DNA of 64,000 bases from a bacterium (GTDB lineage: Bacteria; Vulcanimicrobiota; Vulcanimicrobiia; Vulcanimicrobiales; Vulcanimicrobiaceae): NCBI GenBank assembly GCA_021832345.1, contig JAKBKY010000001.1, positions 458,385-522,384 of the forward strand, written 5' to 3'. The position numbers and the translations under genes were made by a program. Each line of letters starts with the position of its first letter. Position 1 is the stretch's first letter. Positions 1 to 64,000 of this stretch are shown here, piece after piece. The notes below the pieces were generated by a model. That model saw only the letters and a program-made list of their open reading frames with translations, searched no databases and had not been told where the DNA came from.

Positions 1-84
1 CCGACAAACGTCGGGAACCCAGACGATCGAGGGCCCTCACGTTGGCTTAATCTACGGCCCATCCTGCGGGGTTCATCCACGGAC

Positions 85-261
85 TTATGCACTTGTCCAC
101 AACTCGGGGAGGACGATTTTTCGGCACTTTCCGGGGCATTGGGAAAGCGTGAAACAACGGGGCAATGCAACGTGAAACGCCCATGCAGCGACCCGTTCCA
201 GGCCGATACGGCAGGGGTGGAGCAGGCTGTTTTCCACAGGGCTATCCACAGGTGTGGAAAG
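85..261. other. DnaA-box-like cluster, candidate oriC segment
   Basis: The non-coding region before rpmH holds several 9-mers close to the DnaA box TTATNCACA: TTATGCACT at 85-93, TTGTCCACA at 93-101, TTTTCCACA at 230-238, CTATCCACA at 242-250, and TGTGGAAAG (reverse orientation) at 253-261. Two abut and three lie within 32 bases. In many bacteria the dnaA-rpmH intergenic region is oriC, and rpmH-rnpA follow directly here. dnaA itself would lie left of the window and is not seen. No AT-rich unwinding element is obvious in this GC-rich sequence. The rest of 1-445 shows no convincing gene. Confidence 0.55.
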
Positions 262-445
262 GCTCGCCCAAAAGGGGCCGTTGGCCGCCCGCAGGTTAAG
301 AGCCTTAAGAAACGGCCGGCCATCGAGCGGTAGGCGGCCGGTGCAGATACTCCTGGTTGACGCCCGGGCCAAGGCCTGACTATACTATGAGGCTGTGCGC
401 CGCCGGTTCCCGGCGGCCTCTCTTCCTACGGAGCATATCAACGCC

Positions 446-580
446 ATGAAGCGGACGTATCAGCCGCATAACCGCCGTCGCAAGCGGGTGCACGGCTTTC
501 GAGAGCGCATGAGTACTAAGAATGGACGCCGCGTCATCGCGCGCCGTCGTAAGAAGGGGCGTCATCGCCTGAGCGTCTGA
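446..580 (+). CDS. rpmH: 50S ribosomal protein L34
   Basis: A 44-residue, very basic protein that starts [18 protein letters not shown], the family signature, and continues into the conserved [19 protein letters not shown] region. L34 is a structural protein of the large ribosomal subunit. I place the start at the internal ATG because the upstream in-frame extension is not part of the family. The stop codon TGA overlaps the ATG of rnpA in an ATGA-type arrangement, so the two are probably co-translated, as in most bacteria near oriC. Confidence 0.97.
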
Positions 581-897
581 TGCGCTGCTATGCCAGCCTG
601 CGTCGAACGCATGAGTTCTCGGCCCTTCGCCGGCGGGGGCGGCGCATCGCGACGCCGGCGTTGACGGTCTTCCGCATGGCTGCCCGCCAAGAGGATCGTC
701 GTGCCGTGGTCGGGATAACGGTCAGCAAAGCGGTCGGGAACGCCGTCGTCCGGAATACCGTCCGCCGCCGCGTCTCGGCGATTCTGCGGCAGTCGTTGGC
801 GCAGCGGCGCTTGCGCCTGCTGGTCGTCGCTTCGCCGGCGGCCGCCCGTACGCCGTACGCCGAGCTGGCAGAGCAGCTCCTGGGGACTCTCGGGTGA
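580..897 (+). CDS. rnpA: Ribonuclease P protein component
   Basis: A 105-residue basic protein, the usual size for RnpA, which helps the RNase P RNA cleave the 5' leader from pre-tRNAs. The family motif is visible as [15 protein letters not shown] around residues 54-68, preceded by the [12 protein letters not shown] strand-helix segment. It overlaps rpmH by one base and its last bases overlap the GTG of yidD (GTGA). The RNase P RNA gene is not in the window. Confidence 0.95.
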
Positions 898-1112
898 ACC
901 CGGTGCGCGCTCTTGCGATCCTGAGCCTGCAGGGCTATCGCTTGCTGATCTCGCCGCTGTTGCCGCCGGCTTGCCGGTTCTATCCTAGCTGCTCGCAGTA
1001 CGCAATCGAGGCGATCCGGAGACGAGGCCTTCTGCGCGGAGGCTGGCTGGCGCTCGCGCGGGTCGCCCGTTGTCACCCGTGGAACCCGGGCGGCGTCGAC
1101 CCGGTCCCTTAA
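894..1112 (+). CDS. yidD: Membrane protein insertion efficiency factor YidD
   Basis: A 72-residue protein with the YidD hallmark [15 protein letters not shown] (roughly residues 27-41), including the conserved cysteines, and a C-terminal [13 protein letters not shown]. YidD is a small membrane-associated protein that assists YidC-dependent insertion of inner-membrane proteins. It starts with GTG overlapping the rnpA stop and lies directly before yidC, the standard order. Confidence 0.93.
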
Positions 1113-1142
1113 CCAGCTCGGCACCCCACCGAAAGGCCGTTC

Positions 1143-2018
1143 GTGCAACTCTTCCTCGCCACGTCGTGGCTCGACCCGATCGTCAACGCTCTCGCCTCGG
1201 TCGTCAACACGATCAATATCCCGGTTCACAACCTCGGCGTGAGCCTGATCATCCTTGCCGTGTTGATCCGCCTGGCGTTTTGGCCGCTGAACACCAAGCA
1301 GTTCCGTGCGATGATCGGGATGCAGAAGCTGGCGCCGCGCATCAAGGCGCTCCAGGCCCGTTACAAGGACGATGCCAAGAAGCTCCAAGAGGAGACGATG
1401 GCGCTCTACCGCGAGTCGGGCGTCAATCCGCTGGCCGGCTGCTGGCCGATGCTCTTGCAGTATCCCGTGCTGATCAGCGTCTATTGGGTCGTTCAGAACC
1501 ACCGCGATCTCTACGCGCAGACGCACTTTTTGTGGATCGGCAGCGCGCTGTCGCGCCAGTTGCCCACGTTCTTCGGCGTAAAGCTTCTCGGCACGAGCCT
1601 GGCGCACTCCGATATCCCGTTGCTGCTCCTCTACATGCTCTCGATGTACATCAGCATGCGCTACACGACCATGCCGCCCACCGATCCCGCGCAGGCGCAG
1701 CAGATGAAGATCATGCAGATCCTCTCGCCGCTGATGCTCGGGTTCTTTGCGTTTCGCGCAGAGTGGCCCTCGGCGATGGTGCTCTATTGGTTTGCCGCCA
1801 ACGTGTTGATGATGGGGCAGCAACTGCTGCTCCTCAAGCGCTACCATGAACCGTTGGCCTTCATCGACAGTGAAGTCCCGATCACCGAGAGCGCTGCGCT
1901 CCCGGTCGTTGCAGCGCAGCCCAAAGGCAACAACCGCAGCAAGCTCGCAAGCCCAGGGGCAGCCAACGGTGCCGTCACGAAGCCCAAGAACAAGACAAAG
2001 AAAGGCGCGAAGAAGTAA
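1143..2018 (+). CDS. yidC: YidC/Oxa1-family membrane protein insertase
   Basis: A 291-residue membrane insertase with the core 5-TM Oxa1/YidC fold. The conserved RLAFWPLNTKQF segment containing the groove arginine follows the first transmembrane helix, then a cytoplasmic amphipathic loop, then the NPLAGCWPMLLQ motif. It lacks the large periplasmic P1 domain of proteobacterial YidC, so it is of the short type usual in Gram-positives. The C-terminal tail is lysine-rich (KPKNKTKKGAKK), typical of ribosome-binding tails. GTG start with a GAAAGG ribosome-binding site 8 bases upstream. Confidence 0.94.
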   Translation: MQLFLATSWLDPIVNALASVVNTINIPVHNLGVSLIILAVLIRLAFWPLNTKQFRAMIGMQKLAPRIKALQARYKDDAKKLQEETMALYRESGVNPLAGCWPMLLQYPVLISVYWVVQNHRDLYAQTHFLWIGSALSRQLPTFFGVKLLGTSLAHSDIPLLLLYMLSMYISMRYTTMPPTDPAQAQQMKIMQILSPLMLGFFAFRAEWPSAMVLYWFAANVLMMGQQLLLLKRYHEPLAFIDSEVPITESAALPVVAAQPKGNNRSKLASPGAANGAVTKPKNKTKKGAKK

Positions 2019-2019
2019 C

Positions 2020-2616
2020 GTGCTCTACGAAGACGACTACGAGTTTGAAGAACAGCCGGCCAACCTCAAAGACCGGGCCGTCCCCGGCGCCCCGCGACGG
2101 CCGGGAGGCCCACCGCGCCGGCCGCGCGCCGGCGGGCGTTCGACGCCGGGTTCGCGAGAGTTTCCCGACGATGCAAAGCCCGCACGCGATCTGCTGATCG
2201 ATATCCTTGCGCGAATGGGCATCGGCGGCACCCAGATCACCTACCTGGCACGCCCTGAGGGCGAGTATCTCGAAATCACCGGTCCCGACCTCGCAATGCT
2301 GATCGGCCGGCATGGCAATACCCTTGAGGCGCTCAACCTGATCTTCAACAACATGATCAACGTGGGCGTGCGCAGCAATCGACGCTACTATACGATCGAT
2401 GCCGAAGGCTACCGAGCGCGGCGTGCCGATCAGCTCAAAGAGGTGGCCTTCGCTGCGCTCGAGCAGGCGCAGCGCGAGAAAGCGCCGCAGAAGCTCGAAC
2501 CGATGCTGCCCTCGGAGCGCAAGATCGTGCATTTGGCACTTGCCGACAATCCGGCGGTCCGTACAGAATCCGAAGGTGAGGAACCCGAACGGCGCGTGGT
2601 GATCTTTCCGCGTTAG
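2020..2616 (+). CDS. khpB: Jag/KhpB RNA-binding protein (KH + R3H)
   Basis: A 198-residue protein. Residues 1-50 are a charged, proline/arginine-rich linker, followed by a type-II KH-like domain with the GxxG-type loop LIGRHGNTLEALN, then an R3H domain ending in the segment LPSERKIVHLALADNP. KhpB (Jag, EloR) binds RNA and has been linked to cell elongation and YidC-dependent processes. I choose the GTG two bases after the yidC stop; the upstream in-frame extension overlaps yidC and looks non-coding. The N-terminal Jag-N domain is absent. Confidence 0.88.
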   Translation: MLYEDDYEFEEQPANLKDRAVPGAPRRPGGPPRRPRAGGRSTPGSREFPDDAKPARDLLIDILARMGIGGTQITYLARPEGEYLEITGPDLAMLIGRHGNTLEALNLIFNNMINVGVRSNRRYYTIDAEGYRARRADQLKEVAFAALEQAQREKAPQKLEPMLPSERKIVHLALADNPAVRTESEGEEPERRVVIFPR

Positions 2617-2627
2617 CCGAGCAGACC

Positions 2628-3959
2628 ATCGTTGCGCTCGCGACGCCGCCGGGCAGCGGCGCGATCGCGATCGTACGATGCAGCGGCCCCGGCGTCGTGG
2701 CGTTGGCGGGGCGGATCCTGCGGACATCTCGGCCGCTGCGGCCGCACGTTGCCGCCTATGTCACGATCCTCGACGAGCAGGCGCGGCCGCTGGATCGCGG
2801 CATCGCGCTCTATGCCCGGGCGCCGCACTCCTACACGGGCGAAGATACCCTGGAGTGCCATATCCACGGCTCTCCGGTCATCGCGCGCGAACTCCTGCGC
2901 GCCATGATCGCCTGCGGCGCGCGCCTGGCAACGCCGGGCGAGTTTACGCGCCGCGCGTTCCTCAACGGCAAGATTGGGTTACATGAAGCCGATGCGGTGG
3001 CGCAGCTCATCGCGGCCGAAAGCCGTTCGGCCGCGCGAGCGGCGCTGGCCAACCTGGGCGGCGGCCTAACGAGCGAGGTAGCCGCGATCCGAACGGCGTT
3101 ACGACGGGCGCTGGAAGCGTTGGCAGCGTCGATCGACTACCCCGACGAGGTCCCCGAGCCCGATCGAGCGGCGCTGCTTGCGCAGCTCGCATCGGCCGCG
3201 CAACGTTTGGAGCGACTGCGGCAGGATGGCGAGGTGGGGCGCCTGATGCGCGAAGGCGTCGGGGTTGCTATCGTCGGCCCGCCGAATGCCGGGAAGTCCT
3301 CGTTGCTCAATGCGCTGCTGGGCGAGGAGCGGGCACTGGTCAGCGATCTCCCGGGCACGACGCGCGATACCATCGAGGAGTCGATCGCGATCCTCGGCGT
3401 TGCCGTGCGGCTGATCGACACGGCCGGTATACGAACGCACGCGGACCGCGTGGAAGCGGCGGGAATCGAGCGGACGCGCCGTGCTTTGGAGAGCGCGCGT
3501 GTCGCGCTGATCGTCTTGGACGGCTCTGCGGCGATGGACGAGCAGGCCACCGGGCTCCTGGAGCAGACGGCGCAGCGGCCTCGCATCGTGTTCTGCAATA
3601 AGGCCGACCTGGGGGTCGATGGCGCCGCAGCGATCGCGGCGCTCGGGCCGCTGGTTGGGAGCGTCCATCAGCGGGCGAGCCTCGATGCGTTGCGAGCGGC
3701 GATCGCCGATGTCGGCTGGGGCGGTGGGGCGCCGGATCTGGAGCGGCCGCACCTGGCAAGCGCGGCTGAGTTTGCGGCCGTGAACGCCGGGCTGGAGTCG
3801 CTCGAGCGCGCGCGCATCACCCTGTTGCGCGGTGAGCCGGTCGACTTTGTCGCGGTCGAGCTGCAACGGTGTGTGGCGCAGCTTGGGAGCATGACCGGCG
3901 AGGCGGCCACCGAGGAACTCTTGGATGGAATCTTCGCCCGTTTCTGTATTGGAAAATGA
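2628..3959 (+). CDS. mnmE: tRNA modification GTPase MnmE
   Basis: MnmE works with MnmG to install the cmnm5 modification on U34 of certain tRNAs. Visible are the folate-binding N domain, the G1 motif GPPNAGKSSLLNALLG, the G3 region DTAGI, the NKAD G4 motif and the C-terminal FCIGK with the catalytic cysteine. The conserved N-terminus TIVALATPPGSGAIAIV is encoded in frame from 2625, but there is no ATG, GTG or TTG between the in-frame stop at 2577-2579 and a GTG at 2697, which would delete this conserved motif. I provisionally start at the ATC at 2628; ACG at 2589 after an AAGGTGAGG sequence is an alternative. A non-canonical start or a sequence error is implied. Confidence 0.9.
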   Translation: MVALATPPGSGAIAIVRCSGPGVVALAGRILRTSRPLRPHVAAYVTILDEQARPLDRGIALYARAPHSYTGEDTLECHIHGSPVIARELLRAMIACGARLATPGEFTRRAFLNGKIGLHEADAVAQLIAAESRSAARAALANLGGGLTSEVAAIRTALRRALEALAASIDYPDEVPEPDRAALLAQLASAAQRLERLRQDGEVGRLMREGVGVAIVGPPNAGKSSLLNALLGEERALVSDLPGTTRDTIEESIAILGVAVRLIDTAGIRTHADRVEAAGIERTRRALESARVALIVLDGSAAMDEQATGLLEQTAQRPRIVFCNKADLGVDGAAAIAALGPLVGSVHQRASLDALRAAIADVGWGGGAPDLERPHLASAAEFAAVNAGLESLERARITLLRGEPVDFVAVELQRCVAQLGSMTGEAATEELLDGIFARFCIGK

Positions 3960-4050
3960 AGCGAGGCAGGCGGTTTTTGCTCAGGCAGATGAAGCGAGAG
4001 GTGCATGCGCGAAGGGGCGCGAGAACCTTGTTGCTGGAAGGAGATTCCCC

Positions 4051-4593
4051 ATGCTCCATACCCTAGCGCGGAACTGGTGGGCCTTGCTGATCCGCGGAAT
4101 TGCGGCCTTGATCTTCGGCCTGTTGGCGCTGTTGTGGCCCGGCGTGACGATCTTTGCGATCATCATCGTCTTCGGTGCGTATGCCTTCGTCGACGGGGTG
4201 TTTGCCATCGCGGCTGCGATACGGGCCGCGGAGAGCCGTCAGCGGTGGTGGCCGTTCGTCATCGAAGGAATCATCGGTATCGTCATCGGCGTGATCACGT
4301 TCTTCGAACCGCATGTTACCGCGTTCGCGCTCTATATTACGATTGCGGCGTGGGCTTTTCTCACCGGAATATTCGAGATCATCGCCGCCGTGGAACTGCG
4401 TAAGGCGATTGCCAATGAGGTACTCTTGATTATCGGCGGGATCGCATCGATTCTCTTTGCCGTACTCATGATCGCTTTTCCGGCAGCCGGCGTCCTGGCG
4501 GTGGTATGGCTGATCGGCATCTACGCCGTCTTCTTTGGCATCCTCATGGTGGGTTTGAGTCTGCGCTTACGCAAGCACGCGCACAACGCTTAG
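4051..4593 (+). CDS. HdeD-family multi-pass membrane protein
   Basis: A 180-residue protein with about six hydrophobic helices in three pairs. It starts MLHTLARNWWALLIRGIAAL, matching the HdeD/DUF308 family (the 'acid-resistance membrane protein' family), which has three repeats of two helices. The start at 4051 follows a good GGAAGGAG ribosome-binding site. The family's biochemical role is unclear; in enteric bacteria a member is linked to acid resistance at high cell density. It sits between mnmE and mnmG and overlaps the end of a convergent gene by four bases. Confidence 0.8.
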   Translation: MLHTLARNWWALLIRGIAALIFGLLALLWPGVTIFAIIIVFGAYAFVDGVFAIAAAIRAAESRQRWWPFVIEGIIGIVIGVITFFEPHVTAFALYITIAAWAFLTGIFEIIAAVELRKAIANEVLLIIGGIASILFAVLMIAFPAAGVLAVVWLIGIYAVFFGILMVGLSLRLRKHAHNA

Positions 4594-4931
4594 CCGCCGG
4601 CTTGAGCGGGCGCACCACACGAATAATCGAGCGTCGTGCTGCAGGCGCGCAGGTTGTAGTGGCCACCGGCACGCAGGGTGACGTGAAAGCGCTGCGGCGG
4701 AACGTCCTTCGAGGAGAGCCGCAACGTGTAGCGCCCGGGTGCGAGGCCCGGTAAGGAGTAGCGCCCGGATGCGCCGGTGATCGCGCGCACGACGTGACCG
4801 TGGAAGTGCGTACGCACGCTCACTCCGGCGAGCGGCTGACCGGTGGTGTGGTCGGTGACGGTTCCGCTCAGGACGAGCAGCACCAGGCAGATGCCGCCGG
4901 CCAGAGAGTGCAACGTTCGCAGGAGAGACAT
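4590..4931 (-). CDS. Secreted carboxypeptidase-regulatory-like domain protein
   Basis: A 113-residue protein with an N-terminal hydrophobic signal (about residues 8-23), then one beta-sandwich domain of the carboxypeptidase-D regulatory-like type: SGTVTDHTTGQPLAGVSVRT followed by GRYSLPGLAPGRYTLRL. Such domains occur alone or fused to exported proteins and have no catalytic residues. The start is the ATG at 4931, because the longer upstream extension is unlike a signal peptide. Its stop overlaps the convergent HdeD-like gene. Function unknown; two cysteines in the tail could form a disulfide. Confidence 0.65.
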   Translation of the reverse strand: MSLLRTLHSLAGGICLVLLVLSGTVTDHTTGQPLAGVSVRTHFHGHVVRAITGASGRYSLPGLAPGRYTLRLSSKDVPPQRFHVTLRAGGHYNLRACSTTLDYSCGAPAQAGG

Positions 4932-5018
4932 GAGCGCTTCTTGGTGCGCGGCGCCTGTTGGGCCTGCCGGGCCCGTCAATATCTGCTGGTCGCGCGTTGC
5001 ACGTGGTAGGATACGCCG

Positions 5019-6908
5019 GTGAGTTTGCGCAGCGGGCAGGACGATGCGGCCGTCATCGTCGTGGGCGGCGGTCATGCCGGGATAGAAGCGGCGCTGGCGG
5101 CCGCTCGCCTGGGTGCGCCTGCGTTGCTCGTGACCGGAGATCCGGAGAAGATTTGCACGCTGCCGTGCAATCCGTCGATCGGCGGGAGTGCCAAGGGCCA
5201 GCTTGTTCGGGAGATCGATGCCTTGGGTGGTGAGATGGGGCGGCTGGCCGATCGCTGCAGCCTCCACGCTCGCTTCCTGAACGAAAGCAAAGGCCCGGCG
5301 GTGCGCGCGTTGCGCGCGCTCATGGACAAACCCGCGTATGCGGCTGCGGCGCTCGCGGTGTTGCGCGCTCAGCCGAACTTGCAGATCGTGACGGGCCTGG
5401 TCGAGGGGTTGCTGGTCGACGGCGGTCAGGTCCGCGGCGTCTGCTGCGCGGATGGCCGCTCGTACCGCGCGCGACGCGTGGTGCTCGCGACCGGAACGTT
5501 TCTGGGCGGCAAGACCTTTCGCGGCGAGGTGGTCACCGCAGAGGGGCGCTTCGGCGAAGCGCCCGCCATCGGACTGGCCGATGCGCTGCGGCGCGTGGGC
5601 TTTCCAACCGTGCGCTTAAAGACCGGCACCCCGCCGCGTATCGATAGAGAGAGCGTCGATCTTGCCGCCATGCTGGAGCAGCCGCCCTCGCCGGTTCCGC
5701 TGCGCTTCTCGTATGGCTCGCCGGCTCGCTTCGCGGGGCCGCAGCGCTCGTGCTACATCACGCAGACGGGTGAGCGCACGCATGCGCTGGTGCGTGACAA
5801 CCTCGCGCGCTCGCCGCTCTATGGCTTGGATTTGATTCGGGGCATCGGTCCGCGCTACTGCCCGTCGATCGAAGATAAGGTCAGCAAGTTCGCGCATAAC
5901 CCGTCGCACCAAATCTTCATCGAGCCGGAGGGCTGGGAAGAGCCCACGTTCTATGTCGGCGGTTTCTCGACGTCGTTGCCGGCGGAAGTGCAGGTGGAGA
6001 TGCTGCACACGTTGCCGGGACTCGAAACGTGTGTGATGCTCCGTGCCGGCTATGCCGTAGAGTACGATGCCGTCACGCCGCTCGAACTGCGGCCAACGCT
6101 TGAAACCAGACGCATCGCGGGCCTCTACCATTGCGGACAGCTCAACGGCACCTCCGGCTACGAAGAGGCTGCAGCACAGGGACTGATCGCCGGGATCAAC
6201 GCCGCGCGTGCGGCGATCGGCCGCCCCCCGCTGATGCTCGCGCGCAGCGATGCGTATATCGGCGTGCTCATCGACGATCTCGTGAGCAAAGGCATCGATG
6301 AACCGTACCGTTTGCTTACGTCGCGCGCCGAACATCGCGTGGTCTTACGCCACGACAACGCGGATCTGCGGTTAACGCCGATCGGCCGCGAGATCGGGCT
6401 TGTCGATGATGATGCGTGGGCGCAGTACGAAGAACGACGCGAACGGCTCGTGCGCGCGCTGCGTGACGCCGAGCGCACACGAATGACGCCGGGCACGCTT
6501 GGCGATGAACGCTTCGAGGCGGGGGCGACCGTGGCGGATGCGCTGCGTCGCCCGAGCCTTGGATTCGGCGCCGTTGCCGATCGCTTCGAGCCACGCTTGG
6601 AGCCGGATATCGGTGAACGCGTTGCCATCGAGATCAAGGTGGCCGGGTATGCGCGGCGGGAAGCCGATGCGATCGCAGCCGCTGCCAAACGCGAGGCGAT
6701 ACGCATCCCGGAGTCGTTCGACTATGCGGCCATCGTGGCGCTTTCGCGGGAAGCGCGCGAGAAGCTGAGGGCGCAGCAGCCGGCGAGCTTGGGCGCGGCC
6801 GCGCGCATCCCCGGCGTGTCGCCGGCGGATGTCGCGATTCTGGGGCTCTACGTGCAGCGCCGGCGTGACGGCGCCGCGCCGAGACCCTTGGCGAACGTTT
6901 CACCGTGA
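5019..6908 (+). CDS. mnmG: tRNA uridine-5-carboxymethylaminomethyl(34) synthesis enzyme MnmG
   Basis: A 629-residue FAD protein, full length for MnmG (GidA). The Rossmann [17 protein letters not shown] near the N-terminus binds FAD, followed by the family signatures CNPSIGG and GTFLGG. The C-terminal helical domain binds tRNA and MnmE. MnmG forms a heterotetramer with MnmE, encoded about 1 kb upstream here with two unrelated genes inserted between. GTG start; the stop overlaps the GTG of rsmG in a GTGA arrangement, indicating coupling. Confidence 0.96.
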
Positions 6909-7630
6909 GTGTGCTGGCGCCGGCGCTTGCGCAAGAGCGCGAGGCACTGCAACGGGGACTCGTCGAGGCGGGCGTCAGCGCGGGCCTGGCCGATAGGACG
7001 GCGCAGTATGGAGCGCTGCTGCTGGCGACCAATCGGCGCGTCAACCTGACGGGCGCTAAGAGCGCTATCGAGCTGCTTCCACATCTGCTGGAGAGCCTGG
7101 CGCTGGCACCGGAGGTCGCCTCCGATCACGTCGATGTCGGTTCCGGGGGCGGGCTGCCGGCGATCCCCCTGGCCCTTGCCGGCGGCCGGGTGACGATGAT
7201 CGAGGCGACCGCGAAGAAGGTTGCCGTCCTGCGCGCCCTACTGGAAGAGCTCGGGATCGCGGGCGAGGTCATCCTCGGGCGCGCCGAGCTCCTCGGGCAC
7301 GACCCGGAGCTCCGTGGCCGCTTCGGCTCCGGCACGGCGCGCGCCGTGGCAGTCGCCCCGGCGGTGGCCGAACTGGTGCTGCCGTTGCTGGCGGTCGGCG
7401 GGGTGGCGATTCTGCAGCGAGGCGCCATCGGCGACGACGAGCGGCGTGCGCTCGCCGATGCGGCGTTGGTGCTGGGCAGCCGGATCGAGGCGGAGCGTCC
7501 GGGGCCCGGGCAGTGCCGCATCTTCCTGGTGCGCAAGCTGCACCCGACCGGCGCGAGGTTTCCGCGTCGCATTGGGGTGCCGGCAAAGCGACCCCTCTGC
7601 ATGGAACCGGAGGCGCGACTGCGCCCCTAA
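6905..7630 (+). CDS. rsmG: 16S rRNA (guanine527-N7)-methyltransferase
   Basis: A 241-residue SAM-dependent methyltransferase. The family features are the NLTG segment near residue 46, the SAM-binding loop [15 protein letters not shown], and the following [20 protein letters not shown] helix. RsmG methylates G527 of 16S rRNA. The C-terminus is about 25 residues longer than usual and rich in Arg/Pro. It is translationally coupled to mnmG and converges on the amidotransferase-type gene downstream, their stop codons overlapping. Confidence 0.93.
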
Positions 7631-8349
7631 CCGCCCGTGTGCGCTGCACTCGCCTCCAAGAAGGCGCGGAAGATGCCGCCGCCGAGCGGCGTTTCGGGAT
7701 TCCACCGTTCTCGGCTCGGGTAGCGCTCAGGGTGCCACTGGACGGCGAGCAGCCACGGCTTGCCGCCGGTATCGCGCCATTCATAGGCTTCGAGGCAGCC
7801 GTCGGGAGCGAAGGCGCTCGCGGCAAACGGAGGCGCGAGCGCGTCGACGGCCTGGTGATGAGCGGAGTTCACCTGGGCGCCCGTCTCGGCCAGTTCGTGC
7901 AGGAGCGATCCGGCCACGATCTCGACCCGATGGTAGCGATCGGCTCCGGCATCCGAGGCGTGCGCCGCAGCCGTGTCGAGGTTCGGGATCAACGTGCCGC
8001 CGTGGTAGACGTTGAGCAACTGGGCTCCGCGACAGATCGCAAGGGTCGGCAGCGGGTGCGATGCGAGTGCATCGAGGATCGCCCATTCGTCGCGGTCGCG
8101 CCCGGGGTCGATGTCGCGGCAGCGGGGCGCCGCATCGGCCCGGCCATAGCGCTCCGGCGCGACATCTCCGCCGCCGGTCAGAACGAGTCCGTCGAGGTGC
8201 GCGAGCGCCGCTGCGTCACACGGCGTATCGGGGGCGCCGAGCCAGACGGCCTCAAGCGGTAGCTCCAGATATCGCGCCGCGTGGGCGAGCGCGCGCGGAT
8301 AGTTTTCATAGGAGGCGGAGCGAGGGTGGTAGCTGATACCGATGCGCAT
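7627..8349 (-). CDS. Gamma-glutamyl-gamma-aminobutyrate hydrolase-like (peptidase C26)
   Basis: A 240-residue class-I glutamine-amidotransferase-like hydrolase. It begins MRIGISYHPRS, has the LVLTGGGDVAPERYG loop, the nucleophile elbow in TLAICRGAQLLNVYHGG (Cys in CRG), and the catalytic His in AVQWHPE. This is the PuuD/peptidase C26 family, which removes gamma-glutamyl groups, for example in putrescine degradation. No other polyamine genes are nearby, so the substrate is unknown. I take the ATG at 8349; upstream in-frame sequence is not family-like. Confidence 0.85.
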   Translation of the reverse strand: MRIGISYHPRSASYENYPRALAHAARYLELPLEAVWLGAPDTPCDAAALAHLDGLVLTGGGDVAPERYGRADAAPRCRDIDPGRDRDEWAILDALASHPLPTLAICRGAQLLNVYHGGTLIPNLDTAAAHASDAGADRYHRVEIVAGSLLHELAETGAQVNSAHHQAVDALAPPFAASAFAPDGCLEAYEWRDTGGKPWLLAVQWHPERYPSRERWNPETPLGGGIFRAFLEASAAHTGG

Positions 8350-8468
8350 GCGGCCGCTTTCGCCCTTCGGCACGGCGTTCCGGCCGCGCTTCGCAGAATG
8401 TGGGCGGCGCTTGCAGACGCGTGCGTACGCAGCGTTCGTCGCGCGTATCCGCAGCGCCGAAAGCGTTG

Positions 8469-8819
8469 TTAGAGAGGTTCCGGGTCTTCCACGAAGACAC
8501 CGATATGGCGGCCGTTCGGGCCGTGGAGCGGTACGACGCTGGCGCGAATCCCGTCGGCGTGCACGATCCCTTCCTCCGCCTGGCGTCCGTGGCTCCATGA
8601 TGCCGTCAAGGCGCGCACCGCGCGATCCAGCGCGGCCGGCAGCGATTCGCAGCACGTCTCCGAGCCGAAGAAGACGTTGAGCGGGTCGTTCGGGGAAGAA
8701 GCGCAGGCCAACACGACCCGATAGCCCTCATCCAGCACGTAGCAACGCGGGGTCGTCGGCCTCTCTTTGTGATAGGCATGGGGCGGCAGGGCAGCGGAAG
8801 CGATGGGAAGCGTGTGCAT
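8469..8819 (-). CDS. Small PAS-like sensory protein
   Basis: A 116-residue soluble protein. Residues from CYVLDEGYRVVLACASSPND to GPNGRHIGVFVEDPEPL have the strand/helix order and the closing 'I-G-V-F-V-E-D' strand of a PAS-like domain, but identity is weak and I rely on pattern only. The start is the ATG at 8819, because a GGAGG sequence lies eight bases before it and would be inside the coding sequence if the ATG at 8834 were used. It is divergent from the large LuxR-type regulator, with which it may share control. Confidence 0.5.
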   Translation of the reverse strand: MHTLPIASAALPPHAYHKERPTTPRCYVLDEGYRVVLACASSPNDPLNVFFGSETCCESLPAALDRAVRALTASWSHGRQAEEGIVHADGIRASVVPLHGPNGRHIGVFVEDPEPL

Positions 8820-8844
8820 ACGAGCATCCTCCATACCGCCATGC

Positions 8845-8903
8845 TACCTAGGCCGGGCCTGCCGCCACATCCGGGGGGATACGTAACTTTTACGTCCTAG
8901 GTA
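8845..8903. promoter_or_regulatory. Divergent intergenic region with two dyads
   Basis: The 137-base gap between the PAS-like gene and the LuxR-type gene contains TACCTAGG (8845-8852) and its reverse complement CCTAGGTA (8896-8903), and a short inverted repeat ACGTAA-CTT-TTACGT (8881-8895). Such dyads between divergent genes are candidate operator sites. No strong -35/-10 pair was identified. Assignment to a specific regulator is inference. Confidence 0.35.
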
Positions 8904-8956
8904 CTGGTGGCCGCAGACTGAAAGGAGTTGAGGCGACAGCGTAGGAGGTGGTACGG

Positions 8957-11656
8957 ATGTACGCTATGGTCGGGCGCGCGCGAGAGCTTTCCAGCCTGCG
9001 TACTGCACTCGTCCGTGCTCGCACGGTTCCCGTGCCGACGACCATACGGATCGTCGGTGCGTCCGGCATTGGCAAGACAAGCCTCCTAACGGAGCTCTCG
9101 CACAGCGCCGAAGCGGACGGCTGGTTGGTTGTCTGCGCCGCATGCCATCGCATCCAGATCGGTACGCCCTTCCTGCTCCTGCGGCGTACGGTGCGTGTGC
9201 TCTACGACGCCTTGCACGGCCGTCGCGAGCGTTACCGCAGCGGCCTCGAAAGCGCGATAGCGGCCATCGAGACGCCTTCCGCGCCGGATGCCGACGCGGC
9301 GCGCGAGAAGACGGGCGCGACGATCGCGCTGCTGCATCGCCTGCTCGAAGGAGTGACGCTCGACATTCCCGTGCTCTTGGCCGTCGACGATGCGCAGTGG
9401 ATCGATGCAGAAAGCTGCAACGCGCTCTTGCGCGCGCTACCGGCCTTCTCGGATCGCCCCATCGCCTTGCTCTTCTCCGAGCGCGATGACGAACTCGGGG
9501 GACACACCACCGATGCCGATACGACGATATCGCTTGGCACGTTGACGCTCGCTGCCTCAAGCGAGCTCGTGACGGACGCCTACCCAGGTGCTCCGCAAGC
9601 GGTCGTCAACGCTATCACCGAATACGCCGTCGGCCGCCCGATCGAATTGCGCACGCTCGCCGAAGCGGCTCGCGAGCAAGGCGCGACGACGCCGGCGGAC
9701 ATCGCCGTGACGTTCTCTGGCGCGATAGCGCGCGAGATAAAAGCGCTCGCGCCGGCGCAACGGGAGTTTCTGCATCTGTGCTCGCTCATCGCCGAACCGA
9801 TCGAGCACCAACTCTTAGCCACACTCATTCCAGACGATGTCACGCGCTTGGCGTGCATCGAGATGAGTATGCCGCGCTACCTCGTACGCGATGGAAGCGC
9901 GCTGCGGTTCACGCATGCGGCCATCGCCGAAGGCATTCGCCAAACGCTCACGATCGAAATTCCGTATCGCAAGCGCATCATCAACGCTCTCCTGGCGCTG
10001 GACCACCTCAAACTCGACGACCGCGAACGCATCGTCGAGCAGGCGCTGGCCTGCGGGGAAGTCGGCATGGCGCGCGAAGCGCTGCTCGCATTGGCCGCAG
10101 CCGCCGAAGAGACGGGCGCGCTTAGCACGGCCATCCGCGCCTACGAGAGCGCGCTGCGCATCTCCGAGCCGCAAGCAGACGAAGCACTCGCCTTCTACCA
10201 ACGCTACATCGCGATCTTATTCGCGGCCAATCGCCTGGAAGATGCGCGCAACGCCCTTGAACGTGTGCTGCGCGTGGAGAGTACTCACGCAGTTTCTGCT
10301 CCGGGCGGGCTCGTCGCCTATTTCCTCCTGACGCTCTGGATGCTCGGCGACCGTGCGCACGCCATGGAAACCTACGCGCGCCTGTCAGCCGAGCTCACCT
10401 CGGAGCGCGACCTTGCCGAACTGCACTCGGCGGCGCTCTGGATCTACGCCAACGATCTCAATCCGGAGGCCTTTGCCGCAACGCGCACACTCCTCGAAGG
10501 AAGCCCCAGCGAGCTCTCCTCCCTGGTGCTCACGCGCTTACACAGCTACAGCGCGCTCTTCGACGTGCGCATGGACCGTGACGCGAATGTCGAAAAGACG
10601 CTTGCCAACGCCCGACGCTATGCTCGCGAGGTGAGCACGGTCGTTGAAGGTGTGGTCGAAACGCTTGCCGCTTGCACGACGTTCTTGCGCTACGGCCCAG
10701 CTTACGCCATGAAAGCCTTCGAGCGGAATCTCAAGACGTCGCCGCCCGTCGGCAACGATGCGCCAATGGTCGAATTCTACACCTCAATTTGCGATCTTTC
10801 GCAAGGCCGCTTTCAAGCAGCGCAACGACGCATCGAGAAAGCGCTGGAAGACGCCATGGATTCCAATGATCGCCTGCGATTGCTCGGCGTGAACGCAGCG
10901 ATCTGCGCGATCTCCGGAAAACGCGATGGATGGCAGCACACAGATGAAGTGTTGCGGTTGCAAGAGCTTCGCACCGATTCGGCTCTCTTGGCGACGGGCT
11001 TCTTCGCCTGCATGCAAGAGATCGACGACGTACGGCAGCAACAGAAGAACCTCCAGGTGCTCCTTAACTACTATGCTTGCCCGTGGCCGTTCTACACTTT
11101 CTACGTTCCTCTAGCGATCGTGCTTGCGGCCCATCGCCGCGGCGACCGCGAAATCTTAGAGGAACTTGCGACTCCCAGCCGGCTCTGGTGCGATGCCACG
11201 CCCTGGAACCAGGCACAACGAACGCTTGCCCTCGGCGCGTCACAGCGTGCCATCGGCCATGCCGACGCGCAGACACACTTACGCACAGCCGCACAGGTCT
11301 TTACGCGGCTTGATGCCTCTTTCTTCGCGGCGTTGGCACGTGCAATCGCCGGTGAGGCGAGTGCACAGGATGCCGCTCTTCTAACGGACTGCGCTTGCGA
11401 TCTCGATGAGCTGCGCGACTTCCCGCTTGCGTCTGGGCGCAAACGCTCCCGGCGTTCAGGGAAGCCGCGCTTGTCGGCTCGAGAGCATGAAGTCTCAAGC
11501 CTTATGGTCGCCGGGCTCTCAAACCGTGAGATCGCCACGCAGTTGGTCTTGAGCGAGCGAACGGTCGAGGCCCATCTTTCCAACGCTTACACGAAGGCAG
11601 GCGTCTCTTCGCGAACGCAGCTTGCGCACTGGCTCAGGGACGGAGAACTCGAGTAG
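8957..11656 (+). CDS. Large ATP-binding LuxR-family (MalT/LAL-like) regulator
   Basis: An 899-residue regulator. An N-terminal AAA-type ATPase has Walker A GASGIGKTS (residues 34-42) and Walker B LLAVDDAQWID; a long alpha-helical TPR-like middle follows, and a LuxR HTH sits at the C-terminus (LSAREHEVSSLMVAGLSNREIA, then LVLSERTVEAHLSNAYTKAG). This is the large ATP-binding LuxR (LAL) architecture, which often controls secondary metabolism or sugar use. I choose ATG 8957, eight bases after AGGAGG, over the GTG at 8948. It converges on the ycaO/tfuA operon, so a regulatory link is plausible but unproven. Confidence 0.85.
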   Translation: MYAMVGRARELSSLRTALVRARTVPVPTTIRIVGASGIGKTSLLTELSHSAEADGWLVVCAACHRIQIGTPFLLLRRTVRVLYDALHGRRERYRSGLESAIAAIETPSAPDADAAREKTGATIALLHRLLEGVTLDIPVLLAVDDAQWIDAESCNALLRALPAFSDRPIALLFSERDDELGGHTTDADTTISLGTLTLAASSELVTDAYPGAPQAVVNAITEYAVGRPIELRTLAEAAREQGATTPADIAVTFSGAIAREIKALAPAQREFLHLCSLIAEPIEHQLLATLIPDDVTRLACIEMSMPRYLVRDGSALRFTHAAIAEGIRQTLTIEIPYRKRIINALLALDHLKLDDRERIVEQALACGEVGMAREALLALAAAAEETGALSTAIRAYESALRISEPQADEALAFYQRYIAILFAANRLEDARNALERVLRVESTHAVSAPGGLVAYFLLTLWMLGDRAHAMETYARLSAELTSERDLAELHSAALWIYANDLNPEAFAATRTLLEGSPSELSSLVLTRLHSYSALFDVRMDRDANVEKTLANARRYAREVSTVVEGVVETLAACTTFLRYGPAYAMKAFERNLKTSPPVGNDAPMVEFYTSICDLSQGRFQAAQRRIEKALEDAMDSNDRLRLLGVNAAICAISGKRDGWQHTDEVLRLQELRTDSALLATGFFACMQEIDDVRQQQKNLQVLLNYYACPWPFYTFYVPLAIVLAAHRRGDREILEELATPSRLWCDATPWNQAQRTLALGASQRAIGHADAQTHLRTAAQVFTRLDASFFAALARAIAGEASAQDAALLTDCACDLDELRDFPLASGRKRSRRSGKPRLSAREHEVSSLMVAGLSNREIATQLVLSERTVEAHLSNAYTKAGVSSRTQLAHWLRDGELE

Positions 11657-11785
11657 CGCCACCTACGACACCGCCCAACAGCGTTGTCGCGTATTCAGCC
11701 GATGGTCAGCCTAACGCATGGCGATCAGGAGAGCAGCGTTTGGAACGGACACGGCGCCAACGTCATCGAGCGCCCAGGCGCTGCG

Positions 11786-12070
11786 CTACTCGTGATGGAG
11801 CATGATGATGCCGTTCTCAGCCGGCACAGCGGGATCGAGCGTTTGGAGCGCGGTGAGCTGCGGGCGAAGATTGCCGGTGGCGTGGCTGGCCATGGCCGTC
11901 AAATCCTCGTGCGACGGTGTCGCCGCAAGCCCAAGTGCCTGTTGCACGAGCGCACCGATGGCGTGCGCATCGTTCTTGGGCGTCTTCAGCCAGGTGCGAA
12001 AGAGATCGGGAGATTGCTGCAATGCGTGAATGAAGCCGGCAGCACAGGCCTTCCGTTGTACGTCGTTCAT
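11786..12070 (-). CDS. Candidate RiPP precursor peptide (Nif11-like leader)
   Basis: A 94-residue protein 54 bases downstream of ycaO on the same strand. Residues 13-28 (FIHALQQSPDLFRTWL) and the following D..AIGALVQQALGLAATPSHEDL resemble the helical leader of Nif11-type precursors, in which F, an S/D-P pair and spaced leucines recur; this is a pattern match, not an alignment. The C-terminal ~25 residues are proline-containing and end in GIIMLHHE, a possible core. One Cys (residue 9) lies in the leader. There is no GG cleavage motif and no clear ribosome-binding site. It could instead be an unrelated small helical protein; its position in the operon is the main support. Confidence 0.55.
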   Translation of the reverse strand: MNDVQRKACAAGFIHALQQSPDLFRTWLKTPKNDAHAIGALVQQALGLAATPSHEDLTAMASHATGNLRPQLTALQTLDPAVPAENGIIMLHHE

Positions 12071-12124
12071 GCGAGGAACGATAGGGGTTGCGGCTGCGCA
12101 CTTCCTGCCGCGTACGCAACAGTA

Positions 12125-13369
12125 CTATCGCGAGAGGCTGAACGGATTCAACGCTTCTAGGACTTTTGGCCCAATACGGCCGTCGATCGCGTAGGTTTCG
12201 CACTCCGGCGCGATGGCGCGCACGACATGGATCGGCAGATCGGCCGGCGAGAGATCGACGATCACCGCATGTTGCATGCCGGCCTCGCGCATCGCTGTAA
12301 GCAGCCGCCGCAGATCTTCGGCGACGTCGTCGCTGGAACGATCCGCCACCGCATCGAGCGCGACGCTCGGCGTCGGCAGATCGTAGCACCACGTCCTGCG
12401 CGGCGGTTCGTTGCGACGGCGCCCGTGTTCGCCGGTGATTCCGGCAGGCTCGTCTGCGCGCAGAATATCTTCGCGCGCGCCTTGAATATCGACCACGCGG
12501 CTTTGTACGGCTTCGGTGATCGCGCGGATGAGCGCGTACGCGCCCGAGAGCGAGGTGCCCATGCCCAGATGCGCCATCGGCGGATCGGAACCCGGCTCGC
12601 TCACGGTGGCCAGCACCGTCATCGGCAGCGGGTCGGCCGCAAGCCAAAACGCGCGCAGCTCCAAGCCGGCAGCGGCGATGCGCTGCGCCAACGCATCGAC
12701 GGCGGCATTGCCGCTCGGCAGTGCGACCGCACGAGCGAAGGGCAGATCGCCGGCATCGCGCCCAAGGTAGAAGCGCGCAAGCAGATGACAGCGCGCTTCG
12801 TAGAGCGACCAGCTATGGCGCTCGATGAGTTCGCAGAGCGCGTGGTAGATCGCTTCGGTCAGCGTGTTGCCCGACGCCAGCCCGTTGGTTGACGTCCAGC
12901 GAAAGAGGCGCGGCCCAAACCACGGACACTGCACCATCGCAAGCGGCACCGCAAGCGTCGTTCCGCAGAGCAGATCGGTGCCCTCGACGCACTCGACGAC
13001 AAGATCGCGCGCCTCCGGCAGAAGATCGCACGACGAGATGGAGAGACGCTCGTCGATGCGAGCAACCGATTCGTGGAGTGTCGGCAAACGCACCTGCGTT
13101 GCGATCTGTCGTTCGGCTGCCTCCATGACGGCGCTCGCCCGCGCAGCGTCGTGGCTGAGCCCCTTGCCGTTGTAGACGCCGATCAAATCCGCCGAGCGCG
13201 GCACGATCGCGCAGTACGTCGGAATGCCGATGCGATCCAGGTGCGTCGTATCGCCGATGCGCGTGATGCCGTAGCGACGGCAGAGCTCTGGCACGAGGCG
13301 CAAGGTCGCTTCCAGCGGCACGCTGCGATCGGCGTACCCTGATGCTTTGGGCTCGCGTTGCGCAAGCAT
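12125..13369 (-). CDS. YcaO-domain cyclodehydratase/thioamide-forming enzyme
   Basis: A 414-residue YcaO protein. The ATP-binding motifs are visible: AVMEAAERQ (residues 80-88, S/A-x-x-M-E-x-x-E-R type), TEAIYHALCELIERHSW (171-187) and AITEAVQSRVVDIQGARED (283-301). YcaO enzymes use ATP to activate peptide amide oxygens, giving azolines, amidines or, with a TfuA partner, thioamides. The C-terminus (NPFSLSR) lacks the PxPxP motif of many azoline-forming YcaOs. The ATG at 13369 lies nine bases after AGGTGG and overlaps the tfuA stop (TGATG); ATG 13375 is the alternative. No E1-like or RRE partner is encoded nearby. Confidence 0.88.
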   Translation of the reverse strand: MLAQREPKASGYADRSVPLEATLRLVPELCRRYGITRIGDTTHLDRIGIPTYCAIVPRSADLIGVYNGKGLSHDAARASAVMEAAERQIATQVRLPTLHESVARIDERLSISSCDLLPEARDLVVECVEGTDLLCGTTLAVPLAMVQCPWFGPRLFRWTSTNGLASGNTLTEAIYHALCELIERHSWSLYEARCHLLARFYLGRDAGDLPFARAVALPSGNAAVDALAQRIAAAGLELRAFWLAADPLPMTVLATVSEPGSDPPMAHLGMGTSLSGAYALIRAITEAVQSRVVDIQGAREDILRADEPAGITGEHGRRRNEPPRRTWCYDLPTPSVALDAVADRSSDDVAEDLRRLLTAMREAGMQHAVIVDLSPADLPIHVVRAIAPECETYAIDGRIGPKVLEALNPFSLSR

Positions 13370-14022
13370 CAGCATGTGCCACCTGCATCGCCGCGCATGC
13401 GGCGTAGCACCGAGCGCAGCGCAAAGCGCGCGTCGTGGCGTTTGAGATCGCCTTCGCGTGCGCAGATATTCGCGAGATGCGCTTGCGCTTGGGAAGGAAC
13501 GCACGCGATGACATCTTTCCAAGTGCGCTCCATGTAGAAGATGCGCCGAGCATCGTACACGAGGCGCTCGGCTTGCCTTGCTGATAAGAAGCCTCGCCGC
13601 TTGGCCAGCCACGCGACGTAGCGTACGTTGACGCACGGGACGCTCAGGGCCGCATGCGTCTGTGGATGTGTCAGCACGGCGACTTCATCATCTCCGTCGA
13701 TGATCGCGTTGATGTACCAGCGCGCGATGATTCCCAGCGGCACCGCGCCATACGGCGCGCACTCGGCCACCCGCAGCGCTCCCATGCTCGCCGCGCCGAA
13801 AAGCGTGATGCGCTGAGAGGCCGCGTAGACTTCTTTTGGCGAGGGCGCAAGATCGTGATGGAAGACGCCGTCAAGGAGCAACACGGCATCGAATCGCTCC
13901 GCGGCCCGAGCGATATCGCCGCGCGAAGCTGGGGGCAGATAGGTGACGCCTGGGAAGATCCCACGGTCGTGCGGAGGGAGCGACGGGCCGCAGAAGACCG
14001 CTAACGCCACAAAACGCCTCAT
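13369..14022 (-). CDS. tfuA: TfuA-family protein, YcaO partner
   Basis: A 217-residue protein with the TfuA core signatures: FCGPSL near the N-terminus, DGVFHHDLAPSPKE (51-64), FGAASMGALRVAE (75-87) and the acidic DGDDEVAVLTHP (109-120). TfuA proteins accompany YcaO enzymes in thioamide formation, as in thioviridamide-type RiPPs and in methanogen McrA thioglycine formation, and in trifolitoxin clusters. It overlaps ycaO, consistent with a two-protein complex. The start at 14022 matches the family N-terminus; an in-frame ATG at 14058, ten bases after GGAGG, is possible. Confidence 0.9.
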   Translation of the reverse strand: MRRFVALAVFCGPSLPPHDRGIFPGVTYLPPASRGDIARAAERFDAVLLLDGVFHHDLAPSPKEVYAASQRITLFGAASMGALRVAECAPYGAVPLGIIARWYINAIIDGDDEVAVLTHPQTHAALSVPCVNVRYVAWLAKRRGFLSARQAERLVYDARRIFYMERTWKDVIACVPSQAQAHLANICAREGDLKRHDARFALRSVLRRMRGDAGGTC

Positions 14023-14063
14023 CGAAGCGTTCGCGCCTGTGTGCCATGCCGCACCCATGCCAT
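14019..14063 (-). CDS. Possible 14-residue leader ORF coupled to tfuA
   Basis: Directly upstream of tfuA an ATG, five bases after a GGAGG sequence, opens a 14-codon frame (MAWVRHGTQARTLR) whose TGA overlaps the tfuA ATG as ATGA. tfuA itself has no other ribosome-binding site at 14022. The arrangement suggests translational coupling through a leader peptide. Alternatively the GGAGG serves the in-frame tfuA ATG at 14058. Short and unconfirmed. Confidence 0.3.
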   Translation of the reverse strand: MAWVRHGTQARTLR

Positions 14064-14297
14064 GCACACCTCCGTTCGGATGCGCCGGGCTACCACCTGG
14101 TCGCGGCCACGCTAGCCGCGCTCGGTGGCCGCTCGCAAGCGGTTTTCGCACGCGTGCGCTCGCCTCGCAGCAAGCGAACGCCAAACCCCCATCCGGTTAT
14201 TGTTTCTTCGTTGTGTGTGCCTAGGCCGCGCATCGTGCGCGCACGCCCTCGGCCGGGATGAGCTCACTCGTGAGCGCCAACTGCGCTCGTCCCCGGA

Positions 14298-14486
14298 TCA
14301 CCAGACGCAACAAAAGCGCCTTCCCCGGTTCCGCAAGCGCAACGCTTCCAAGCCGATCACGTCGGCGTTGTTGACAATGTTGCGTGCGACTTTGTGCGCC
14401 TCGTCGCGTCGAGCGTTGGCCTCGCGTTCCTTGGAGCGGGCCAACCGCTTGACGGCCGCAATGCGCTCAGGCTCGCGCTTGTTCAC
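14298..14486 (-). pseudogene. TnpB/OrfB-like transposase remnant
   Basis: A 62-residue frame whose middle, EANARRDEAHKVARNIVNNA followed by DVIGLEALRLRNRG, resembles the segment of IS200/IS605-family OrfB (TnpB) between the basic helix and the 'I-x-x-E-D-L' catalytic strand. The Asp/Glu dyad is altered (EAL instead of EDL), and neither the N-terminal part nor the zinc-finger end is present, so this is a decayed fragment. It lies beside a truncated DUF2442 gene and HicAB, marking a region of past mobile-element activity. Recognition is by eye only. Confidence 0.4.
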
Positions 14487-14535
14487 GCAGCGCCGTCCGC
14501 GCCCGGTGCCGATAGAGAGGCTCGTGGCGGCGAGA

Positions 14536-14733
14536 TCACGCTGCAGGCGAGTTGTGGCGGCACGGTGCGACGAGCTTCGCGCCGGTCTTGAACGCGGAGA
14601 GCGTGTCGCCGTCGCGATCGTACTCGACGGCCGTCGCGACGGGCCGATAGAGTTCCCACCGCTTCCCGCGTTCGATCGCCGCGTCGATCTGGGCGTCCGT
14701 CACGTCCACGTACGCTTTCGGTTTCGCCTTCAT
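14536..14733 (-). pseudogene. Truncated DUF2442-family protein
   Basis: A 65-residue product that begins like DUF2442 proteins: VTDAQIDAAIERGKRWE, then VATAVEYDRDGDTLSAFKTG and AKLVAP. Family members continue with roughly 60 or more residues after this P-R-x-x-L-Q-G region, but here the frame ends at once in RHNSPAA. A frameshift or deletion at that point seems likely. The ATG overlaps the hicB stop (TAATG), so it was probably the third gene of the hicAB operon. The family has no established biochemical function. Confidence 0.5.
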
Positions 14734-14954
14734 TACGCGGCGTCGATCGCGACAAGCCCAGCTTGCGAAGCCGGCTCAGGTACGATGTCGCCGTACTCCC
14801 GCATCACGTCGATATGTCCCTCGATCGCCTCGCGAATGTTCACGGCCGCTTCTTCGCGTGTGCGGCCCGCGCTGGTGCAACCCGGAAGATCGGGAACGTA
14901 CGCACCCCAGCTCCCGCTTGGGCTCGGCTCGAAGATCACGACATACTGTTTCAC
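14733..14954 (-). CDS. hicB: HicB-family antitoxin
   Basis: A 73-residue protein of the partial RNase-H-fold HicB type: YVVIFEPSPSGSWGAYVPDL, then PGCTSAGRTREEAAVNIREAIEGH. It lacks the C-terminal DNA-binding domain found in longer HicBs, ending shortly after the helix. It starts with GTG overlapping the hicA stop (GTGA). HicB neutralises the HicA mRNA interferase. Confidence 0.88.
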   Translation of the reverse strand: MKQYVVIFEPSPSGSWGAYVPDLPGCTSAGRTREEAAVNIREAIEGHIDVMREYGDIVPEPASQAGLVAIDAA

Positions 14955-15142
14955 TTTTTCAACCCCGCTTGTTTCAAAATCGTATTGAGCAATCCGTGCG
15001 GCACGTCGTCGCTCAGGAGATGCACCGGAATAGTTAGGGTTCCCGGCTTGGACGGATGACGATAGTGTCGGTGCGATCCTCGCGTCCGCTTGAGCAGCCA
15101 GCCATCTTGCTCGACCATCTTGACAATCTCTCGATATTTCAA
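14951..15142 (-). CDS. hicA: HicA-family mRNA interferase toxin
   Basis: A 63-residue dsRBD-like toxin with the full HicA pattern: KYREIVKMVEQDGWLLKRTR, then GSHRHYRHP with the catalytic His, then the IPVH strand and the C-terminal LLNTILKQAGL helix. HicA cleaves mRNA and tmRNA and is held inactive by HicB. The start is a TTG at 15142, four bases after GGAGG. It is first in a three-gene minus-strand operon hicA-hicB-DUF2442. Confidence 0.9.
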   Translation of the reverse strand: MKYREIVKMVEQDGWLLKRTRGSHRHYRHPSKPGTLTIPVHLLSDDVPHGLLNTILKQAGLKK

Positions 15143-15504
15143 TCTGCCTCCATCGTAACCCAGCTCGGCTCGGTTTTCAAGCTGTCATGCCGCGCAAGAT
15201 CGTCGGAGCTCGCGGCGGGGTCGTTCGCATCCTACTCACTACCGAAGGAAGAGAGCCTGTTGCACAAACTCTCGACGGAGCGTGCTAAGGGCGTGGAGGG
15301 CCTCCCGTTTGCGCTACAGGCCGTCTGGCGGCGTTTATGGGCAAAGCCTCGCAACGGCTTTCGTGAGCGCTCGGTCGATACGCGCATGGGTCATGCGGAT
15401 CGAGGTTCGCAGAATGTTTGCGACGCGATACGGCGTTTCCACGGACCGGCGAGTGCCGCCACACTTCGGCGGTAACCGAAGTGTGACAGCGGTAGGATGT
15501 ACCC
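15143..15504. other. Intergenic region without recognisable gene
   Basis: This 362-base stretch separates hicA from the divergent MFS gene. It must contain the promoter of the hicAB operon and that of the transporter. Overlapping open frames on both strands show no family resemblance. The only clear element is the 10-bp palindrome at its right end, listed separately. Confidence 0.5.
15460..15485. promoter_or_regulatory. Palindromic operator upstream of the MFS gene
   Basis: A perfect inverted repeat with 10-base arms, CACACTTCGG and CCGAAGTGTG, separated by six bases (CGGTAA), ends 19 bases before the ATG of the transporter gene. Its position and symmetry fit an operator for a dimeric winged-helix repressor. 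The transporter is followed by, and overlaps, an ArsR-type regulator gene, the natural candidate to bind it. Assignment is inference. Confidence 0.6.
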
Positions 15505-16776
15505 ATGCGGCGTACCGTGCTCGTTTCAACCTGTCTCACCGTCATGATGGTACAAATCGATACGACAATCGTGAATCTCGGCGTTCACGCGATCGAATCG
15601 GGACTCGCGGTCGGCGTCGCTGCGTTGCAATGGGTGGTGGACGCCTACAATCTCACGTATGCGAGCCTCATTCTGCCCGGCGGTGCAATCGGCGACTGGC
15701 TCGGGCGCAAGCGCATCTTCATCGCCGGGCTTGCCGTTTTCACGCTCGCCTGCGTGGCATGTGCGCTCGCCCCAAACGTGGGGGTACTGATCGCGGCGCG
15801 CAGCGTGGCCGGGGCCGGAGCGGCGCTTGCGATGCCCGGTAGCCTCGCCATTCTTACCGATGCCTACCGAGACGCGAAGGAACGCGCGCAGGCGACCGCG
15901 CTTTGGGCGGGTTTCAACGGCGTCGCAATCGCGATCGGTCCCCCGGCCGGCGGCCTGCTGATCCATCTCTTCGGATGGCGGAGCATCTTCTTTCTTACTG
16001 TACCGGTCGGGGGCGCCGCGATAGTGCTCGCGATGGTCGCCGTGCGCGCATACAAACCCAATCGCGAAGCGACACTCGATGCGATGAGTATCGTTCTGAG
16101 CATTGTTGCGCTCGGCTCGTTCGCGTTCGGCGCAATCGAGAAAACGGGGTGGCCGTATGTTGTCGCAGCCACGAGTGTCCTCGCATTCGTCATCCGTCAA
16201 GCACGTATCGCCGTGCCGCTCTTACCGTTGCACTTTCTGCGTCTTCGCAAATTCGATGCGGCGCTCACCGTGGCGATATGCATGACCTTCGGCATGTATG
16301 CGTTCCTCTTCGGATTGCCGCGCTACATTCAGGGCACGCTGCATGTCGACGCGATCGTGACGGGATGGGCATTGCTGCCCTGCGGCATATGCTTCATCGC
16401 GGTCGCACCGTTTGCGGCGCGTATCGCGCGGCACTTGGGTGCGCGCGGCTCGATTGCGCTCGGCATGGCCGCGATCGCTGCAGCACTGGCAGTGGCGATC
16501 TTCGTCGCCGCAAGGGGGTCAGTCGCGCTCTTCGCGATCGCCGGGGGCGTGAGCGGCATCGGCATGGGCATCGCCACCGGACCACTTATGACGCTGGGCG
16601 TCTCATCACTTCCGGCCGAGCGGTCGGGAACGGCGTCGGGGTTGGTGAATATGGCGCGCATGATCGGCGCAACCCTCGGTGTCGCGGTCCTCGGTGGCCT
16701 GCCGGTTGAAACGAGCATGGTCTACGCGGCCTCGATCGAACTCGCGGGCGTGGCGGCGGCGTATGCCTTCGCGTAA
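15505..16776 (+). CDS. MFS transporter, DHA2-like drug exporter
   Basis: A 423-residue major facilitator protein. The N-terminal TVMMVQIDTTIVNL is the DHA2-type motif (D-x-T-I-V-N in helix 1), followed by LQWVVDAYNLTYASLILPGG and the loop-2/3 motif GDWLGRKR. About twelve hydrophobic helices are seen, fewer than the 14 of classical DHA2 exporters, so it may be shortened. The likely function is proton-driven export of drugs or metabolites. It forms an operon with the ArsR-type gene downstream, overlapping by 14 bases. Confidence 0.87.
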   Translation: MRRTVLVSTCLTVMMVQIDTTIVNLGVHAIESGLAVGVAALQWVVDAYNLTYASLILPGGAIGDWLGRKRIFIAGLAVFTLACVACALAPNVGVLIAARSVAGAGAALAMPGSLAILTDAYRDAKERAQATALWAGFNGVAIAIGPPAGGLLIHLFGWRSIFFLTVPVGGAAIVLAMVAVRAYKPNREATLDAMSIVLSIVALGSFAFGAIEKTGWPYVVAATSVLAFVIRQARIAVPLLPLHFLRLRKFDAALTVAICMTFGMYAFLFGLPRYIQGTLHVDAIVTGWALLPCGICFIAVAPFAARIARHLGARGSIALGMAAIAAALAVAIFVAARGSVALFAIAGGVSGIGMGIATGPLMTLGVSSLPAERSGTASGLVNMARMIGATLGVAVLGGLPVETSMVYAASIELAGVAAAYAFA

Positions 16777-17518
16777 GCGTGCCTACCCTTTCGTTTCGGC
16801 GGGAGATGCCGATATTGCGCGCACTGCGGCGATCTTTGCCGATCCGGCGCGCGCTGCGATGTTGACGACGCTACTCGACGGGCAACCGCACGCGATCTCC
16901 GAACTCGCCAGGTGCGCGGACATCGCTCTTTCGACCGCGAGTGAACATGTCGCCCGCCTGCGCTCAATCGGATACGTCGAAACGCAACGGCGCGGACGAA
17001 TGAACCTCGTTCTTCTCGTTCAACACGACGTGGTAACGGCGATGGAGGCGATTGCTCGCATTGCACCGCGCGTCCCCGTGTCATCGCTCCGCGGGGACGA
17101 ACGCCGCCGATCGCTCGAACGCGCGAGGCTCTGCTACGATCACCTCGCCGGTGAACTTGGCGTGGAACTCTTCGCCTCGCTCACGAGGCAGGGCGCATTG
17201 CGCACGATTGCCATCCCGAAGAACTCGCGTAAAGTGCATGCCGGCCTGGGTGCGGTTACCCTTGGGCCGCGCGCGAAATGCACCTTCAAGGCACTCGACA
17301 TCGATCTCGACGAGGTGCGCTGCTCGCACCGGCAATTTGCGACCGCGTGCGTCGACTGGACGCACGGACGCCCGCACCTTGCGGGAGCGCTCGGCTCGAG
17401 TCTGCGAGATCGGTTCGAGCGCACGCGCTGGGTCGAACGCACGCACGAAACCCGCGCTCTGCGCATCACCCCGGCAGGCCGGCGAGCGCTCGCGCGGTTG
17501 TTCGCCATCGATCTCTAG
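16763..17518 (+). CDS. ArsR-type winged-helix transcriptional regulator
   Basis: A 251-residue regulator. Residues about 15-85 form an ArsR winged helix: TAAIFADPARAAMLTTLLDG, HAISELARCADIALSTASEH, VARLRSIGYVETQRRGRMN. The long C-terminal part (LCYDHLAGELGVELF and onward) is typical of larger ArsR proteins next to MFS exporters and carries several cysteines and histidines that could bind a ligand or metal. It begins inside the transporter gene and probably represses this operon through the palindrome at 15460-15485. Confidence 0.83.
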   Translation: MPSRKRAYPFVSAGDADIARTAAIFADPARAAMLTTLLDGQPHAISELARCADIALSTASEHVARLRSIGYVETQRRGRMNLVLLVQHDVVTAMEAIARIAPRVPVSSLRGDERRRSLERARLCYDHLAGELGVELFASLTRQGALRTIAIPKNSRKVHAGLGAVTLGPRAKCTFKALDIDLDEVRCSHRQFATACVDWTHGRPHLAGALGSSLRDRFERTRWVERTHETRALRITPAGRRALARLFAIDL

Positions 17519-17594
17519 GCGGGCTATAGCCTGCTTATCCGGTTTGTTGGCAAGCATGGTTCGCTGGATGCATCATACGACCACCGCATACGCG

Positions 17595-17624
17595 TTGCCA
17601 ACGCGTGCTTGGGAATGATATAGT
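17595..17624 (+). promoter_or_regulatory. Promoter-like -35/-10 pair, probably near-leaderless
   Basis: TTGCCA at 17595-17600 and TATAGT at 17619-17624 are separated by 18 bases, close to the sigma-70 consensus and standing out from the GC-rich background. Transcription would begin around 17631, only a few bases before the ATG at 17633, so the first message of this gene pair may be nearly leaderless. No better ribosome-binding site than AAGGG is present. Confidence 0.5.
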
Positions 17625-17632
17625 GTAAGGGT

Positions 17633-18106
17633 ATGAATGTGGTGGCTCTCAACGAACAGTACCGTTGCGCCCATTGCGGCGGAAATATCCCAGGCAAGCG
17701 CGTCGCAGCGGCCCTCACTCGCGGTCGTACGCCAAAGTATTGCTCTGACTCTCACAGGGCCGCGCAAAACAATGCCTTATCGTACCTAAAGCGACGCGGG
17801 CGAGAGAACCCACACGTTCTGATCGACTACCGGAGCAGAGCCTTCCATCGGCTCATCGCAACGAAGATCGAAAGCGATCCGGGCATTGTTGCGCAGGCAC
17901 GGAGCAACATCGACCGATGGTCATCGCAGAGACCGCGAGAGGCGTATCTCGACGAGTGGGCACGCATCCTTGCCTGTGACCACTGGAAGATCATTAGATT
18001 CCTGCGAAGCTCGGGCCAGCGAGCAACTCGCCTACGACAGTCGAGTCCATTCACAGGCGTTTTGTCGCCGGAGGAGCGCTCCGCCATCATGCGAGCGTAC
18101 CGCTGA
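17633..18106 (+). CDS. Zinc-finger protein, putative antitoxin partner
   Basis: A 157-residue protein of no family I recognise. The N-terminus has a CxxC...C...H pattern (YRCAHCGGNIPGKR, then KYCSDSHRAAQNN), suggesting a small zinc ribbon, followed by a basic helical region and a C-terminal part rich in Trp/Arg. Its last bases overlap the ATG of the nucleotidyltransferase-like gene, so the two are co-translated. By analogy with AbiE and MNT-type pairs it may be the DNA-binding antitoxin. Base composition is less GC-biased than the flanks, hinting at transfer. Confidence 0.55.
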   Translation: MNVVALNEQYRCAHCGGNIPGKRVAAALTRGRTPKYCSDSHRAAQNNALSYLKRRGRENPHVLIDYRSRAFHRLIATKIESDPGIVAQARSNIDRWSSQRPREAYLDEWARILACDHWKIIRFLRSSGQRATRLRQSSPFTGVLSPEERSAIMRAYR

Positions 18107-18669
18107 TGCGGCGCGCTCACCTCGAACACATCATCCGCGCCGCTGCACGCGTCACCGGAGATAACGAGATCGTCGTCATCGGAAGCCAGGCTATCCTTGC
18201 CCATGTTCCAAATCCGCCAGCGGCTCTCACTGTGTCGATGGAAGCCGACATCTTCCCGAAGAACCTCATCGAGATGGCTGACGAGATCGACGGTTCTCTT
18301 GGGGAACTCTCGCCGTTCCACGATCTGTATGGCTACTACGCCCACGCGGTCGGCCCTGAGACTGCCGTCGCTCCAGAAGGGTGGATGGAGCGGCTTGTAC
18401 CAATCCAAAACGAGAACACCGACGATGCGATTGGGTGGTGTATCGAAATCCACGACCTTATCGTTGCAAAGATCGCCGCAGGCAGGGAGAAGGACATCCG
18501 CTATTGCGAGGCCGCTACACGCGCGGGGTTCGTCAACACGGCCACTCTGCGCATGCGTATCCCACTAATGGCACCCGAGAGGGCCGACCTGGGTCGGCTG
18601 TATGGATACATCGAGAGATTGGAATCGCTGAGCATCAAGGGGCCAACACCACACGCCCCCAGACTCTAA
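18106..18669 (+). CDS. DUF6036-like nucleotidyltransferase protein, putative toxin
   Basis: A 187-residue protein with the IVVIGSQAILAHVP strand-helix typical of nucleotidyltransferase-fold proteins of the DUF6036/AbiEii-like group, then SMEADIFPKN carrying an acidic pair, and IHDLIVAKIAAGREKDIRYC, matching the 'D-L-x-x-x-K-x-x-A-x-R-x-K-D' helix of that family. Such proteins often act as toxins in two-gene systems by transferring nucleotides to tRNA or other targets. Its activity here is inferred from fold and pairing only. Confidence 0.7.
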   Translation: MRRAHLEHIIRAAARVTGDNEIVVIGSQAILAHVPNPPAALTVSMEADIFPKNLIEMADEIDGSLGELSPFHDLYGYYAHAVGPETAVAPEGWMERLVPIQNENTDDAIGWCIEIHDLIVAKIAAGREKDIRYCEAATRAGFVNTATLRMRIPLMAPERADLGRLYGYIERLESLSIKGPTPHAPRL

Positions 18670-18750
18670 CCGGGCCCCTAGACTTGGGCGCATGAACGAC
18701 CTGCGTTTTGAGGTCAACCAGCCGGATAAGCATGGTATGTAGCGCCGTGG

Positions 18751-18766
18751 TGTTTCACGGGAAACA
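18751..18766. promoter_or_regulatory. parS: parS-like centromere site (1 mismatch)
   Basis: TGTTTCACGGGAAACA differs by one base from the canonical bacterial parS 16-mer TGTTTCACGTGAAACA. ParB-family proteins load at such sites near oriC. It lies about 1.6 kb upstream of parA, in the gap before cca. Confidence 0.75.
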
Positions 18767-18778
18767 GCCGGTGCGTCG

Positions 18779-18794
18779 TGTCTCACGTGAAACA
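18779..18794. promoter_or_regulatory. parS: parS-like centromere site (1 mismatch)
   Basis: TGTCTCACGTGAAACA keeps the CACGTG core and the right half of canonical parS, with one substitution in the left arm. It is 12 bases from the preceding parS-like site, so the two may load ParB as a pair. Confidence 0.78.
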
Positions 18795-18907
18795 TCGCTC
18801 GCTCGCGCGGGCACTGGGGCCTTCGTCGCCGATCGGCTCGCCAGGTGCGGCCTCACCCTTCCGCGAGGAGGGCGGGCGTCGTTCGTCTTGGGGCGAAGAA
18901 TGCGCTT

Positions 18908-20449
18908 GTGCTCCCCGTGCCGGCCTATCGCCCACACCCGCTGGACGCTCGCCTCGCCGCCGCTCTGCCTGCGGGGTCGCTCTATGCGGTTGGCGGGCGT
19001 GTGCGCGACGAACTGCGGCTGGCCGCAGGCGAGGCGGTCGATCCACGACAAGACCTCGACTACGTCGTGGTGGGCGTCGAACTCGATGATCTGCGCGGCC
19101 GCTTGCAGGGCCTCGGCTCGGTAGACGTCGTCGGGGCGAGCTTTGCGGTCCTGAAGGCGACGATCGACGGCACAACCGTCGATATCGCGCTTCCTCGGCG
19201 CGAGCGCTCATCTGGGCCCGGGCACCGGGCGTTTGAGGTCCAGAGCGGCCCCGATATCCCCTTGGTGGACGATCTCGGCCGGCGCGACTTCCGGATGAAC
19301 ATGCTGGCGCGCTCCTTGCCCGACGGACGGCTGCTCGACCCCTACGGCGGGCAGGCCGACATCCGGGCGCGCCGAATCGATCTCCTGCGGCCGGAGGCCT
19401 TCGCTGAGGACCCGCTGCGGATGCTGCGCTGTGCCCAGTTCGCCGCGCGCTTCGGGTACGAGGTGACGCCGCCGACGGCTGCCGCACTCCAGGCAGCGGC
19501 GGAGCTGGTCGGGACGGTCTCCTCCGAGCGCGTCCGCGACGAACTGGAGAAGCTCCTCGAACAGGCGCCGCGACCCTCGATCGGGCTCGAACTCCTGCGC
19601 ACAGCGGGACTTTTGGACTATGTACTCCCCGAACTCACCGAAGGAATCGGCGTCGAGCAGAACGAGTGGCACGCCTACGATGTCTACCACCACGCGCTGG
19701 CGACCGTCGATGCGGCGCCGGCCGGAGACCGGCTCTTGCGGTGGGCGGCGCTCTTGCACGACGTCGGCAAACCGCGAACCAAGGAGGGCCCGCACTTCTA
19801 TCGCCACGAGCAGATCGGCGCCCAGATCTCCCAGGCGCTCTTGCAGCGCTTGCGCCTGGCCGGCGATGATACGGCCACCGTCGAGCATCTGGTGCGCCAG
19901 CACATGTACGTGGCAGACCCGCAGCTTAGCGATGCCGCCCTCCGGCGCTTCATCCGGCGCGTCGAACCCGCCCATCTGGCGCGGCAGTTCGCCTTACGCC
20001 GCGCAGATATCGTCGGCAGCGGTCTGCCTGCGCGAAGTGACCGAAACGAGCGTTTTGAGGCGCGGGTTTGGGCGGAGCTGGCGCGCCGTCCGCCCCTGCG
20101 GGTGGCTGATCTCGCTCTCGATGGCGAGGCGATCGTCAACGCCATGATCGCCAAGGGACTGGCCCCCGCGACCTTCCGCGGAGATGCTCGCGTGGGTGCG
20201 GCGCTGCGTTGGTTGCTCGAGCAGGTCACGGACCGGCCCGAGCGTAACGACCTGACGACGCTCCCGGATTTGCTGAATGAGTACCTCGATGCACTCGCAT
20301 CGGGGCAAGCCCCGGCGAGCGTATTGTTTCACGTGAAACATCAACTGACGCCGGCCGCCGGCGGGTCCTCTGGAGTGAACGACACTGGGTCGCATAATCG
20401 CGCTCGTGAATCAAAAGGGCGGCGTCGGCAAGAGCACGACGGCCGTTAA
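18908..20449 (+). CDS. cca: CCA tRNA nucleotidyltransferase / poly(A)-polymerase-type with HD domain
   Basis: A class-II nucleotidyltransferase of about 513 residues. The head domain has LYAVGGRVRDELR and the metal-binding pair in QDLDYVVVG; then the RRDFRMNMLA and EDPLRMLRCAQFAARFGY motifs of the neck, and an HD-type domain (LRWAALLHDVGKPRT). The enzyme adds or repairs the 3' CCA of tRNAs. I prefer GTG 18908; GTG 18845 is an alternative. The C-terminus contains a perfect parS in its coding DNA and runs about 65 bases into parA, so the last ~40 residues may be unconstrained. Confidence 0.88.
   Translation: MLPVPAYRPHPLDARLAAALPAGSLYAVGGRVRDELRLAAGEAVDPRQDLDYVVVGVELDDLRGRLQGLGSVDVVGASFAVLKATIDGTTVDIALPRRERSSGPGHRAFEVQSGPDIPLVDDLGRRDFRMNMLARSLPDGRLLDPYGGQADIRARRIDLLRPEAFAEDPLRMLRCAQFAARFGYEVTPPTAAALQAAAELVGTVSSERVRDELEKLLEQAPRPSIGLELLRTAGLLDYVLPELTEGIGVEQNEWHAYDVYHHALATVDAAPAGDRLLRWAALLHDVGKPRTKEGPHFYRHEQIGAQISQALLQRLRLAGDDTATVEHLVRQHMYVADPQLSDAALRRFIRRVEPAHLARQFALRRADIVGSGLPARSDRNERFEARVWAELARRPPLRVADLALDGEAIVNAMIAKGLAPATFRGDARVGAALRWLLEQVTDRPERNDLTTLPDLLNEYLDALASGQAPASVLFHVKHQLTPAAGGSSGVNDTGSHNRARESKGRRRQEHDGR
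20325..20340. promoter_or_regulatory. parS: Perfect parS centromere site inside cca
   Basis: TGTTTCACGTGAAACA is an exact match to the consensus bacterial parS. It lies within the 3' end of cca, where it encodes LFHVKH, 45 bases upstream of the inferred parA start. It is the strongest predicted ParB-loading site in the window. Confidence 0.93.
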
Positions 20450-21158
20450 TTTGGGCGCGGCCCTAGCGATTGCGGGCAAACGCGTGCTTGTGGTCGATAC
20501 CGATCCGCAAGGCAACACGACCACCGGTTTCGGCGTCGATAAAACGCGGGTGACGCGCGACATCTACGACATCCTGATGCAACAGGCGACCGTCGATGAG
20601 GTTGCCTGCAGAACGGAGATCGACGGGTTGGTTCTCTTGCCGGCAACGATCAATCTCGCCGGCGCAGAGATCGAACTCGTTTCAATGCTCTCTCGGGAGA
20701 CACGCCTGCGCCAGGCGCTCCTTCCGATCGCCGCCGCCTATGACTTCGTCTTGATCGATTGCCCGCCGTCATTGGGATTGCTGACCATCAATGCGCTGAC
20801 CGCGGCCGAGGAGCTGATTATCCCGGTTCAAGCGGAGTACTACGCGCTTGAAGGTCTCACGCAGTTAATGGCCGTCGTGCGGCGCGTACGCGAGGCGCTC
20901 AATCCGACGCTGCACGTCTGCGGCGTTCTGGTGACGATGTTCGACGGGCGCACGCGCTTGGCGGTCGACGTGCTCGATGAGCTCGAGCGCTACTTCCCGC
21001 AACAGATCTACAAAACCCAGATCCCGCGCAACGTCCGCATCTCCGAAGCGCCGTCGTTCGGCCAGCCGGTGATCCTGTTCGACGTGAAGAGCCGCGGCGC
21101 TCAAGCGTACCTCGCGCTCGCCCGAGAGTTGCTGCAGATCGCGGAGGTCCACGCATGA
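20385..21158 (+). CDS. parA: Chromosome-partitioning ATPase ParA (Soj)
   Basis: A deviant-Walker ATPase of about 257 residues: NQKGGVGKSTTAVNLG, DTDPQGN, then DFVLIDCPPSLGLLT. ParA moves ParB-parS complexes along the nucleoid. The typical N-terminus GRIIALVNQKGG is encoded in frame, but the only ATG/GTG/TTG is the GTG at 20406 inside the motif (V of VNQKGG). An in-frame stop at 20376-20378 leaves CTG at 20385 as the best start: it gives (M)GRIIALVNQKGG and sits nine bases after GGAG. This appears to be a CTG-initiated gene. Confidence 0.93.
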   Translation: MGRIIALVNQKGGVGKSTTAVNLGAALAIAGKRVLVVDTDPQGNTTTGFGVDKTRVTRDIYDILMQQATVDEVACRTEIDGLVLLPATINLAGAEIELVSMLSRETRLRQALLPIAAAYDFVLIDCPPSLGLLTINALTAAEELIIPVQAEYYALEGLTQLMAVVRRVREALNPTLHVCGVLVTMFDGRTRLAVDVLDELERYFPQQIYKTQIPRNVRISEAPSFGQPVILFDVKSRGAQAYLALARELLQIAEVHA

Positions 21159-21237
21159 CGCGCTTGTCGTGTGCGCGGCAACGCGCAGGAAGCACTGCGT
21201 GCGAACCCACGCGGATTCTTGCCTCGCGGCCAGGCGG

Positions 21238-22104
21238 ATGAGCGCGCCCAAACGGGGCCTGGGGAAGGGGCTCGGAGCGTTGCTGGGAGATGGGCCGCTG
21301 CCCGGCGCGCCCAGCCAAGAGTTGCTACGCGAAATTGCGGTTTCGCTCATCACGCCGAATCCGTTTCAGCCGCGCAAGACGTTCGAGCAGCAGGCGCTCG
21401 ACGAGTTGCAACGATCGATTGCCGAGTACGGCGTGCTGGTGCCGATCATCGTGCGAGCGCGTGGCGACCGCTTTGAACTGGTTGCCGGAGAGCGCCGCTG
21501 GCGCGCCTGTGCGGCACTGCAGAAAGCCACCATTCCGGCGCTCGTGCGGCAGAGTGACGATCGCGATTCGTTGGAAGTCTCGATCATCGAGAATCTCCAG
21601 CGCGAGAACCTCAATCCGCTTGAAGAAGCCGCCGGCTTTGCGTATCTGATCGACGAGTACGCCTTCACGCAAGACGAGTTGGGGCAGCGGCTGGGCAAGA
21701 GTCGTTCTGCGGTTGCCAATGCGTTGCGTTTACTTGCGCTTGACGACGCCTTGAAGGCCATGCTCGTGGACGGCCGCCTGACCGCAGGCCACGCACGCGC
21801 GCTCTTGGCCGCGCGGGAGACGTCGCGTCTGTCGCTCGCGCAACGCGTCGTGAACGAGGGGCTCTCGGTGCGCGCGTTGGAGCGATTGACCGGTGCGGTG
21901 ACGACGCCGACGGCCAAGAGCGTTGCCGTGCGCCAGCGCGGGCTTTCGGCCGATGATCTCGAGTTTGAGGCGCGCTTGCGCCGCAGGTTTGCCACGCATG
22001 TGGCCCTGCGCCGAAAGGGCAAGGGCGGCACGATCGAGATGCGCTTTAGCAACGACGGCGACTTGTTGCGCATCGGCGATCTCTTGCTCGACGGCGAGAG
22101 CTAA
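21238..22104 (+). CDS. parB: Chromosome-partitioning protein ParB (Spo0J)
   Basis: A 288-residue ParB. It starts MSAPKRGLGKGLGALLGDG, then has the nucleotide-binding core (PNPFQPRKTF; GERRWRACAALQ, box of the CTPase fold), ENLQRENLNPLEEA, and the HTH (TQDELGQRLGKSRSAVANALRLL). ParB binds parS, three copies of which lie within 2.5 kb upstream, and slides as a CTP clamp. Starting at ATG 21238 gives the conserved N-terminus; the 23-residue upstream extension looks non-coding. Confidence 0.95.
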   Translation: MSAPKRGLGKGLGALLGDGPLPGAPSQELLREIAVSLITPNPFQPRKTFEQQALDELQRSIAEYGVLVPIIVRARGDRFELVAGERRWRACAALQKATIPALVRQSDDRDSLEVSIIENLQRENLNPLEEAAGFAYLIDEYAFTQDELGQRLGKSRSAVANALRLLALDDALKAMLVDGRLTAGHARALLAARETSRLSLAQRVVNEGLSVRALERLTGAVTTPTAKSVAVRQRGLSADDLEFEARLRRRFATHVALRRKGKGGTIEMRFSNDGDLLRIGDLLLDGES

Positions 22105-22141
22105 TGGGCGCGGTGCTGTGGCGGCGCTTCACTCCGCGGCG

Positions 22142-22771
22142 ATGAGGGATGTTCGTCTCGCGTTGCGCGGCATCTACGCGATTGTGAACGAAGGCGCCGG
22201 CGATCCGGTTGCGCTGGCGGACGCGGTGCTGCGTGGCGGCGTGCGCATAGTGCAGTATCGCGCGAAGCGCGGTGTCGTCGCGGATCACGTGCGGGCCTTG
22301 CGCCTCCTGACACGGCAGATGCACGCCGTGTTCATCGTCAACGATGACTGGCATGCGGCGCTCGCCTTCGACGCCGACGGCGTGCATCTGGGCCCGGGCG
22401 ATGACGGGTATGCAGAGCCGGCTGCGATTCGCACGCACTTCGGGGATCGCCTGATCGGCCTCTCGTGCGGTACCCCTGATGAAGCCGGCACGGCGGTGGC
22501 GGCGGGCGTAGATTATCTCGGCGTGGGCGCGGTCTACGCAACGGCATCGAAGCCCGATGCCGGCACACCCATCGGCGTCGAGGGCCTGTGCAGGATCGTT
22601 GCGCATGCCGGCGGCCTGCCGGCCGCTGCGATCGGCGGCATCACCGAGAGCGTGTTGCCGGAGGTTCGCCGGGCCGGCGCGGCGATGGCCGCGGTGCTCT
22701 CTGCGCTCGGCGAGGCGGCCGATCCGTTGCAGGCCGCAGAGCGCTTGGTGCGGCTCTGGGAGAGCGCATGA
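22142..22771 (+). CDS. thiE: Thiamine-phosphate synthase
   Basis: A 209-residue TIM-barrel enzyme joining HMP-PP and HET-P to form thiamine phosphate. Seen are GIYAIVNE at the first strand, VQYRAKRG (usual Q-Y/L-R-x-K), FIVNDDWHAALAFDADGVHLG, and the phosphate-binding YATASKPDAGTPIG and AIGGI. It starts 38 bases after parB and overlaps thiD (ATGA). No TPP riboswitch is seen in the short gap. Confidence 0.9.
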   Translation: MRDVRLALRGIYAIVNEGAGDPVALADAVLRGGVRIVQYRAKRGVVADHVRALRLLTRQMHAVFIVNDDWHAALAFDADGVHLGPGDDGYAEPAAIRTHFGDRLIGLSCGTPDEAGTAVAAGVDYLGVGAVYATASKPDAGTPIGVEGLCRIVAHAGGLPAAAIGGITESVLPEVRRAGAAMAAVLSALGEAADPLQAAERLVRLWESA

Positions 22772-23508
22772 CCGATCACCGGGGCGTCGTTTCGATTGGG
22801 ACGACGCATCCGTGGAATGTCGCGGGGGTGGGGCTCGATCTGCGCATCGCCGCCCGACTCGGCGTCGAGGTCTTTACGGTCGTCGCGGCGCTCAGCGCCC
22901 AGGACGCGCACGGTATTCGTGCGTTGCATCCCGTCCCGCTCGAGATGCTGCGCGCGCAGTTGGCGACGCTGCCGCTCGAGCGTGTCGGGGCGCTGCGCAT
23001 CGGTGCGCTGGTCGGCGCGGCCGGCGTTGAGGTGGTCGCGGAGTTTGTGGCACGCAACTCGGAGATCGTTGCGGTGGTCGACCCGGTTTTGGGTGCTACG
23101 CGCGGCGGTGATTTTGCCGATGAGGCAACCTTGATCGCTCTGCGCGACACCTTGGCGCGCGCGCCCTCGGTGGTGCTCACGCCAAACCTGGCCGAAGCCG
23201 CTGCCCTCCTCGGGCGCCGGGAGATCTCCGCCCAGCAGATGGACGAAGCCGCCGGGAGCCTCCGGGCTCGCGGAGCCCTCGCCGTGCTGCTCAAAGGCGG
23301 GCACCTTGCGGGTGACCCGACGGACGTCCTGGCCGACGCCGAGGGCGTGGCGGCGTTCCCGGGCACCCGTCTCCGGAGTACCCTGGGCGGAACCGGCTGC
23401 ATGCTCGCGATGGTGCTGGCCTGCGGGCTGGCGCGAGGCGAGGGCTTGCGGGAGGCGGTCGACGAGGCACGAGCCTACGTCCGGCAGCGGCTCGTTCGGC
23501 ATGCGTAG
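22768..23508 (+). CDS. thiD: Hydroxymethylpyrimidine (phosphate) kinase
   Basis: A 246-residue ribokinase-fold kinase: GVGLDLRIAARLGVEVFTVV near the N-terminus, VDPVLGATRGG, VVLTPNLAEAAALLG, VLLKGGHLAG and the anion-hole LGGTGCMLA. ThiD phosphorylates HMP and HMP-P for thiamine synthesis. The usual catalytic G-x-G-D/C residue is present in the TGC variant. It is coupled to thiE. The rest of the thiamine pathway (thiC, thiG, thiL) is not in the window. Confidence 0.85.
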   Translation: MTDHRGVVSIGTTHPWNVAGVGLDLRIAARLGVEVFTVVAALSAQDAHGIRALHPVPLEMLRAQLATLPLERVGALRIGALVGAAGVEVVAEFVARNSEIVAVVDPVLGATRGGDFADEATLIALRDTLARAPSVVLTPNLAEAAALLGRREISAQQMDEAAGSLRARGALAVLLKGGHLAGDPTDVLADAEGVAAFPGTRLRSTLGGTGCMLAMVLACGLARGEGLREAVDEARAYVRQRLVRHA

Positions 23509-23529
23509 CTTGGGCGGTGCAACAGGAGG

Positions 23530-23552
23530 TATTTGCGAAACGGTCGCAAATA
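23530..23552. promoter_or_regulatory. Inverted repeat upstream of NicO-like gene
   Basis: TATTTGCG and CGCAAATA form a perfect 8-base inverted repeat with a 7-base spacer, ending 30 bases before the ATG at 23583. It may be an operator for a metal- or stress-responsive regulator, or a hairpin in the leader: an AGGAGG at 23524-23529 lies immediately before the stem. No regulator is adjacent. Confidence 0.4.
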
Positions 23553-23582
23553 AAACCGGGAACCCCCACCTGCGGAGAGCCC

Positions 23583-24512
23583 ATGGATGCCCTAAACCTT
23601 TGGAACCCCACCCACGTCACCATCATGGGGGCGTTGGTCACGGCGCTCTTGCTGGGGCTGCTGCACGGCATTACCCCCGACGAGCACACCTGGCCGATCA
23701 CCTTCAGCTACGCCGTCGGGAGCTACTCGACGCGGGGGGGTCTTCGCGCCGGGCTGCTTTTTTCGCTCGCCTTCACCCTGCAGCGTGCCATCACGAGCGA
23801 ACTGGCCTATCTGGGGCTCTCACGCATCTTCACCAACGGCCCGGTCGATTCGGTGATCTACATCGTCGTCGGCTCGGTGATGGCGATCAGCGGCTTTATG
23901 ATGATCAGCCGCGGTCACACGTTCCATCTCCATCTCCCGAAGTTCGAGCGCTATGCCGTGTCGTCGCTTCACGAGGGCTCCGTTCCCCAGGACGGCACGC
24001 CCGCCTGGATCTCCGATCCGCGGCCGTGGATGCCGCTCGTGCATGGGTTCATCGCCGGCTGGGGGTTTGGGGCATTTGCGTTGATCATCTACACCGTGCT
24101 GGCGCCGGCGATGCCGTCCGCCGCCTGGGGCTGGGCTCCTGGGGCGCTCTTTGGCATCGGCACGACCATCGTCCAGGTCATGGTCGGCGGCATCTTCGGT
24201 TGGATTGCCGCCCGTCGCAGGCTGCCGCAGGAGGCCATCCGGCAGATTGCGCTGACGACCGCGAGCCGGACGCTGGGCTGGGGCGGGGTTGCGTTCGTGC
24301 TGGGCGGTGCCGTTGGATTACTCTTGCCGTCGGCGGCGAACTATAGCTTGGCTACGGGCCTGAAGATCCACAACCTCTCGCATGTCGGCCTGCCGCTGAT
24401 GCTCGTCGTCATCACGGTGCTCTGCGTGGGTGTGCCCACGCTCGTTGGACAGACTCGTAGGTGGAGCCGTCGCATCCAAGCCGGTCTGCCAAGCACGCCG
24501 GCCGTTCCGTAG
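23583..24512 (+). CDS. NicO/UreH-like polytopic membrane protein
   Basis: A 309-residue protein with about seven hydrophobic helices. LLLGLLHGITPDEHTWP near the N-terminus resembles the helix-1 H-x(4)-D-H metal motif of NiCoT/NicO/UreH transporters, and HNLSHVGLP near the C-terminus is a second histidine cluster. A role in Ni/Co or other cation movement is possible but not shown; no urease or hydrogenase genes are near. ATG 23583 has GGAG six bases upstream; the longer GTG start (23517) would include the operator-like repeat in coding sequence. Confidence 0.6.
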   Translation: MDALNLWNPTHVTIMGALVTALLLGLLHGITPDEHTWPITFSYAVGSYSTRGGLRAGLLFSLAFTLQRAITSELAYLGLSRIFTNGPVDSVIYIVVGSVMAISGFMMISRGHTFHLHLPKFERYAVSSLHEGSVPQDGTPAWISDPRPWMPLVHGFIAGWGFGAFALIIYTVLAPAMPSAAWGWAPGALFGIGTTIVQVMVGGIFGWIAARRRLPQEAIRQIALTTASRTLGWGGVAFVLGGAVGLLLPSAANYSLATGLKIHNLSHVGLPLMLVVITVLCVGVPTLVGQTRRWSRRIQAGLPSTPAVP

Positions 24513-24520
24513 GAGTACGC

Positions 24521-25801
24521 ATGTCCGTCCGTCGATCGACCTCTCCACGTACGCGCTTGCAATGGCCGCGCATCCTGTTGGTTGCGGGGCTCCCGGCGGT
24601 CGTCTTGGGTGCGCTCTTCGTTCGCTTTGTTCCGGGCGTGTGGAATACCGCCGATCAGGTTGTCGGTTCGGTTGCCGCACGCATGGCGATCGGTAATCGT
24701 CCGATCAACATCCTCTTAATCGCGAATAACGCGCGCGGCGTCGCGGCCGATCAGCCGTTGGGGTTGGGGACCGCGGCCGGCCAAGCCGATGTGATTCTGC
24801 TCGCCCATATCGATCCGGCCACGCATCGTATCGATGCCATCACGGTGCCGCGAGACGCGCTCGTTGCGCAACCGGGTTGGGACGATCCCATTCCAAAGAT
24901 CAAGACGCTCTTCTTCATGGGCGATCAGGAGACGCCGCCACAGGGGCCGCAGGCGCTGGCCAAGGCGGTCTCCCGCTTGACGGGCTTGCCCATCGACGGC
25001 TACCTCGTCACGAACTTCGCCGGCTTCGCGCAGGCGGTCGATGCCGTCGGCGGCCTGACGATCGACGTCAAGAAACGCATCTACGATCCGCGCCACAGCG
25101 GCGCGAACTTTCAGCCGGGCGTCCAACACATGGACGGCAAGCAGGTCTTGGCGTTCGTGCGCGTTCGCCAGAACGAGGCCGGCAACGACTACCGCGTGAA
25201 TGACTTTCAGCGCATGCAGGCCGAGGTTGAAGTCCTCGGGCTCTTGCGCAACGCGGTCCTCAACCCAAGCAAGGTCAGTGCCATCCTGCCGCAGTTCGTT
25301 GCGCGCATTCGCAAGGATGTTGCCACCGATATCCCAGAGAATGAACTCGTGCGCATCGGCGTTGCGATGGCCGGTGCCCCGGTGTATCAGGTTCCGCTCG
25401 GAACGCTGCACGATTCCATGTGGCTGGCACCCGTTCGCGTTGCCGATGTCAACAGCGAAGGAAGAATCTGGGGTGATTACTACGACGTGCTCGACCCGGC
25501 GGAGATCTATCGTCGCTTAGCACCGTATGGATCGACGGGGAGCAGCACCGGTCTGCCGCCGTTACCGGCGCCTGCCTCCGTCCCGGTCGCGCTCTACGGC
25601 AGCGCGCACCTGGCGTTGCATCTGCAGCACCTCGGCTTTCAAGACCTTTCACGATTGGGCGGCCCAACGACATCGGGCCCCGCAACGGTGATCTACCCGC
25701 GCGCCAACCCGGAGCAAGGCTGGGTGGTTGCGCGCGCCATGGGTTTCGGCGACGAACAGGTCGAGCCCGGCGACGTCTCTCGCGTGACGATCTACGAATG
25801 A
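24521..25801 (+). CDS. LytR-CpsA-Psr (LCP) family glycopolymer ligase
   Basis: A 426-residue protein: a short basic cytoplasmic start, one transmembrane anchor (about residues 18-38), then an extracytoplasmic LCP domain with INILLIANNA, DVILLAHIDPATHRIDAITV, PRDALV and QVLAFVRVRQNEAGNDYRVN (catalytic-pocket arginines). The C-terminal ~80 residues look like a LytR_C domain. LCP enzymes transfer undecaprenyl-linked glycopolymers to the cell wall. Strong AGGAG five bases before the ATG. Confidence 0.88.
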   Translation: MSVRRSTSPRTRLQWPRILLVAGLPAVVLGALFVRFVPGVWNTADQVVGSVAARMAIGNRPINILLIANNARGVAADQPLGLGTAAGQADVILLAHIDPATHRIDAITVPRDALVAQPGWDDPIPKIKTLFFMGDQETPPQGPQALAKAVSRLTGLPIDGYLVTNFAGFAQAVDAVGGLTIDVKKRIYDPRHSGANFQPGVQHMDGKQVLAFVRVRQNEAGNDYRVNDFQRMQAEVEVLGLLRNAVLNPSKVSAILPQFVARIRKDVATDIPENELVRIGVAMAGAPVYQVPLGTLHDSMWLAPVRVADVNSEGRIWGDYYDVLDPAEIYRRLAPYGSTGSSTGLPPLPAPASVPVALYGSAHLALHLQHLGFQDLSRLGGPTTSGPATVIYPRANPEQGWVVARAMGFGDEQVEPGDVSRVTIYE

Positions 25802-25808
25802 AGCGCGC

Positions 25809-26816
25809 ATGATCGGCAGCAGGCAACACAAACCGCGCGTCATGTCGGGGATGCGCCCGACCGGGCGACTCCATCTCGGGCATCTCTTCGGCGTGCTCCA
25901 CCAGTGGGTGGAGTTCTGTGAGAGTTCGGATGCGTACTTTGAAGTGGCGGACCTGCACGCCTACACGACGGGCTACGCGCACCCCGAACAATTTCGGGAA
26001 GCCGGCCTCGAGATGGTGATCGACTGGCTGGCATCGGGAGTCGATCCAGCGCGTTCGACCTTCTATCTGCAGTCGGGCGTCCCGGAGATCAGCGAGTTGC
26101 ACACGTTGCTCTCGATGATCGTGCCGGTCTCCTGGCTTGAGCGCGTGCCCACGTATAAAGGGCAGATCGAGGCGCTGGGCAGCGAGATCGCCACCTACGG
26201 ATTCCTCGGCTATCCGCTCCTGCAACTCTGCGATATTGCGATCGTTCGCGGCGAACGCGTGCCGGTCGGTCGCGACCAAGTCGCGCACCTTGAGTTCTCG
26301 CGCGAGGTCGTGCGCCGTTTCAACTTTCTCTACGGCGACGGGAACGCAGTTCTTGTGGAACCGCAGCCGACGCTCTCGGAGTTCCCGGAAGTCCCCGGCA
26401 CCGATGGGCGCAAGATGAGCAAATCCTACGACAACTGCATCCTCATCGCCGACGACGAGGCGACCACGAGCGCCAAGGTTCGCTCGATGCTCACCGATCC
26501 GCAAAAGATTCGGCGTAACGACCCCGGCAGGCCGGAGATCTGCCCGGTCTTCGCCGTGTGGAAACTCGTGGCGCAGGCAGCCGCGACCGATGCCATCGCC
26601 GCAGAGTGCCGCTCGGGCGCACTTGGCTGCGTCGCCGATAAGTCGGCGCTTGCCGACGCCCTCAATGCCTTTCTTGCGCCGATACGGCAACGCCGAGCGC
26701 TCTATGCGCAGGATCCCGGCGCGGTGGAGCGCGTCCTGCTCGAAGGCACGGAGCGCGTACGCGAACTCGCCGCGCAGACGCTGCGCGATGTCAAGGCGGC
26801 GATGAGGTTTCGCTGA
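25809..26816 (+). CDS. trpS: Tryptophanyl-tRNA synthetase
   Basis: A 335-residue class-I aminoacyl-tRNA synthetase. It carries the HIGH-type motif HLGH in MRPTGRLHLGHLFGVL and KMSKS in DGRKMSKSYDNCI, at the spacing expected of TrpRS. It charges tRNA-Trp. It starts seven bases after the LCP gene, so is probably co-transcribed. Confidence 0.96.
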   Translation: MIGSRQHKPRVMSGMRPTGRLHLGHLFGVLHQWVEFCESSDAYFEVADLHAYTTGYAHPEQFREAGLEMVIDWLASGVDPARSTFYLQSGVPEISELHTLLSMIVPVSWLERVPTYKGQIEALGSEIATYGFLGYPLLQLCDIAIVRGERVPVGRDQVAHLEFSREVVRRFNFLYGDGNAVLVEPQPTLSEFPEVPGTDGRKMSKSYDNCILIADDEATTSAKVRSMLTDPQKIRRNDPGRPEICPVFAVWKLVAQAAATDAIAAECRSGALGCVADKSALADALNAFLAPIRQRRALYAQDPGAVERVLLEGTERVRELAAQTLRDVKAAMRFR

Positions 26817-26840
26817 GCTTTAGATGGGCGTCGCTCTCCA

Positions 26841-27809
26841 CTAGGTGAAGAGCGGCAGAGCGGCGGCACAATCGTTGAGCGCAACCACTTTTTCTTTATG
26901 TAAGGCAATAAAGCCGATACGCTGCTCTTGGAGAAGGGTTCCAATCCACGAGCTTTCACGGTCGGGAGCTTGACCAAATGCTAGTACTCGCTGCGCGCCG
27001 CCGACGTCTGCGCGATAGCGAAAGTCATAGTCGCAGAGCTGCCCAATCCCGAAGCGCATACGATCTACCGCCTCTGTCGGGTTCGTCAAGCTCTTAGCTT
27101 CGATGAGCATACGTTGCTCACCGATACTTGCAAACAAATCGATATTATTGTTATACCAGGTCGCGCCACCGCGCTTGAGCACTTCGGATTGCACGCGTTG
27201 AAGGATTGCTTGATGGTCGGACCGAGCGCGCTCTTGTAGCGCCGCCGACTCGTAGACGTTGACCCGCGTGTCGCCGTGCGGGACGTAACCTGCCCCATCT
27301 GGTATCGTGTCGATGCGCCGGAAACTGTCCCGGGGCGCTGCGATGGGCCGTCCAATGTAAGGACCTGCGGCGACAGCGAATGTGCTTGGCAAGATCGAAA
27401 ACGCCTCGGCGCGCACATCACCACGCGCTAGAATTTTCCAAAATGCGGTTTCGCTGAGTTCGCGAACGGCCGATTGAAAGGCCGGCGCGGTTGCGCTCTC
27501 GGACTCGATAAAAACCCCATTCGCGCTGTAGAGGGGCACCGGGACGGCAAATGCCTCGGCTTTCAAAATGTCCACGAAACGGTGGTCAGGACGCCGCGGG
27601 TCCGGCGACCATGGCCCGAGAATGCCGTGCCCGAAGTAACACTTCGAATCAGCCCTTCGCGCACTTCTTCCACGAGGCCGGTAGTAGATGAACCGGTCGT
27701 AGGGCCGGACGCGGCCAAAATACGCTCGGGGATAGTGATAGAGCGCGTATTCAACGTCTTCATAGACACGGTCGGCCGGCGAATAGTGTTGCGTGAGGAT
27801 GACCGGCAT
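26841..27809 (-). CDS. PD-(D/E)XK nuclease-like protein with EVE-like N-terminus
   Basis: A 322-residue protein. The N-terminal ~110 residues (RPYDRFIYYRPRGR, then KCYFGHGILGPW, then VPVPL) have the pattern of EVE/PUA-like readers fused to HNH or restriction nucleases. The C-terminal part has YNNNIDLFASIGEQRMLIEA followed by KS, a D...(E)xK catalytic signature of PD-(D/E)XK nucleases. The combination suggests a solitary, modification-dependent (type IV-like) restriction enzyme. Lower GC and weaker codon bias than trpS suggest acquisition. Catalysis is inferred. Confidence 0.6.
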   Translation of the reverse strand: MPVILTQHYSPADRVYEDVEYALYHYPRAYFGRVRPYDRFIYYRPRGRSARRADSKCYFGHGILGPWSPDPRRPDHRFVDILKAEAFAVPVPLYSANGVFIESESATAPAFQSAVRELSETAFWKILARGDVRAEAFSILPSTFAVAAGPYIGRPIAAPRDSFRRIDTIPDGAGYVPHGDTRVNVYESAALQERARSDHQAILQRVQSEVLKRGGATWYNNNIDLFASIGEQRMLIEAKSLTNPTEAVDRMRFGIGQLCDYDFRYRADVGGAQRVLAFGQAPDRESSWIGTLLQEQRIGFIALHKEKVVALNDCAAALPLFT

Positions 27810-27844
27810 CGTCGTGATTCGCGGCCCGCCTTGCAGCTACGGCG

Positions 27845-29053
27845 TCAGTCTTTGAACGCCGGCAGAGCGTCGGCCATCTGTGCGAGCGCGTAGTCGATGT
27901 CATCCAGCGAAGCGGCATAGGAGAAGCGCAGATACCCGCTGCCGGCGGCGCCGAATGCCGAGCCGCCGAGGCATGCGATACCGGCCTCTCGCAGCAAGTA
28001 GGCCGCGAGCGCCTTGTCGTCGTGGGTGATCTTGGCGACGTTTGGGAACGCGTAGAAGGCGCCTTCGGGAATCGTGCAGCTAACGCGCGGCAAGCGGTTG
28101 AGGCCGGCGACGAGGCGATCGCGTCGCGCTCGAAACTTCTCGTTCATCGCGCGTACCGGTTCATCGGGGCCGCGCAGCGCGGCGATGCCGGCCATCTGCA
28201 CGAAGGTGGCGACGCAGCTAAACGTGTTGTTGTTAAAGAGCGTCACGACCTTGGCGAAGTGTTCCGGCATCAAAGCGTAGCCCAGGCGCCATCCGGTCAT
28301 CGCGTAGGCCTTTGAGAAGCCGTCGACGACGATGGTGCGCTCGCGCATCCCCGGAAGCGATGCCAGCGAAACGAAGGGCGTGTCGAGATAGAAGTTGCGG
28401 CTATAGATCTCGTCTGAAATCACCAGGAAGTCGTGCCGCACGGCTAGTTCTGCAATGCGCGCCAGGTCCGCCGGCTGCAGCACGCCGCCGGTCGGGTTGT
28501 GCGGGGAGTTGATCATCACGACCTTGGTGCGATCGCTCACGCGCTGCGCGAGTTCATCGAGGTCCATGCACCAGTTGCGCGACTCGCGTAGCGGAATCGG
28601 GACGATCTTGGCCTGCAGATAGCTTGCCGCCGAGGCATAGGCGGGATAGGCGGGATCGAAGTAGACGAACTCATCGCCTGGATTGAGCAGCGCCGAAAGG
28701 ATGTTCCAGATGATGGGCTTGGCTCCCGGCCCGACGACCACGTGTTCGGCTGCATACGGCGGGTCGAGCCGGCGCAGACGACTGGCGCACTCGGCGACGG
28801 TTGCGCGCAACTCGGCAAGACCGGCCGAGGGCGTGTAGTGCGTGGCATGTCCGCGCAGGGCGGCGATCGCCGCTTCGACGATGTGCTCGGGCGTGTCGAA
28901 GTCCGGCTCGCCGATCTCCATGTGGACCACGCGCTTGCCGGTGGCTTCGAGTGCCCTGGCGCGCGCCAGCACTTCAAAGGCGCTCTCGCTGCCCAAGCGC
29001 GAGACGGCGCTGGCGATACGATCTTCTGTAGCGGCGAACATCTGTTGTGTCAT
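27845..29053 (-). CDS. Class I/II pyridoxal-phosphate aminotransferase (aspartate-type)
   Basis: A 402-residue fold-type-I aminotransferase: MEIGEPDFDTPEHIVEAA, HYTPSAGLAELR, the INSPHNPTGGVL substrate/PLP loop, the Schiff-base lysine in VVDGFSKAYAMTGWRLGYAL, and the C-terminal substrate-binding Arg in GYLRFSYA. Probably aspartate or a related amino-acid transaminase; the precise substrate cannot be read. Divergent from the beta-repeat gene at 29125. Confidence 0.9.
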   Translation of the reverse strand: MTQQMFAATEDRIASAVSRLGSESAFEVLARARALEATGKRVVHMEIGEPDFDTPEHIVEAAIAALRGHATHYTPSAGLAELRATVAECASRLRRLDPPYAAEHVVVGPGAKPIIWNILSALLNPGDEFVYFDPAYPAYASAASYLQAKIVPIPLRESRNWCMDLDELAQRVSDRTKVVMINSPHNPTGGVLQPADLARIAELAVRHDFLVISDEIYSRNFYLDTPFVSLASLPGMRERTIVVDGFSKAYAMTGWRLGYALMPEHFAKVVTLFNNNTFSCVATFVQMAGIAALRGPDEPVRAMNEKFRARRDRLVAGLNRLPRVSCTIPEGAFYAFPNVAKITHDDKALAAYLLREAGIACLGGSAFGAAGSGYLRFSYAASLDDIDYALAQMADALPAFKD

Positions 29054-29124
29054 CCTCGTGTAGCCGCGCGGACGCGGCGGTTGTCAAGGGAGCTCCTACC
29101 CGGCGGCGAAGAGTCGTCGTCGCC

Positions 29125-32100
29125 ATGCGCACCCTGACCGACGTCTTCGCGCCAGGATCGCCGACCTTACCGGAAGGGCTCCGAACGCTTGTGGTTTCGC
29201 CCGAGCGGGAACTCGAACCTGGGATGACGGTACGAGCGGCCTTTACGTTTGCCAACCACGGCGGCGCGCCCGCAACCGGGGTGCGGGTCCGGTTCAATAT
29301 CCCCGACGGCCTGGTCTACCTCGTCGGTTCCGGAACCTTCGAGGGAGAGCTCCTCGACGATGAGCAGGGGAACTCGCCGCTGCTTGCCCGCGGCGGTGCT
29401 GCGATCGGTGACGTTGCGCCCGGGCAAGAGCGGCGCATCGAGATTGCCTACAGCGTTGCCGGGGCGATCGAGAACGGTTCGACCATCGAGTTGCAAGCAG
29501 CCGTAGCCTCCTTCGAAGTGCCGCCGGTCGGCTCGAACGTGGTGCGCTTGGTGGCGCGCAGCAAACCGCAGTTGCGTAACGCGATGACCTCGATTGCGGT
29601 CGAGGCGCGGCCGGAGCCGGTGCCGGGCGGCGAGGCGCAGATCACCGTGCGCGTCCACAATGCAGGCGAATCGAGCGCTCACGACGTGGTTGTGGTGGCG
29701 CCCATCCCCGCGCATACGTCTTACGTGGCGAACTCGGCACGGGTCAACGGTCGCGAACTCGAACGCGACCTCGGCACCTCCTTCGACTACGCCTATGCGC
29801 CGACGATTGCGCCCACGCTGGCAGCCAGCGCTACCGTGACGCTGGTCTACCGGGTGCGTGTGGACGGCGCCCTCGACGACGGTACGGAGATCGTCGCCAC
29901 CGCTCGCGTCGCCTCCCAGGAAACCCCCGCCTTCGATCTTGCGGCGGGATCGCTGAACGTCGTCTCCGAGCCGGATTTTTCGACCGATGCGACCTCCTTT
30001 GAGATCGAACCGGCCCACGGCGTGCGCCCCGGCGAACGCGTGGCGTTCCACCTGGTTGCGCGTAACACCGGTACCTCGGCGGCCGCGCGTTTGACCGCGA
30101 GCCTCGAACTGCCCGATGCGTTGCTCTTCGTGCGTGGGGCCACGCGGATCGACGGCCGGCCGGTGCGCGAACGAAAGAAGGAGGTGACGACCTTCGACCT
30201 CGGGCGCATCGGCGTGGACGAAAGCGTTGAGCTGCACGGCGAAGCGGTGATCGCGACGCCGTTGCCCGACGGACAGGATCTCCCCGTCGTGCTCGCGCTG
30301 GCCTGGGAACCGCAACGCTGCGCAGGGGCCGGCGGACGCCGTTTCGAGCGAACGGTCACGGTGCATTCTGAGCCGCGGCTCGTTGCGCGTCGCAATGCGA
30401 TCGCGCGCTGCGGCCCGGCCGTCGTGCGGCCCGCCGATGAGATTGAAGCGACGATCCTGCTGGCGAACGACGGAAGCGCTGCGGTCACCGATGCCGTGCT
30501 GCGTGTACGCGTGGACGCAGGACTCGAAGAGGTGCGCGTCTTTGAGCGCAGCACGCGCGTGCCGTTCGATGCCGACGTTGCCGACCTTGGCGTGATCGAG
30601 CCCGCTGCGCAACGGCAGTTCTCGTTGCGCGCACGGGTGCGGACACCGTATGCCGATCGTGCAGAGGTGCGCATCGGGGCGAGTCTGCACAGTCGCGAGC
30701 TGGGCGAAACCTCTCTGGGTGAAGCGAACTGGCGCATCGATTCGCATCCTGCCTTTTCCGCGCAGAACTCGCGCTTGGAGCTTGCCGGCGACGCCGTCCT
30801 ACGCCCCAATCAGCTCGCCGACGTCTACGTGCGCCTCACCAATGTCGGCAGCGATGTCGCGCACAACGTGCGGCTGCGGCTCTACGTGTCGCCTGAAGCG
30901 CGGCTCGAGAGCGTCGACGGAGCGACGCGCGAGCGCTCGATGATCGCCTTCGGCGAGATCGCCCCCGGCGGCTCGGTCGAGGCGCGCTTGGGGCTGCGCT
31001 TGTTGCGCGGGCTGGCCAAGGCCCATCCGGTGACGGTGGACGCGGTACTCTCGGCCGACGCGATGCTGCCGATTCCGCTCGATGGGTTGGTCATCGCGAC
31101 CACCGCCGAACCGGACTTTTCGGTGGCCACGCTGCACGCGCAGCCCGCCGACGTCGTCGACGCCGGTGAGACCATCGAGTGGACGCTCTATCTGCGCAAT
31201 GGCGGCGACGGCCCCGCGCGTCGCGTCGCGGTGCGTGCGGCGCAACCCGACGCGTTGATCTACGTGCCGAACAGCACCACGATTAACGACATCCCGGTCC
31301 GCGATGTCGGAGCGCTCTCAAGCTTGGCCTGCGAACGGGGCATCGTGCTCAACGACGTCGACCCCGGCGTTGAGGTCACCCTACGGTTTCGCGACGTGGT
31401 GCATAACGGGCTCTCGGCCGGCGAAACGATCGCGCGGACGGTCACCATGAGCTACGACGGGCAACACGAGGATGTCGTCATCTCCGATGAACTCAAGGTG
31501 CGAGCGGTCCCCGCCTTTGCCAATGCGATCCCCGGGCTGCCCTTCGGCGTGGACGGGATGCTCGGGCCGTCGCTTGCCGACGGGCGGCGGGCGCTTTCGG
31601 CGGAGCGCTTCATCGAGTTGCCGCAGGCCACTCCGGTGGGCGGCGATGCTCTGACGTTGGCGAGCGGCATCATGCGTCGCCTGCCCGCGCCTGACGCGGC
31701 GTACGAGATATCGGCTGCGCTCATGCCCGATACCCTGCGCGGGCGCACGGTGGGGATGGTCGTCGGATTCGACCAGGATCGCTTGAAGCGCACCCTGCGT
31801 TTCCTCGACGAGGCATCGTTTGGTGGATTGGTGAGCCATCTCTTTGCGCTTCGCGCCATGCTGCCCGATGCGATCGGCGATACGCCGAGCGGGTCGCTCA
31901 GTTCGTTGCGCGAGACCCTCAAAGAGACGCTGGATCGCCTCTTCATCAAGCTGCGGCTGCCGAACTACGTGGTAGCACCGCGCGACGTCGAGACGCCGTC
32001 ATCGCGTGCCACCGTCGAACGCTTCCTGCTCGATGCCGCCTGCGCGCACGGCAGCCCCGCCGATCCGCCCGGCGCGGTGCGGGTCTTTACCGGCGGCTAT

Positions 32101-32361
32101 GATGCACAGCTCATCGAAGAGGGCGTACAACAACTCGGAGAGGCTCCACTGGCCACGGCTTGTCCGTGGATGGTCTTGGGTGCCTTGCTGCCGGACGGAG
32201 AGCCGGCCATGGTCGCCTACCGCCAGGCCTTTGCGGCGGCGTTCGGAGCGCTTGCCGATGCCGAGCCGACGGAGTTTCTCGACGCATTGCAACGCACTCA
32301 CGATCCGGCCCTGGACCTGGCTTTGCGCGGCGTTCGCCAGACACTCGCCGACAACGCATGA
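29125..32361 (+). CDS. Giant DUF11/CARDB-like beta-repeat protein, copy 1
   Basis: A 1,078-residue protein made of about seven beta-sandwich repeats of ~120 residues, each with an 'N-x-G-x-A' strand, a Y-V/F-V-x-x-(S/A)-(T/A) turn and a D-x-G-x-(I/V)-x-P-(G/A) turn (for example TYVANSARVNG; LIYVPNSTTIND), as in DUF11/CARDB modules. The last ~250 residues are a different, alpha-helical domain (FGGLVSHLFALRAMLPDAIG). There is no signal peptide or membrane anchor, unusual for DUF11 proteins. A paralogue follows at 32815. Starts MRTLTDVFAPG; coupled by ATGA overlap to the small membrane gene. Function unknown. Confidence 0.7.
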   Translation: MRTLTDVFAPGSPTLPEGLRTLVVSPERELEPGMTVRAAFTFANHGGAPATGVRVRFNIPDGLVYLVGSGTFEGELLDDEQGNSPLLARGGAAIGDVAPGQERRIEIAYSVAGAIENGSTIELQAAVASFEVPPVGSNVVRLVARSKPQLRNAMTSIAVEARPEPVPGGEAQITVRVHNAGESSAHDVVVVAPIPAHTSYVANSARVNGRELERDLGTSFDYAYAPTIAPTLAASATVTLVYRVRVDGALDDGTEIVATARVASQETPAFDLAAGSLNVVSEPDFSTDATSFEIEPAHGVRPGERVAFHLVARNTGTSAAARLTASLELPDALLFVRGATRIDGRPVRERKKEVTTFDLGRIGVDESVELHGEAVIATPLPDGQDLPVVLALAWEPQRCAGAGGRRFERTVTVHSEPRLVARRNAIARCGPAVVRPADEIEATILLANDGSAAVTDAVLRVRVDAGLEEVRVFERSTRVPFDADVADLGVIEPAAQRQFSLRARVRTPYADRAEVRIGASLHSRELGETSLGEANWRIDSHPAFSAQNSRLELAGDAVLRPNQLADVYVRLTNVGSDVAHNVRLRLYVSPEARLESVDGATRERSMIAFGEIAPGGSVEARLGLRLLRGLAKAHPVTVDAVLSADAMLPIPLDGLVIATTAEPDFSVATLHAQPADVVDAGETIEWTLYLRNGGDGPARRVAVRAAQPDALIYVPNSTTINDIPVRDVGALSSLACERGIVLNDVDPGVEVTLRFRDVVHNGLSAGETIARTVTMSYDGQHEDVVISDELKVRAVPAFANAIPGLPFGVDGMLGPSLADGRRALSAERFIELPQATPVGGDALTLASGIMRRLPAPDAAYEISAALMPDTLRGRTVGMVVGFDQDRLKRTLRFLDEASFGGLVSHLFALRAMLPDAIGDTPSGSLSSLRETLKETLDRLFIKLRLPNYVVAPRDVETPSSRATVERFLLDAACAHGSPADPPGAVRVFTGGYDAQLIEEGVQQLGEAPLATACPWMVLGALLPDGEPAMVAYRQAFAAAFGALADAEPTEFLDALQRTHDPALDLALRGVRQTLADNA

Positions 32362-32768
32362 GCGCGCTCGCCCTGCTTCTGGTGGGCGTCATCGTCCTCG
32401 GCGGGCTGGTGGGCGTCTACGCTTGGCTTGCTCCACGCAGGCCGGAACCGGTTCCGGCGAGTCGCCCGGCGGGGCGTGGTGATGCGCTCGATGAGTCGCC
32501 GGCCTGGGACGACGAAGCGGCGAACGAGTTCGAGGCGCTGAGCGAGTCGGCTCGCTGTGACCTGATCTTTGCCGTCGCCATGCTTGACGATGCGCGATCG
32601 CAGTCGTTGCTCAAACACGCGCTCGCCGATCCTTCGGAGGTGGTGGCCTTGGCTGCGGCCCGAGGTCTACGCAGCCTCGGTCAGGACGAAGCCCTCCTCG
32701 CCTATGCCCAGGCCCATCCCGGCGTTCGTGCGCAGCGGCTCCTCGCGACGCTTGCGCTCATGGAGTGA
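32358..32768 (+). CDS. Small membrane-anchored HEAT-like protein, copy 1
   Basis: A 136-residue protein. It has an N-terminal transmembrane helix (residues 3-23), a Pro/Arg linker, an acidic stretch (DDEAANEFEALSESARCDL), then two or three short helices reminiscent of HEAT repeats (LLKHALADPSEVVALAAARG). Its ATG overlaps the stop of the giant repeat gene, so stoichiometric production and interaction are likely. A diverged counterpart follows copy 2. Confidence 0.6.
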   Translation: MSALALLLVGVIVLGGLVGVYAWLAPRRPEPVPASRPAGRGDALDESPAWDDEAANEFEALSESARCDLIFAVAMLDDARSQSLLKHALADPSEVVALAAARGLRSLGQDEALLAYAQAHPGVRAQRLLATLALME

Positions 32769-32814
32769 GCGCGCTGCGTAGGGCGTCCCGTTGCAGAGGC
32801 GGAAAGAAGGGGTC

Positions 32815-35800
32815 GTGTCTACGACGTCGTTGACGGGCATCTTCGCGCCCGGTGTTCCTGCGCTGGTCGAGAGCCTGCGCACGCTGCGGATCGAGCCGAT
32901 GACGTCGGTCGGTCCCGGCGAGACCATCCGGGCGACCTTCGCCTTCTCCAACGTGGGCGGTGCGAGCGCAACGGGAGTGCGAGCGCGTTTCTCCTTACCC
33001 CAAGGCGTCACTCATATCGCCGAAGCCGATACTGCGGACGAACGACCCCTCGACGCACAGGAGCGGCTCGTCGATCCCAGCGGCGCGTCGATCGGCGATG
33101 TCGAGCCGGGTGTGACGCGACATGTCGTCTGTTCGTTCCGCGTTGACGATACGATCGAGGACGGGACCAGCTTGGTCTTTCAGGCCGCCTTGGCGGCCAA
33201 CGAGATGTCCATCGTCGCTACCAACGCCGAGCGCATCGTCGTTCGCAGCCGCCCGCTGCTCGAACACGTTTCCACGCTCGTGACGCTTGTGGCGCCGATG
33301 CAGCCGAAACCAGGCGATATCGTCGGAATCCGCGCGACCATCGTCAACCAGGGTTCATCGAGTGCGCACGATGTGATTCTACGGATGCCGGTGCCCGATC
33401 ACACCTCATACGTCGCGCGCAGCGCGCGCGTTGCCGGGCGATTGCTCGTCGATCTTGAGGGGGAGCCCTTCGACTACGATGGCGATGCGATCGTCGCGCA
33501 GCAGCTAGCGCCGGGCCAGAGCGTCCTCGTCGAATACGATACGACCATCGATGCTCCGCTGCGCGACGGGACGCGGATTCGGGCCGGCGGCAGCGTTGCC
33601 TCGCGTGAATGCGCCCAGTTTCCGCTTGAATCAGCGGAGATCGTCGTCCATTCGCCGGTCGACTTTGAGGGCGAGGAGACGGCGCTACGGGTCTTTAGCG
33701 ACGACATTGTGACCCCGGGGATGCGCGTCCCGATCGCCTTGCGCGCCACCAACGTCGGGACCGGCGCTGCCGACGGTGTCTCCGTGGCGTTTACGCTGCC
33801 GAGCGGCTTGGTCTACGCGCCGGGATCTGCGCACGTCGACGGGCAGCCGGTGGCAGATGAGGGTGTGCGCTCGCTGACGTTCTCGCTCGGCATGCTCGCG
33901 GCAGGGCGTAGCGCGGAGGTCGGCTTCGCTGCGACCGTCGCGGTTCCCGAGCCGAGCGCTCAGCCGCAAGCGCCGATTACCGCGTCGTTACGCTGGAGAT
34001 CGGGCGAGGGGTTCGGGCAGCGCGAGTTCGCGCGACGGATCGGCATTCGCGTCTCGCCGCGCTTTCATCGCGCACGAAACTACGTTGAGGCCGATCGCGG
34101 CACGGTCCGGGCGCAAGAAGACGTCCGTTTCGTGGTGCATGTCTACAATGACGGTACTGCTCCCGAACACGATGTGACGCTACGGGCGATCCCCGGGGTC
34201 TTTCTGAGCGATCTGCGGATCGCGGAATCACCCGAAGAGCCGATCCCCTACGGCGTACCGATTGAGTTGGGCGTCGTACACCCCCATGCCGAGCGCATCT
34301 TTATCGTCCTCGCCCGTATCGCATCGCCGGTGCCGGATCGCTCGCATCTGACGCTCGGCGCGGTGCTCGAGCATCCGGGCGGCGCGGTCGATCTTGGAAC
34401 GGCGACGATCGTCGTGCGATCCTTTCCGCGCGTCGAGGCGCAGGATGTCGGCTGGGAGTTTGTCGGCGGAGAGCCGCTGCGGCCGCAGCGCACCGCCGAG
34501 GTCCTGATCCGTATTCCGAACACCGGTTCCGACGTACTGCACGATGCGCGCCTCACGCTCACCGTGCCGCCGGAGCTTGCGGTCGAGCGCGCCGTAAATG
34601 CACGGCGCGAACGCGACGCGTTATTGCTGGGCGATATTCCCTCGGGGACGACGCACGAGGCTCGGTTCGCCCTGCGTCTCTTGCGTGCACCCAAACGCGG
34701 AACGACTTTGGCGCTCGAGGGGCGGCTTGGGGGGCGCGGCATCAGTCCGCTAGCGCTCGTCCCGCTCCAGATCCCGACCTTCGCCAAGCCCGAGTTTGTC
34801 GCCGGCTCTGCCTTCCATGTCGCGCCTGCGCAAGAAGTCAACGCCGGGGAGCGCGTCTTCTACGAGCTGCGCATTCGCAACGACGGCGACGGTGCGGCGG
34901 AGCGCCTGACGGTGCGCGTCGTTCCAACCAATCTCGCCGTCTACGTGCCGGGAAGCACGACCATCAACGGGATGTTGCTGGGCGATGAGGGCGGGGGCTC
35001 ACCGCTCTGGTCGCACGTAGGTTTGGTGCTGGCCGATGTGACGCCGGGCATCGACGTGCGCATTCGCTGGGAGGCGGCCGTCCTCTCTCCGCTCGAATCC
35101 GGAACGCAGCTCGAAACGCGAGCCGTGCTCGAATGGGACGATCAGGAGACGCTGGCGCTCGCCGCACCGATCTTGCGTGTCGCGGCGGTTCCGTCGCTTG
35201 GAGAGACGAGCGCCGGGACGCCGCTCTCCATCGAGCGCATCTTTCCGAGCCCGCCGGCACCCTACCAAGACCCGGATGCGTTCGACGAACCGAGCGCAGT
35301 GCTACCGCCGGCGAGCGTGCCGCTCGCAAGCCCCGCGCAGGTGCAGCCGCCTCGGGCGATCACCGAAGTCATTGCACGCAGCGGCGCCGTACTCGAAGCG
35401 TCGCTCCCGCCGCGCATCGCGTCGGCGCTACCGCTCGAACAGACGAACTCCGCCGTGGCATACGTGGATTTCACCGCCGAGCGGCTCGTGCACTCGATCA
35501 AGATGCTCGAACGTGCCGATGCCGGTGGGCTCATCGCGCATATCTTTGCGCTACGGACGCTCTTCCCGGAGGCCGCTGTAGGCGCAAGCCCGCGGGTGGA
35601 GCGCGCCTTCGGCGTAGCCGCTCGTGCCGCACGCGCACCGCTCGAGCGCTTCTTCGTTCGTCTCCGTCTGCCGCGGATCGCGGTAACCGGCAAAGATTTA
35701 GAGGATCGCGAGAGCCGCTCGGCGCTGCGCGAGTTGCTGGCGGAGCTCTTGGCGACCCCGCCGCACGGGGATGCGGGCGTGCCGGCCGGTGTCGTGCGCG

Positions 35801-36111
35801 TGCGAGGAGAGTTGGATCTGGACGCACTGCGTGCGCTTGCCGCCGAGCTCGACGGCGCTCCGCTCGGTGCGGTCGCCCCGTGGCTGGTCAACGCGCAACT
35901 GCTTGGGAGCGCGATCTTGCATGATGGGTCCCGCTCCGACGTACTGGGCCACTACCGCAGCGAGATGTTGCGTGTCTTTGCGGTCCTCTCGGAGCTGCCG
36001 ATGGAAGAGTTTCACCGCGTCTTGGGTTCGAGCGTGAATCGAACTCTGGACGAAGCGCTGGCGGCGGTGCTTGAAGCATTGCGCGCTGCGGCACGTCTGC
36101 CCGTCGATTAA
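32815..36111 (+). CDS. Giant DUF11/CARDB-like beta-repeat protein, copy 2
   Basis: A 1,098-residue paralogue of the preceding giant protein. It shares the start (TSLTGIFAPGVPALVESLRT vs TLTDVFAPGSPTLPEGLRTL), the repeat turns (TSYVARSARVAG; AVYVPGSTTINGM) and the C-terminal helical domain (AGGLIAHIFALRTLFPEAAV). Copy 2 has an added Pro-rich linker around residues 820-860. No signal peptide. GTG start four bases after AGAAGG. The two copies have diverged well beyond recent duplication. Function unknown; a scaffold or adhesion role is only a guess. Confidence 0.7.
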   Translation: MSTTSLTGIFAPGVPALVESLRTLRIEPMTSVGPGETIRATFAFSNVGGASATGVRARFSLPQGVTHIAEADTADERPLDAQERLVDPSGASIGDVEPGVTRHVVCSFRVDDTIEDGTSLVFQAALAANEMSIVATNAERIVVRSRPLLEHVSTLVTLVAPMQPKPGDIVGIRATIVNQGSSSAHDVILRMPVPDHTSYVARSARVAGRLLVDLEGEPFDYDGDAIVAQQLAPGQSVLVEYDTTIDAPLRDGTRIRAGGSVASRECAQFPLESAEIVVHSPVDFEGEETALRVFSDDIVTPGMRVPIALRATNVGTGAADGVSVAFTLPSGLVYAPGSAHVDGQPVADEGVRSLTFSLGMLAAGRSAEVGFAATVAVPEPSAQPQAPITASLRWRSGEGFGQREFARRIGIRVSPRFHRARNYVEADRGTVRAQEDVRFVVHVYNDGTAPEHDVTLRAIPGVFLSDLRIAESPEEPIPYGVPIELGVVHPHAERIFIVLARIASPVPDRSHLTLGAVLEHPGGAVDLGTATIVVRSFPRVEAQDVGWEFVGGEPLRPQRTAEVLIRIPNTGSDVLHDARLTLTVPPELAVERAVNARRERDALLLGDIPSGTTHEARFALRLLRAPKRGTTLALEGRLGGRGISPLALVPLQIPTFAKPEFVAGSAFHVAPAQEVNAGERVFYELRIRNDGDGAAERLTVRVVPTNLAVYVPGSTTINGMLLGDEGGGSPLWSHVGLVLADVTPGIDVRIRWEAAVLSPLESGTQLETRAVLEWDDQETLALAAPILRVAAVPSLGETSAGTPLSIERIFPSPPAPYQDPDAFDEPSAVLPPASVPLASPAQVQPPRAITEVIARSGAVLEASLPPRIASALPLEQTNSAVAYVDFTAERLVHSIKMLERADAGGLIAHIFALRTLFPEAAVGASPRVERAFGVAARAARAPLERFFVRLRLPRIAVTGKDLEDRESRSALRELLAELLATPPHGDAGVPAGVVRVRGELDLDALRALAAELDGAPLGAVAPWLVNAQLLGSAILHDGSRSDVLGHYRSEMLRVFAVLSELPMEEFHRVLGSSVNRTLDEALAAVLEALRAAARLPVD

Positions 36112-36118
36112 TCGCGCG

Positions 36119-36427
36119 TTGCTTGCGCTGGCGGTCGTCTTCGTTGTAGGAGCCCTGCTCTACGGTATCGGACTCGCTCTCTCGCGCGTTCCCGGGCCGC
36201 CGCCGTCGGTTGGGTGGACCTCGCTTATCACCGGAGACGATCGGCAGTACGATCGCGCTGCTCGCCTCGAGATGCTCGATCGCCTCCTGCTCATCGGTGC
36301 CCCCTGGTGCGTCCCCATTGCCCGCAGCGCGCTTACAGAGGAGCGTGACGAAGCGCTACGGAGTCTCGCGCTGCGGATCTGCGAGTCGGCGCAAGAGGTT
36401 ACGGTTTCAAGCGGAAGTAGCGAATGA
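36119..36427 (+). CDS. Small membrane-anchored HEAT-like protein, copy 2
   Basis: About 102 residues: an N-terminal hydrophobic helix (ALAVVFVVGALLYGIGLAL), then a helical region (YDRAARLEMLDRLLLI, then SALTEERDEALRSLALRI) like the counterpart at 32358. The start is uncertain: TTG 36119 follows the giant gene's stop; TTG 36071 would overlap it. The 3' end overlaps the convergent mrdA by 29 bases. It completes the second copy of the two-gene module. Confidence 0.5.
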   Translation: MLALAVVFVVGALLYGIGLALSRVPGPPPSVGWTSLITGDDRQYDRAARLEMLDRLLLIGAPWCVPIARSALTEERDEALRSLALRICESAQEVTVSSGSSE

Positions 36428-38264
36428 GGATGCGCCGCGCTATCGGTGCGGCGACGTTTGCGCCGTACCCTTCGCTCTTCTCCACATAGACGGCCATGGC
36501 GAGTTGCGGATGCTTTAGCGGTGCGAAGCAGACAAACCAGGTCGTGTTCGGGCCGTTGCCGCCCTCGGTTTGAACCGTTCCGGTCTTCCCGCCGTACGGA
36601 AAGCCGGGAATGCCCATCCCGTAGGCGGTGCCGATCGGCGACGTCACCTGTGCCATCCCGGCTCGCACCGTGGCAAAGGCCGTTTGGGAGCCCGGGACGC
36701 GGCGAATGACGTGCGGTGGGAAGCGTTTGATGATGTGTCCACCGGGGCTGCGAATCTCCGAGACGATGCGCGGGCGAAAGAGGGTGCCGCCGTTGACGAC
36801 GACGCTGACGACATTGGCCATCTGCACCGGCGTGGCTTGCATCGCGCCTTGGCCGATGCCGAGGCTGCAGACATCGCTTGGATAGAGCGGTTCGCCGAGA
36901 TTCTTGATCATCCAGGCGTTCGTCGGCCAGTTGCCCGGATACTCACCGGGCAGATCGATGCCGGTCCTTTGCGCGAGCCCAAAACGCAGCGCCCACCGCC
37001 GCATTCGCTTATTCCCTAGGCGATAGGCAACCTGGTAGAAGTAGCCGTCCGATGAGGCCGCCAGCGCCGGCACGAAGGTCGTATTCCCGAGGCCGGCGGC
37101 GACGATGTCTCGGAAGATGGCGCCGTGGCAGTTCCACTCCCCGCTATCGTAGATGATCTCGTTGGGACCGATCAGCCCGTCGGTGATCGCGCCCGTGCCG
37201 GGAATGAGCTTGAAGACGGAGCCGGTGGGAGTCGCTGCGGCGATCGCTTGGTCGAAGAGCGGACGCGTCGGATCGGTAAGATAGCGCTCAAACGTCTTGG
37301 TGCTGATCCCGTTGGCAAACTTATTTGGGTTGAAGTTCGGATAACTGGCCAGCGCCAGGATGGCGCCGTTCCACGGATCCTCGATCACCACGGCGCCTGC
37401 GAGCTTGCGTCCGACGGCTCGTTCTTGGCCGGCGATGCCGGCGGCCAAGGCGTGCTCAGCGATCACCTGAAGGCGCCAATCGATGTTGAGGATTAAGCTA
37501 TCTCCCGGGACCGCGCGCTTGGGCGGCAGGCGATCGCCCGGAACGACTTGCCCCGCGGCGTCGACGACGATGCGCTGTCCGCCGGGCTTGCCGCGCAAGT
37601 ACCGGTCGTACTCGGCTTCAAGGCCGTCCTTGCCGATGACGTCGTTTGGCGAGTAGCCTTGCCCCTTCAAGCGTTCGTACTCACGCTCGGTGATTGCACC
37701 GACGTACCCGAAGAGGTGCGAACCGAGCTTCCCGTACGGATACTCGCGCACGGGCTGAACTTCAAGGTCGACGCCTGAGAGGTCGTGTAAGCGTTCTGAG
37801 AGACGGGCGACCTGAGCGACCGTGAGGTTGCGCGCCAGGATCACGGGGCCGTAGGGCTCGTCGTCGGCGACTTGCGCGAAGTTCGTGTAGTTGATGCCTC
37901 GATGGTGGAGCAAGCGATGATAGAGCCGAGCTTGGGGCGCACCGATCATGCGCGCCAGCGTCGCCATCTCCGCGTGAATATGATGAATCTCGGATGGAAT
38001 CAGCGCCACGACGAACGAAGGGCGATTACGCACCAAGACCTTGCCGCGTCGATCGTAGATGAGGCCACGGGGTGCCGCTACGCGGATGACGCGGATCTGA
38101 TTGGCTTGTGCCTGCGCTCGGTACGCTGCGCCGTGGACGAGTTCGACGCGAGCGAGTTTCGCGGTCAGCACGACAAACACGCAGGCAATCGCGAGCGAGA
38201 AGAGCACGATGCGCCAGATCGGCCGCTCGATCGGTCGGCGTTCCAGTCGTCGCCCGGCGTTCAT
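36399..38264 (-). CDS. mrdA: Penicillin-binding protein 2 (elongasome transpeptidase)
   Basis: A 621-residue class-B PBP: N-terminal transmembrane helix, the RGLIYDRRGKVLVRN dimerisation start, then the transpeptidase with SxxK in TPTGSVFKLIPG, the SxD motif in SSDGYFYQVAY and KTG in GGKTGTVQTE. PBP2 crosslinks peptidoglycan during rod elongation and works with MreC/MreD, encoded directly upstream. ATG at 38264 overlaps the mreD stop (ATGA). rodA is not in the window. Confidence 0.92.
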   Translation of the reverse strand: MNAGRRLERRPIERPIWRIVLFSLAIACVFVVLTAKLARVELVHGAAYRAQAQANQIRVIRVAAPRGLIYDRRGKVLVRNRPSFVVALIPSEIHHIHAEMATLARMIGAPQARLYHRLLHHRGINYTNFAQVADDEPYGPVILARNLTVAQVARLSERLHDLSGVDLEVQPVREYPYGKLGSHLFGYVGAITEREYERLKGQGYSPNDVIGKDGLEAEYDRYLRGKPGGQRIVVDAAGQVVPGDRLPPKRAVPGDSLILNIDWRLQVIAEHALAAGIAGQERAVGRKLAGAVVIEDPWNGAILALASYPNFNPNKFANGISTKTFERYLTDPTRPLFDQAIAAATPTGSVFKLIPGTGAITDGLIGPNEIIYDSGEWNCHGAIFRDIVAAGLGNTTFVPALAASSDGYFYQVAYRLGNKRMRRWALRFGLAQRTGIDLPGEYPGNWPTNAWMIKNLGEPLYPSDVCSLGIGQGAMQATPVQMANVVSVVVNGGTLFRPRIVSEIRSPGGHIIKRFPPHVIRRVPGSQTAFATVRAGMAQVTSPIGTAYGMGIPGFPYGGKTGTVQTEGGNGPNTTWFVCFAPLKHPQLAMAVYVEKSEGYGANVAAPIARRILIRYFRLKP

Positions 38265-38761
38265 GAGAGTCGCGTACGCTCCCAGTGGCGGGCGAGTAGG
38301 ACGAGGACGATCGCGAGGGCTGCGTCGTAGAGCGATTGGATGATCGATTGATGCAGGTGGCGTGTTCCCATACCTGAGGGGTAGCCTTCGAAGAGTTCCA
38401 CGATCCAGTAGATGCCGTCGCGTACGAAAGTGCCGAAGGCCGCGACGAAGGCCATGAGCGGAATCGAGTCGGCGAAGAAGTTCCGGGAGAGCGTACCGGC
38501 TAGTGCCGCTACGGTGGCCGTCGCAAGCGCCCATCCGCCGCCGCCGCCCGAGAGCGCATCTTCGATCATGCCGACGACGAAGCCGAAGAGGACCGCTCGA
38601 CCGACATCTACGCGCAGCGCATACCACATAACGGCCAGCAACGTGAAGCTGGGGACGGTGTCGCGAATCGCGATGTACGGCGCCAGCGCAACCTGGAGGA
38701 TGACGCTTGCGAGCAGCCACGTCGCGGCAACCCACCATGAGGGGTACGCCGCGTGACCCAT
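38261..38761 (-). CDS. mreD: Rod shape-determining protein MreD
   Basis: A 166-residue membrane protein with five to six hydrophobic helices. The FGFVVGMIEDAL segment in the middle is the conserved G-x-x-x-G-x-x-x-D region of MreD. It links MreC and PBP2 in the elongasome. ATG 38761 is seven bases after the mreC stop; the gene overlaps mrdA by four bases. Identity rests on hydrophobicity, size and position between mreC and mrdA. Confidence 0.82.
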   Translation of the reverse strand: MGHAAYPSWWVAATWLLASVILQVALAPYIAIRDTVPSFTLLAVMWYALRVDVGRAVLFGFVVGMIEDALSGGGGGWALATATVAALAGTLSRNFFADSIPLMAFVAAFGTFVRDGIYWIVELFEGYPSGMGTRHLHQSIIQSLYDAALAIVLVLLARHWERTRLS

Positions 38762-38768
38762 GCGCACG

Positions 38769-39575
38769 TTACTTCGTAACGACAAGGACGCGGTCGAGTG
38801 CGCTCAGTCGAGCGCTCGGGCGGAGAATGGCCGTTTGATAGAGACTGGCGTCGCTGCGTTCGATCTTCACGATGCGGCCGATGACATCACCGGCATGGAA
38901 CGAGCGTCCCTTGCCGGTGACGACCGTTTGTCCGATCCGCAAGTGCGCATCCTGCGAGACGTAGTCGAGATGGAGACTCGTGAGGTTGCCGCGGACGATT
39001 CCCCACCAGCGTCCACGCCGCACGATGGCCGGGATACGCGAGGTGTAGTCGGTGATCAGCGTGACGGTGCTGGTGAATGGGCCGGCACTGGTAATGCGCC
39101 CCACCACGCCGTAAGCATCGAGTACGCCGTCTTCTCTGCGGATGCCGGAGCGCGATCCTTGATCGATCGTCATGGTGCGGTTCTGCCCTTCCGGAGGGAA
39201 GCCGATGACGCGTGCTTGGATCGTATGGGGATGCGTTGCGGTGAGCGGAAGCAAACCTGCGCGAGCATCCTCTTCTGCAAGACGCTGACGCAGCGCGGCA
39301 TTTGCGCTCGCTAGATGTTCGTTGCGTGCCCGTAAGACCGCGTTCGTGTGGGCGAGGGACGGCAGGTCCAGGACCGAGTTGATCGCATCGCGCACGGCGA
39401 GGCTGCCCGCACCTGCGGTGGATTGAACGCCCGCAACGAGCGTCGACGTGATCGCTCCCACGGGGCCGAGCGAACCGGTGCGAGCCGCTACAATCTGAGC
39501 CAGTACGATGGCGGCAGCGACGATGATCAGGCCGATCAGGGCAACGAGCTTGCGTTCGTCTCGGTAGGTGAAGAT
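38769..39575 (-). CDS. mreC: Cell shape-determining protein MreC
   Basis: About 268 residues: a short basic N-terminus and transmembrane helix (KLVALIGLIIVAAAIVLAQI), a coiled coil (LRARNEHLASANAALRQRLA), then the beta-barrel domains with GVVGRI and VTGKGRSF. MreC organises PBP2 in the periplasm. The N-terminus including the membrane helix is in frame but contains no ATG, GTG or TTG before the GTG at 39461; the maf stop TAG (39588-39590) precedes it in the same frame. ATC 39575 or ACG 39578, six to nine bases after AGAGG, are the start candidates. Without this helix the protein would be unanchored. Confidence 0.88.
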   Translation of the reverse strand: MFTYRDERKLVALIGLIIVAAAIVLAQIVAARTGSLGPVGAITSTLVAGVQSTAGAGSLAVRDAINSVLDLPSLAHTNAVLRARNEHLASANAALRQRLAEEDARAGLLPLTATHPHTIQARVIGFPPEGQNRTMTIDQGSRSGIRREDGVLDAYGVVGRITSAGPFTSTVTLITDYTSRIPAIVRRGRWWGIVRGNLTSLHLDYVSQDAHLRIGQTVVTGKGRSFHAGDVIGRIVKIERSDASLYQTAILRPSARLSALDRVLVVTK

Positions 39576-39587
39576 CGTTTGTGGCCT

Positions 39588-40220
39588 CTAGCGATGTGGG
39601 GAGAGATGGTTTGGGTTCGGCTCCGGGAGCGAAAACCCCAGGCGGGCCAGCGCCCGTATGACGCCTCCCAGCGGCAGTCCCATCACGGTGTAGAAGTCGC
39701 CGACGATGCCCTCGACCAGTGCCGCAGCGCGCCCTTGGATCCCGTAGGCGCCGGCTTTATCCAGCGACTGGCCCGCGGCGAGGTACTCGGCGATTGCCGC
39801 TTCGTCGAGCGGGTAGAAGCGCACTCGAGTGCTCCGCGCAAACTCGTCGGCACCGGGCCGGGCCGGGACATGGATGGCGACGGCCGTATGGACGAGGTGC
39901 TCGCGTCCCGCGAGGCAGCGCAGCATGGCTGCGGCTTGAAGCTCGTCACGGGGCTTACCCAGGGCCACTCCGTCGACGTCGACGACGGTATCGGCCGCCA
40001 GAACCACGGCATCCGGGAGACGCAGGGCGACATCGCGCAGCTTCTCGCGGGCGTGGACGCGCGCCGCCTCCACCGGTGCGAGCCCCAGTGGAGGTTCAGG
40101 ATACCTGCTGGGCACGACCCGCACCTTCAGGCCCAGCGACTCCAAGAGCGCGGCGCGGCGCGGCGAGGCGCTTGCCAGCACGATCGCGTTCAAGCGTTCG
40201 TGCGAGGCCGGTTCGCTCAC
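39588..40220 (-). CDS. maf: Maf-like nucleotide pyrophosphatase
   Basis: A 210-residue Maf protein: IVLASASPRRAALLESLGL, then the VLAADTVVDVDGVALGKPRD motif and the KAGAYGIQGRAA loop. Maf proteins hydrolyse dTTP/UTP or modified nucleotides and influence septum formation. It lies directly upstream of mreC, in the same reading frame with only the TAG between them, as part of the long minus-strand housekeeping operon. Confidence 0.92.
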   Translation of the reverse strand: MSEPASHERLNAIVLASASPRRAALLESLGLKVRVVPSRYPEPPLGLAPVEAARVHAREKLRDVALRLPDAVVLAADTVVDVDGVALGKPRDELQAAAMLRCLAGREHLVHTAVAIHVPARPGADEFARSTRVRFYPLDEAAIAEYLAAGQSLDKAGAYGIQGRAAALVEGIVGDFYTVMGLPLGGVIRALARLGFSLPEPNPNHLSPHR

Positions 40221-40630
40221 TGGTAGATGCGTCCGTCGACCAGGACGTACCCGCCCGGATCTCGCCCCTCCGGATCGTGGTGCGTCCAGTGCAGGACGTG
40301 GTCGTCGCAGGCCAACTCACCGACGATCTGTACGTGATCGCCGCGCGTTAAGGGAATCGGGCCGGTGATGCCGACGTTCGTCTCGACGCGCACATGGAGC
40401 CGGCGTTGGGCATGCTTGCCGCCCGGCGTGGTGATGATGAAGCCGAGGTGCGGTCCACTGCGGGTGACGCGTGTGCCGAGAACGGTGCTCACCACGCCGC
40501 CGGTCTGGACGCGTTCGTTGCGTGCGCCCTGCCGGCAGAGATGGATGGCTTGCGCCACCGTCATGCCGGCGCGAGCCGAGCAGCCGGTGAGCATCGCGTA
40601 GGCGAGCAGCGCGAGCACGACGTTACGCAC
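40217..40630 (-). CDS. DUF3465-family lipoprotein
   Basis: A 137-residue protein. It has a lipoprotein signal (NVVLALLAYAMLTGC, lipobox LTGC), then GGVVSTVLGTRVTRSGPHLG and the family tail GDHVQIVGELACDDHVLHWT followed by HHDPEGRDPGGYV. DUF3465 proteins resemble OB-fold domains, with a conserved H-W-T-H-H-D-P motif visible here. The GTG start overlaps the nadD stop. Biochemical role unknown. Confidence 0.8.
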   Translation of the reverse strand: MRNVVLALLAYAMLTGCSARAGMTVAQAIHLCRQGARNERVQTGGVVSTVLGTRVTRSGPHLGFIITTPGGKHAQRRLHVRVETNVGITGPIPLTRGDHVQIVGELACDDHVLHWTHHDPEGRDPGGYVLVDGRIYQ

Positions 40631-41234
40631 GTTGCGCCAAGCCGTAGAGGCCGCGAGCCACGATGTAGTTCCAGACGGTGTCGGGAACCAGATACCGGAC
40701 GCTGCGCCCTTGCGCGAGCAGCGTGCGCACGAGCGTTCCCGATTCGGGAAGCTCCGGCAACTGCAGCGTTCTGATCCGTTCGCGTAGCGGTTTCGGCACC
40801 ACGGCCAGCACTCGTTGCAGCGCGTCGGCTTGTACGCCTGCCCGTGGTGCGATGACGAAGCGATCGAGGGCCTCAAGCACCTCATCGAAGCGCACCCACG
40901 CGGCATTGACGACCGAGTCAGCCCCAATCACAAACGTAAACGCGGCATCGGGATACTTGGCGCGCAGTCGAGGGAGAAGATCGGCGGTGTATCCCGTCGC
41001 AGTGTCGGCCAGATCGCTCTCATCGATGGCGAAACCGGGATTGCTCGCGATCGCGCCCAAGATCATCGCGCAGCGGTCTTCGGAGCTCACCGATGCCGGT
41101 ACGCGATAGTGTCGCCCGTTCGTGGGGACGAAGAGCACGCGATCCAGTCCTTCGAGTACGCGAGCCGACTCCGCGACGAAGAGATGCGCGTTGTGGATCG
41201 GATCGAAGGTTCCGCCGAAGATCCCGAGCTTCAT
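40623..41234 (-). CDS. nadD: Nicotinate-mononucleotide adenylyltransferase
   Basis: A 203-residue enzyme forming deamido-NAD from NaMN and ATP. GIFGGTFDPIHNAHLF carries the G-G-T/S-F-D-P and HxxH motifs; FVIGADSVVNAAW follows mid-protein, and the C-terminal SG-type motif is degenerate (PESGTLVRTLLAQG in place of ISSTxIR). It lies between obgE and DUF3465 and overlaps obgE by four bases. The usual downstream rsfS is missing. Confidence 0.9.
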   Translation of the reverse strand: MKLGIFGGTFDPIHNAHLFVAESARVLEGLDRVLFVPTNGRHYRVPASVSSEDRCAMILGAIASNPGFAIDESDLADTATGYTADLLPRLRAKYPDAAFTFVIGADSVVNAAWVRFDEVLEALDRFVIAPRAGVQADALQRVLAVVPKPLRERIRTLQLPELPESGTLVRTLLAQGRSVRYLVPDTVWNYIVARGLYGLAQRA

Positions 41235-42499
41235 GAGTACGTGAACTCGTACGTTCCGATGCGGACGGTGTCGCCTTCGGCAACGCCGGAGGCGCGCAGT
41301 CTCTTCTCCACGCCCATCTTGGCAAGGGTGCGCTCGAAGCGCGCCAATGCTTCGTCGGAGTCAAAGTCCGTCATCGCCGCCAAGCGCTCGACGCGTTCGC
41401 CCGTTACGACGAAGGTGCCGTCGTCTGCGCGCTCGATGCGAAACGCGTCCTTCGGCTTGAGTTGGATAGGTGCCGATTCCGGCAGATCGAGCTCGGGAAG
41501 CGGCGCCGCCCGGATGGCGCGAGCGGTGGCATAGACCAGCTCCGATACGCCTTCGCCGGTTGCGCCGCTGATGCCCAAAACGCCCGCGCCGAAACGCTCG
41601 CGAATCTCGTCGAGCCGTTGCCGCGCATCGGGGAGATCGAGTTTATTGACGACGAGGAGCATCGGCTTGTCGAGCAGATGCCGGTTCCAGGCGAGCAGCT
41701 CCGCATCGATCATCGTCTTGTCGAGCAGGAGTTCGTCGAGCGGTTTCGCGCCGTCGAGCAGATGCACCAGGACGCGTGTGCGCTCGACGTGCCGCAAGAA
41801 ACGATCGCCCAAGCCCGCGCCGTCGTGCGCGCCTTCGATGAGCCCCGGAACGTCGACGGCAACGAACGACTCCTCTTCCGAAACGCGCACGACGCCCAGG
41901 TGTGGTTCGAGCGTCGTAAACGGATAGTCGGCGACTTTGGGTCGCGCCGCCGAGATGGCGGAGAGCAGCGTGGACTTGCCGGCGTTCGGGACGCCGACGA
42001 TGCCGCAGTCGGCCAGCAGCCGCAGTTCGAAGCGCAGGGTGACGTGCTCGCCGGGGGCACCCTTCTCGGCAAAGTGCGGCGCCTGTCGCGTGCTGGTTGC
42101 AAAGTGCTGGTTGCCGAGGCCGCCGCGGCCGCCCTTCGCGGCGATGACGTGAGCACCGGGATCTGCCAGATCGGCGAGCAGTCGCTCCCCGCCGTTCTCG
42201 GGTGTCACGAACACGAGCGTACCGACCGGGACGAAGATGGTGAGGTCGGTTCCGGCCTTCCCCGATTTGTTGGAGGTTCCGCCGGCTTTGCCGGACTCGC
42301 CTTCGAAGCGCCGCTTGTAGCGAAACTCGACGAGCGTCGAGAGTGCCGAGGTCGCTTCGATCGCGATGCTCGCGCCGTGACCGCCGTCGCCGCCGGCCGG
42401 GCCGCCTTTGGGCACGTACTTCTCGCGGCGCCAGCCGACCGTTCCGTCGCCGCCGTTGCCGGCCAAGAGTTCGATGGTGGCTTCGTCGATGAACTGCAC
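41231..42499 (-). CDS. obgE: GTPase Obg/CgtA
   Basis: A 422-residue Obg GTPase. The Gly-rich Obg fold is at the N-terminus (GGDGTVGWRREKYVPKGGPA), the G domain has GVPNAGKSTLLSAIS, DVPGLIEGAHDGAGLG and NKLD motifs, and a C-terminal OCT-like domain follows (FVVTGERVERLAAMTDFDSD). It participates in 50S assembly and stress control. A terminator separates it from the rpmA gene upstream on the same strand. Confidence 0.95.
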   Translation of the reverse strand: MQFIDEATIELLAGNGGDGTVGWRREKYVPKGGPAGGDGGHGASIAIEATSALSTLVEFRYKRRFEGESGKAGGTSNKSGKAGTDLTIFVPVGTLVFVTPENGGERLLADLADPGAHVIAAKGGRGGLGNQHFATSTRQAPHFAEKGAPGEHVTLRFELRLLADCGIVGVPNAGKSTLLSAISAARPKVADYPFTTLEPHLGVVRVSEEESFVAVDVPGLIEGAHDGAGLGDRFLRHVERTRVLVHLLDGAKPLDELLLDKTMIDAELLAWNRHLLDKPMLLVVNKLDLPDARQRLDEIRERFGAGVLGISGATGEGVSELVYATARAIRAAPLPELDLPESAPIQLKPKDAFRIERADDGTFVVTGERVERLAAMTDFDSDEALARFERTLAKMGVEKRLRASGVAEGDTVRIGTYEFTYS

Positions 42500-42516
42500 G
42501 CTGTTACGATTCCCCG

Positions 42517-42558
42517 AAAAAGGACGCGCAGGGGCGCCGATTCGGCACCCCTGCGCGT
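42517..42558 (-). terminator. Rho-independent terminator after rpmA
   Basis: Arms ACGCGCAGGGG (42524-42534) and CCCCTGCGCGT (42548-42558) pair perfectly over 11 bases, with further G-C pairing inside the loop. On the minus strand the stem is followed by CC and a run of five T, so it terminates transcription leaving rpmA, before obgE, which therefore needs its own promoter or read-through. Confidence 0.8.
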
Positions 42559-42588
42559 GGTGGTAGTCGCAACCGGCGTCGAGCGCGC

Positions 42589-42867
42589 TTACGCGGCCGA
42601 GACGACGTTCACGTGTTGGCGATTCCGGCTGGTGGAGAACGTAACCACGCCTTCGGACAGCGCGAAGAGCGTGTGGTCCCGGCCCATGCCGACATTGCGG
42701 CCGGGGTAGAAGTGGGTCCCGCGCTGGCGCACGATGATGTTGCCCGCGATGACGCGCTCGCCGCCGAACCGCTTCACGCCCAGGCGCTGAGCGTTGGAGT
42801 CGCGACCGTTGCGCGTGGAGCCGGCGCCCTTTTTGGACGCAAAGAGTTGAAGATCAAACCGGAACAT
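42589..42867 (-). CDS. rpmA: 50S ribosomal protein L27 with N-terminal propeptide
   Basis: A 92-residue L27: [33 protein letters not shown] and [10 protein letters not shown] are diagnostic. It begins [10 protein letters not shown] before SKKG, matching the extension of Firmicutes L27 that is removed by the Prp protease to expose the A/S-K-K end at the peptidyl-transferase centre. rplU (L21) and prp, usually adjacent, are not upstream here. Confidence 0.95.
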
Positions 42868-42932
42868 AGCCGCTGGATGGTACCACGAGGCGGCCGGGCT
42901 GACAAGCGGTTTCCCAGGCAGGTCGCCGCGTC

Positions 42933-43928
42933 TCAGCCGCGTGAAACGCCTGAATCCTGAATCTCCAGCGTCGCCGTATCGGCGTCCAGCGTGGCCGGAA
43001 TGCCGAGCGGCAAGACCCATTGATCGTCGATGTGGCCGACCGGCACGCCGGCAACCGTAGGCCGCCCCCAATGGCCGAGCCGGTCGTCGATCACCCAGTC
43101 GGCGGACTCCGAGGGTCCGATCGGTTCGCAGTCGGTGCATGCGCCGAAGATCAGGCCGCTTGCCGCCCGCAGGTCCCCGGAGAGACCGAGCTGGGTCAGC
43201 ATCCGGTCGACACGGTAGGGTTGTTCGTCCACCTCTTCGAGCACCAGCAGCGAACCTGCCGCCGCCACGGCATAGGGTGTGCCCAGCAGTGAGGTCACGA
43301 GCGACAGATTGCCGCCGACCAGCGGGCCGTGCGCCTGACCGCCCGAGAGGCGGCGCGCGTACGGTGCGTGCAGCCGCCCGATCGGTTCGGGACTCATCAG
43401 GGCGCGCCGAAGGTAGTCGAGCTGGCGAGGAGTCCAATCGCTTCGCGCGGCGACCGGGCCGTGGAAGGTCACGAGATTGCATTCGCGCAGAACCGCGTTG
43501 AGCAACGCGGTGATATCGGAGAAGCCCAGGAGCACCTTCGGGTCGGCGCGCAGGCCGGCGTAATCGATGCTCTGTAAGATGCGCATCGAGCCGTACCCGC
43601 CGCGAAGCGCAAAGATGCCGCGGACATCGTGGTCGGCGATCATGGCGTTGAAGTCCTGGGCACGTTGGGCGTCATCACCCGCGAGATAGCCATCGCGATC
43701 GTCGGCATGGCTGCCGACGAACGTGCGTAGGCCTAGCGCATGGACCTGCGCGACGCCCTTGGCCAGCTCACCGGGGTCCAGCGGTGAAGCGGGGGAGACG
43801 AGCCCGATGAGGTCGCCGCGGCGCAGCATCGGCGGGCGGATCGGTGCGCTCGGTGCCCGGGTGGGCGTACATGCCATTGCGGCCGCTCCCACCCCCACGG
43901 TCGCTAGAAACTGCCCTCGGGTTCTCAT
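42933..43928 (-). CDS. LD-carboxypeptidase (peptidase S66), exported
   Basis: A 331-residue S66-family enzyme that trims the terminal D-alanine from murein tetrapeptides. Nucleophile region: [13 protein letters not shown]; later [41 protein letters not shown] with the catalytic Glu, and a C-terminal GHIDDQW with the catalytic His. The N-terminus [20 protein letters not shown] is a lipoprotein- or Tat-like signal, so the protein acts outside the cytoplasm, unlike E. coli LdcA. Confidence 0.88.
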
Positions 43929-43984
43929 CGCCGCCGACTTCGCTTTCGGGAGGTCGTGCGCCCGGTAAGCGAAGGTTTGCTCGG

Positions 43985-44473
43985 CTAGTGGATCTGTGAG
44001 GCGATGAAGATGCCGTCGCGCCAGAGGCCGGAGGCCGTGATGCGGCCGCCCTGCCGCAGATTGCGCGGACGCCCGTGGGCGAAGGCCTTGGTACCGTCGA
44101 TGGTATACCGGCGGCCGGCGTGTTCCAGGGTGATGCGGTTGCCGGTAATGCCTTGGATGATCCCGCTGATCGTCGGCAGGATGCCGGTGTTCGGCAGGGC
44201 GCCGGGGAGTATGCCGCTCGTGCGCTGGGTGCACCAGCCGCGCACGTGGCCGGCCGGATTCACGCACCCGTGCGGGCCTTGAGGGCCGCCGTGCGAGCCT
44301 TGAGAGGCGCCGTGCGAGCCTTGAGAGCCGCCGTGCGAGCCTTGAGAGTGGCCGTGCGAGCCTTGAGAGCGGCCGTGCGAGCCTTGAGAGGCGCCGTGCG
44401 AGCCGCCGGGGTTAGCCAGCGCTAGCGCCGGAAGAGCCGAGAGAACGAGGATGGCGAGGATGCGTCGAAACAT
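43985..44473 (-). CDS. Secreted Gly-Ser-His repeat protein
   Basis: A 162-residue exported protein: signal peptide RILAILVLSALPALALA, then a tract of 7-residue repeats (GSHGxSQ), then CVNPAGHVRGWC with two cysteines and a C-terminal beta-like domain (GNRITLEHAGRRYTIDGTKA, then LRQGGRITASGLWRDGIF) of DUF5666/OB-like appearance. The His-rich tract could bind metals; this is inference. ATG 44473 is chosen for the signal peptide. Confidence 0.6.
   Translation of the reverse strand: MFRRILAILVLSALPALALANPGGSHGASQGSHGRSQGSHGHSQGSHGGSQGSHGASQGSHGGPQGPHGCVNPAGHVRGWCTQRTSGILPGALPNTGILPTISGIIQGITGNRITLEHAGRRYTIDGTKAFAHGRPRNLRQGGRITASGLWRDGIFIASQIH
44270..44404. repeat. 21-bp tandem repeat encoding GSHG-x-SQ
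   Basis: Six 21-base units plus a partial seventh, core GTGCGAGCCTTGAGAG on the plus strand, run from 44270. They are nearly identical apart from the variable codon, so recent expansion or contraction by slippage is likely. Copy number may vary between strains or assemblies. Confidence 0.85.
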
Positions 44474-44607
44474 GGTGGTTGGTCCCTTCGTGGCCGCATC
44501 TGGGCGGCCGGTGGTGTCTCTACCTGAGGGAGAAACGTTCATTCTGAGGGGATAGTTCGGGCAAGCGAGAGGGTCCCAAGACAAGCTGCCGTACCATAGG
44601 GGTCGTT

Positions 44608-45852
44608 TTGGAGATACGACGGGTTGTCGTCACCGGCATGGGAGCCGTGACGCCGCTAGGAAACACATGCGACGAGTTCTGGCGCCGTTTGGTTGCCGGG
44701 GAATCGGGCGTTGGTCCCATTACCGCCTTCGATGCCGCCGATTTTACGACGCGTTTTGCCGCCGAGGTTAAGGACTTCAGCGGAGAGGAGTTGATCGGCC
44801 GCAAGGAAGCCAAGCGCATGGACCGCTTCGCTCAGTTTGCGTTTGTGGCCGCGCGCGAGGCGATCGAGGATGCCGACCTTCCTCAGGATCAGGCCTTCAA
44901 AGAGAACGTCGGCATCGTGATCGGCGCCGGAATCGGCGGGATCATCACCTTCTGGCTCAACTCGAATAAGGCCAATGCCGACGGCACCTGGGCGAAGGTC
45001 TCGCCGTTCTTCATTCCGATGCTGATGGCCAATGCCGCTCCGGCGCAGATCTCCATGGAGTACGGGTTTCGCGGCCCGTTCTTCTCGGTGGCCAGTGCTT
45101 GCGCCAGTGCCAACGATGCCATGATTACGGCCTACAACTACGTCGCGCGCGGTGACGTGACCGCGATGATCACCGGCGGTACCGAGGCCACGATCACACC
45201 CCTTGCGCTCGGCGGTTTCTGTTCGATGAAGGCGCTCTCGACGCGCAACGACGACCCGGCGCGTGCCAGTCGTCCCTTTGACAAGGAACGCGATGGCTTC
45301 GTGATCGGTGAGGGCAGCGGCATCTTCGTGTTGGAGGAGTACGAGCACGCCAAGGCGCGCGGCGCGCGCATCTACGCTGAAATGTATGGCTACGGCCAGT
45401 CTGCCGATGCGTACAATCTGGTAGCGCCGGATCCCGAGAGCCGCGGCGTGGAGCTCGCGCTGCGCCGCTCCTGCTCGTCGGCCGGCATCACGCCGAGCGA
45501 GATCGATTACATCAACGCGCATGGGACCTCGACGCCGCTTGGCGATACCGCGGAATCGCAGGCGATCGAACGCGTCTTCGGGGCGGATTCGCGCGTCGCG
45601 GTCAGCTCCACGAAGTCCATGCACGGCCACGCTCTCGGTGCTGCCGGCGGGATCGAAGGGATCGCGACGGTGCTCTCGGTCGCTCACGACATCATGCCGC
45701 CTACCATCAACTACGATGTGCCCGACCCGACCTGTACGCTCGACTACGTGCCCAACGTGGCGCGTCGCGCGCGGGTGAACATCGCGCTCTCCAACTCCTT
45801 TGGTTTCGGCGGTCACAATAGCGTGCTCGTGTTCGGGAAGCCGCGTCCGTAG
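44608..45852 (+). CDS. fabF: 3-oxoacyl-ACP synthase II
   Basis: A 414-residue condensing enzyme: RRVVVTGMGAVTPLGN, the active-site Cys in VASACASANDAM, catalytic His in NAHGTSTPLGD and in SSTKSMHGHALGAAGG, and NSFGFGGHNS at the end. It elongates fatty acids. TTG start. acpP, which usually precedes fabF, is missing here; fabF is followed directly by rnc and smc. Confidence 0.94.
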   Translation: MEIRRVVVTGMGAVTPLGNTCDEFWRRLVAGESGVGPITAFDAADFTTRFAAEVKDFSGEELIGRKEAKRMDRFAQFAFVAAREAIEDADLPQDQAFKENVGIVIGAGIGGIITFWLNSNKANADGTWAKVSPFFIPMLMANAAPAQISMEYGFRGPFFSVASACASANDAMITAYNYVARGDVTAMITGGTEATITPLALGGFCSMKALSTRNDDPARASRPFDKERDGFVIGEGSGIFVLEEYEHAKARGARIYAEMYGYGQSADAYNLVAPDPESRGVELALRRSCSSAGITPSEIDYINAHGTSTPLGDTAESQAIERVFGADSRVAVSSTKSMHGHALGAAGGIEGIATVLSVAHDIMPPTINYDVPDPTCTLDYVPNVARRARVNIALSNSFGFGGHNSVLVFGKPRP

Positions 45853-45863
45853 GACGCAATGCG

Positions 45864-46571
45864 ATGTCGGGTGAGGCGCGACGGCGTCGTGTGCGCGCAC
45901 TGGTACGATGCGCGGGTATCCGCGACGAGCTCGTCGAGCCGCTCGAGCGCGCCTTCGTGCATGAGAGCTTCGCAGCCGAGCACGGTGAGGCGTCTAACGA
46001 GCGGCTGGAGTTTCTCGGAGACTCGGTCCTTGAGTTCATCACGGCAAGCTGGCTCTATCACAGCTATCCGGACGAGGACGAAGGGATGCTGACGGCACGC
46101 AAGGCTCACATCGTCAACGATCCGCAACTTGCGCGGACCGCTCGGCGCCTGAAGTTCGACGAGGTGGTACAGCTAGGGATCGGCATGCGCCGGGCGGGCG
46201 GGGCGGAGAACGAATCGATTCTAGCCGACGCGTTGGAGGCATTTGTTGCGGCCCTCTATCTAGAGTACGGTCTTGAGGCGGCGCGATACTTCGTCGAAAA
46301 CGAGCATATCGCGACGCTTGACCATTCCACCGATGCGCTCTTTGATGCGAAGACGCGCTTGCAACATCGTGCGCAGCAGAACGCCGGAGCGACGCCGCTC
46401 TACCGCGACGAAAACTTAGGTACGCCGCAGATGCCGAAGTTTCGTTCGTCGGTATGGCTTGAGGATCGGCTGGTCGGCATCGGGGACGGTTCGTCCAAGA
46501 AGACTGCCCAGCAGGCCGCTGCGGCTGCCGCGCTCGCGGCGCTAGAAGAATCGGGCGGGAGCGCGACGTGA
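45864..46571 (+). CDS. rnc: Ribonuclease III
   Basis: A 235-residue dsRNA endonuclease: ERLEFLGDSVLEFI, the signature catalytic helix, ADALEAFVAALYLEYG with the second acidic cluster, and a C-terminal dsRBD (GIGDGSSKKTAQQAAAAAAL). It processes rRNA precursors and other structured RNAs. Its stop overlaps the GTG of smc (GTGA). Confidence 0.95.
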   Translation: MSGEARRRRVRALVRCAGIRDELVEPLERAFVHESFAAEHGEASNERLEFLGDSVLEFITASWLYHSYPDEDEGMLTARKAHIVNDPQLARTARRLKFDEVVQLGIGMRRAGGAENESILADALEAFVAALYLEYGLEAARYFVENEHIATLDHSTDALFDAKTRLQHRAQQNAGATPLYRDENLGTPQMPKFRSSVWLEDRLVGIGDGSSKKTAQQAAAAAALAALEESGGSAT

Positions 46572-49500
46572 AGCTCAAGCGTATCAAAGCGTTTGGATTC
46601 AAGACCTTCGCCGAACCGACGGTGCTCGAGTTTTCCGGCGGGATCACGGCGGTCGTCGGCCCCAACGGCTCGGGCAAATCGAATCTTGTGGATGCCATCC
46701 GCTGGGTACTCGGCGAGACCTCGAACAAGAGCCTGCGCTCCGGCAAACTCGAGGACGTCATCTTTGCAGGCAACGAGAAGCGCAAGCCGTTGGGTTTGGC
46801 GGAGGTCGCGCTCACCTTCGATAACGCGGATCGCTCCTTGCCGCTCGATTTCAAAGAAGTTGAGATTACGCGACGCGCCTACCGTGCCGGTGAGAGCGAG
46901 TACTTCATCAATCGCGCGCAGGTGCGCTTGCGCGACATCGTTGAGTTGCTGATGGGCTCGGGTCTCGGGCCCGGCTCTTACGCGATCGTCTCGCAAGGCC
47001 AGATCGATGCGATTCTCACGAGCAAACCCACTGATCGGCGTGCCCTCTTTGAGGAGACCGCCGGCATCAATCGCTTCCTGGCTCGCAAGCACGAATCATT
47101 GCGCCGGCTCGAACAGACCGAACAGAACGCCGTACGCGTCAGCGATGTTCTATCGGAGATGGAACGCCGGTTACCGGAACTCGACGGCCAGGTCCGCCGG
47201 GCCAAGCGCTATCGCAAAGTGAGTGCGCGAGTGCGCGATCTCGAAATTCTGGCGTTCTTGAGGGCGAGTGCCTCCCGGCGAGCCGAGCGCGACGCGTTGC
47301 GCGTGGAGTTGCAGCAGAACGAAGCGCATCGCGGTGACGCCGCGGCCCGGGTGGCGCTGCTCGGGGCGGCGCTTGCCGAGGCGCGCACGACGGCGTATCG
47401 AGCGGATCTCGAACTCGATGATCTGCGGGCTGCGGCGCAGAGTCGCCGAGCGGAGCTGGCCGGCGCGCAAGCCGAGTACGCTGCGACCTTGGCCCGGCGA
47501 GAAGCCCTCGAAGCCCAGGGGACCCAAACCTCGCAGGATGTGGCGCGTGTCGAAGCTGAGCGCGCGGCGCTTCGCGAGCAGATCGTTAACCTGCAAGCGC
47601 GTTTGGAACCGTTGCGTCAGGAGATCGAGCACGGTCGAGACGAAGAGCTGGCGGCCCAAACAGCTCTGGCACAGGCTCGCGCCCGGCTCGATGAGATCTT
47701 TACGCGGCTGCGTGAGGTTGAAGCGGCGGGAGCGCAGCATGCCGCGCGCAAGGCGGAACGACGCGTGCAGAGCGAAAACCTGCGAGCGGAAGCAGAACGC
47801 CTCGAAGGGGAGGCGCACGCAGCGCTTGAGCGCGCTTCGCATCTGGAGATCGCCGCCGGTGCCGCAGCCCACGAATACGCGCAGCGAGAGCAGCGCGTGG
47901 CGCAGCTCGCAGCATCGGCACTCGATGCCCGCGGGCGGGTGGAGGCGACAGAGCGGCAGGCCGCCGAGGCCGGCCAGGCCGCCGCCCACGCGGTGAGCGC
48001 GCATCGCGATTCCTTGGGTGATGTGAAGGCTGCCGAGTCGCGCCTGCATACGATCGAAGAGCTGGAAGCTTCGCTCGAAGGACACGTCCCCGGCACGCGT
48101 GCGGTCGTCGAAGCCTGGCAGCGGGGCGACTTGCACGGGATCGAAGGCGTCATCAGCAATCTTATTACGACCGACGAGCGATATGCCCGCGCGATGGATA
48201 TCGCTTTCGGCGCGCGACTGTCGAACATCGTGACGCGTAGTTCGGAGGATGCGCAGCGTGGAATCGATTACCTCAATGCGCGGGAGTTTGGGCGCGCGAC
48301 GTTCCTGCCGCTTGATACGTTGGGCGCGCGCGACGGCAAGACGCTCTCCGCCGAGTTGCGTGCTCTACCAGGCGTCATCGACTACGCTCCTGCTCTGATC
48401 CGCACGCAACCGCAGTATGCCGGTGTCATTCGCTTTCTCGTGGGCAACGTGTTGCTCGTCGACACCTTGCAGACCGGGATCTTCTTAACTCGCCAACGCG
48501 GCTTGCGCGACACCATCGTGACGCTATCCGGGGAGCAGATTACCGGTGGCGGGGCGATTACCGGCGGACGCTTTGCGCGCGAGCGGTCCATTCTCTCGCG
48601 ACGCGTTCAGGCGGAGTCTCTGCGCGAAGCGCTCACCGAGATGCGGGTTCGTTTGGACGAACTCGAAACGGCGGCGCGCCTGGCGGGAGAGCGAGCGCAG
48701 GCGACGCTCGCGCAACGGGATGCGGCCAAGGCCGCGTCGGGGAGCATCGACATCCAACTGGCGCAGGGGCGTGCCGAGATGTCTCGGCTTGAGAGCGAGG
48801 CGCAGCGGCTGGGTCGCGATCTTCTTGCGGCTCGCACGCAGCATCAAGAGCTCGTGTCGCAGGCGCAGGCCGCGCGCGTGCGAGAACACGAGCTTGAGAC
48901 CGATACCGGCGTGTCGGAGGCCGACGACCAAGAACGCCACCGCTTGGAGACGGAGCTGGCGCAGGCTCGCGAGGTCATCGCGCAGGCGCAGTCATTGCAG
49001 ACCGCCGTGTCGGCGCATGCCGGCCAAGCGCGCGAGACAGCCGCGGCGCTCGGCGCACAATGCGATGCCGCACACTCGCGCCTAGGGATCCTCGATCAAG
49101 ATTCGGTTCGTTCGCAGGACGCCCGCGAGGCGATGCTCGCCGAGATCGCGCAGTTGAGCGAGCGAACGCAAGCCTGTGCTGCGCTCGTCGAGCGGTTACG
49201 AACGGCGGTGGGCGACCTGGACGCCCAACTCGAGACGGCGCGACAGCATCGCGAGAGTTCGGTCGATCGTGTCAGTGCGCTTGAATCGGATTTTCGACTT
49301 GCAGAGAACGAAGAGCGGCAGACATCAGCCGGCGGCGAGCAACTACGCATGCGCTCGGCGCAAATCGATGCGGAGCTCGGCATGCTCTCTTCGCAGTTTG
49401 CACAGAACCCCGCAACCGATCAAGAGTGTCGCGACATTGAAGAACGCTATCGGGGCGAGCCGGACACCATAACCGAGGAGTTGGGGCGCCTCAGAGAAGA

Positions 49501-50134
49501 GCTCGCGCGGCTCCAAGCCAACGTCAATCTCAATGCGGAATCGGAACGTGAGGAGTTGGGGCAAAGAGAGACGTTTTTGCGCGAGCAACTCGAAGATTTA
49601 TCGAAAGCTCGGGAGACGCTCTTAGCGTCGATCAAGGAGATCGAAGGGCAGACGCAAGCCCAGTTCAACGAAACGTTCGATGCGGTTTCCGCGGCGTTTG
49701 TCGAAATGTTCACTCGACTCTTCCCGGGCGGAGAGGCCAAGATGTGGCAGACCAATCCCGAGAACCTCTCCGAGACCGGCATCGAGATTGCCGTCGCACC
49801 GCCTGGAAAGAAGGCCATGCCGCTTGCATCGCTCTCCGGGGGCGAACGCGCCATGACCGCTGCAGCCTTGATCTTCGGCTTGATCAAGATCAAGCCGTCC
49901 CCGTTCTATCTCTTAGATGAGGTAGATGCGGCGATGGACGACGCGAACGTCGAACGCTTCTCGCAGATGGTTCAGGAATTTTCGGAAAGCTCGCAGATGA
50001 TTGTGGTGACGCACAATCGCAAGACCATGGAGATGGCAGAACGCATGTATGGTGTGACGATGGGTGAAGCCGGAGTGAGTGCGATCGTCTCCGCCGAACT
50101 GGCTACGCGCGAGCCGGAGCCGGCTCTCGTCTGA
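46568..50134 (+). CDS. smc: Chromosome segregation SMC protein
   Basis: A 1,188-residue condensin ATPase. The N-terminal Walker A is GPNGSGKSNLVDAIRW, followed by long coiled coil, a hinge (HGIEGVISNLITTDERYARA, then ALRTL-type region with GGGAITGGRFA), a second coil, and a C-terminal ABC signature SLSGGERAMTAAAL with Walker B FYLLDEVDAAMDD. SMC, loaded by ParB at parS, compacts the chromosome. Overlaps rnc and purH. Confidence 0.96.
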   Translation: MKLKRIKAFGFKTFAEPTVLEFSGGITAVVGPNGSGKSNLVDAIRWVLGETSNKSLRSGKLEDVIFAGNEKRKPLGLAEVALTFDNADRSLPLDFKEVEITRRAYRAGESEYFINRAQVRLRDIVELLMGSGLGPGSYAIVSQGQIDAILTSKPTDRRALFEETAGINRFLARKHESLRRLEQTEQNAVRVSDVLSEMERRLPELDGQVRRAKRYRKVSARVRDLEILAFLRASASRRAERDALRVELQQNEAHRGDAAARVALLGAALAEARTTAYRADLELDDLRAAAQSRRAELAGAQAEYAATLARREALEAQGTQTSQDVARVEAERAALREQIVNLQARLEPLRQEIEHGRDEELAAQTALAQARARLDEIFTRLREVEAAGAQHAARKAERRVQSENLRAEAERLEGEAHAALERASHLEIAAGAAAHEYAQREQRVAQLAASALDARGRVEATERQAAEAGQAAAHAVSAHRDSLGDVKAAESRLHTIEELEASLEGHVPGTRAVVEAWQRGDLHGIEGVISNLITTDERYARAMDIAFGARLSNIVTRSSEDAQRGIDYLNAREFGRATFLPLDTLGARDGKTLSAELRALPGVIDYAPALIRTQPQYAGVIRFLVGNVLLVDTLQTGIFLTRQRGLRDTIVTLSGEQITGGGAITGGRFARERSILSRRVQAESLREALTEMRVRLDELETAARLAGERAQATLAQRDAAKAASGSIDIQLAQGRAEMSRLESEAQRLGRDLLAARTQHQELVSQAQAARVREHELETDTGVSEADDQERHRLETELAQAREVIAQAQSLQTAVSAHAGQARETAAALGAQCDAAHSRLGILDQDSVRSQDAREAMLAEIAQLSERTQACAALVERLRTAVGDLDAQLETARQHRESSVDRVSALESDFRLAENEERQTSAGGEQLRMRSAQIDAELGMLSSQFAQNPATDQECRDIEERYRGEPDTITEELGRLREELARLQANVNLNAESEREELGQRETFLREQLEDLSKARETLLASIKEIEGQTQAQFNETFDAVSAAFVEMFTRLFPGGEAKMWQTNPENLSETGIEIAVAPPGKKAMPLASLSGGERAMTAAALIFGLIKIKPSPFYLLDEVDAAMDDANVERFSQMVQEFSESSQMIVVTHNRKTMEMAERMYGVTMGEAGVSAIVSAELATREPEPALV

Positions 50135-51696
50135 TGCCCGAAGCCGCACTCTTTTCGCTTTCGGATAAGCGAGGCGCCCAGGAGCTTGCCAAGGCACTCG
50201 TCGACCGAGGCGTCGCCATCTATGCAACGAGCGGCACCCACGCCTTTCTCCAAGGACACGGGATACCGGCCCGCGACGTCGAGGAGCTGACGGGATTCCC
50301 GGCGCTCTTTGGCGGGCGCGTGAAGACGTTGCACCCCAAGGTCTTCGGCGCCATTCTCTACGATCGTTCCGACCCCGTGCACCTCGATCAGATGGGCCGC
50401 TACGCGATCCCAACGATCTCGATCGTCGTGGTCAATCTCTATCCCTTTGAAGAGACGATTGCGCGTAACGGCACGACGCCGGCCCAGGCGATCGAACAGA
50501 TCGATATCGGCGGCGTGGCGCTCTTGCGCGCGGCTGCCAAGAACTTCGATCACGTGAGCGTCTTGACGCAGCCCTCGCAATATGCGGCTTTTCTCCAGGT
50601 CCAGGCAACTCCTGAAGCGCTTTCCACGCTGCGTCGCCGCTTGGCTGTGGCCGCTTTTGAGCGAGTCGCGCAATACGATGTTGCCATCGCGCACTATTTG
50701 GCGACGGAGGGCGAGCTGTTGCCAAGCGAACTTCCCGGTGCGCTGACGCTCACGGTGCCGTTGGCGCAGCGGCTGCGCTATGGAGAAAATCCGCAGTCGC
50801 GCGCCGCCTTCTATGTGGAACGCGTCGACCGGTTGCCCGAGCAGTTGCACGGGAAGGCGCTCTCGTACAATAATTTGCTCGATGTCGACGCGACGTTGCG
50901 GTTGCTGTCGCGAGCGTCACTTGGCGCCGAGTTCGGCAGCGAGCATGAACGATACGTGCGTGCCGCCGTCGTCAAACATACGGTTCCATGCGGCGTCGCT
51001 CAGCGCTCGTCCGTCGGAAAGGCCGTACGCGACGGCCTGGAGGCGGACGCCGTCTCCGCGTATGGCGGGGTCGTCGCGGTAGACGCGCGGCTTGACCTTG
51101 AGGCCGCGAGCGCCCTCAATCGGTATTTTCTGGAGGTCGTTGCGGCGCCGAGCTTCGACGACGACGCGCTGGAACTCTTACGAAAGAAAAAGAACCTGCG
51201 CGTGATGCGATTTGCGCCCGATCTCCCGGATCTCCTAGCGCACGAGCTGCGTCTGCGCAGTGCTCTGGGTGGGGTTTTGGCCGAAGACGACGATCCGGGC
51301 GCTTCCGCTGAAAGCTGGCGGGTCGTGAGTGCGCGTCGCCCATCTTCCCAGGAGTGGCACGACCTTGCGTTTGCTTGGGACGTCGTGCGCCACGTCAAGA
51401 GCAACGGCATCGTGATCGTCAGTGGCGGAACGACTCGCGGCATCTGCGCCGGTCAGACCAACCGGGTGAGCGCCGTCCAGATCGCAGCGCATCGCGCCGG
51501 CACGAAGGCGCAGGGCGCCGCATGTGCCAGCGACGGGTACTTCCCGTTCGCCGACGGTCTCGAGGCCGCCGCGCAGGCCGGCTGCCGAGCGGTCATCGCT
51601 CCCGGCGGGAGCATTCGCGATGCGGAGGTGATTGCCGCAGCCGATCGTCTCGGCATCGCGCTGGTCTTTTCGTCTCACCGTTACTTCTTGCATTAA
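50134..51696 (+). CDS. purH: Bifunctional AICAR transformylase / IMP cyclohydrolase
   Basis: A 520-residue PurH catalysing the last two steps of IMP synthesis. The N-terminal MGS-like cyclohydrolase domain shows ALFSLSDKRG, ATSGTHAFLQGHGI, GGRVKTLHPKVFGAIL and VNLYPFEET; the C-terminal transformylase has LRYGENPQSRAAFY, KHTVPCGVAQ, AYGGVVAVDA and DGYFPFADGLEAAA. Overlaps the smc stop by one base. End of the conserved fabF-purH run; the next gene starts a defence island. Confidence 0.95.
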   Translation: MPEAALFSLSDKRGAQELAKALVDRGVAIYATSGTHAFLQGHGIPARDVEELTGFPALFGGRVKTLHPKVFGAILYDRSDPVHLDQMGRYAIPTISIVVVNLYPFEETIARNGTTPAQAIEQIDIGGVALLRAAAKNFDHVSVLTQPSQYAAFLQVQATPEALSTLRRRLAVAAFERVAQYDVAIAHYLATEGELLPSELPGALTLTVPLAQRLRYGENPQSRAAFYVERVDRLPEQLHGKALSYNNLLDVDATLRLLSRASLGAEFGSEHERYVRAAVVKHTVPCGVAQRSSVGKAVRDGLEADAVSAYGGVVAVDARLDLEAASALNRYFLEVVAAPSFDDDALELLRKKKNLRVMRFAPDLPDLLAHELRLRSALGGVLAEDDDPGASAESWRVVSARRPSSQEWHDLAFAWDVVRHVKSNGIVIVSGGTTRGICAGQTNRVSAVQIAAHRAGTKAQGAACASDGYFPFADGLEAAAQAGCRAVIAPGGSIRDAEVIAAADRLGIALVFSSHRYFLH

Positions 51697-51842
51697 CGAC
51701 ACGCATGGAACCGCTATCCACGCGTCCCGGGACCTGCGGCAATGTCATCGACCCGCCGCAGGTGGATGAGATGACGCGCCGTCGCGCCCAGAGGGGATAT
51801 TTACAGGCCTAGCGTCGAACACCCGTTCGGGTACGACGGTGC

Positions 51843-52985
51843 ATGGATGTTGTGAGGATAGCGTATGAGAAGGGGCGAAAACCTGTGGATGTGACCGAAA
51901 GGCCCAGCCTACATCTGGCTGATCTCTTCGCGGGAGCCGGCGGCATCACCGACGGCTTCCGTCAGGCCGGGTTCACACCCGTGGCTGCCGTTGAATTCGA
52001 CCGATGGGCTGCGGAAACGTACACTGCGAACTTCGGGGGCCATGTGCTGGCCTGCCCCATTGAAGAGGTGAGGGTCTCCCGCAAGGACGGTGCTCTCGTC
52101 TGGAGCGGTCGAGATGTAAGCGGCACACCGAGGACCTTTGAAACGCCCGAGATCGACGTTCTCGTAGGCGGCCCGCCTTGCCAAGGGTTCTCACCTCTGG
52201 GCCGGATGAACGATTGGGGCTACAGCGATCCGCGCAACCAGCTCTGGAAGCACTACGTGCGTATTTTGGACATGCTTCAGCCCCAGGTCTTCGTCATCGA
52301 AAATGTGCCGGAGATTTTGAAATCCGAAGAGTTTGAGCGCTTGACGCGCCACGTAAGGCGCCTTGGGCACGGTTACGAGCTAGCATTTGGTATCCTGAAC
52401 GCATCGTTCTACGGTGTTCCTCAAAATCGCAAGCGGGCGATTATCATTGGGAGTCGGGTCGGCAAGCCAACGTTGCCCCCGGAGACACTCGAACGCATGA
52501 CTGTGCGTGATGCAATTGGGGACCTTCCGCTAAAACCCGACGGCAAAAATTGGCATATCGGTCGAAATCCTTTGCCAAGCTCTCTTGAACGCTATAAATG
52601 CGTTCCTGAAGGCGGGAATCGGTTTGACCTGATGAGGAAGCGCCCGGATATTACGCCAAAGTGTTGGTTAAGAAAGACGACGGGAAGTACCGATGTCTTC
52701 GGCCGCATGTGGTGGGATGAGCCATCACCAACGATTCGCACGGAGTTTTTCAAACCGGAGAAGGGACGCTATCTTCATCCGAAGGCACATCGACCGATAA
52801 CCATTCGCGAAGCGGCCCGCCTGCAAACGTTTTCTGATGCGTTTGTTTTCGTTGGGTCGAACGTGCAGGTGGCCAAGCAAATCGGCAATGCTGTTCCAGT
52901 GAACCTGGCAAGAGCTATTGCGGTTCACCTAACCGCTACCGTTTTCGCTGCAGGCGAAAGCATATCGCATTCAGTCGCAGTCTAA
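51843..52985 (+). CDS. dcm: DNA (cytosine-5) methyltransferase
   Basis: A 380-residue C5 methyltransferase. Motif I LADLFAGAGGITDGFRQAGF (25-44), motif IV VGGPPCQGFSPLG with catalytic Cys113, ENVPE (VI), QNRKRAIIIG (VIII), and the C-terminal IREAARLQTF...QIGNAVPVNLA (IX-X). It probably protects the host against the NgoMIV-like enzyme encoded downstream. Less biased codons than purH indicate transfer. The symbol dcm is generic; the recognised sequence is not known. Confidence 0.92.
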   Translation: MDVVRIAYEKGRKPVDVTERPSLHLADLFAGAGGITDGFRQAGFTPVAAVEFDRWAAETYTANFGGHVLACPIEEVRVSRKDGALVWSGRDVSGTPRTFETPEIDVLVGGPPCQGFSPLGRMNDWGYSDPRNQLWKHYVRILDMLQPQVFVIENVPEILKSEEFERLTRHVRRLGHGYELAFGILNASFYGVPQNRKRAIIIGSRVGKPTLPPETLERMTVRDAIGDLPLKPDGKNWHIGRNPLPSSLERYKCVPEGGNRFDLMRKRPDITPKCWLRKTTGSTDVFGRMWWDEPSPTIRTEFFKPEKGRYLHPKAHRPITIREAARLQTFSDAFVFVGSNVQVAKQIGNAVPVNLARAIAVHLTATVFAAGESISHSVAV

Positions 52986-52988
52986 TAA

Positions 52989-53570
52989 ATGGACGACCAG
53001 AAGAAAACCTCTCGGAAGAGGCGGGGAACGCTCGCAAGGGCCGAAGCCTACTTCATCGCGCACGTCGGCGAGATTCTGGAGAATAAGACGCTTAGGGACG
53101 CTGTTGGCGGAACGTCAGATTCGTGGACTCGGCGCGTCCGTGAACTGCGCGAGAAGTTGGGCTACAAGATTCGGACTCACCTCGACCGACCGGACCTCAA
53201 GCCCGGTCAGTATATGCTTGAGGATTTGCATCGTGTTCCGGTCGTCGCTCGCTCCATTAACAAGAAGCTTCGGGCATTCATCCTTGAGCGCAATGGCTAC
53301 ACCTGCGGAAGTTGCGGCATCGGTGCCGGTGATGTCCACGAGGACGGGCGCCCAGCTCGTTTGCAGATCGGGCATGTTATCGATGCATCGCACGGCGGCA
53401 CGAGCGACCCAAGCAATCTTCGCGCACTCTGCTCACTATGCAATGAAGGGTCGAGCAACATAAGCCCGGCTCGCCAAAGCCAAAGTCAGCTCCTTGCAGC
53501 GTTGCGACGCGCAAAGCCCGACGACCAGCAAGTCGCCTTCGAATGGCTAAAGAAAAAACTCGGAAAGTAG
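52989..53570 (+). CDS. HNH endonuclease
   Basis: A 193-residue protein: the N-terminal half is basic and helical (DNA-binding-like, FIAHVGEILENKTLRDAVGG), the C-terminal half an HNH domain: ILERNGYTCGSCG, LQIGHVIDASHGGTSDPSNL, RALCSLCNEGSS, with two CxxC zinc pairs and the H...N core. It begins three bases after the methyltransferase, and overlaps vsr. It may be an accessory or alternative nuclease of this restriction-modification cassette. Confidence 0.85.
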   Translation: MDDQKKTSRKRRGTLARAEAYFIAHVGEILENKTLRDAVGGTSDSWTRRVRELREKLGYKIRTHLDRPDLKPGQYMLEDLHRVPVVARSINKKLRAFILERNGYTCGSCGIGAGDVHEDGRPARLQIGHVIDASHGGTSDPSNLRALCSLCNEGSSNISPARQSQSQLLAALRRAKPDDQQVAFEWLKKKLGK

Positions 53571-53968
53571 CTCTCTTAAAAAGCGCGCAGATGTCGCGCG
53601 TAAGGTCCCGTGATACCGGGCCGGAACTGCGCGTCCGCCGGTTGCTTTCAGATATGGGTGTTCGCTACCGCCTCCACCGGCGCGACCTTCCTGGGCGACC
53701 AGACCTCTACATCGGCCGCCTCCGACTTGCCATCTTCGTGAATGGGTGCTTTTGGCATGGGCACGACTGCCGTCGAGGAGGTCGATCCAAGACGAATGCC
53801 GATTTCTGGGAGCAGAAGATTGCCGGGAACCTCGCTCGGGATCGCCGCTCGGTGGACCGACTCAAGGAGCAGGGTGTTGAGATCGTGACGCTTTGGACTT
53901 GTGAGATCGCAGGGTTTCCTGCGGCCTGCCGCAATATCGCCCGTCGCTATACAAGGGCATCCCAATGA
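53543..53968 (+). CDS. vsr: Very-short-patch repair (Vsr) endonuclease
   Basis: A 141-residue Vsr-type mismatch endonuclease: MSRVRSRDTGPELRVRRLL, GVRYRLHRRDLPGRPDLYIG, then RLAIFVNGCFWHGHDC with the catalytic Asp and His cluster, and FWEQKIAGNLARDRRSVDRL. It nicks T:G mismatches arising from deamination of 5-methylcytosine, offsetting the mutagenic effect of the adjacent C5 methyltransferase. Overlaps the HNH and restriction genes. Confidence 0.93.
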   Translation: MAKEKTRKVALLKSAQMSRVRSRDTGPELRVRRLLSDMGVRYRLHRRDLPGRPDLYIGRLRLAIFVNGCFWHGHDCRRGGRSKTNADFWEQKIAGNLARDRRSVDRLKEQGVEIVTLWTCEIAGFPAACRNIARRYTRASQ

Positions 53969-54861
53969 ACGATATGCTGCCCCGACTTGCCGAAGCGCGC
54001 GCCGGGTTTCTGGCTCGTATCAAGAGTGAAATTCTTTGGGTTAAGCCTCTCGAAAAAATCAAGGCGTCCATCCGACGGAATCTGCCTTCCGGTATCGCAG
54101 GTCCTGTCAGTATCGCCGATGTCGACAACGCATCCTCCATCAAGATCGCTTGGGAGTGGGCAGCGCGATTGCCCGGCTCCTTCGCTGTTTCGGAACCTTC
54201 CCAGGACTCCGGCAAGCTCTTTCAGTTTACTGTTCGAGATTTTCTCCGGGTTGGATTCGAGCTTGGCGCTGTTCTGCGCCCCGGAGCTTGGCAATGGAGA
54301 ACGGAATATGGAGCCGCGCATTTCGATCAATACGCGCATTTAAACGATATTCGCGACGCGCTCGAAGAGAATAAGGAACTACGAACGGTTTTCTCCGAGC
54401 AATATCTTGTCGTCCCTGATATCGTGGTTTATCGAAGCGCGATTCGGGCGGCTGAAGTCGGCAGAAGTCCCGACGTTCGAATCGCAAACCTCTCTCCGCT
54501 ACTGGACGACGCGCAGTTCTCAAAAAATCATCCGTTGCTCCACGCAAGCGTATCGTGCAAGATCACTATGCGATCGGATCGAGCTCAAAATACGAGAACA
54601 GAGGCGCTCAATCTGATTCGAAATCGCAAAGGTCGGGCTCCGGCCATCGTCGCCGTAACGGCCGAGCCGTTGCCGACACGCCTGTCTTCGCTCGCGCTTG
54701 GCACGGGCGATGTGGACTTCGTTTATCATGCCGCACTACCTGAGCTGCGCGAATCCCTGACTACGACGGGTAACGAGGATCAGCTCGATATGCTCAACAC
54801 TCTCGTCGAAGGGCGACGAATCCGCGATATCGCAGATCTCGTTCTCGACCTGCTGATTTAG
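53965..54861 (+). CDS. NgoMIV-family type II restriction endonuclease
   Basis: A 298-residue protein resembling the NgoMIV/SgrAI/Cfr10I group. The catalytic signature is VVPDIVVYR (Asp152) and HASVSCKITMRSDRAQNTRT (Ser197-x-Lys199), then EALNLIRNRKGRAP and AVTAEPLPTRLSSLALGTGD followed by VDFVYH. Known family members cut sites centred on CCGG (NgoMIV: GCCGGC). It pairs with the C5 methyltransferase and Vsr upstream as one operon with overlapping genes. The exact recognition site cannot be read from the sequence. Confidence 0.85.
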   Translation: MNDMLPRLAEARAGFLARIKSEILWVKPLEKIKASIRRNLPSGIAGPVSIADVDNASSIKIAWEWAARLPGSFAVSEPSQDSGKLFQFTVRDFLRVGFELGAVLRPGAWQWRTEYGAAHFDQYAHLNDIRDALEENKELRTVFSEQYLVVPDIVVYRSAIRAAEVGRSPDVRIANLSPLLDDAQFSKNHPLLHASVSCKITMRSDRAQNTRTEALNLIRNRKGRAPAIVAVTAEPLPTRLSSLALGTGDVDFVYHAALPELRESLTTTGNEDQLDMLNTLVEGRRIRDIADLVLDLLI

Positions 54862-55015
54862 GGGCCGGGGATCATGCAAGTTAGCTACGAGGAGGCCTAC
54901 AGGACCTTCGCCGATGGCGGGACCTCGGACTCTGGGAAACATTCGCGGAATGGGAATCAAGATGCACGATGCGTCTCGAATCCGGACGGCGGCTGCACGT
55001 TGGAGGGGTGCTGAA

Positions 55016-56179
55016 ATGCCCAAGCCGCGTGTCTTCCTGGCATACCCGTTCAAATTTCCCGAAATCGAAGTCGCGGTTCGTGGAGCCGTTGCCGAGTTCG
55101 CCGATGTGATCGTCGCCAAGGATGAGGTACACGGATCGCACATTCTCGACAAGATATTGCGGCAGATGAACGAGTCCGACATCTGTCTCTTCGACCTGAC
55201 GGACAGCAACGTGAACGTCGTGCTCGAGTTGGGCATTGCGATCGGGCGAGCATCGGCATACTGCGTCCTTCGGAATGTTTCACCTGGGCATGAAACAGCT
55301 GATGCTGACTTCTTCTCCGACCTCAAGGGATGGGACCATCTCCGATACGCCGATACGAACGATCTGACCCAGAAACTTGGAGAGTACCTTCCGAAACAAC
55401 TTCGACGCGCTGCATCGGCGACAAAGGCGACACAGATGACCGTGCCGATAAGCACGTATGAGAGCGAGGCCGCTGAAACGCTCCGGGATGCCGCGAGCCG
55501 GAGTGGTTTCCTGATCCTTTCCTACGTCTGCTCAATGAGTCTAATCGTCCATCCGAGTTCGTACCTCGGCGATCGCTTCACCGAAGATCAGGAGCGCAAC
55601 GCCGTCGATTCCGCGCGGCAGAGAACCGGCGTCGGCTTTCCGATCACAGGACCGGAAAAGGCCGTTAACCTTGAGGATGGCTTCCAGGTGAGCACGGTTC
55701 TGCTACGGGACGGGAACAGACCGGAGTACCGGGAGTACTATCGTCTCCGACGCGATGGTCTGTTTGTGCTAACCCGCGTTTCACCCGACGACATCGGCGA
55801 CGACCGACAGTATCGTGACATGGACCGATTTATTGGCTTCGTCACGCTCGTCGCGACACTTACGAAGATGATGTTATTCGCGGCAGCTCTCGCGTGCGAA
55901 TACAACGACCAGACCACCGCATCGGTCAGGGTTTGCGGACTTGCTCATCACAAGTTGGTGGATGATTTGGCGGATCGTCCGCTGATTCTCGGAGATATTC
56001 AAGTCGCGTACCAGGACGTCGTTACGGCGGCGTTCAGCGGTAGTCCGGAGGAATTCGAGAAAGAGAAGAACGAGTGGGCGGTGGATGCCATCGCTAAGTG
56101 CTTGAGAGCGTTGAACTATCCCGCTGTAACCGACTCGATCAAAACCGTCGTGCGACAATACCAGAAGAGGGTATGCTGA
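55016..56179 (+). CDS. TIR/deoxyribosyltransferase-like defence protein
   Basis: A 387-residue protein. Residues 5-90 form a Rossmann-like domain of the TIR/nucleoside-deoxyribosyltransferase type: VFLAYPFKFPEIEVAVRGAV, SDICLFDLTDSNVNVVLELG (Asp60, putative catalytic Glu71). The C-terminal ~280 residues are a sensor-like region of unknown family. Such proteins often hydrolyse NAD or nucleotides during phage infection, which fits its place beside restriction genes. ATG 55016 follows GGAGGGG by seven bases; the upstream in-frame extension is ignored. Confidence 0.6.
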   Translation: MPKPRVFLAYPFKFPEIEVAVRGAVAEFADVIVAKDEVHGSHILDKILRQMNESDICLFDLTDSNVNVVLELGIAIGRASAYCVLRNVSPGHETADADFFSDLKGWDHLRYADTNDLTQKLGEYLPKQLRRAASATKATQMTVPISTYESEAAETLRDAASRSGFLILSYVCSMSLIVHPSSYLGDRFTEDQERNAVDSARQRTGVGFPITGPEKAVNLEDGFQVSTVLLRDGNRPEYREYYRLRRDGLFVLTRVSPDDIGDDRQYRDMDRFIGFVTLVATLTKMMLFAAALACEYNDQTTASVRVCGLAHHKLVDDLADRPLILGDIQVAYQDVVTAAFSGSPEEFEKEKNEWAVDAIAKCLRALNYPAVTDSIKTVVRQYQKRVC

Positions 56180-56216
56180 GGCGAACGGAACTTGCCCCCG
56201 AGGCGAGGAGATCGCA

Positions 56217-56315
56217 ATGAGCGCTATGACCATCGCAAATCATTTCGTGCATTTTGGGAAGGACACGAAACGTGACGTTTCCATGAATGCAGCTCCACCG
56301 GTTTTCCAATTTTGA
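56217..56315 (+). CDS. Small ORF with strong ribosome-binding site
   Basis: A 32-residue frame beginning MSAMTIANHFVHFGKDTKRD and ending PPVFQF, seven bases after GAGGAG. It lies in the gap between the TIR-like gene and the DUF2971-like gene, on the same strand. It may be a small peptide of this defence locus or a remnant of a deleted gene. No relatives recognised. Confidence 0.3.
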   Translation: MSAMTIANHFVHFGKDTKRDVSMNAAPPVFQF

Positions 56316-56336
56316 GTCCGAAATACGAGGGGTAGT

Positions 56337-57194
56337 GTGGCGCGTAAACCTTGGATGTTTATCGGAGACAACATAGCCGGAATAGCCCTCGAAATGCGCC
56401 CGGGCGTAACAATCGATTGCGAATCCCGCCCTGACGAAAAGACATGGCGCTACACTCCATGCGAGCGATTTCGTGAGGTGCTGAGCGAACGCTCGCTGTA
56501 CTTTACGCGTCTTTCGACCTACCTAAAAGAAGATGGCGACAACTTCGAAGGGGCATCGCCGGCCCTTGTTCCTGATGCCATGGAAAAGTATTGGGCAAAA
56601 CACGACCTGTTGGAAGAGTACAGGGCCGAGGAAGCCAAATACGGACCGTTGAAACTGCAGACCGTACTGGTCAACTGCTGGCATAAGCGGGAATACGAAG
56701 CAGACGGCATGTGGGCGCGATACGGCCGACAAGAACCGGCGATTGCTGTAGTGTCCTGCCTCGAGCGATTGATTGATTCGATGCCTGAACATGTCACTGT
56801 CGGACACGTCGAGTACGTTGATTTTGCCACGGAGCCTTTCTTTCACGCCGGCATCTTTGCAAGAGCGTTCATGAAGAGACGCTTGTTCGAGGATGAGCGA
56901 GAGGTTCGAGCGGTTCTTCAGGACGACGATCTGATCAGGACCGGATGGGGAGTTGAGGTGGGTTCCAACGGCTTTTTGGTGCCGGTTAAGATTGATAGGC
57001 ATCCAGCATTTATCGCGCTGCTGATTGGAACAAGTTCCAACGGCTTTTTGGTGCCGGTTAAGATTGATAGACTCATTGAGTCAGTTGTGGTCGGGTCACT
57101 CGACCTTATGGAGCCCGTCATGAAAGAACTGGCTGCAGCAGGGCTGACGGTCCCAGTGAGACTGTCGGAGAGGATTGGGCGGCCCCGTTACTAA
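56337..57194 (+). CDS. DUF2971-like protein with internal duplication
   Basis: A 285-residue protein. The N-terminal RFREVLSERSLYFTRLSTYL, then EGASPAL, and the central VNCWHKREYEADGMWARYG resemble the DUF2971/AbiGi-like family found in defence islands. Near the C-terminus SNGFLVPVKIDR occurs twice, 24 residues apart, from a near-perfect DNA repeat; the second copy leads into the normal-looking tail. GTG start with a weak GAGGGG upstream. No function known. Confidence 0.6.
   Translation: MARKPWMFIGDNIAGIALEMRPGVTIDCESRPDEKTWRYTPCERFREVLSERSLYFTRLSTYLKEDGDNFEGASPALVPDAMEKYWAKHDLLEEYRAEEAKYGPLKLQTVLVNCWHKREYEADGMWARYGRQEPAIAVVSCLERLIDSMPEHVTVGHVEYVDFATEPFFHAGIFARAFMKRRLFEDEREVRAVLQDDDLIRTGWGVEVGSNGFLVPVKIDRHPAFIALLIGTSSNGFLVPVKIDRLIESVVVGSLDLMEPVMKELAAAGLTVPVRLSERIGRPRY
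56962..57070. repeat. 37-bp direct repeat inside the DUF2971-like gene
   Basis: An identical 37-base sequence, starting GTTCCAACGGC, occurs at 56962-56998 and 57034-57070, exactly 72 bases (24 codons) apart, so the reading frame is kept. The 35 bases between are not repeated. It looks like a recent partial tandem duplication. Confidence 0.9.
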
Positions 57195-57373
57195 GGCATG
57201 CTCAATCACATATCAACCGGCATCAGCGATTTTGGCGGTACGCCATGTGCCAAGTATACAACAAAGCGTTCGATTGGCCGATCAGTTCGGCGATTTGCGC
57301 TACAGACTTTAGGGCGCCTCGATGAATCCAGGTGCCGACATTTCCGTAGCATGCTCTACCGGAGGTTCAATTT

Positions 57374-57769
57374 ATGCCGCGTTACCTGCATACGTCGATC
57401 TTCGTAAACGACATGTCCGAATCGATTGCGTTCTACACGCAAAAGCTCGGCCTCACGCTCTTAGACGGTCCACACCATTATCCGGGGAATGCCGATATGG
57501 CGTTTGTCGGCAACGATTGGAATGCGTACATCGAGCTCGTATACGACCTTGAAGAACACCCCCCGTATCAACTGGGCAATCGCTACGAGCATCTGGCCCT
57601 GGAGGCAGACGGCGAACTCGAGCCCTACGTCGCTTCCTTGAGAGCCAAGGGCGTTAAGGTCCTCAAGGACGTCTATCGTTCACCCGGCGGGACGCGAGCG
57701 ATCGCATTCGTCGAGGATCCCAACGGGATTCCGGTCGAGCTTTTGGAGCGGCGGCAGCGCCCCTCGTAA
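57374..57769 (+). CDS. gloA: Lactoylglutathione lyase-type glyoxalase
   Basis: A 131-residue vicinal-oxygen-chelate protein with two beta-alpha-beta-beta-beta units: YLHTSIFVNDMSESIAFYTQ (metal His), YIELVYDLEEHPPY (metal Glu), GNRYEHLALEADG (His) and EDPNGIPVELLER (Glu). All four metal ligands of glyoxalase I are present. GGAGG eight bases before the ATG. It could use methylglyoxal-glutathione or a related thiol. Confidence 0.85.
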   Translation: MPRYLHTSIFVNDMSESIAFYTQKLGLTLLDGPHHYPGNADMAFVGNDWNAYIELVYDLEEHPPYQLGNRYEHLALEADGELEPYVASLRAKGVKVLKDVYRSPGGTRAIAFVEDPNGIPVELLERRQRPS

Positions 57770-57813
57770 CTAGGCGGGACGCGTGCCTCTCGGGGCGAAC
57801 GCTCACGCCCGTC

Positions 57814-59085
57814 ATGTCGTCGAAGATCGCGGCGCCTCGCGGAACCCAGGATACGCTGCCGCCGCAGTCCGGCTCATGGCGCGAGTTGGAGTCGCGCTTG
57901 GCCGGTCTCGCCCAGCGCTTCGGATACGGCGAAGTCCGGACGCCGACGTTTGAGTATACGGAGCTCTTCGAACGCGGCGTCGGCGAGGCGACCGATATCG
58001 TCGAAAAAGAGATGTACAGCTTCGTGGACAAGGGCGGACGTCGCCTGACGTTGCGGCCTGAATGGACGGCTCCGGTCGTGCGCGCCGCGCTCGGCGCGAA
58101 CCTCTTCGCCCAGGGCGCCGCTCGGCTCTACTACATCGGATCGATCTATCGCTACGAACGACCGCAGCGAGGCCGATATCGGCAGTCGCATCAGTTTGGG
58201 GTCGAATGTTTCGGGTTTGCCGGCCCTGAGGCCGAGGTGGAAGTCATCGCCCTGGTCGATGAGGTGTTGCGCTCGTATGGGATACACGGCGTTCGATTGA
58301 ACCTCAACTCGATCGGTGATAAGCACTGCCGGCCGCGGTATCGCCAGGCCCTCCTCGACTACTTGCGCCCGTATCGCAGCGAGCTGAGCGAGGAGTCCCA
58401 GCAGCGCCTCGAGCGTAATCCGCTGCGCGTCCTCGACAGTAAGGACGAGCGCGACCAACGTTTCTTGCAGACGGTGCCGACTTTTGAGTCGATTCTCTGC
58501 CAGCCGTGTCGCGACCACTTCGAGGCCGTCAAGGGGTATCTCGATGCGCTGAAGATCGCGTACACCGTCAATCCGCGGATCGTCCGCGGGTTGGATTACT
58601 ACACGCGCACCGTCTTTGAGTTCGTCTCCGATGCCCTTGGAGCCCAGGGCACCATCTGCGGCGGAGGCCGGTACGATGGGCTCGTCGAGTCCCTGGGTGG
58701 TCCGAGTCTTCCGGCCGTCGGTTTCGGGCTTGGTCTCGAGCGCTTCCTGATGCTCCTCGAGGCTCTGCACGGAGAGCCTCCTCGGCCGCGAAACGGCATC
58801 CAGGCGATCGCCCTGGGTCAAGAGGCCCGGGTTCGTCTCGTCCCCATCGTTGCAGGCCTGCGACGTCTGGGCGCTTGCACGTTCATCGATTATGAGGAAC
58901 GCAAGTTGCTGGGGCATCTGAAGATCGCCGATCGCAACGCAGCGGGCCACGCCCTTATTCTCGGGAGCGACGAACTGGCCTCGGGTGAGATCATCCTGCG
59001 GAATCTAGAACGGCGCGTCGATCGGCGCCTCCCCTTAAGCCCGGAGCAAGACGTCGCCGCCGCGATCGTGAAAGAGGTGGGATAA
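57814..59085 (+). CDS. hisS: Histidyl-tRNA synthetase
   Basis: A 423-residue class-II aminoacyl-tRNA synthetase: APRGTQDTLP, RPEWTAPVVRA, motif 2 YYIGSIYRYERPQRGRYRQS HQFG, and the histidine-A motif GLDYYTRTVFEF, with a C-terminal anticodon-binding domain. Stop overlaps the accB ATG (TAATG). Confidence 0.96.
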   Translation: MSSKIAAPRGTQDTLPPQSGSWRELESRLAGLAQRFGYGEVRTPTFEYTELFERGVGEATDIVEKEMYSFVDKGGRRLTLRPEWTAPVVRAALGANLFAQGAARLYYIGSIYRYERPQRGRYRQSHQFGVECFGFAGPEAEVEVIALVDEVLRSYGIHGVRLNLNSIGDKHCRPRYRQALLDYLRPYRSELSEESQQRLERNPLRVLDSKDERDQRFLQTVPTFESILCQPCRDHFEAVKGYLDALKIAYTVNPRIVRGLDYYTRTVFEFVSDALGAQGTICGGGRYDGLVESLGGPSLPAVGFGLGLERFLMLLEALHGEPPRPRNGIQAIALGQEARVRLVPIVAGLRRLGACTFIDYEERKLLGHLKIADRNAAGHALILGSDELASGEIILRNLERRVDRRLPLSPEQDVAAAIVKEVG

Positions 59086-59516
59086 TGGACGAACGGCAGA
59101 CGCTCGACGAGTTACTGGCGATCATGCACGAACACGACCTGGATCGCCTCAAGGTGAAGGTCGGCGATGCATATTACGAGTTGGTGCGACGGGAAGCCGG
59201 GGCACCGGTGAGCTACATGGCACCCCCGAGCGCCGCGCCGAGTGCCGCGGGAGCACCTGGTATGGCTGCGCCTGCCAACGTGAAGAAGGTGACGGCACCG
59301 CTGACCGGCGTGTTCTACCGCTCGCCGTCGTCCGATGCCGAACCATTCGTAACGGAAGGGTCGCACGTCGAGTCGGGCGCGCTGCTGTGCATTCTCGAAG
59401 CGATGAAGCTGTTCAATGAGATTCAGAGCGAGTTTGCCGGGACGGTCGTGCGGATCGTGCCGGAGAACGGGCAGCTCGTGTCGCAGGGCGATGAACTTTT
59501 CTGGATAGGACCGTAA
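59085..59516 (+). CDS. accB: Biotin carboxyl carrier protein of acetyl-CoA carboxylase
   Basis: A 143-residue protein: an N-terminal helical region, a Pro/Ala-rich linker (MAPPSAAPSAAGAPGMAAPA) and a biotinyl domain with the biotinylated Lys in LEAMKLFNEI. It carries CO2 for malonyl-CoA formation. accC normally follows but is not in the window; gmhA follows instead. Confidence 0.93.
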   Translation: MDERQTLDELLAIMHEHDLDRLKVKVGDAYYELVRREAGAPVSYMAPPSAAPSAAGAPGMAAPANVKKVTAPLTGVFYRSPSSDAEPFVTEGSHVESGALLCILEAMKLFNEIQSEFAGTVVRIVPENGQLVSQGDELFWIGP

Positions 59517-59522
59517 CCGCTG

Positions 59523-60113
59523 ATGACGACCGTAAACCTTCACGAAAAGCGCGGCTTTGAAGAACTCCTAGCGGATCGGCGAGACATCTTTGACCAACCG
59601 CACTATCGTGCCCAAGTCGAAGCGATCGCCGGCGCCATCGTGGCAGCCCTACGAGCGGGGCACAGAGTGCTCTGGTGTGGAAACGGAGGCAGTGCCGCCG
59701 AGGCTGCGCATATGGCAGCCGAACTCTCCGGAAGATTCTTGCGGGAACGCCCGGGTTATGCCAGTGAAGCCCTCTCGGTCAACACGTCGACGCTGACGGC
59801 GATCGGGAACGATTATTCGTATGAGGTCGTGTTCTCGCGCCAAGTCGACGCATTTGCACGGCCTGGTGATGTGGTCATCGGTATGACCACCAGCGGCGGC
59901 TCGCGTAATATCGTCCTGGCCTTAGAGGCTGCCAAGAGCAAGGGTGCCGTCGCGGTAGCGTTCACCGGCAACGGCGGCGGCGCCGTCGCCCAGGTTGCAG
60001 ATCTGGTCTTGCTTGGGCCTCACGGGTATGCCGCGATCGTGCAAGAGGTTCACCAGGTAATGGCGCATATCGTCTGCGACTTGGTCGAACAACGCATGAT
60101 CTTCGGCGATTGA
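59523..60113 (+). CDS. gmhA: Phosphoheptose isomerase
   Basis: A 196-residue SIS-domain protein: WCGNGGSAAEAAHMAAELSG, the sugar-phosphate site, SVNTSTLTAIGNDYSYEVVF, GMTTSGGSRNIVLAL, and VQEVHQVMAHIVCDLVE with the metal His. It converts sedoheptulose-7-phosphate to heptose-7-phosphate, the first step to ADP-heptose for LPS core. Immediately followed by hldE1. Confidence 0.92.
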   Translation: MTTVNLHEKRGFEELLADRRDIFDQPHYRAQVEAIAGAIVAALRAGHRVLWCGNGGSAAEAAHMAAELSGRFLRERPGYASEALSVNTSTLTAIGNDYSYEVVFSRQVDAFARPGDVVIGMTTSGGSRNIVLALEAAKSKGAVAVAFTGNGGGAVAQVADLVLLGPHGYAAIVQEVHQVMAHIVCDLVEQRMIFGD

Positions 60114-60127
60114 AGCGGAGTGTAGCG

Positions 60128-61114
60128 ATGCCGAGCGCCGCCGCGTTGGCTCCGACGGATGCGCGTTCTCTCTTGGCGCGGATGCGGGATCGCCGCGTAC
60201 TCGTCATCGGCGACGTCATGCTGGATGAGTGGATATGGGGGACCGTATCGAGGATCTCTCCCGAAGCGCCGGTTCCCGTCGTCGCGGTCAACGATCACTC
60301 GTTTACGCTCGGTGGCGCGGGGAACGTGGCCAACAACCTGCGCGCTCTCGATGCGCGCGTGACGTTTGCGGGCGTCGTTGGGGACGACCCATTTGCGCAG
60401 CAGGTCCGTTCGCTCTTGCAGGCAGAGAACGTGAGCGATGCCGGGATCGTTGCCGCGATAGACCGGCCCACGACGCGAAAGACGCGCATCGTCGCGCATA
60501 ACCAGCAGGTCGTGCGCGCGGATTGGGAGTCTTCTGCTCCGCTGGCTGCCCCCGAGCACCTGCGTTTGGTCGCGTTCGTACGAGAACATGCGCCGAACTG
60601 CGACGCGATCGTGCTCAGCGATTATGCCAAGGGCCTGCTCTCGCGCGAGCTGGTCGAGGCGGCGCTGGTCTGTGGTCTCGTAGTCGCCGATCCTAAGCCG
60701 CAGAACCTCGATCTCTTTGCCGGCGTCACTTGCGTGGCCCCAAACGTCCAGGAGGCCGCTGCCGCTGCGGAGCTGACGATTACCGATGATGCATCGCTCG
60801 AACGAGCGGGCAGCCGGCTCTTGGCACGGCTCGGTTGCCGCTACGTCGTGATCACGCGTGGAGAAGCCGGGATGTCGCTCTTTGGGCGTGACGGCGAGCG
60901 CTTCCACATTCCGTCAGTCGCGCGTACGGTCTTCGATGTGAGCGGCGCCGGCGACACGGTCGTTGCGGTTTTGACCCTGGCGCTCGCGGCCGGGGCGCCG
61001 ATCAAACGGGCGATGCAGCTCGCCAACTTCGCAGCCGGCGCCGTTGTGGGCAAGCTCGGAACGGCGACCGCCGGTGCCGACGAGATCGTGGCGCTGGTCG
61101 ATGCGTGTGACTAG
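60128..61114 (+). CDS. hldA: D-glycero-beta-D-manno-heptose-7-phosphate kinase
   Basis: A 328-residue PfkB-family kinase corresponding to the N-terminal half of HldE (rfaE1): VLVIGDVMLDEWIWGTVSRI, SFTLGGAGNVANNL, DAIVLSDYAKGLL, CVAPNVQEAA, and the catalytic VSGAGDTVVAVL. It phosphorylates heptose-7-phosphate at C1. ATG 60128 chosen for a GGAG-type site; TTG 60110 possible. The two HldE activities are split into separate genes here. Confidence 0.9.
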   Translation: MPSAAALAPTDARSLLARMRDRRVLVIGDVMLDEWIWGTVSRISPEAPVPVVAVNDHSFTLGGAGNVANNLRALDARVTFAGVVGDDPFAQQVRSLLQAENVSDAGIVAAIDRPTTRKTRIVAHNQQVVRADWESSAPLAAPEHLRLVAFVREHAPNCDAIVLSDYAKGLLSRELVEAALVCGLVVADPKPQNLDLFAGVTCVAPNVQEAAAAAELTITDDASLERAGSRLLARLGCRYVVITRGEAGMSLFGRDGERFHIPSVARTVFDVSGAGDTVVAVLTLALAAGAPIKRAMQLANFAAGAVVGKLGTATAGADEIVALVDACD

Positions 61115-61126
61115 GGACCGCATGCG

Positions 61127-61630
61127 ATGAGTCAGCCGCAAGAGTTCTTTGGGGTTGCGCTCGATCTTGCGGCGGCGCTCCTATGGCGTAGCGAGCGGCG
61201 ATCCTCCGGGCAGCGCGTCGCCTTTACGAACGGGTGCTTCGATGTGCTCCACGCGGGCCACGTCGCATACTTGGCGTGGGCTCGCGCCCAGGGTGACGCC
61301 CTGATCGTGGGTCTCAATGCGGACGCATCCGTGCAGGCACTCAAGGGCGCGGCACGCCCCATCGTGCCCTTCGCGCAGCGGGCGCAGATCCTCTGCGCCT
61401 TGCGCAGCGTCGATGTCGTCGTCGGTTTTGAGGAGCGCACGCCCGAGATATTGCTTGATCGTCTCCGTCCCGACGTGCATGTTAAGAGCGCGCAGTATCG
61501 CATTGAGGAACTGCCCGAGCGTCGTGTCGTTGCTGCGTACGGTGGCGAAATCCGTTTAGCGCCGCATGTCGACGCAACGAGTACGACGGAGACGATAGCG
61601 CGCATTCTGGCACGCTACGCGACGTCATGA
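61127..61630 (+). CDS. hldC: D-glycero-beta-D-manno-heptose-1-phosphate adenylyltransferase
   Basis: A 167-residue nucleotidyltransferase like the C-terminal half of HldE (rfaE2): VAFTNGCFDVLHAGHVAYLA with the HxGH motif, VGLNADASVQALKG and the TSTTETIARI motif at the end. It converts heptose-1-phosphate to ADP-heptose. Twelve bases after hldA. Confidence 0.92.
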   Translation: MSQPQEFFGVALDLAAALLWRSERRSSGQRVAFTNGCFDVLHAGHVAYLAWARAQGDALIVGLNADASVQALKGAARPIVPFAQRAQILCALRSVDVVVGFEERTPEILLDRLRPDVHVKSAQYRIEELPERRVVAAYGGEIRLAPHVDATSTTETIARILARYATS

Positions 61631-61637
61631 TGCACGC

Positions 61638-62840
61638 GTGAAAATCGCGCTCACCGCAAACGGGCCGGGTGAGGTCGCCGGATGGGTGCGCCCCTTGTTG
61701 CGGCGCCTCTACGCGCTCGATCCCGAACTTGAAGCGCATCTCTTCCTGGTGCCCGACGATTTTGCCACGGGTCGTGAGGCCGAACTCGCTCGCTCGCTTT
61801 TCCCACGAGCGCGGGTCTACGAACCACGCGAATACGTGGCGTTTGCGCTCGGGCGCAGGGTGGCGCAAGCCCCCTCGAGGGTGGATGTCGTGCAGTACCT
61901 TGGCGGAGATCTCATGCACGCGGCACGGTTGCACAAGCGTCTGTGCGGGCGCGCCTTCAGCTATAAGTTTTCCAAACCGCGGTATCGTTCGCTCTTCTGC
62001 GGCGCCTTTGCCGTTGATGCAAAGAACGCTTACGAACTGGCGGCGACCGGCATCCCGGCCGAACGCATCACCGTGGTTGGGAATCTTGCCATTGACGGCG
62101 CGTTCGACGAAGCCGCGCTAGCGCCGGAGGACGGAACGCCGGACGATGGGATCTTGATCATGCCGGGTTCGCGGCGCTACGAGGTCGAGCATTTGATCCC
62201 GTTCTTCTTCACCACGGCACTCCAGATTCGGCGCGAGCAGCCGCAGACGCCGATCGCCTTCGGCATAGCGCCCTTCACGTCGCTCCAGTCCGTGGGCAGT
62301 GCCATTGAAGCCGGGGGCGATCGTAACGTTTTCGCACAGCGAGGGCGACTCATCGTTGAGGGCGAGCGTGCGTGGTTGGCCGATCGGCAGGATAGCCGGC
62401 GCTTCCCCATCGTGAGGGCGTCGCTTGCGGCTGCGACACGCGCTCGGTTGGCAGTGACGCTGCCGGGCACGAAGGTGATTGAGTTGGCGGCACTGGGCGT
62501 TCCGACGGTAACGATTACGCCGCTCAATGCGCCGGAGAAGATCGCCATCAACGGTCCGCTAACCTACCTGGATCGCCTGCCGCTCATCGGCGTACCGCTC
62601 AAGCGTGCGGTCGTCACCGCCGTGTCCCGCCGGTTTGCCTTCCATACGCAACCGAACATCGACCTCGATGAGATGCTGGTGCGCGAACTCCACGGAACGT
62701 TGACGCCGGGGCGTGTCGCACGCGTTGCTCTGGAGAGTTACGCAGATATCGCCTGGCAGCGTTCCTGCCGGCAGCGGCTCCCCGGTCTTTACCGCGCGCA
62801 TGCCGGAGCGGCCGAGCGGATGGCGAAGGCTCTGTTCTAG
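61638..62840 (+). CDS. LpxB-like lipid-A-disaccharide-synthase-related glycosyltransferase
   Basis: A 400-residue GT-B protein: IALTANGPGEVAGWVRPLLR at the start, QYLGGDLMHAARL, then AFAVDAKNAYELAATGIPAE and RITVVGNLAIDG, and the GSR motif MPGSRRYEVEHLIPFFF, with LPGTKVIELAALGVP near the C-terminus, in the order of LpxB. It is more divergent than canonical LpxB and may be a relative with another acceptor. Same strand as and eight bases after hldC; GTG start. Confidence 0.7.
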   Translation: MKIALTANGPGEVAGWVRPLLRRLYALDPELEAHLFLVPDDFATGREAELARSLFPRARVYEPREYVAFALGRRVAQAPSRVDVVQYLGGDLMHAARLHKRLCGRAFSYKFSKPRYRSLFCGAFAVDAKNAYELAATGIPAERITVVGNLAIDGAFDEAALAPEDGTPDDGILIMPGSRRYEVEHLIPFFFTTALQIRREQPQTPIAFGIAPFTSLQSVGSAIEAGGDRNVFAQRGRLIVEGERAWLADRQDSRRFPIVRASLAAATRARLAVTLPGTKVIELAALGVPTVTITPLNAPEKIAINGPLTYLDRLPLIGVPLKRAVVTAVSRRFAFHTQPNIDLDEMLVRELHGTLTPGRVARVALESYADIAWQRSCRQRLPGLYRAHAGAAERMAKALF

Positions 62841-62847
62841 GACCGCC

Positions 62848-63720
62848 ATGCGCATCTCTGTGATCATCGCCACCAAAGACCGTGCCGCACTTCTGGCGCA
62901 AGCACTCCAATCGCTCGAACGTCAGATTGGCGCGCCCTCATTTGAGGTCGTGGTTGTCGATAATGGATCTCGCGACGATACCCGGGCGGTCGTGCAGGCG
63001 CAGCGCGCGCGCGATCGCTTCCCGCTCACGTACGTCTTCGAAGCACAGCCCAATCGCGGTAAGGCGCGCAATCGCGGCGTAGCGCAGGCAACGGGATACC
63101 TCGTCGCCTTCTGCGATGACGACGTCGTCCTGCCGCCGGGGTGGCTTGCCGCCCACGAGGCCGCGCATACGGGTCCAAATCTGGTCGTAAGCGGCCCTAT
63201 CCTCAACGTGGCTTCACCGCACGACCGGCCGCGCCCGACGCTTGCCAACTACTCGCGGGCTTTCTTGTGCACGTGCAATGGTTCGCTGCCTCGGCACGGC
63301 TTTGACGCGGTCGAGGGCTTCGACGAGGGCTTCGATCTCTACGGCTGGGAAGACACCGAGCTTGGCGTACGCCTGCGCGAGCACGGGCTGCGTTCCGCCT
63401 TTGCGTGGGATGCCTATCTGTGGCATCTCAGACCGCCCGAAGAGGCGACCCTGGAGGTCGAGACGCGGAAGGCGATGGAGCGTGCTCGCATGGCGCGCCG
63501 CTTCTTGCAGAAGTCACCGAGCCTGCGGGCCCGGCTGGCTACCGGAGCGCATCCGCTGAATCTCTTGCGGGCGCAGATGCTGCTCCCGGATACCCTGCTG
63601 GCTCTCTACGGCGGCCTTGCGACACACGAACGAACACCCGCCGCGCTTCGGGCCTTCGCGCGCACGCAGTTTCTCGACGGTATGTATACGCGCGAGCTTC
63701 TCCGTTCGCTACGGCAGTGA
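62848..63720 (+). CDS. Family-2 glycosyltransferase
   Basis: A 290-residue GT-A enzyme: ISVIIATKDRAALLAQALQS, VVVDNGSRDDTRAVV, NRGKARNRGVAQATGYLVAF CDDD (DxD-type), and GFDEGFDLYGWEDTELGVRL with the catalytic ED. Cell-envelope sugar transfer is likely; donor and acceptor unknown. The stop overlaps the GTG of the next gene. Confidence 0.88.
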   Translation: MRISVIIATKDRAALLAQALQSLERQIGAPSFEVVVVDNGSRDDTRAVVQAQRARDRFPLTYVFEAQPNRGKARNRGVAQATGYLVAFCDDDVVLPPGWLAAHEAAHTGPNLVVSGPILNVASPHDRPRPTLANYSRAFLCTCNGSLPRHGFDAVEGFDEGFDLYGWEDTELGVRLREHGLRSAFAWDAYLWHLRPPEEATLEVETRKAMERARMARRFLQKSPSLRARLATGAHPLNLLRAQMLLPDTLLALYGGLATHERTPAALRAFARTQFLDGMYTRELLRSLRQ

Positions 63721-64000
63721 TCGACCGGCGCCGCGCACTGCTCTACTGCGCCGGCGGCGGCATTGGAGACTCCCTGGTCGCGTCGGTGGTGGCTCGCGCG
63801 TTGCATACTCGCTACGAGCAGGTCGACGCGCTGACCTTACCGAGTCATTGCGCTACGCTCGAACGTGTTCCCGATATCGACACGGTGCTGGCAGACTCCG
63901 GCGATGACGAAGCCGCGCTTGCGGAAAACCTACGGCAACGTTCCTATGACGCCTGCGTCGTTACGTGGGCGTCGGCGCGAACGGCGCGCGTGGCCTGGCG
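63717..64000 (+). CDS. Heptosyltransferase-like (GT9) protein, N-terminal part
   Basis: The first ~94 codons of a gene cut by the window end: LYCAGGGIGDSLVASVVARA is the start signature of family-9 glycosyltransferases (ADP-heptose:LPS heptosyltransferases), followed by a beta-strand/loop LPSHCATLERVPDID. GTG start overlapping the GT2 gene (GTGA). It fits as the user of the ADP-heptose made by gmhA-hldA-hldC. Confidence 0.72.
   Translation, partial: MIDRRRALLYCAGGGIGDSLVASVVARALHTRYEQVDALTLPSHCATLERVPDIDTVLADSGDDEAALAENLRQRSYDACVVTWASARTARVAW

What the first reader, a model, noticed from the sequence alone, without database searches (positions are those of the whole stretch)
29125..36427. 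Duplicated module: signal-less giant DUF11-like protein plus membrane HEAT-like partner
Two paralogous gene pairs lie in tandem; each giant protein has ~7 CARDB/DUF11-like beta-sandwiches and a shared C-terminal helical domain, and each is followed by a small protein with an N-terminal membrane helix. DUF11 proteins are normally secreted, yet neither giant has a signal peptide. The pair adjoins mrdA-mreD-mreC. A cytoplasmic scaffold tethered by the small protein is one idea.
Basis: partly seen in the sequence, partly recalled or inferred. Interest (0 to 1): 0.6.

Follow-up and report, generated by a model that had tools for sequence, protein, structure and literature searches.

The report
Membrane-tethered intracellular Ig-domain scaffold, duplicated
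Two neighbouring gene pairs, in a little-known phylum of soil and rock bacteria, each encode a large rod of immunoglobulin-like domains that appears to stay inside the cell and a small membrane protein that appears to hold it against the inner membrane, using a helical docking domain with no match in the databases searched; what the rod holds in place is not known.

Summary
Two paralogous giants (34% identical) lie in tandem at 29125-36427, each followed by a small protein with an N-terminal membrane helix. The host belongs to Vulcanimicrobiota (Ca. Eremiobacterota).

Corrections: giant 1 has six confident beta-sandwich domains, not about seven, then a disordered linker and a confident 200-aa helical domain (CTD) with no Pfam, NCBIfam or PDB match. 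The small proteins are paralogs only at profile level; each keeps a different half of a longer partner.

No signal peptide was found in 83 giants. A membrane-protein ORF follows 75 of 81 giant or CTD-only genes, against 19% of control genes. Natural rearrangements support tethering: TM-HEAT fused to the CTD of giant 2 (g25); giant 2 cut down to its CTD but keeping its partner (g19); an array with its own membrane helix and neither CTD nor partner (G028).

The cell-shape link is not supported: the unit is convergent with mrdA, missing from relatives with an intact mre locus, and found elsewhere. A distant CTD+HEAT pair lies inside type IV pilus operons of six giant-less genomes, but giants also occur in two near-complete genomes without pilus platform genes.

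Best reading: a membrane-docked cytoplasmic Ig-array scaffold; client unknown.

The parts
29125..32361 (+). giant 1 (1078 aa): six DUF11/Ig-like beta-sandwiches, disordered linker, helical C-terminal domain; no signal peptide
29188..31503 (+). array of six predicted beta-sandwich domains of giant 1 (aa 22-793)
   Evidence: AlphaFold2 secondary structure and pLDDT; DUF11 9e-31
31747..32355 (+). C-terminal domain (CTD) of giant 1 (aa 875-1077), no Pfam, NCBIfam or PDB match
   Evidence: pLDDT 93-97
32358..32768 (+). small 1 (136 aa): N-terminal membrane helix plus HEAT-like helices; ATG overlaps the stop of giant 1
   Evidence: positive-inside count
32815..36111 (+). giant 2 (1098 aa): paralog of giant 1, 34% identical
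35437..36102 (+). CTD of giant 2 (aa 875-1096); this is the domain that is fused to TM-HEAT in genus g25
   Evidence: tree
36071..36427 (+). small 2 ORF (118 aa; probable real start GTG 36095): membrane helix plus short helical domain, overlaps the 3' end of mrdA by 29 bp
27845..29041 (-). aminotransferase class I/II, divergent neighbour, conserved left boundary of the cassette
36399..38264 (-). mrdA/PBP2, convergent neighbour, conserved right boundary of the cassette
38261..39461 (-). mreD and mreC, not part of the module
   Evidence: mreC Pfam hit; mreD assigned by position and synteny

Best explanation
Each giant is a cytoplasmic rod of six Ig-like (DUF11) domains that is docked to the inner face of the cytoplasmic membrane. 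A flexible linker connects the rod to a helical C-terminal domain (CTD), and the CTD binds the HEAT-like domain of the small protein, whose single membrane helix (N-out, C-in) is the anchor. The two duplicated pairs probably work together: single-giant genomes have one long partner, and each small protein of the duplicated unit matches a different half of it. The rod presents binding surfaces for client proteins near the membrane, comparable in principle to intracellular Ig-array proteins of the ciliary central apparatus. Shown by computation: domain layout, conserved pairing, absence of signal peptides, predicted C-in topology, the fusions. Inferred: CTD-HEAT binding, cytoplasmic location, scaffold function. 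Unknown: the client; a type IV pilus or other envelope machine is the leading guess because a distant CTD+HEAT pair sits inside pilus operons of related genomes.
For: No N-terminal hydrophobic segment in 83 giants, and 62 of 65 distinct small partners have more K/R on the C side of the helix. Pairing 75 of 81 against 146 of 788 controls. Natural rearrangements: TM-HEAT-CTD fusion (387-400 aa) in g25, nested in the giant-2 clade with 99/95 support; giant 2 reduced to its CTD but still followed by small 2 in g19; a G028 copy with its own N-terminal membrane helix followed by R-rich sequence, and neither CTD nor small partner (only one CTD found in that genome, on another contig). AlphaFold2 gives confident domains for the fusion (pLDDT 88.5) and giant 1 (84.7). 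Foldseek of giant 1 ranks ciliary central apparatus chains first. Giant 1 is about as conserved as PBP2 (median 60% against 63%) and more than mreC and mreD (53%, 44%). Small 1 matches the C-terminal half and small 2 the N-terminal half of the long partner (E=1.9e-13 and 3.2e-15). A short version at the same locus (551 aa plus 85 aa, L073) keeps the layout.
Against: No experiment on localisation or binding. Topology rests on the positive-inside rule. Prediction of a giant-small complex could not be run; the fusion model has pTM 0.62, so the packing of HEAT against CTD is not established. HEAT matches of single sequences are below Pfam's cut-off. Most DUF11 proteins are surface proteins (own knowledge), and one DUF11 filament protein without a signal peptide is surface-exposed (PMC13319060). 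The module is missing from many relatives, even within genus g36, so it is not essential.
Confidence: 0.62

Rival explanations
1. Type IV pilus accessory: the CTD+HEAT dock is a cytoplasmic inner-membrane part of the pilus machine, and the giants are an elaborated version that positions or regulates pili, perhaps under c-di-GMP control.
For: In six giant-less genomes (L151-L156) a CTD protein and then a TM-HEAT protein lie between the secretin and a PilT/PilB-like ATPase, followed in most by a GGDEF gene, in operons with PilM, PilN, pilin and PilC. Both parts are homologous to the window's by profile (E=3.3e-17 and 4.2e-14). In G038 a DUF11-CTD giant adjoins an HD-GYP-like, a GGDEF and a secretin gene. 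The first cultured member of the phylum glides by type IV pili and has no flagella (PMC9758169).
Against: The pilus clusters of the window's genome (L185) and four other giant-bearing genomes inspected (L186, L187, L189, L196) hold no CTD. Giants occur in G004 and G032 (both 96% complete), where no pilus platform gene T2SSF was found, and in G020, where the one secretin found lies in a different, Tad-like cluster (L191). The pilus-linked copies form one clade (98/98), so this is one evolutionary event.
Confidence: 0.22
2. Surface or exported filament: the giants leave the cell by a route without signal peptide, like grappling-hook DUF11 filaments, and the small protein is an export or anchoring partner.
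For: DUF11 repeats are typical of surface proteins; GhlA of Litorilinea has 49 DUF11 domains, no signal peptide and an N-terminal membrane stretch, and forms filaments on the surface (PMC13319060).
Against: The giants have no N-terminal membrane stretch, six domains rather than dozens, a CTD that is fused in g25 behind a helix predicted C-in, and a partner predicted C-in in 62 of 65 cases.
Confidence: 0.1
3. Cell-shape factor acting with PBP2-MreD-MreC.
For: Located next to mrdA-mreD-mreC in most genera of the family.
Against: Convergent orientation; the same flanking order persists in giant-less and outgroup genomes, where the aminotransferase and PBP2 genes are adjacent or nearly so; the module sits at other sites without mre genes (L065-L068, L074, L097, L098); different phyletic range.
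Confidence: 0.06

Closest known systems
DUF11 (PF01345) repeat proteins, including grappling-hook protein GhlA
   Same: Tandem DUF11 Ig-like sandwiches, recognised by the Pfam model above cut-off
   Different: Here no signal peptide or N-terminal helix, six domains, a CTD and a regularly paired small membrane partner; predicted cytoplasmic
Intracellular Ig-like array proteins of the ciliary central apparatus (PDB 9ijj, 7som, 7sqc chains)
   Same: Best Foldseek matches for the array (E to 1e-25); cytoplasmic arrays of Ig-like domains used as scaffolds (own knowledge)
   Different: No sequence homology claimed (8-14% identity), TM-scores low (0.1-0.25); resemblance in principle, not membership
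HEAT repeat proteins (PF13646 HEAT_2)
   Same: Helical hairpins; 24 of 25 small-1 orthologs and 7 of 7 long partners hit HEAT_2; the fusion model shows paired helices
   Different: Few hairpins, below Pfam's cut-off in the sequences shown, behind an N-terminal membrane helix in nearly all cases (L076 has a coiled-coil-like stretch instead)
CTD and TM-HEAT proteins of the type IV pilus operons of six Vulcanimicrobiota genomes (L151-L156)
   Same: Homologous CTD and TM-HEAT pair in the same gene order
   Different: No six-domain DUF11 array; only short beta-like units at the N-terminus; encoded inside the pilus operon

Membership tests
DUF11 proteins (PF01345) | Pfam match above gathering score | tested here: met
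   107 and 77 bits against 24.6
DUF11 proteins (PF01345) | usually secreted: signal peptide | tested here: not met
   No hydrophobic N-terminus in 83 giants; conserved start MRTL..VFAPG. This is a common property, not a definition
HEAT repeats (PF13646) | Pfam match above gathering score | tested here: not met
   Small 1 18.2 bits, long partner L112 24.8 bits, cut-off 27.7; consistent sub-threshold hits in 24 of 25; called HEAT-like only
HEAT repeats (PF13646) | antiparallel helical hairpins | tested here: met
   Model of the g25 fusion: six helices between residues 58 and 141, most at high pLDDT; weak Foldseek hits are mainly HEAT/ARM-like repeat proteins. Helix packing was not inspected in coordinates
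Rod (MreBCD-PBP2) complex components | co-oriented with, or always present beside, mre/mrd genes | tested here: not met
   Convergent; absent from relatives with an intact mre locus; present elsewhere
Type IV pilus machinery | encoded in the pilus operon | tested here: not met
   Not in the window genome (L185); met only by distant homologs in L151-L156
Type IV pilus machinery | co-occurs with pilus genes | tested here: inconclusive
   Most genomes have secretin genes, but G004 and G032 carry giants and no T2SSF was found
Grappling-hook filaments | surface filament of dozens of DUF11 domains with N-terminal membrane stretch | tested here: not met
   Six domains, no N-terminal helix; surface display not testable here

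The most novel reading that the evidence does not exclude
Vulcanimicrobiota carry a new, reusable membrane-docking module (CTD plus TM-HEAT partner) that plugs different cargo onto the inner membrane: six-domain Ig arrays in most lineages, short beta units inside type IV pilus operons in others. The Ig-array version would be an intracellular bacterial scaffold built like the Ig-array proteins of cilia.
Probability: 0.35. Interest if true: 0.72.

Novelty: new variant of a known kind. Interest (0 to 1): 0.52.

Why it matters
Large intracellular Ig-array scaffolds are best known from eukaryotic cilia (own knowledge). This one is conserved about as well as PBP2 in its family, rests on a domain with no Pfam, NCBIfam or PDB match, and shows several natural rearrangements that make a tethering mechanism directly testable. 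One likely carrier of the module is in pure culture: G008, a single 3,508,363-bp contig, fits the 3.50-Mb genome of Vulcanimicrobium alpinus WC8-2 (inference from size).

Tried and rejected
Looked for an upstream start giving a signal peptide: none. Plasmid search with the CTD: no match; with the DUF11 part: one weak Paenibacillus hit. PDB sequence search with the CTD profile: nothing; Foldseek of the TM-HEAT-CTD model: nothing better than E=0.17. A search of another phylum failed because only genome handles can be a centre, so absence outside Vulcanimicrobiota is untested except for the close-relative scan of genome contigs. Papers on DUF11 in this phylum: none found in the held library. Proximity to flagellin or FliD genes in the f2 family (L063, L077) was judged coincidental and not followed.
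Full report
WHAT IS THERE. The window is part of a 2.34-Mb genome whose close relatives are Ca. Eremiobacterota/Vulcanimicrobiota MAGs. Four plus-strand genes form one compact unit: giant 1 (29125-32361), small 1 (32358-32768), giant 2 (32815-36111) and small 2 (ORF 36071-36427). Left of it lies a divergent aminotransferase, right of it the convergent mrdA-mreD-mreC genes. The giants are 34% identical over their whole length and hit DUF11 strongly. AlphaFold2 with 54 homologs gives giant 1 six beta-sandwich domains, a disordered linker at 795-872 and a confident helical C-terminal domain (CTD) at 875-1077.

THE CTD HAS NO MATCH. The CTD (alignment A6, 35 rows, conserved motif DRLFxKLRxP...DLE) has no convincing Pfam, NCBIfam or PDB sequence match. 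The best Foldseek match of the confident TM-HEAT-CTD fusion model has E=0.17, and the weak hits are mainly HEAT/ARM-like repeat proteins.

NO SIGNAL PEPTIDE. In 83 giants the most hydrophobic 15-residue window near the N-terminus (first 45 residues) has a median hydropathy of 0.49 and a maximum of 1.38. The N-terminus MRTLxxVFAPGxPxLPEGLRTL is conserved across genera, so the lack of a signal peptide is not an annotation error in one genome.

THE SMALL PARTNER IS CONSERVED AND PAIRED. Of 81 giant or CTD-only units with enough flank, 75 are followed within 100 bp by an ORF with an N-terminal membrane helix, against 146 of 788 other genes. In 62 of 65 distinct partners the K/R count is higher on the C side of the helix, which predicts N-out, C-in; the window's small 2 is one of the exceptions, because the 5'-most ORF start was used. 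Small 1 orthologs hit HEAT_2 weakly but consistently (24 of 25). The single-giant genomes of family f2, and the copies at the aminotransferase-PBP2 site in genus g9, have a 186-223-aa partner that hits HEAT_2 in 7 of 7. Small 1 aligns to the C-terminal half of that long partner (E=1.9e-13), small 2 to its membrane helix and N-terminal half (E=3.2e-15). The two smalls are therefore best read as paralogs with complementary truncation, which suggests the two pairs act together (inference).

NATURAL REARRANGEMENTS. (a) Genus g25: membrane helix, HEAT-like part and the CTD of giant 2 form one 387-400-aa protein directly behind giant 1; the array of giant 2 is gone. The tree places these CTDs inside the giant-2 clade (99/95). 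(b) Genus g19: giant 2 is reduced to a 196-217-aa CTD but is still followed by small 2. (c) G028: a paralog of 1053 aa starts with MDVPEVLLLVTLYVLVIAAVGTLIFFAARRPRPSRRG, carries the DUF11 array, and has neither CTD nor small partner; the only CTD found in that genome is on another contig. Where the array has its own membrane helix, the CTD and the partner are missing. (d) G005: a 551-aa short version plus an 85-aa membrane partner at the same site. These events are what a tether model predicts.

POSITION IS NOT FUNCTION. The cassette lies between the aminotransferase and PBP2 genes in most genera of the family. In 14 genomes chosen because they lacked a clear giant at this site, those two genes are adjacent or nearly so, the rest of the order (parA-parB-...-trpS; mreD-mreC) is largely kept, and no CTD was detected there; these include two outgroup genomes of family f3. 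The unit thus comes and goes as a whole, and mre genes do not need it. Copies at other sites sit beside a gene resembling cyclic-nucleotide-binding regulators in the tig-clpP-clpX-priA region (L065-L068, L157, L161, L162) or alone (L074, L097, L098, L108-L111).

TYPE IV PILUS LEAD. The CTD profile also finds, in six genomes without giants (G003, G014, G016, G017, G030, G103), a 300-440-aa protein encoded directly after the pilus secretin and directly before a TM-HEAT protein, a PilT/PilB-like ATPase and, in most, a GGDEF protein. Both parts are homologous to the window's at profile level (E=3.3e-17 and 4.2e-14). In G038 a DUF11-CTD giant adjoins HD-GYP-like, GGDEF and secretin genes. Against a general pilus role: the pilus cluster of the window's own genome (L185) lacks a CTD, two 96%-complete genomes with giants (G004, G032) have no T2SSF match, and the pilus-linked copies are a single clade (98/98). 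I therefore keep the pilus as the leading guess for a client, not as the conclusion.

ANALOGY. Foldseek of giant 1 ranks chains of the ciliary central apparatus first, followed by complement/A2M proteins and integrins. Overall TM-scores are low, as expected for flexible arrays; this supports a works-like comparison only.

RIVALS. Export is the main alternative: a 49-domain DUF11 protein without a signal peptide forms surface filaments in Litorilinea (PMC13319060). That protein has an N-terminal membrane stretch and far more domains; the giants have neither, and the CTD is fused in g25 behind a helix predicted to be C-in. A cell-shape role is disfavoured for the reasons above.

LIMITS. Everything here is computation. 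No complex prediction tool was available, topology rests on charge counts, my gene calls are simple ORF choices with codon scoring, and genomes are mostly MAGs, so absences carry some risk. Presence outside the phylum was tested only by a close-relative scan and by plasmid searches.

Noticed in passing
L151-L156 (e.g. L153:3079-13475): Type IV pilus operon carrying two parts without Pfam match (CTD protein and TM-HEAT protein) between secretin and PilT/PilB-like ATPase, plus a GGDEF gene in most; a possible new pilus accessory pair
   Followed up: partly
L065-L068, L162: A further copy of the module lies divergent from a 226-aa protein resembling cyclic-nucleotide-binding regulators, near priA, clpX and clpP
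   Followed up: partly
L160:6234-11298: 1110-aa DUF11-CTD giant next to HD-GYP-like and GGDEF genes and a secretin; c-di-GMP link possible
   Followed up: no
L076:1545-6055: 1045-aa CTD protein followed by a 450-aa HEAT-like protein with a long E/R/A-rich coiled-coil-like stretch instead of a membrane helix: possible non-membrane variant of the dock
   Followed up: no
window 52001-58000: G+C drops to 0.56 against about 0.65 around it, with sparse genes; possible recent insertion
   Followed up: no
window 36399-36427: Small 2 and mrdA overlap tail to tail by 29 bp
   Followed up: no
L145:5007-6641: Three tandem near-identical small ORFs with hydrophobic starts (MQRLRRAIFT..., CTGLGANIGSGSKGSDF) in an f3 genome between parB and trpS
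   Followed up: no
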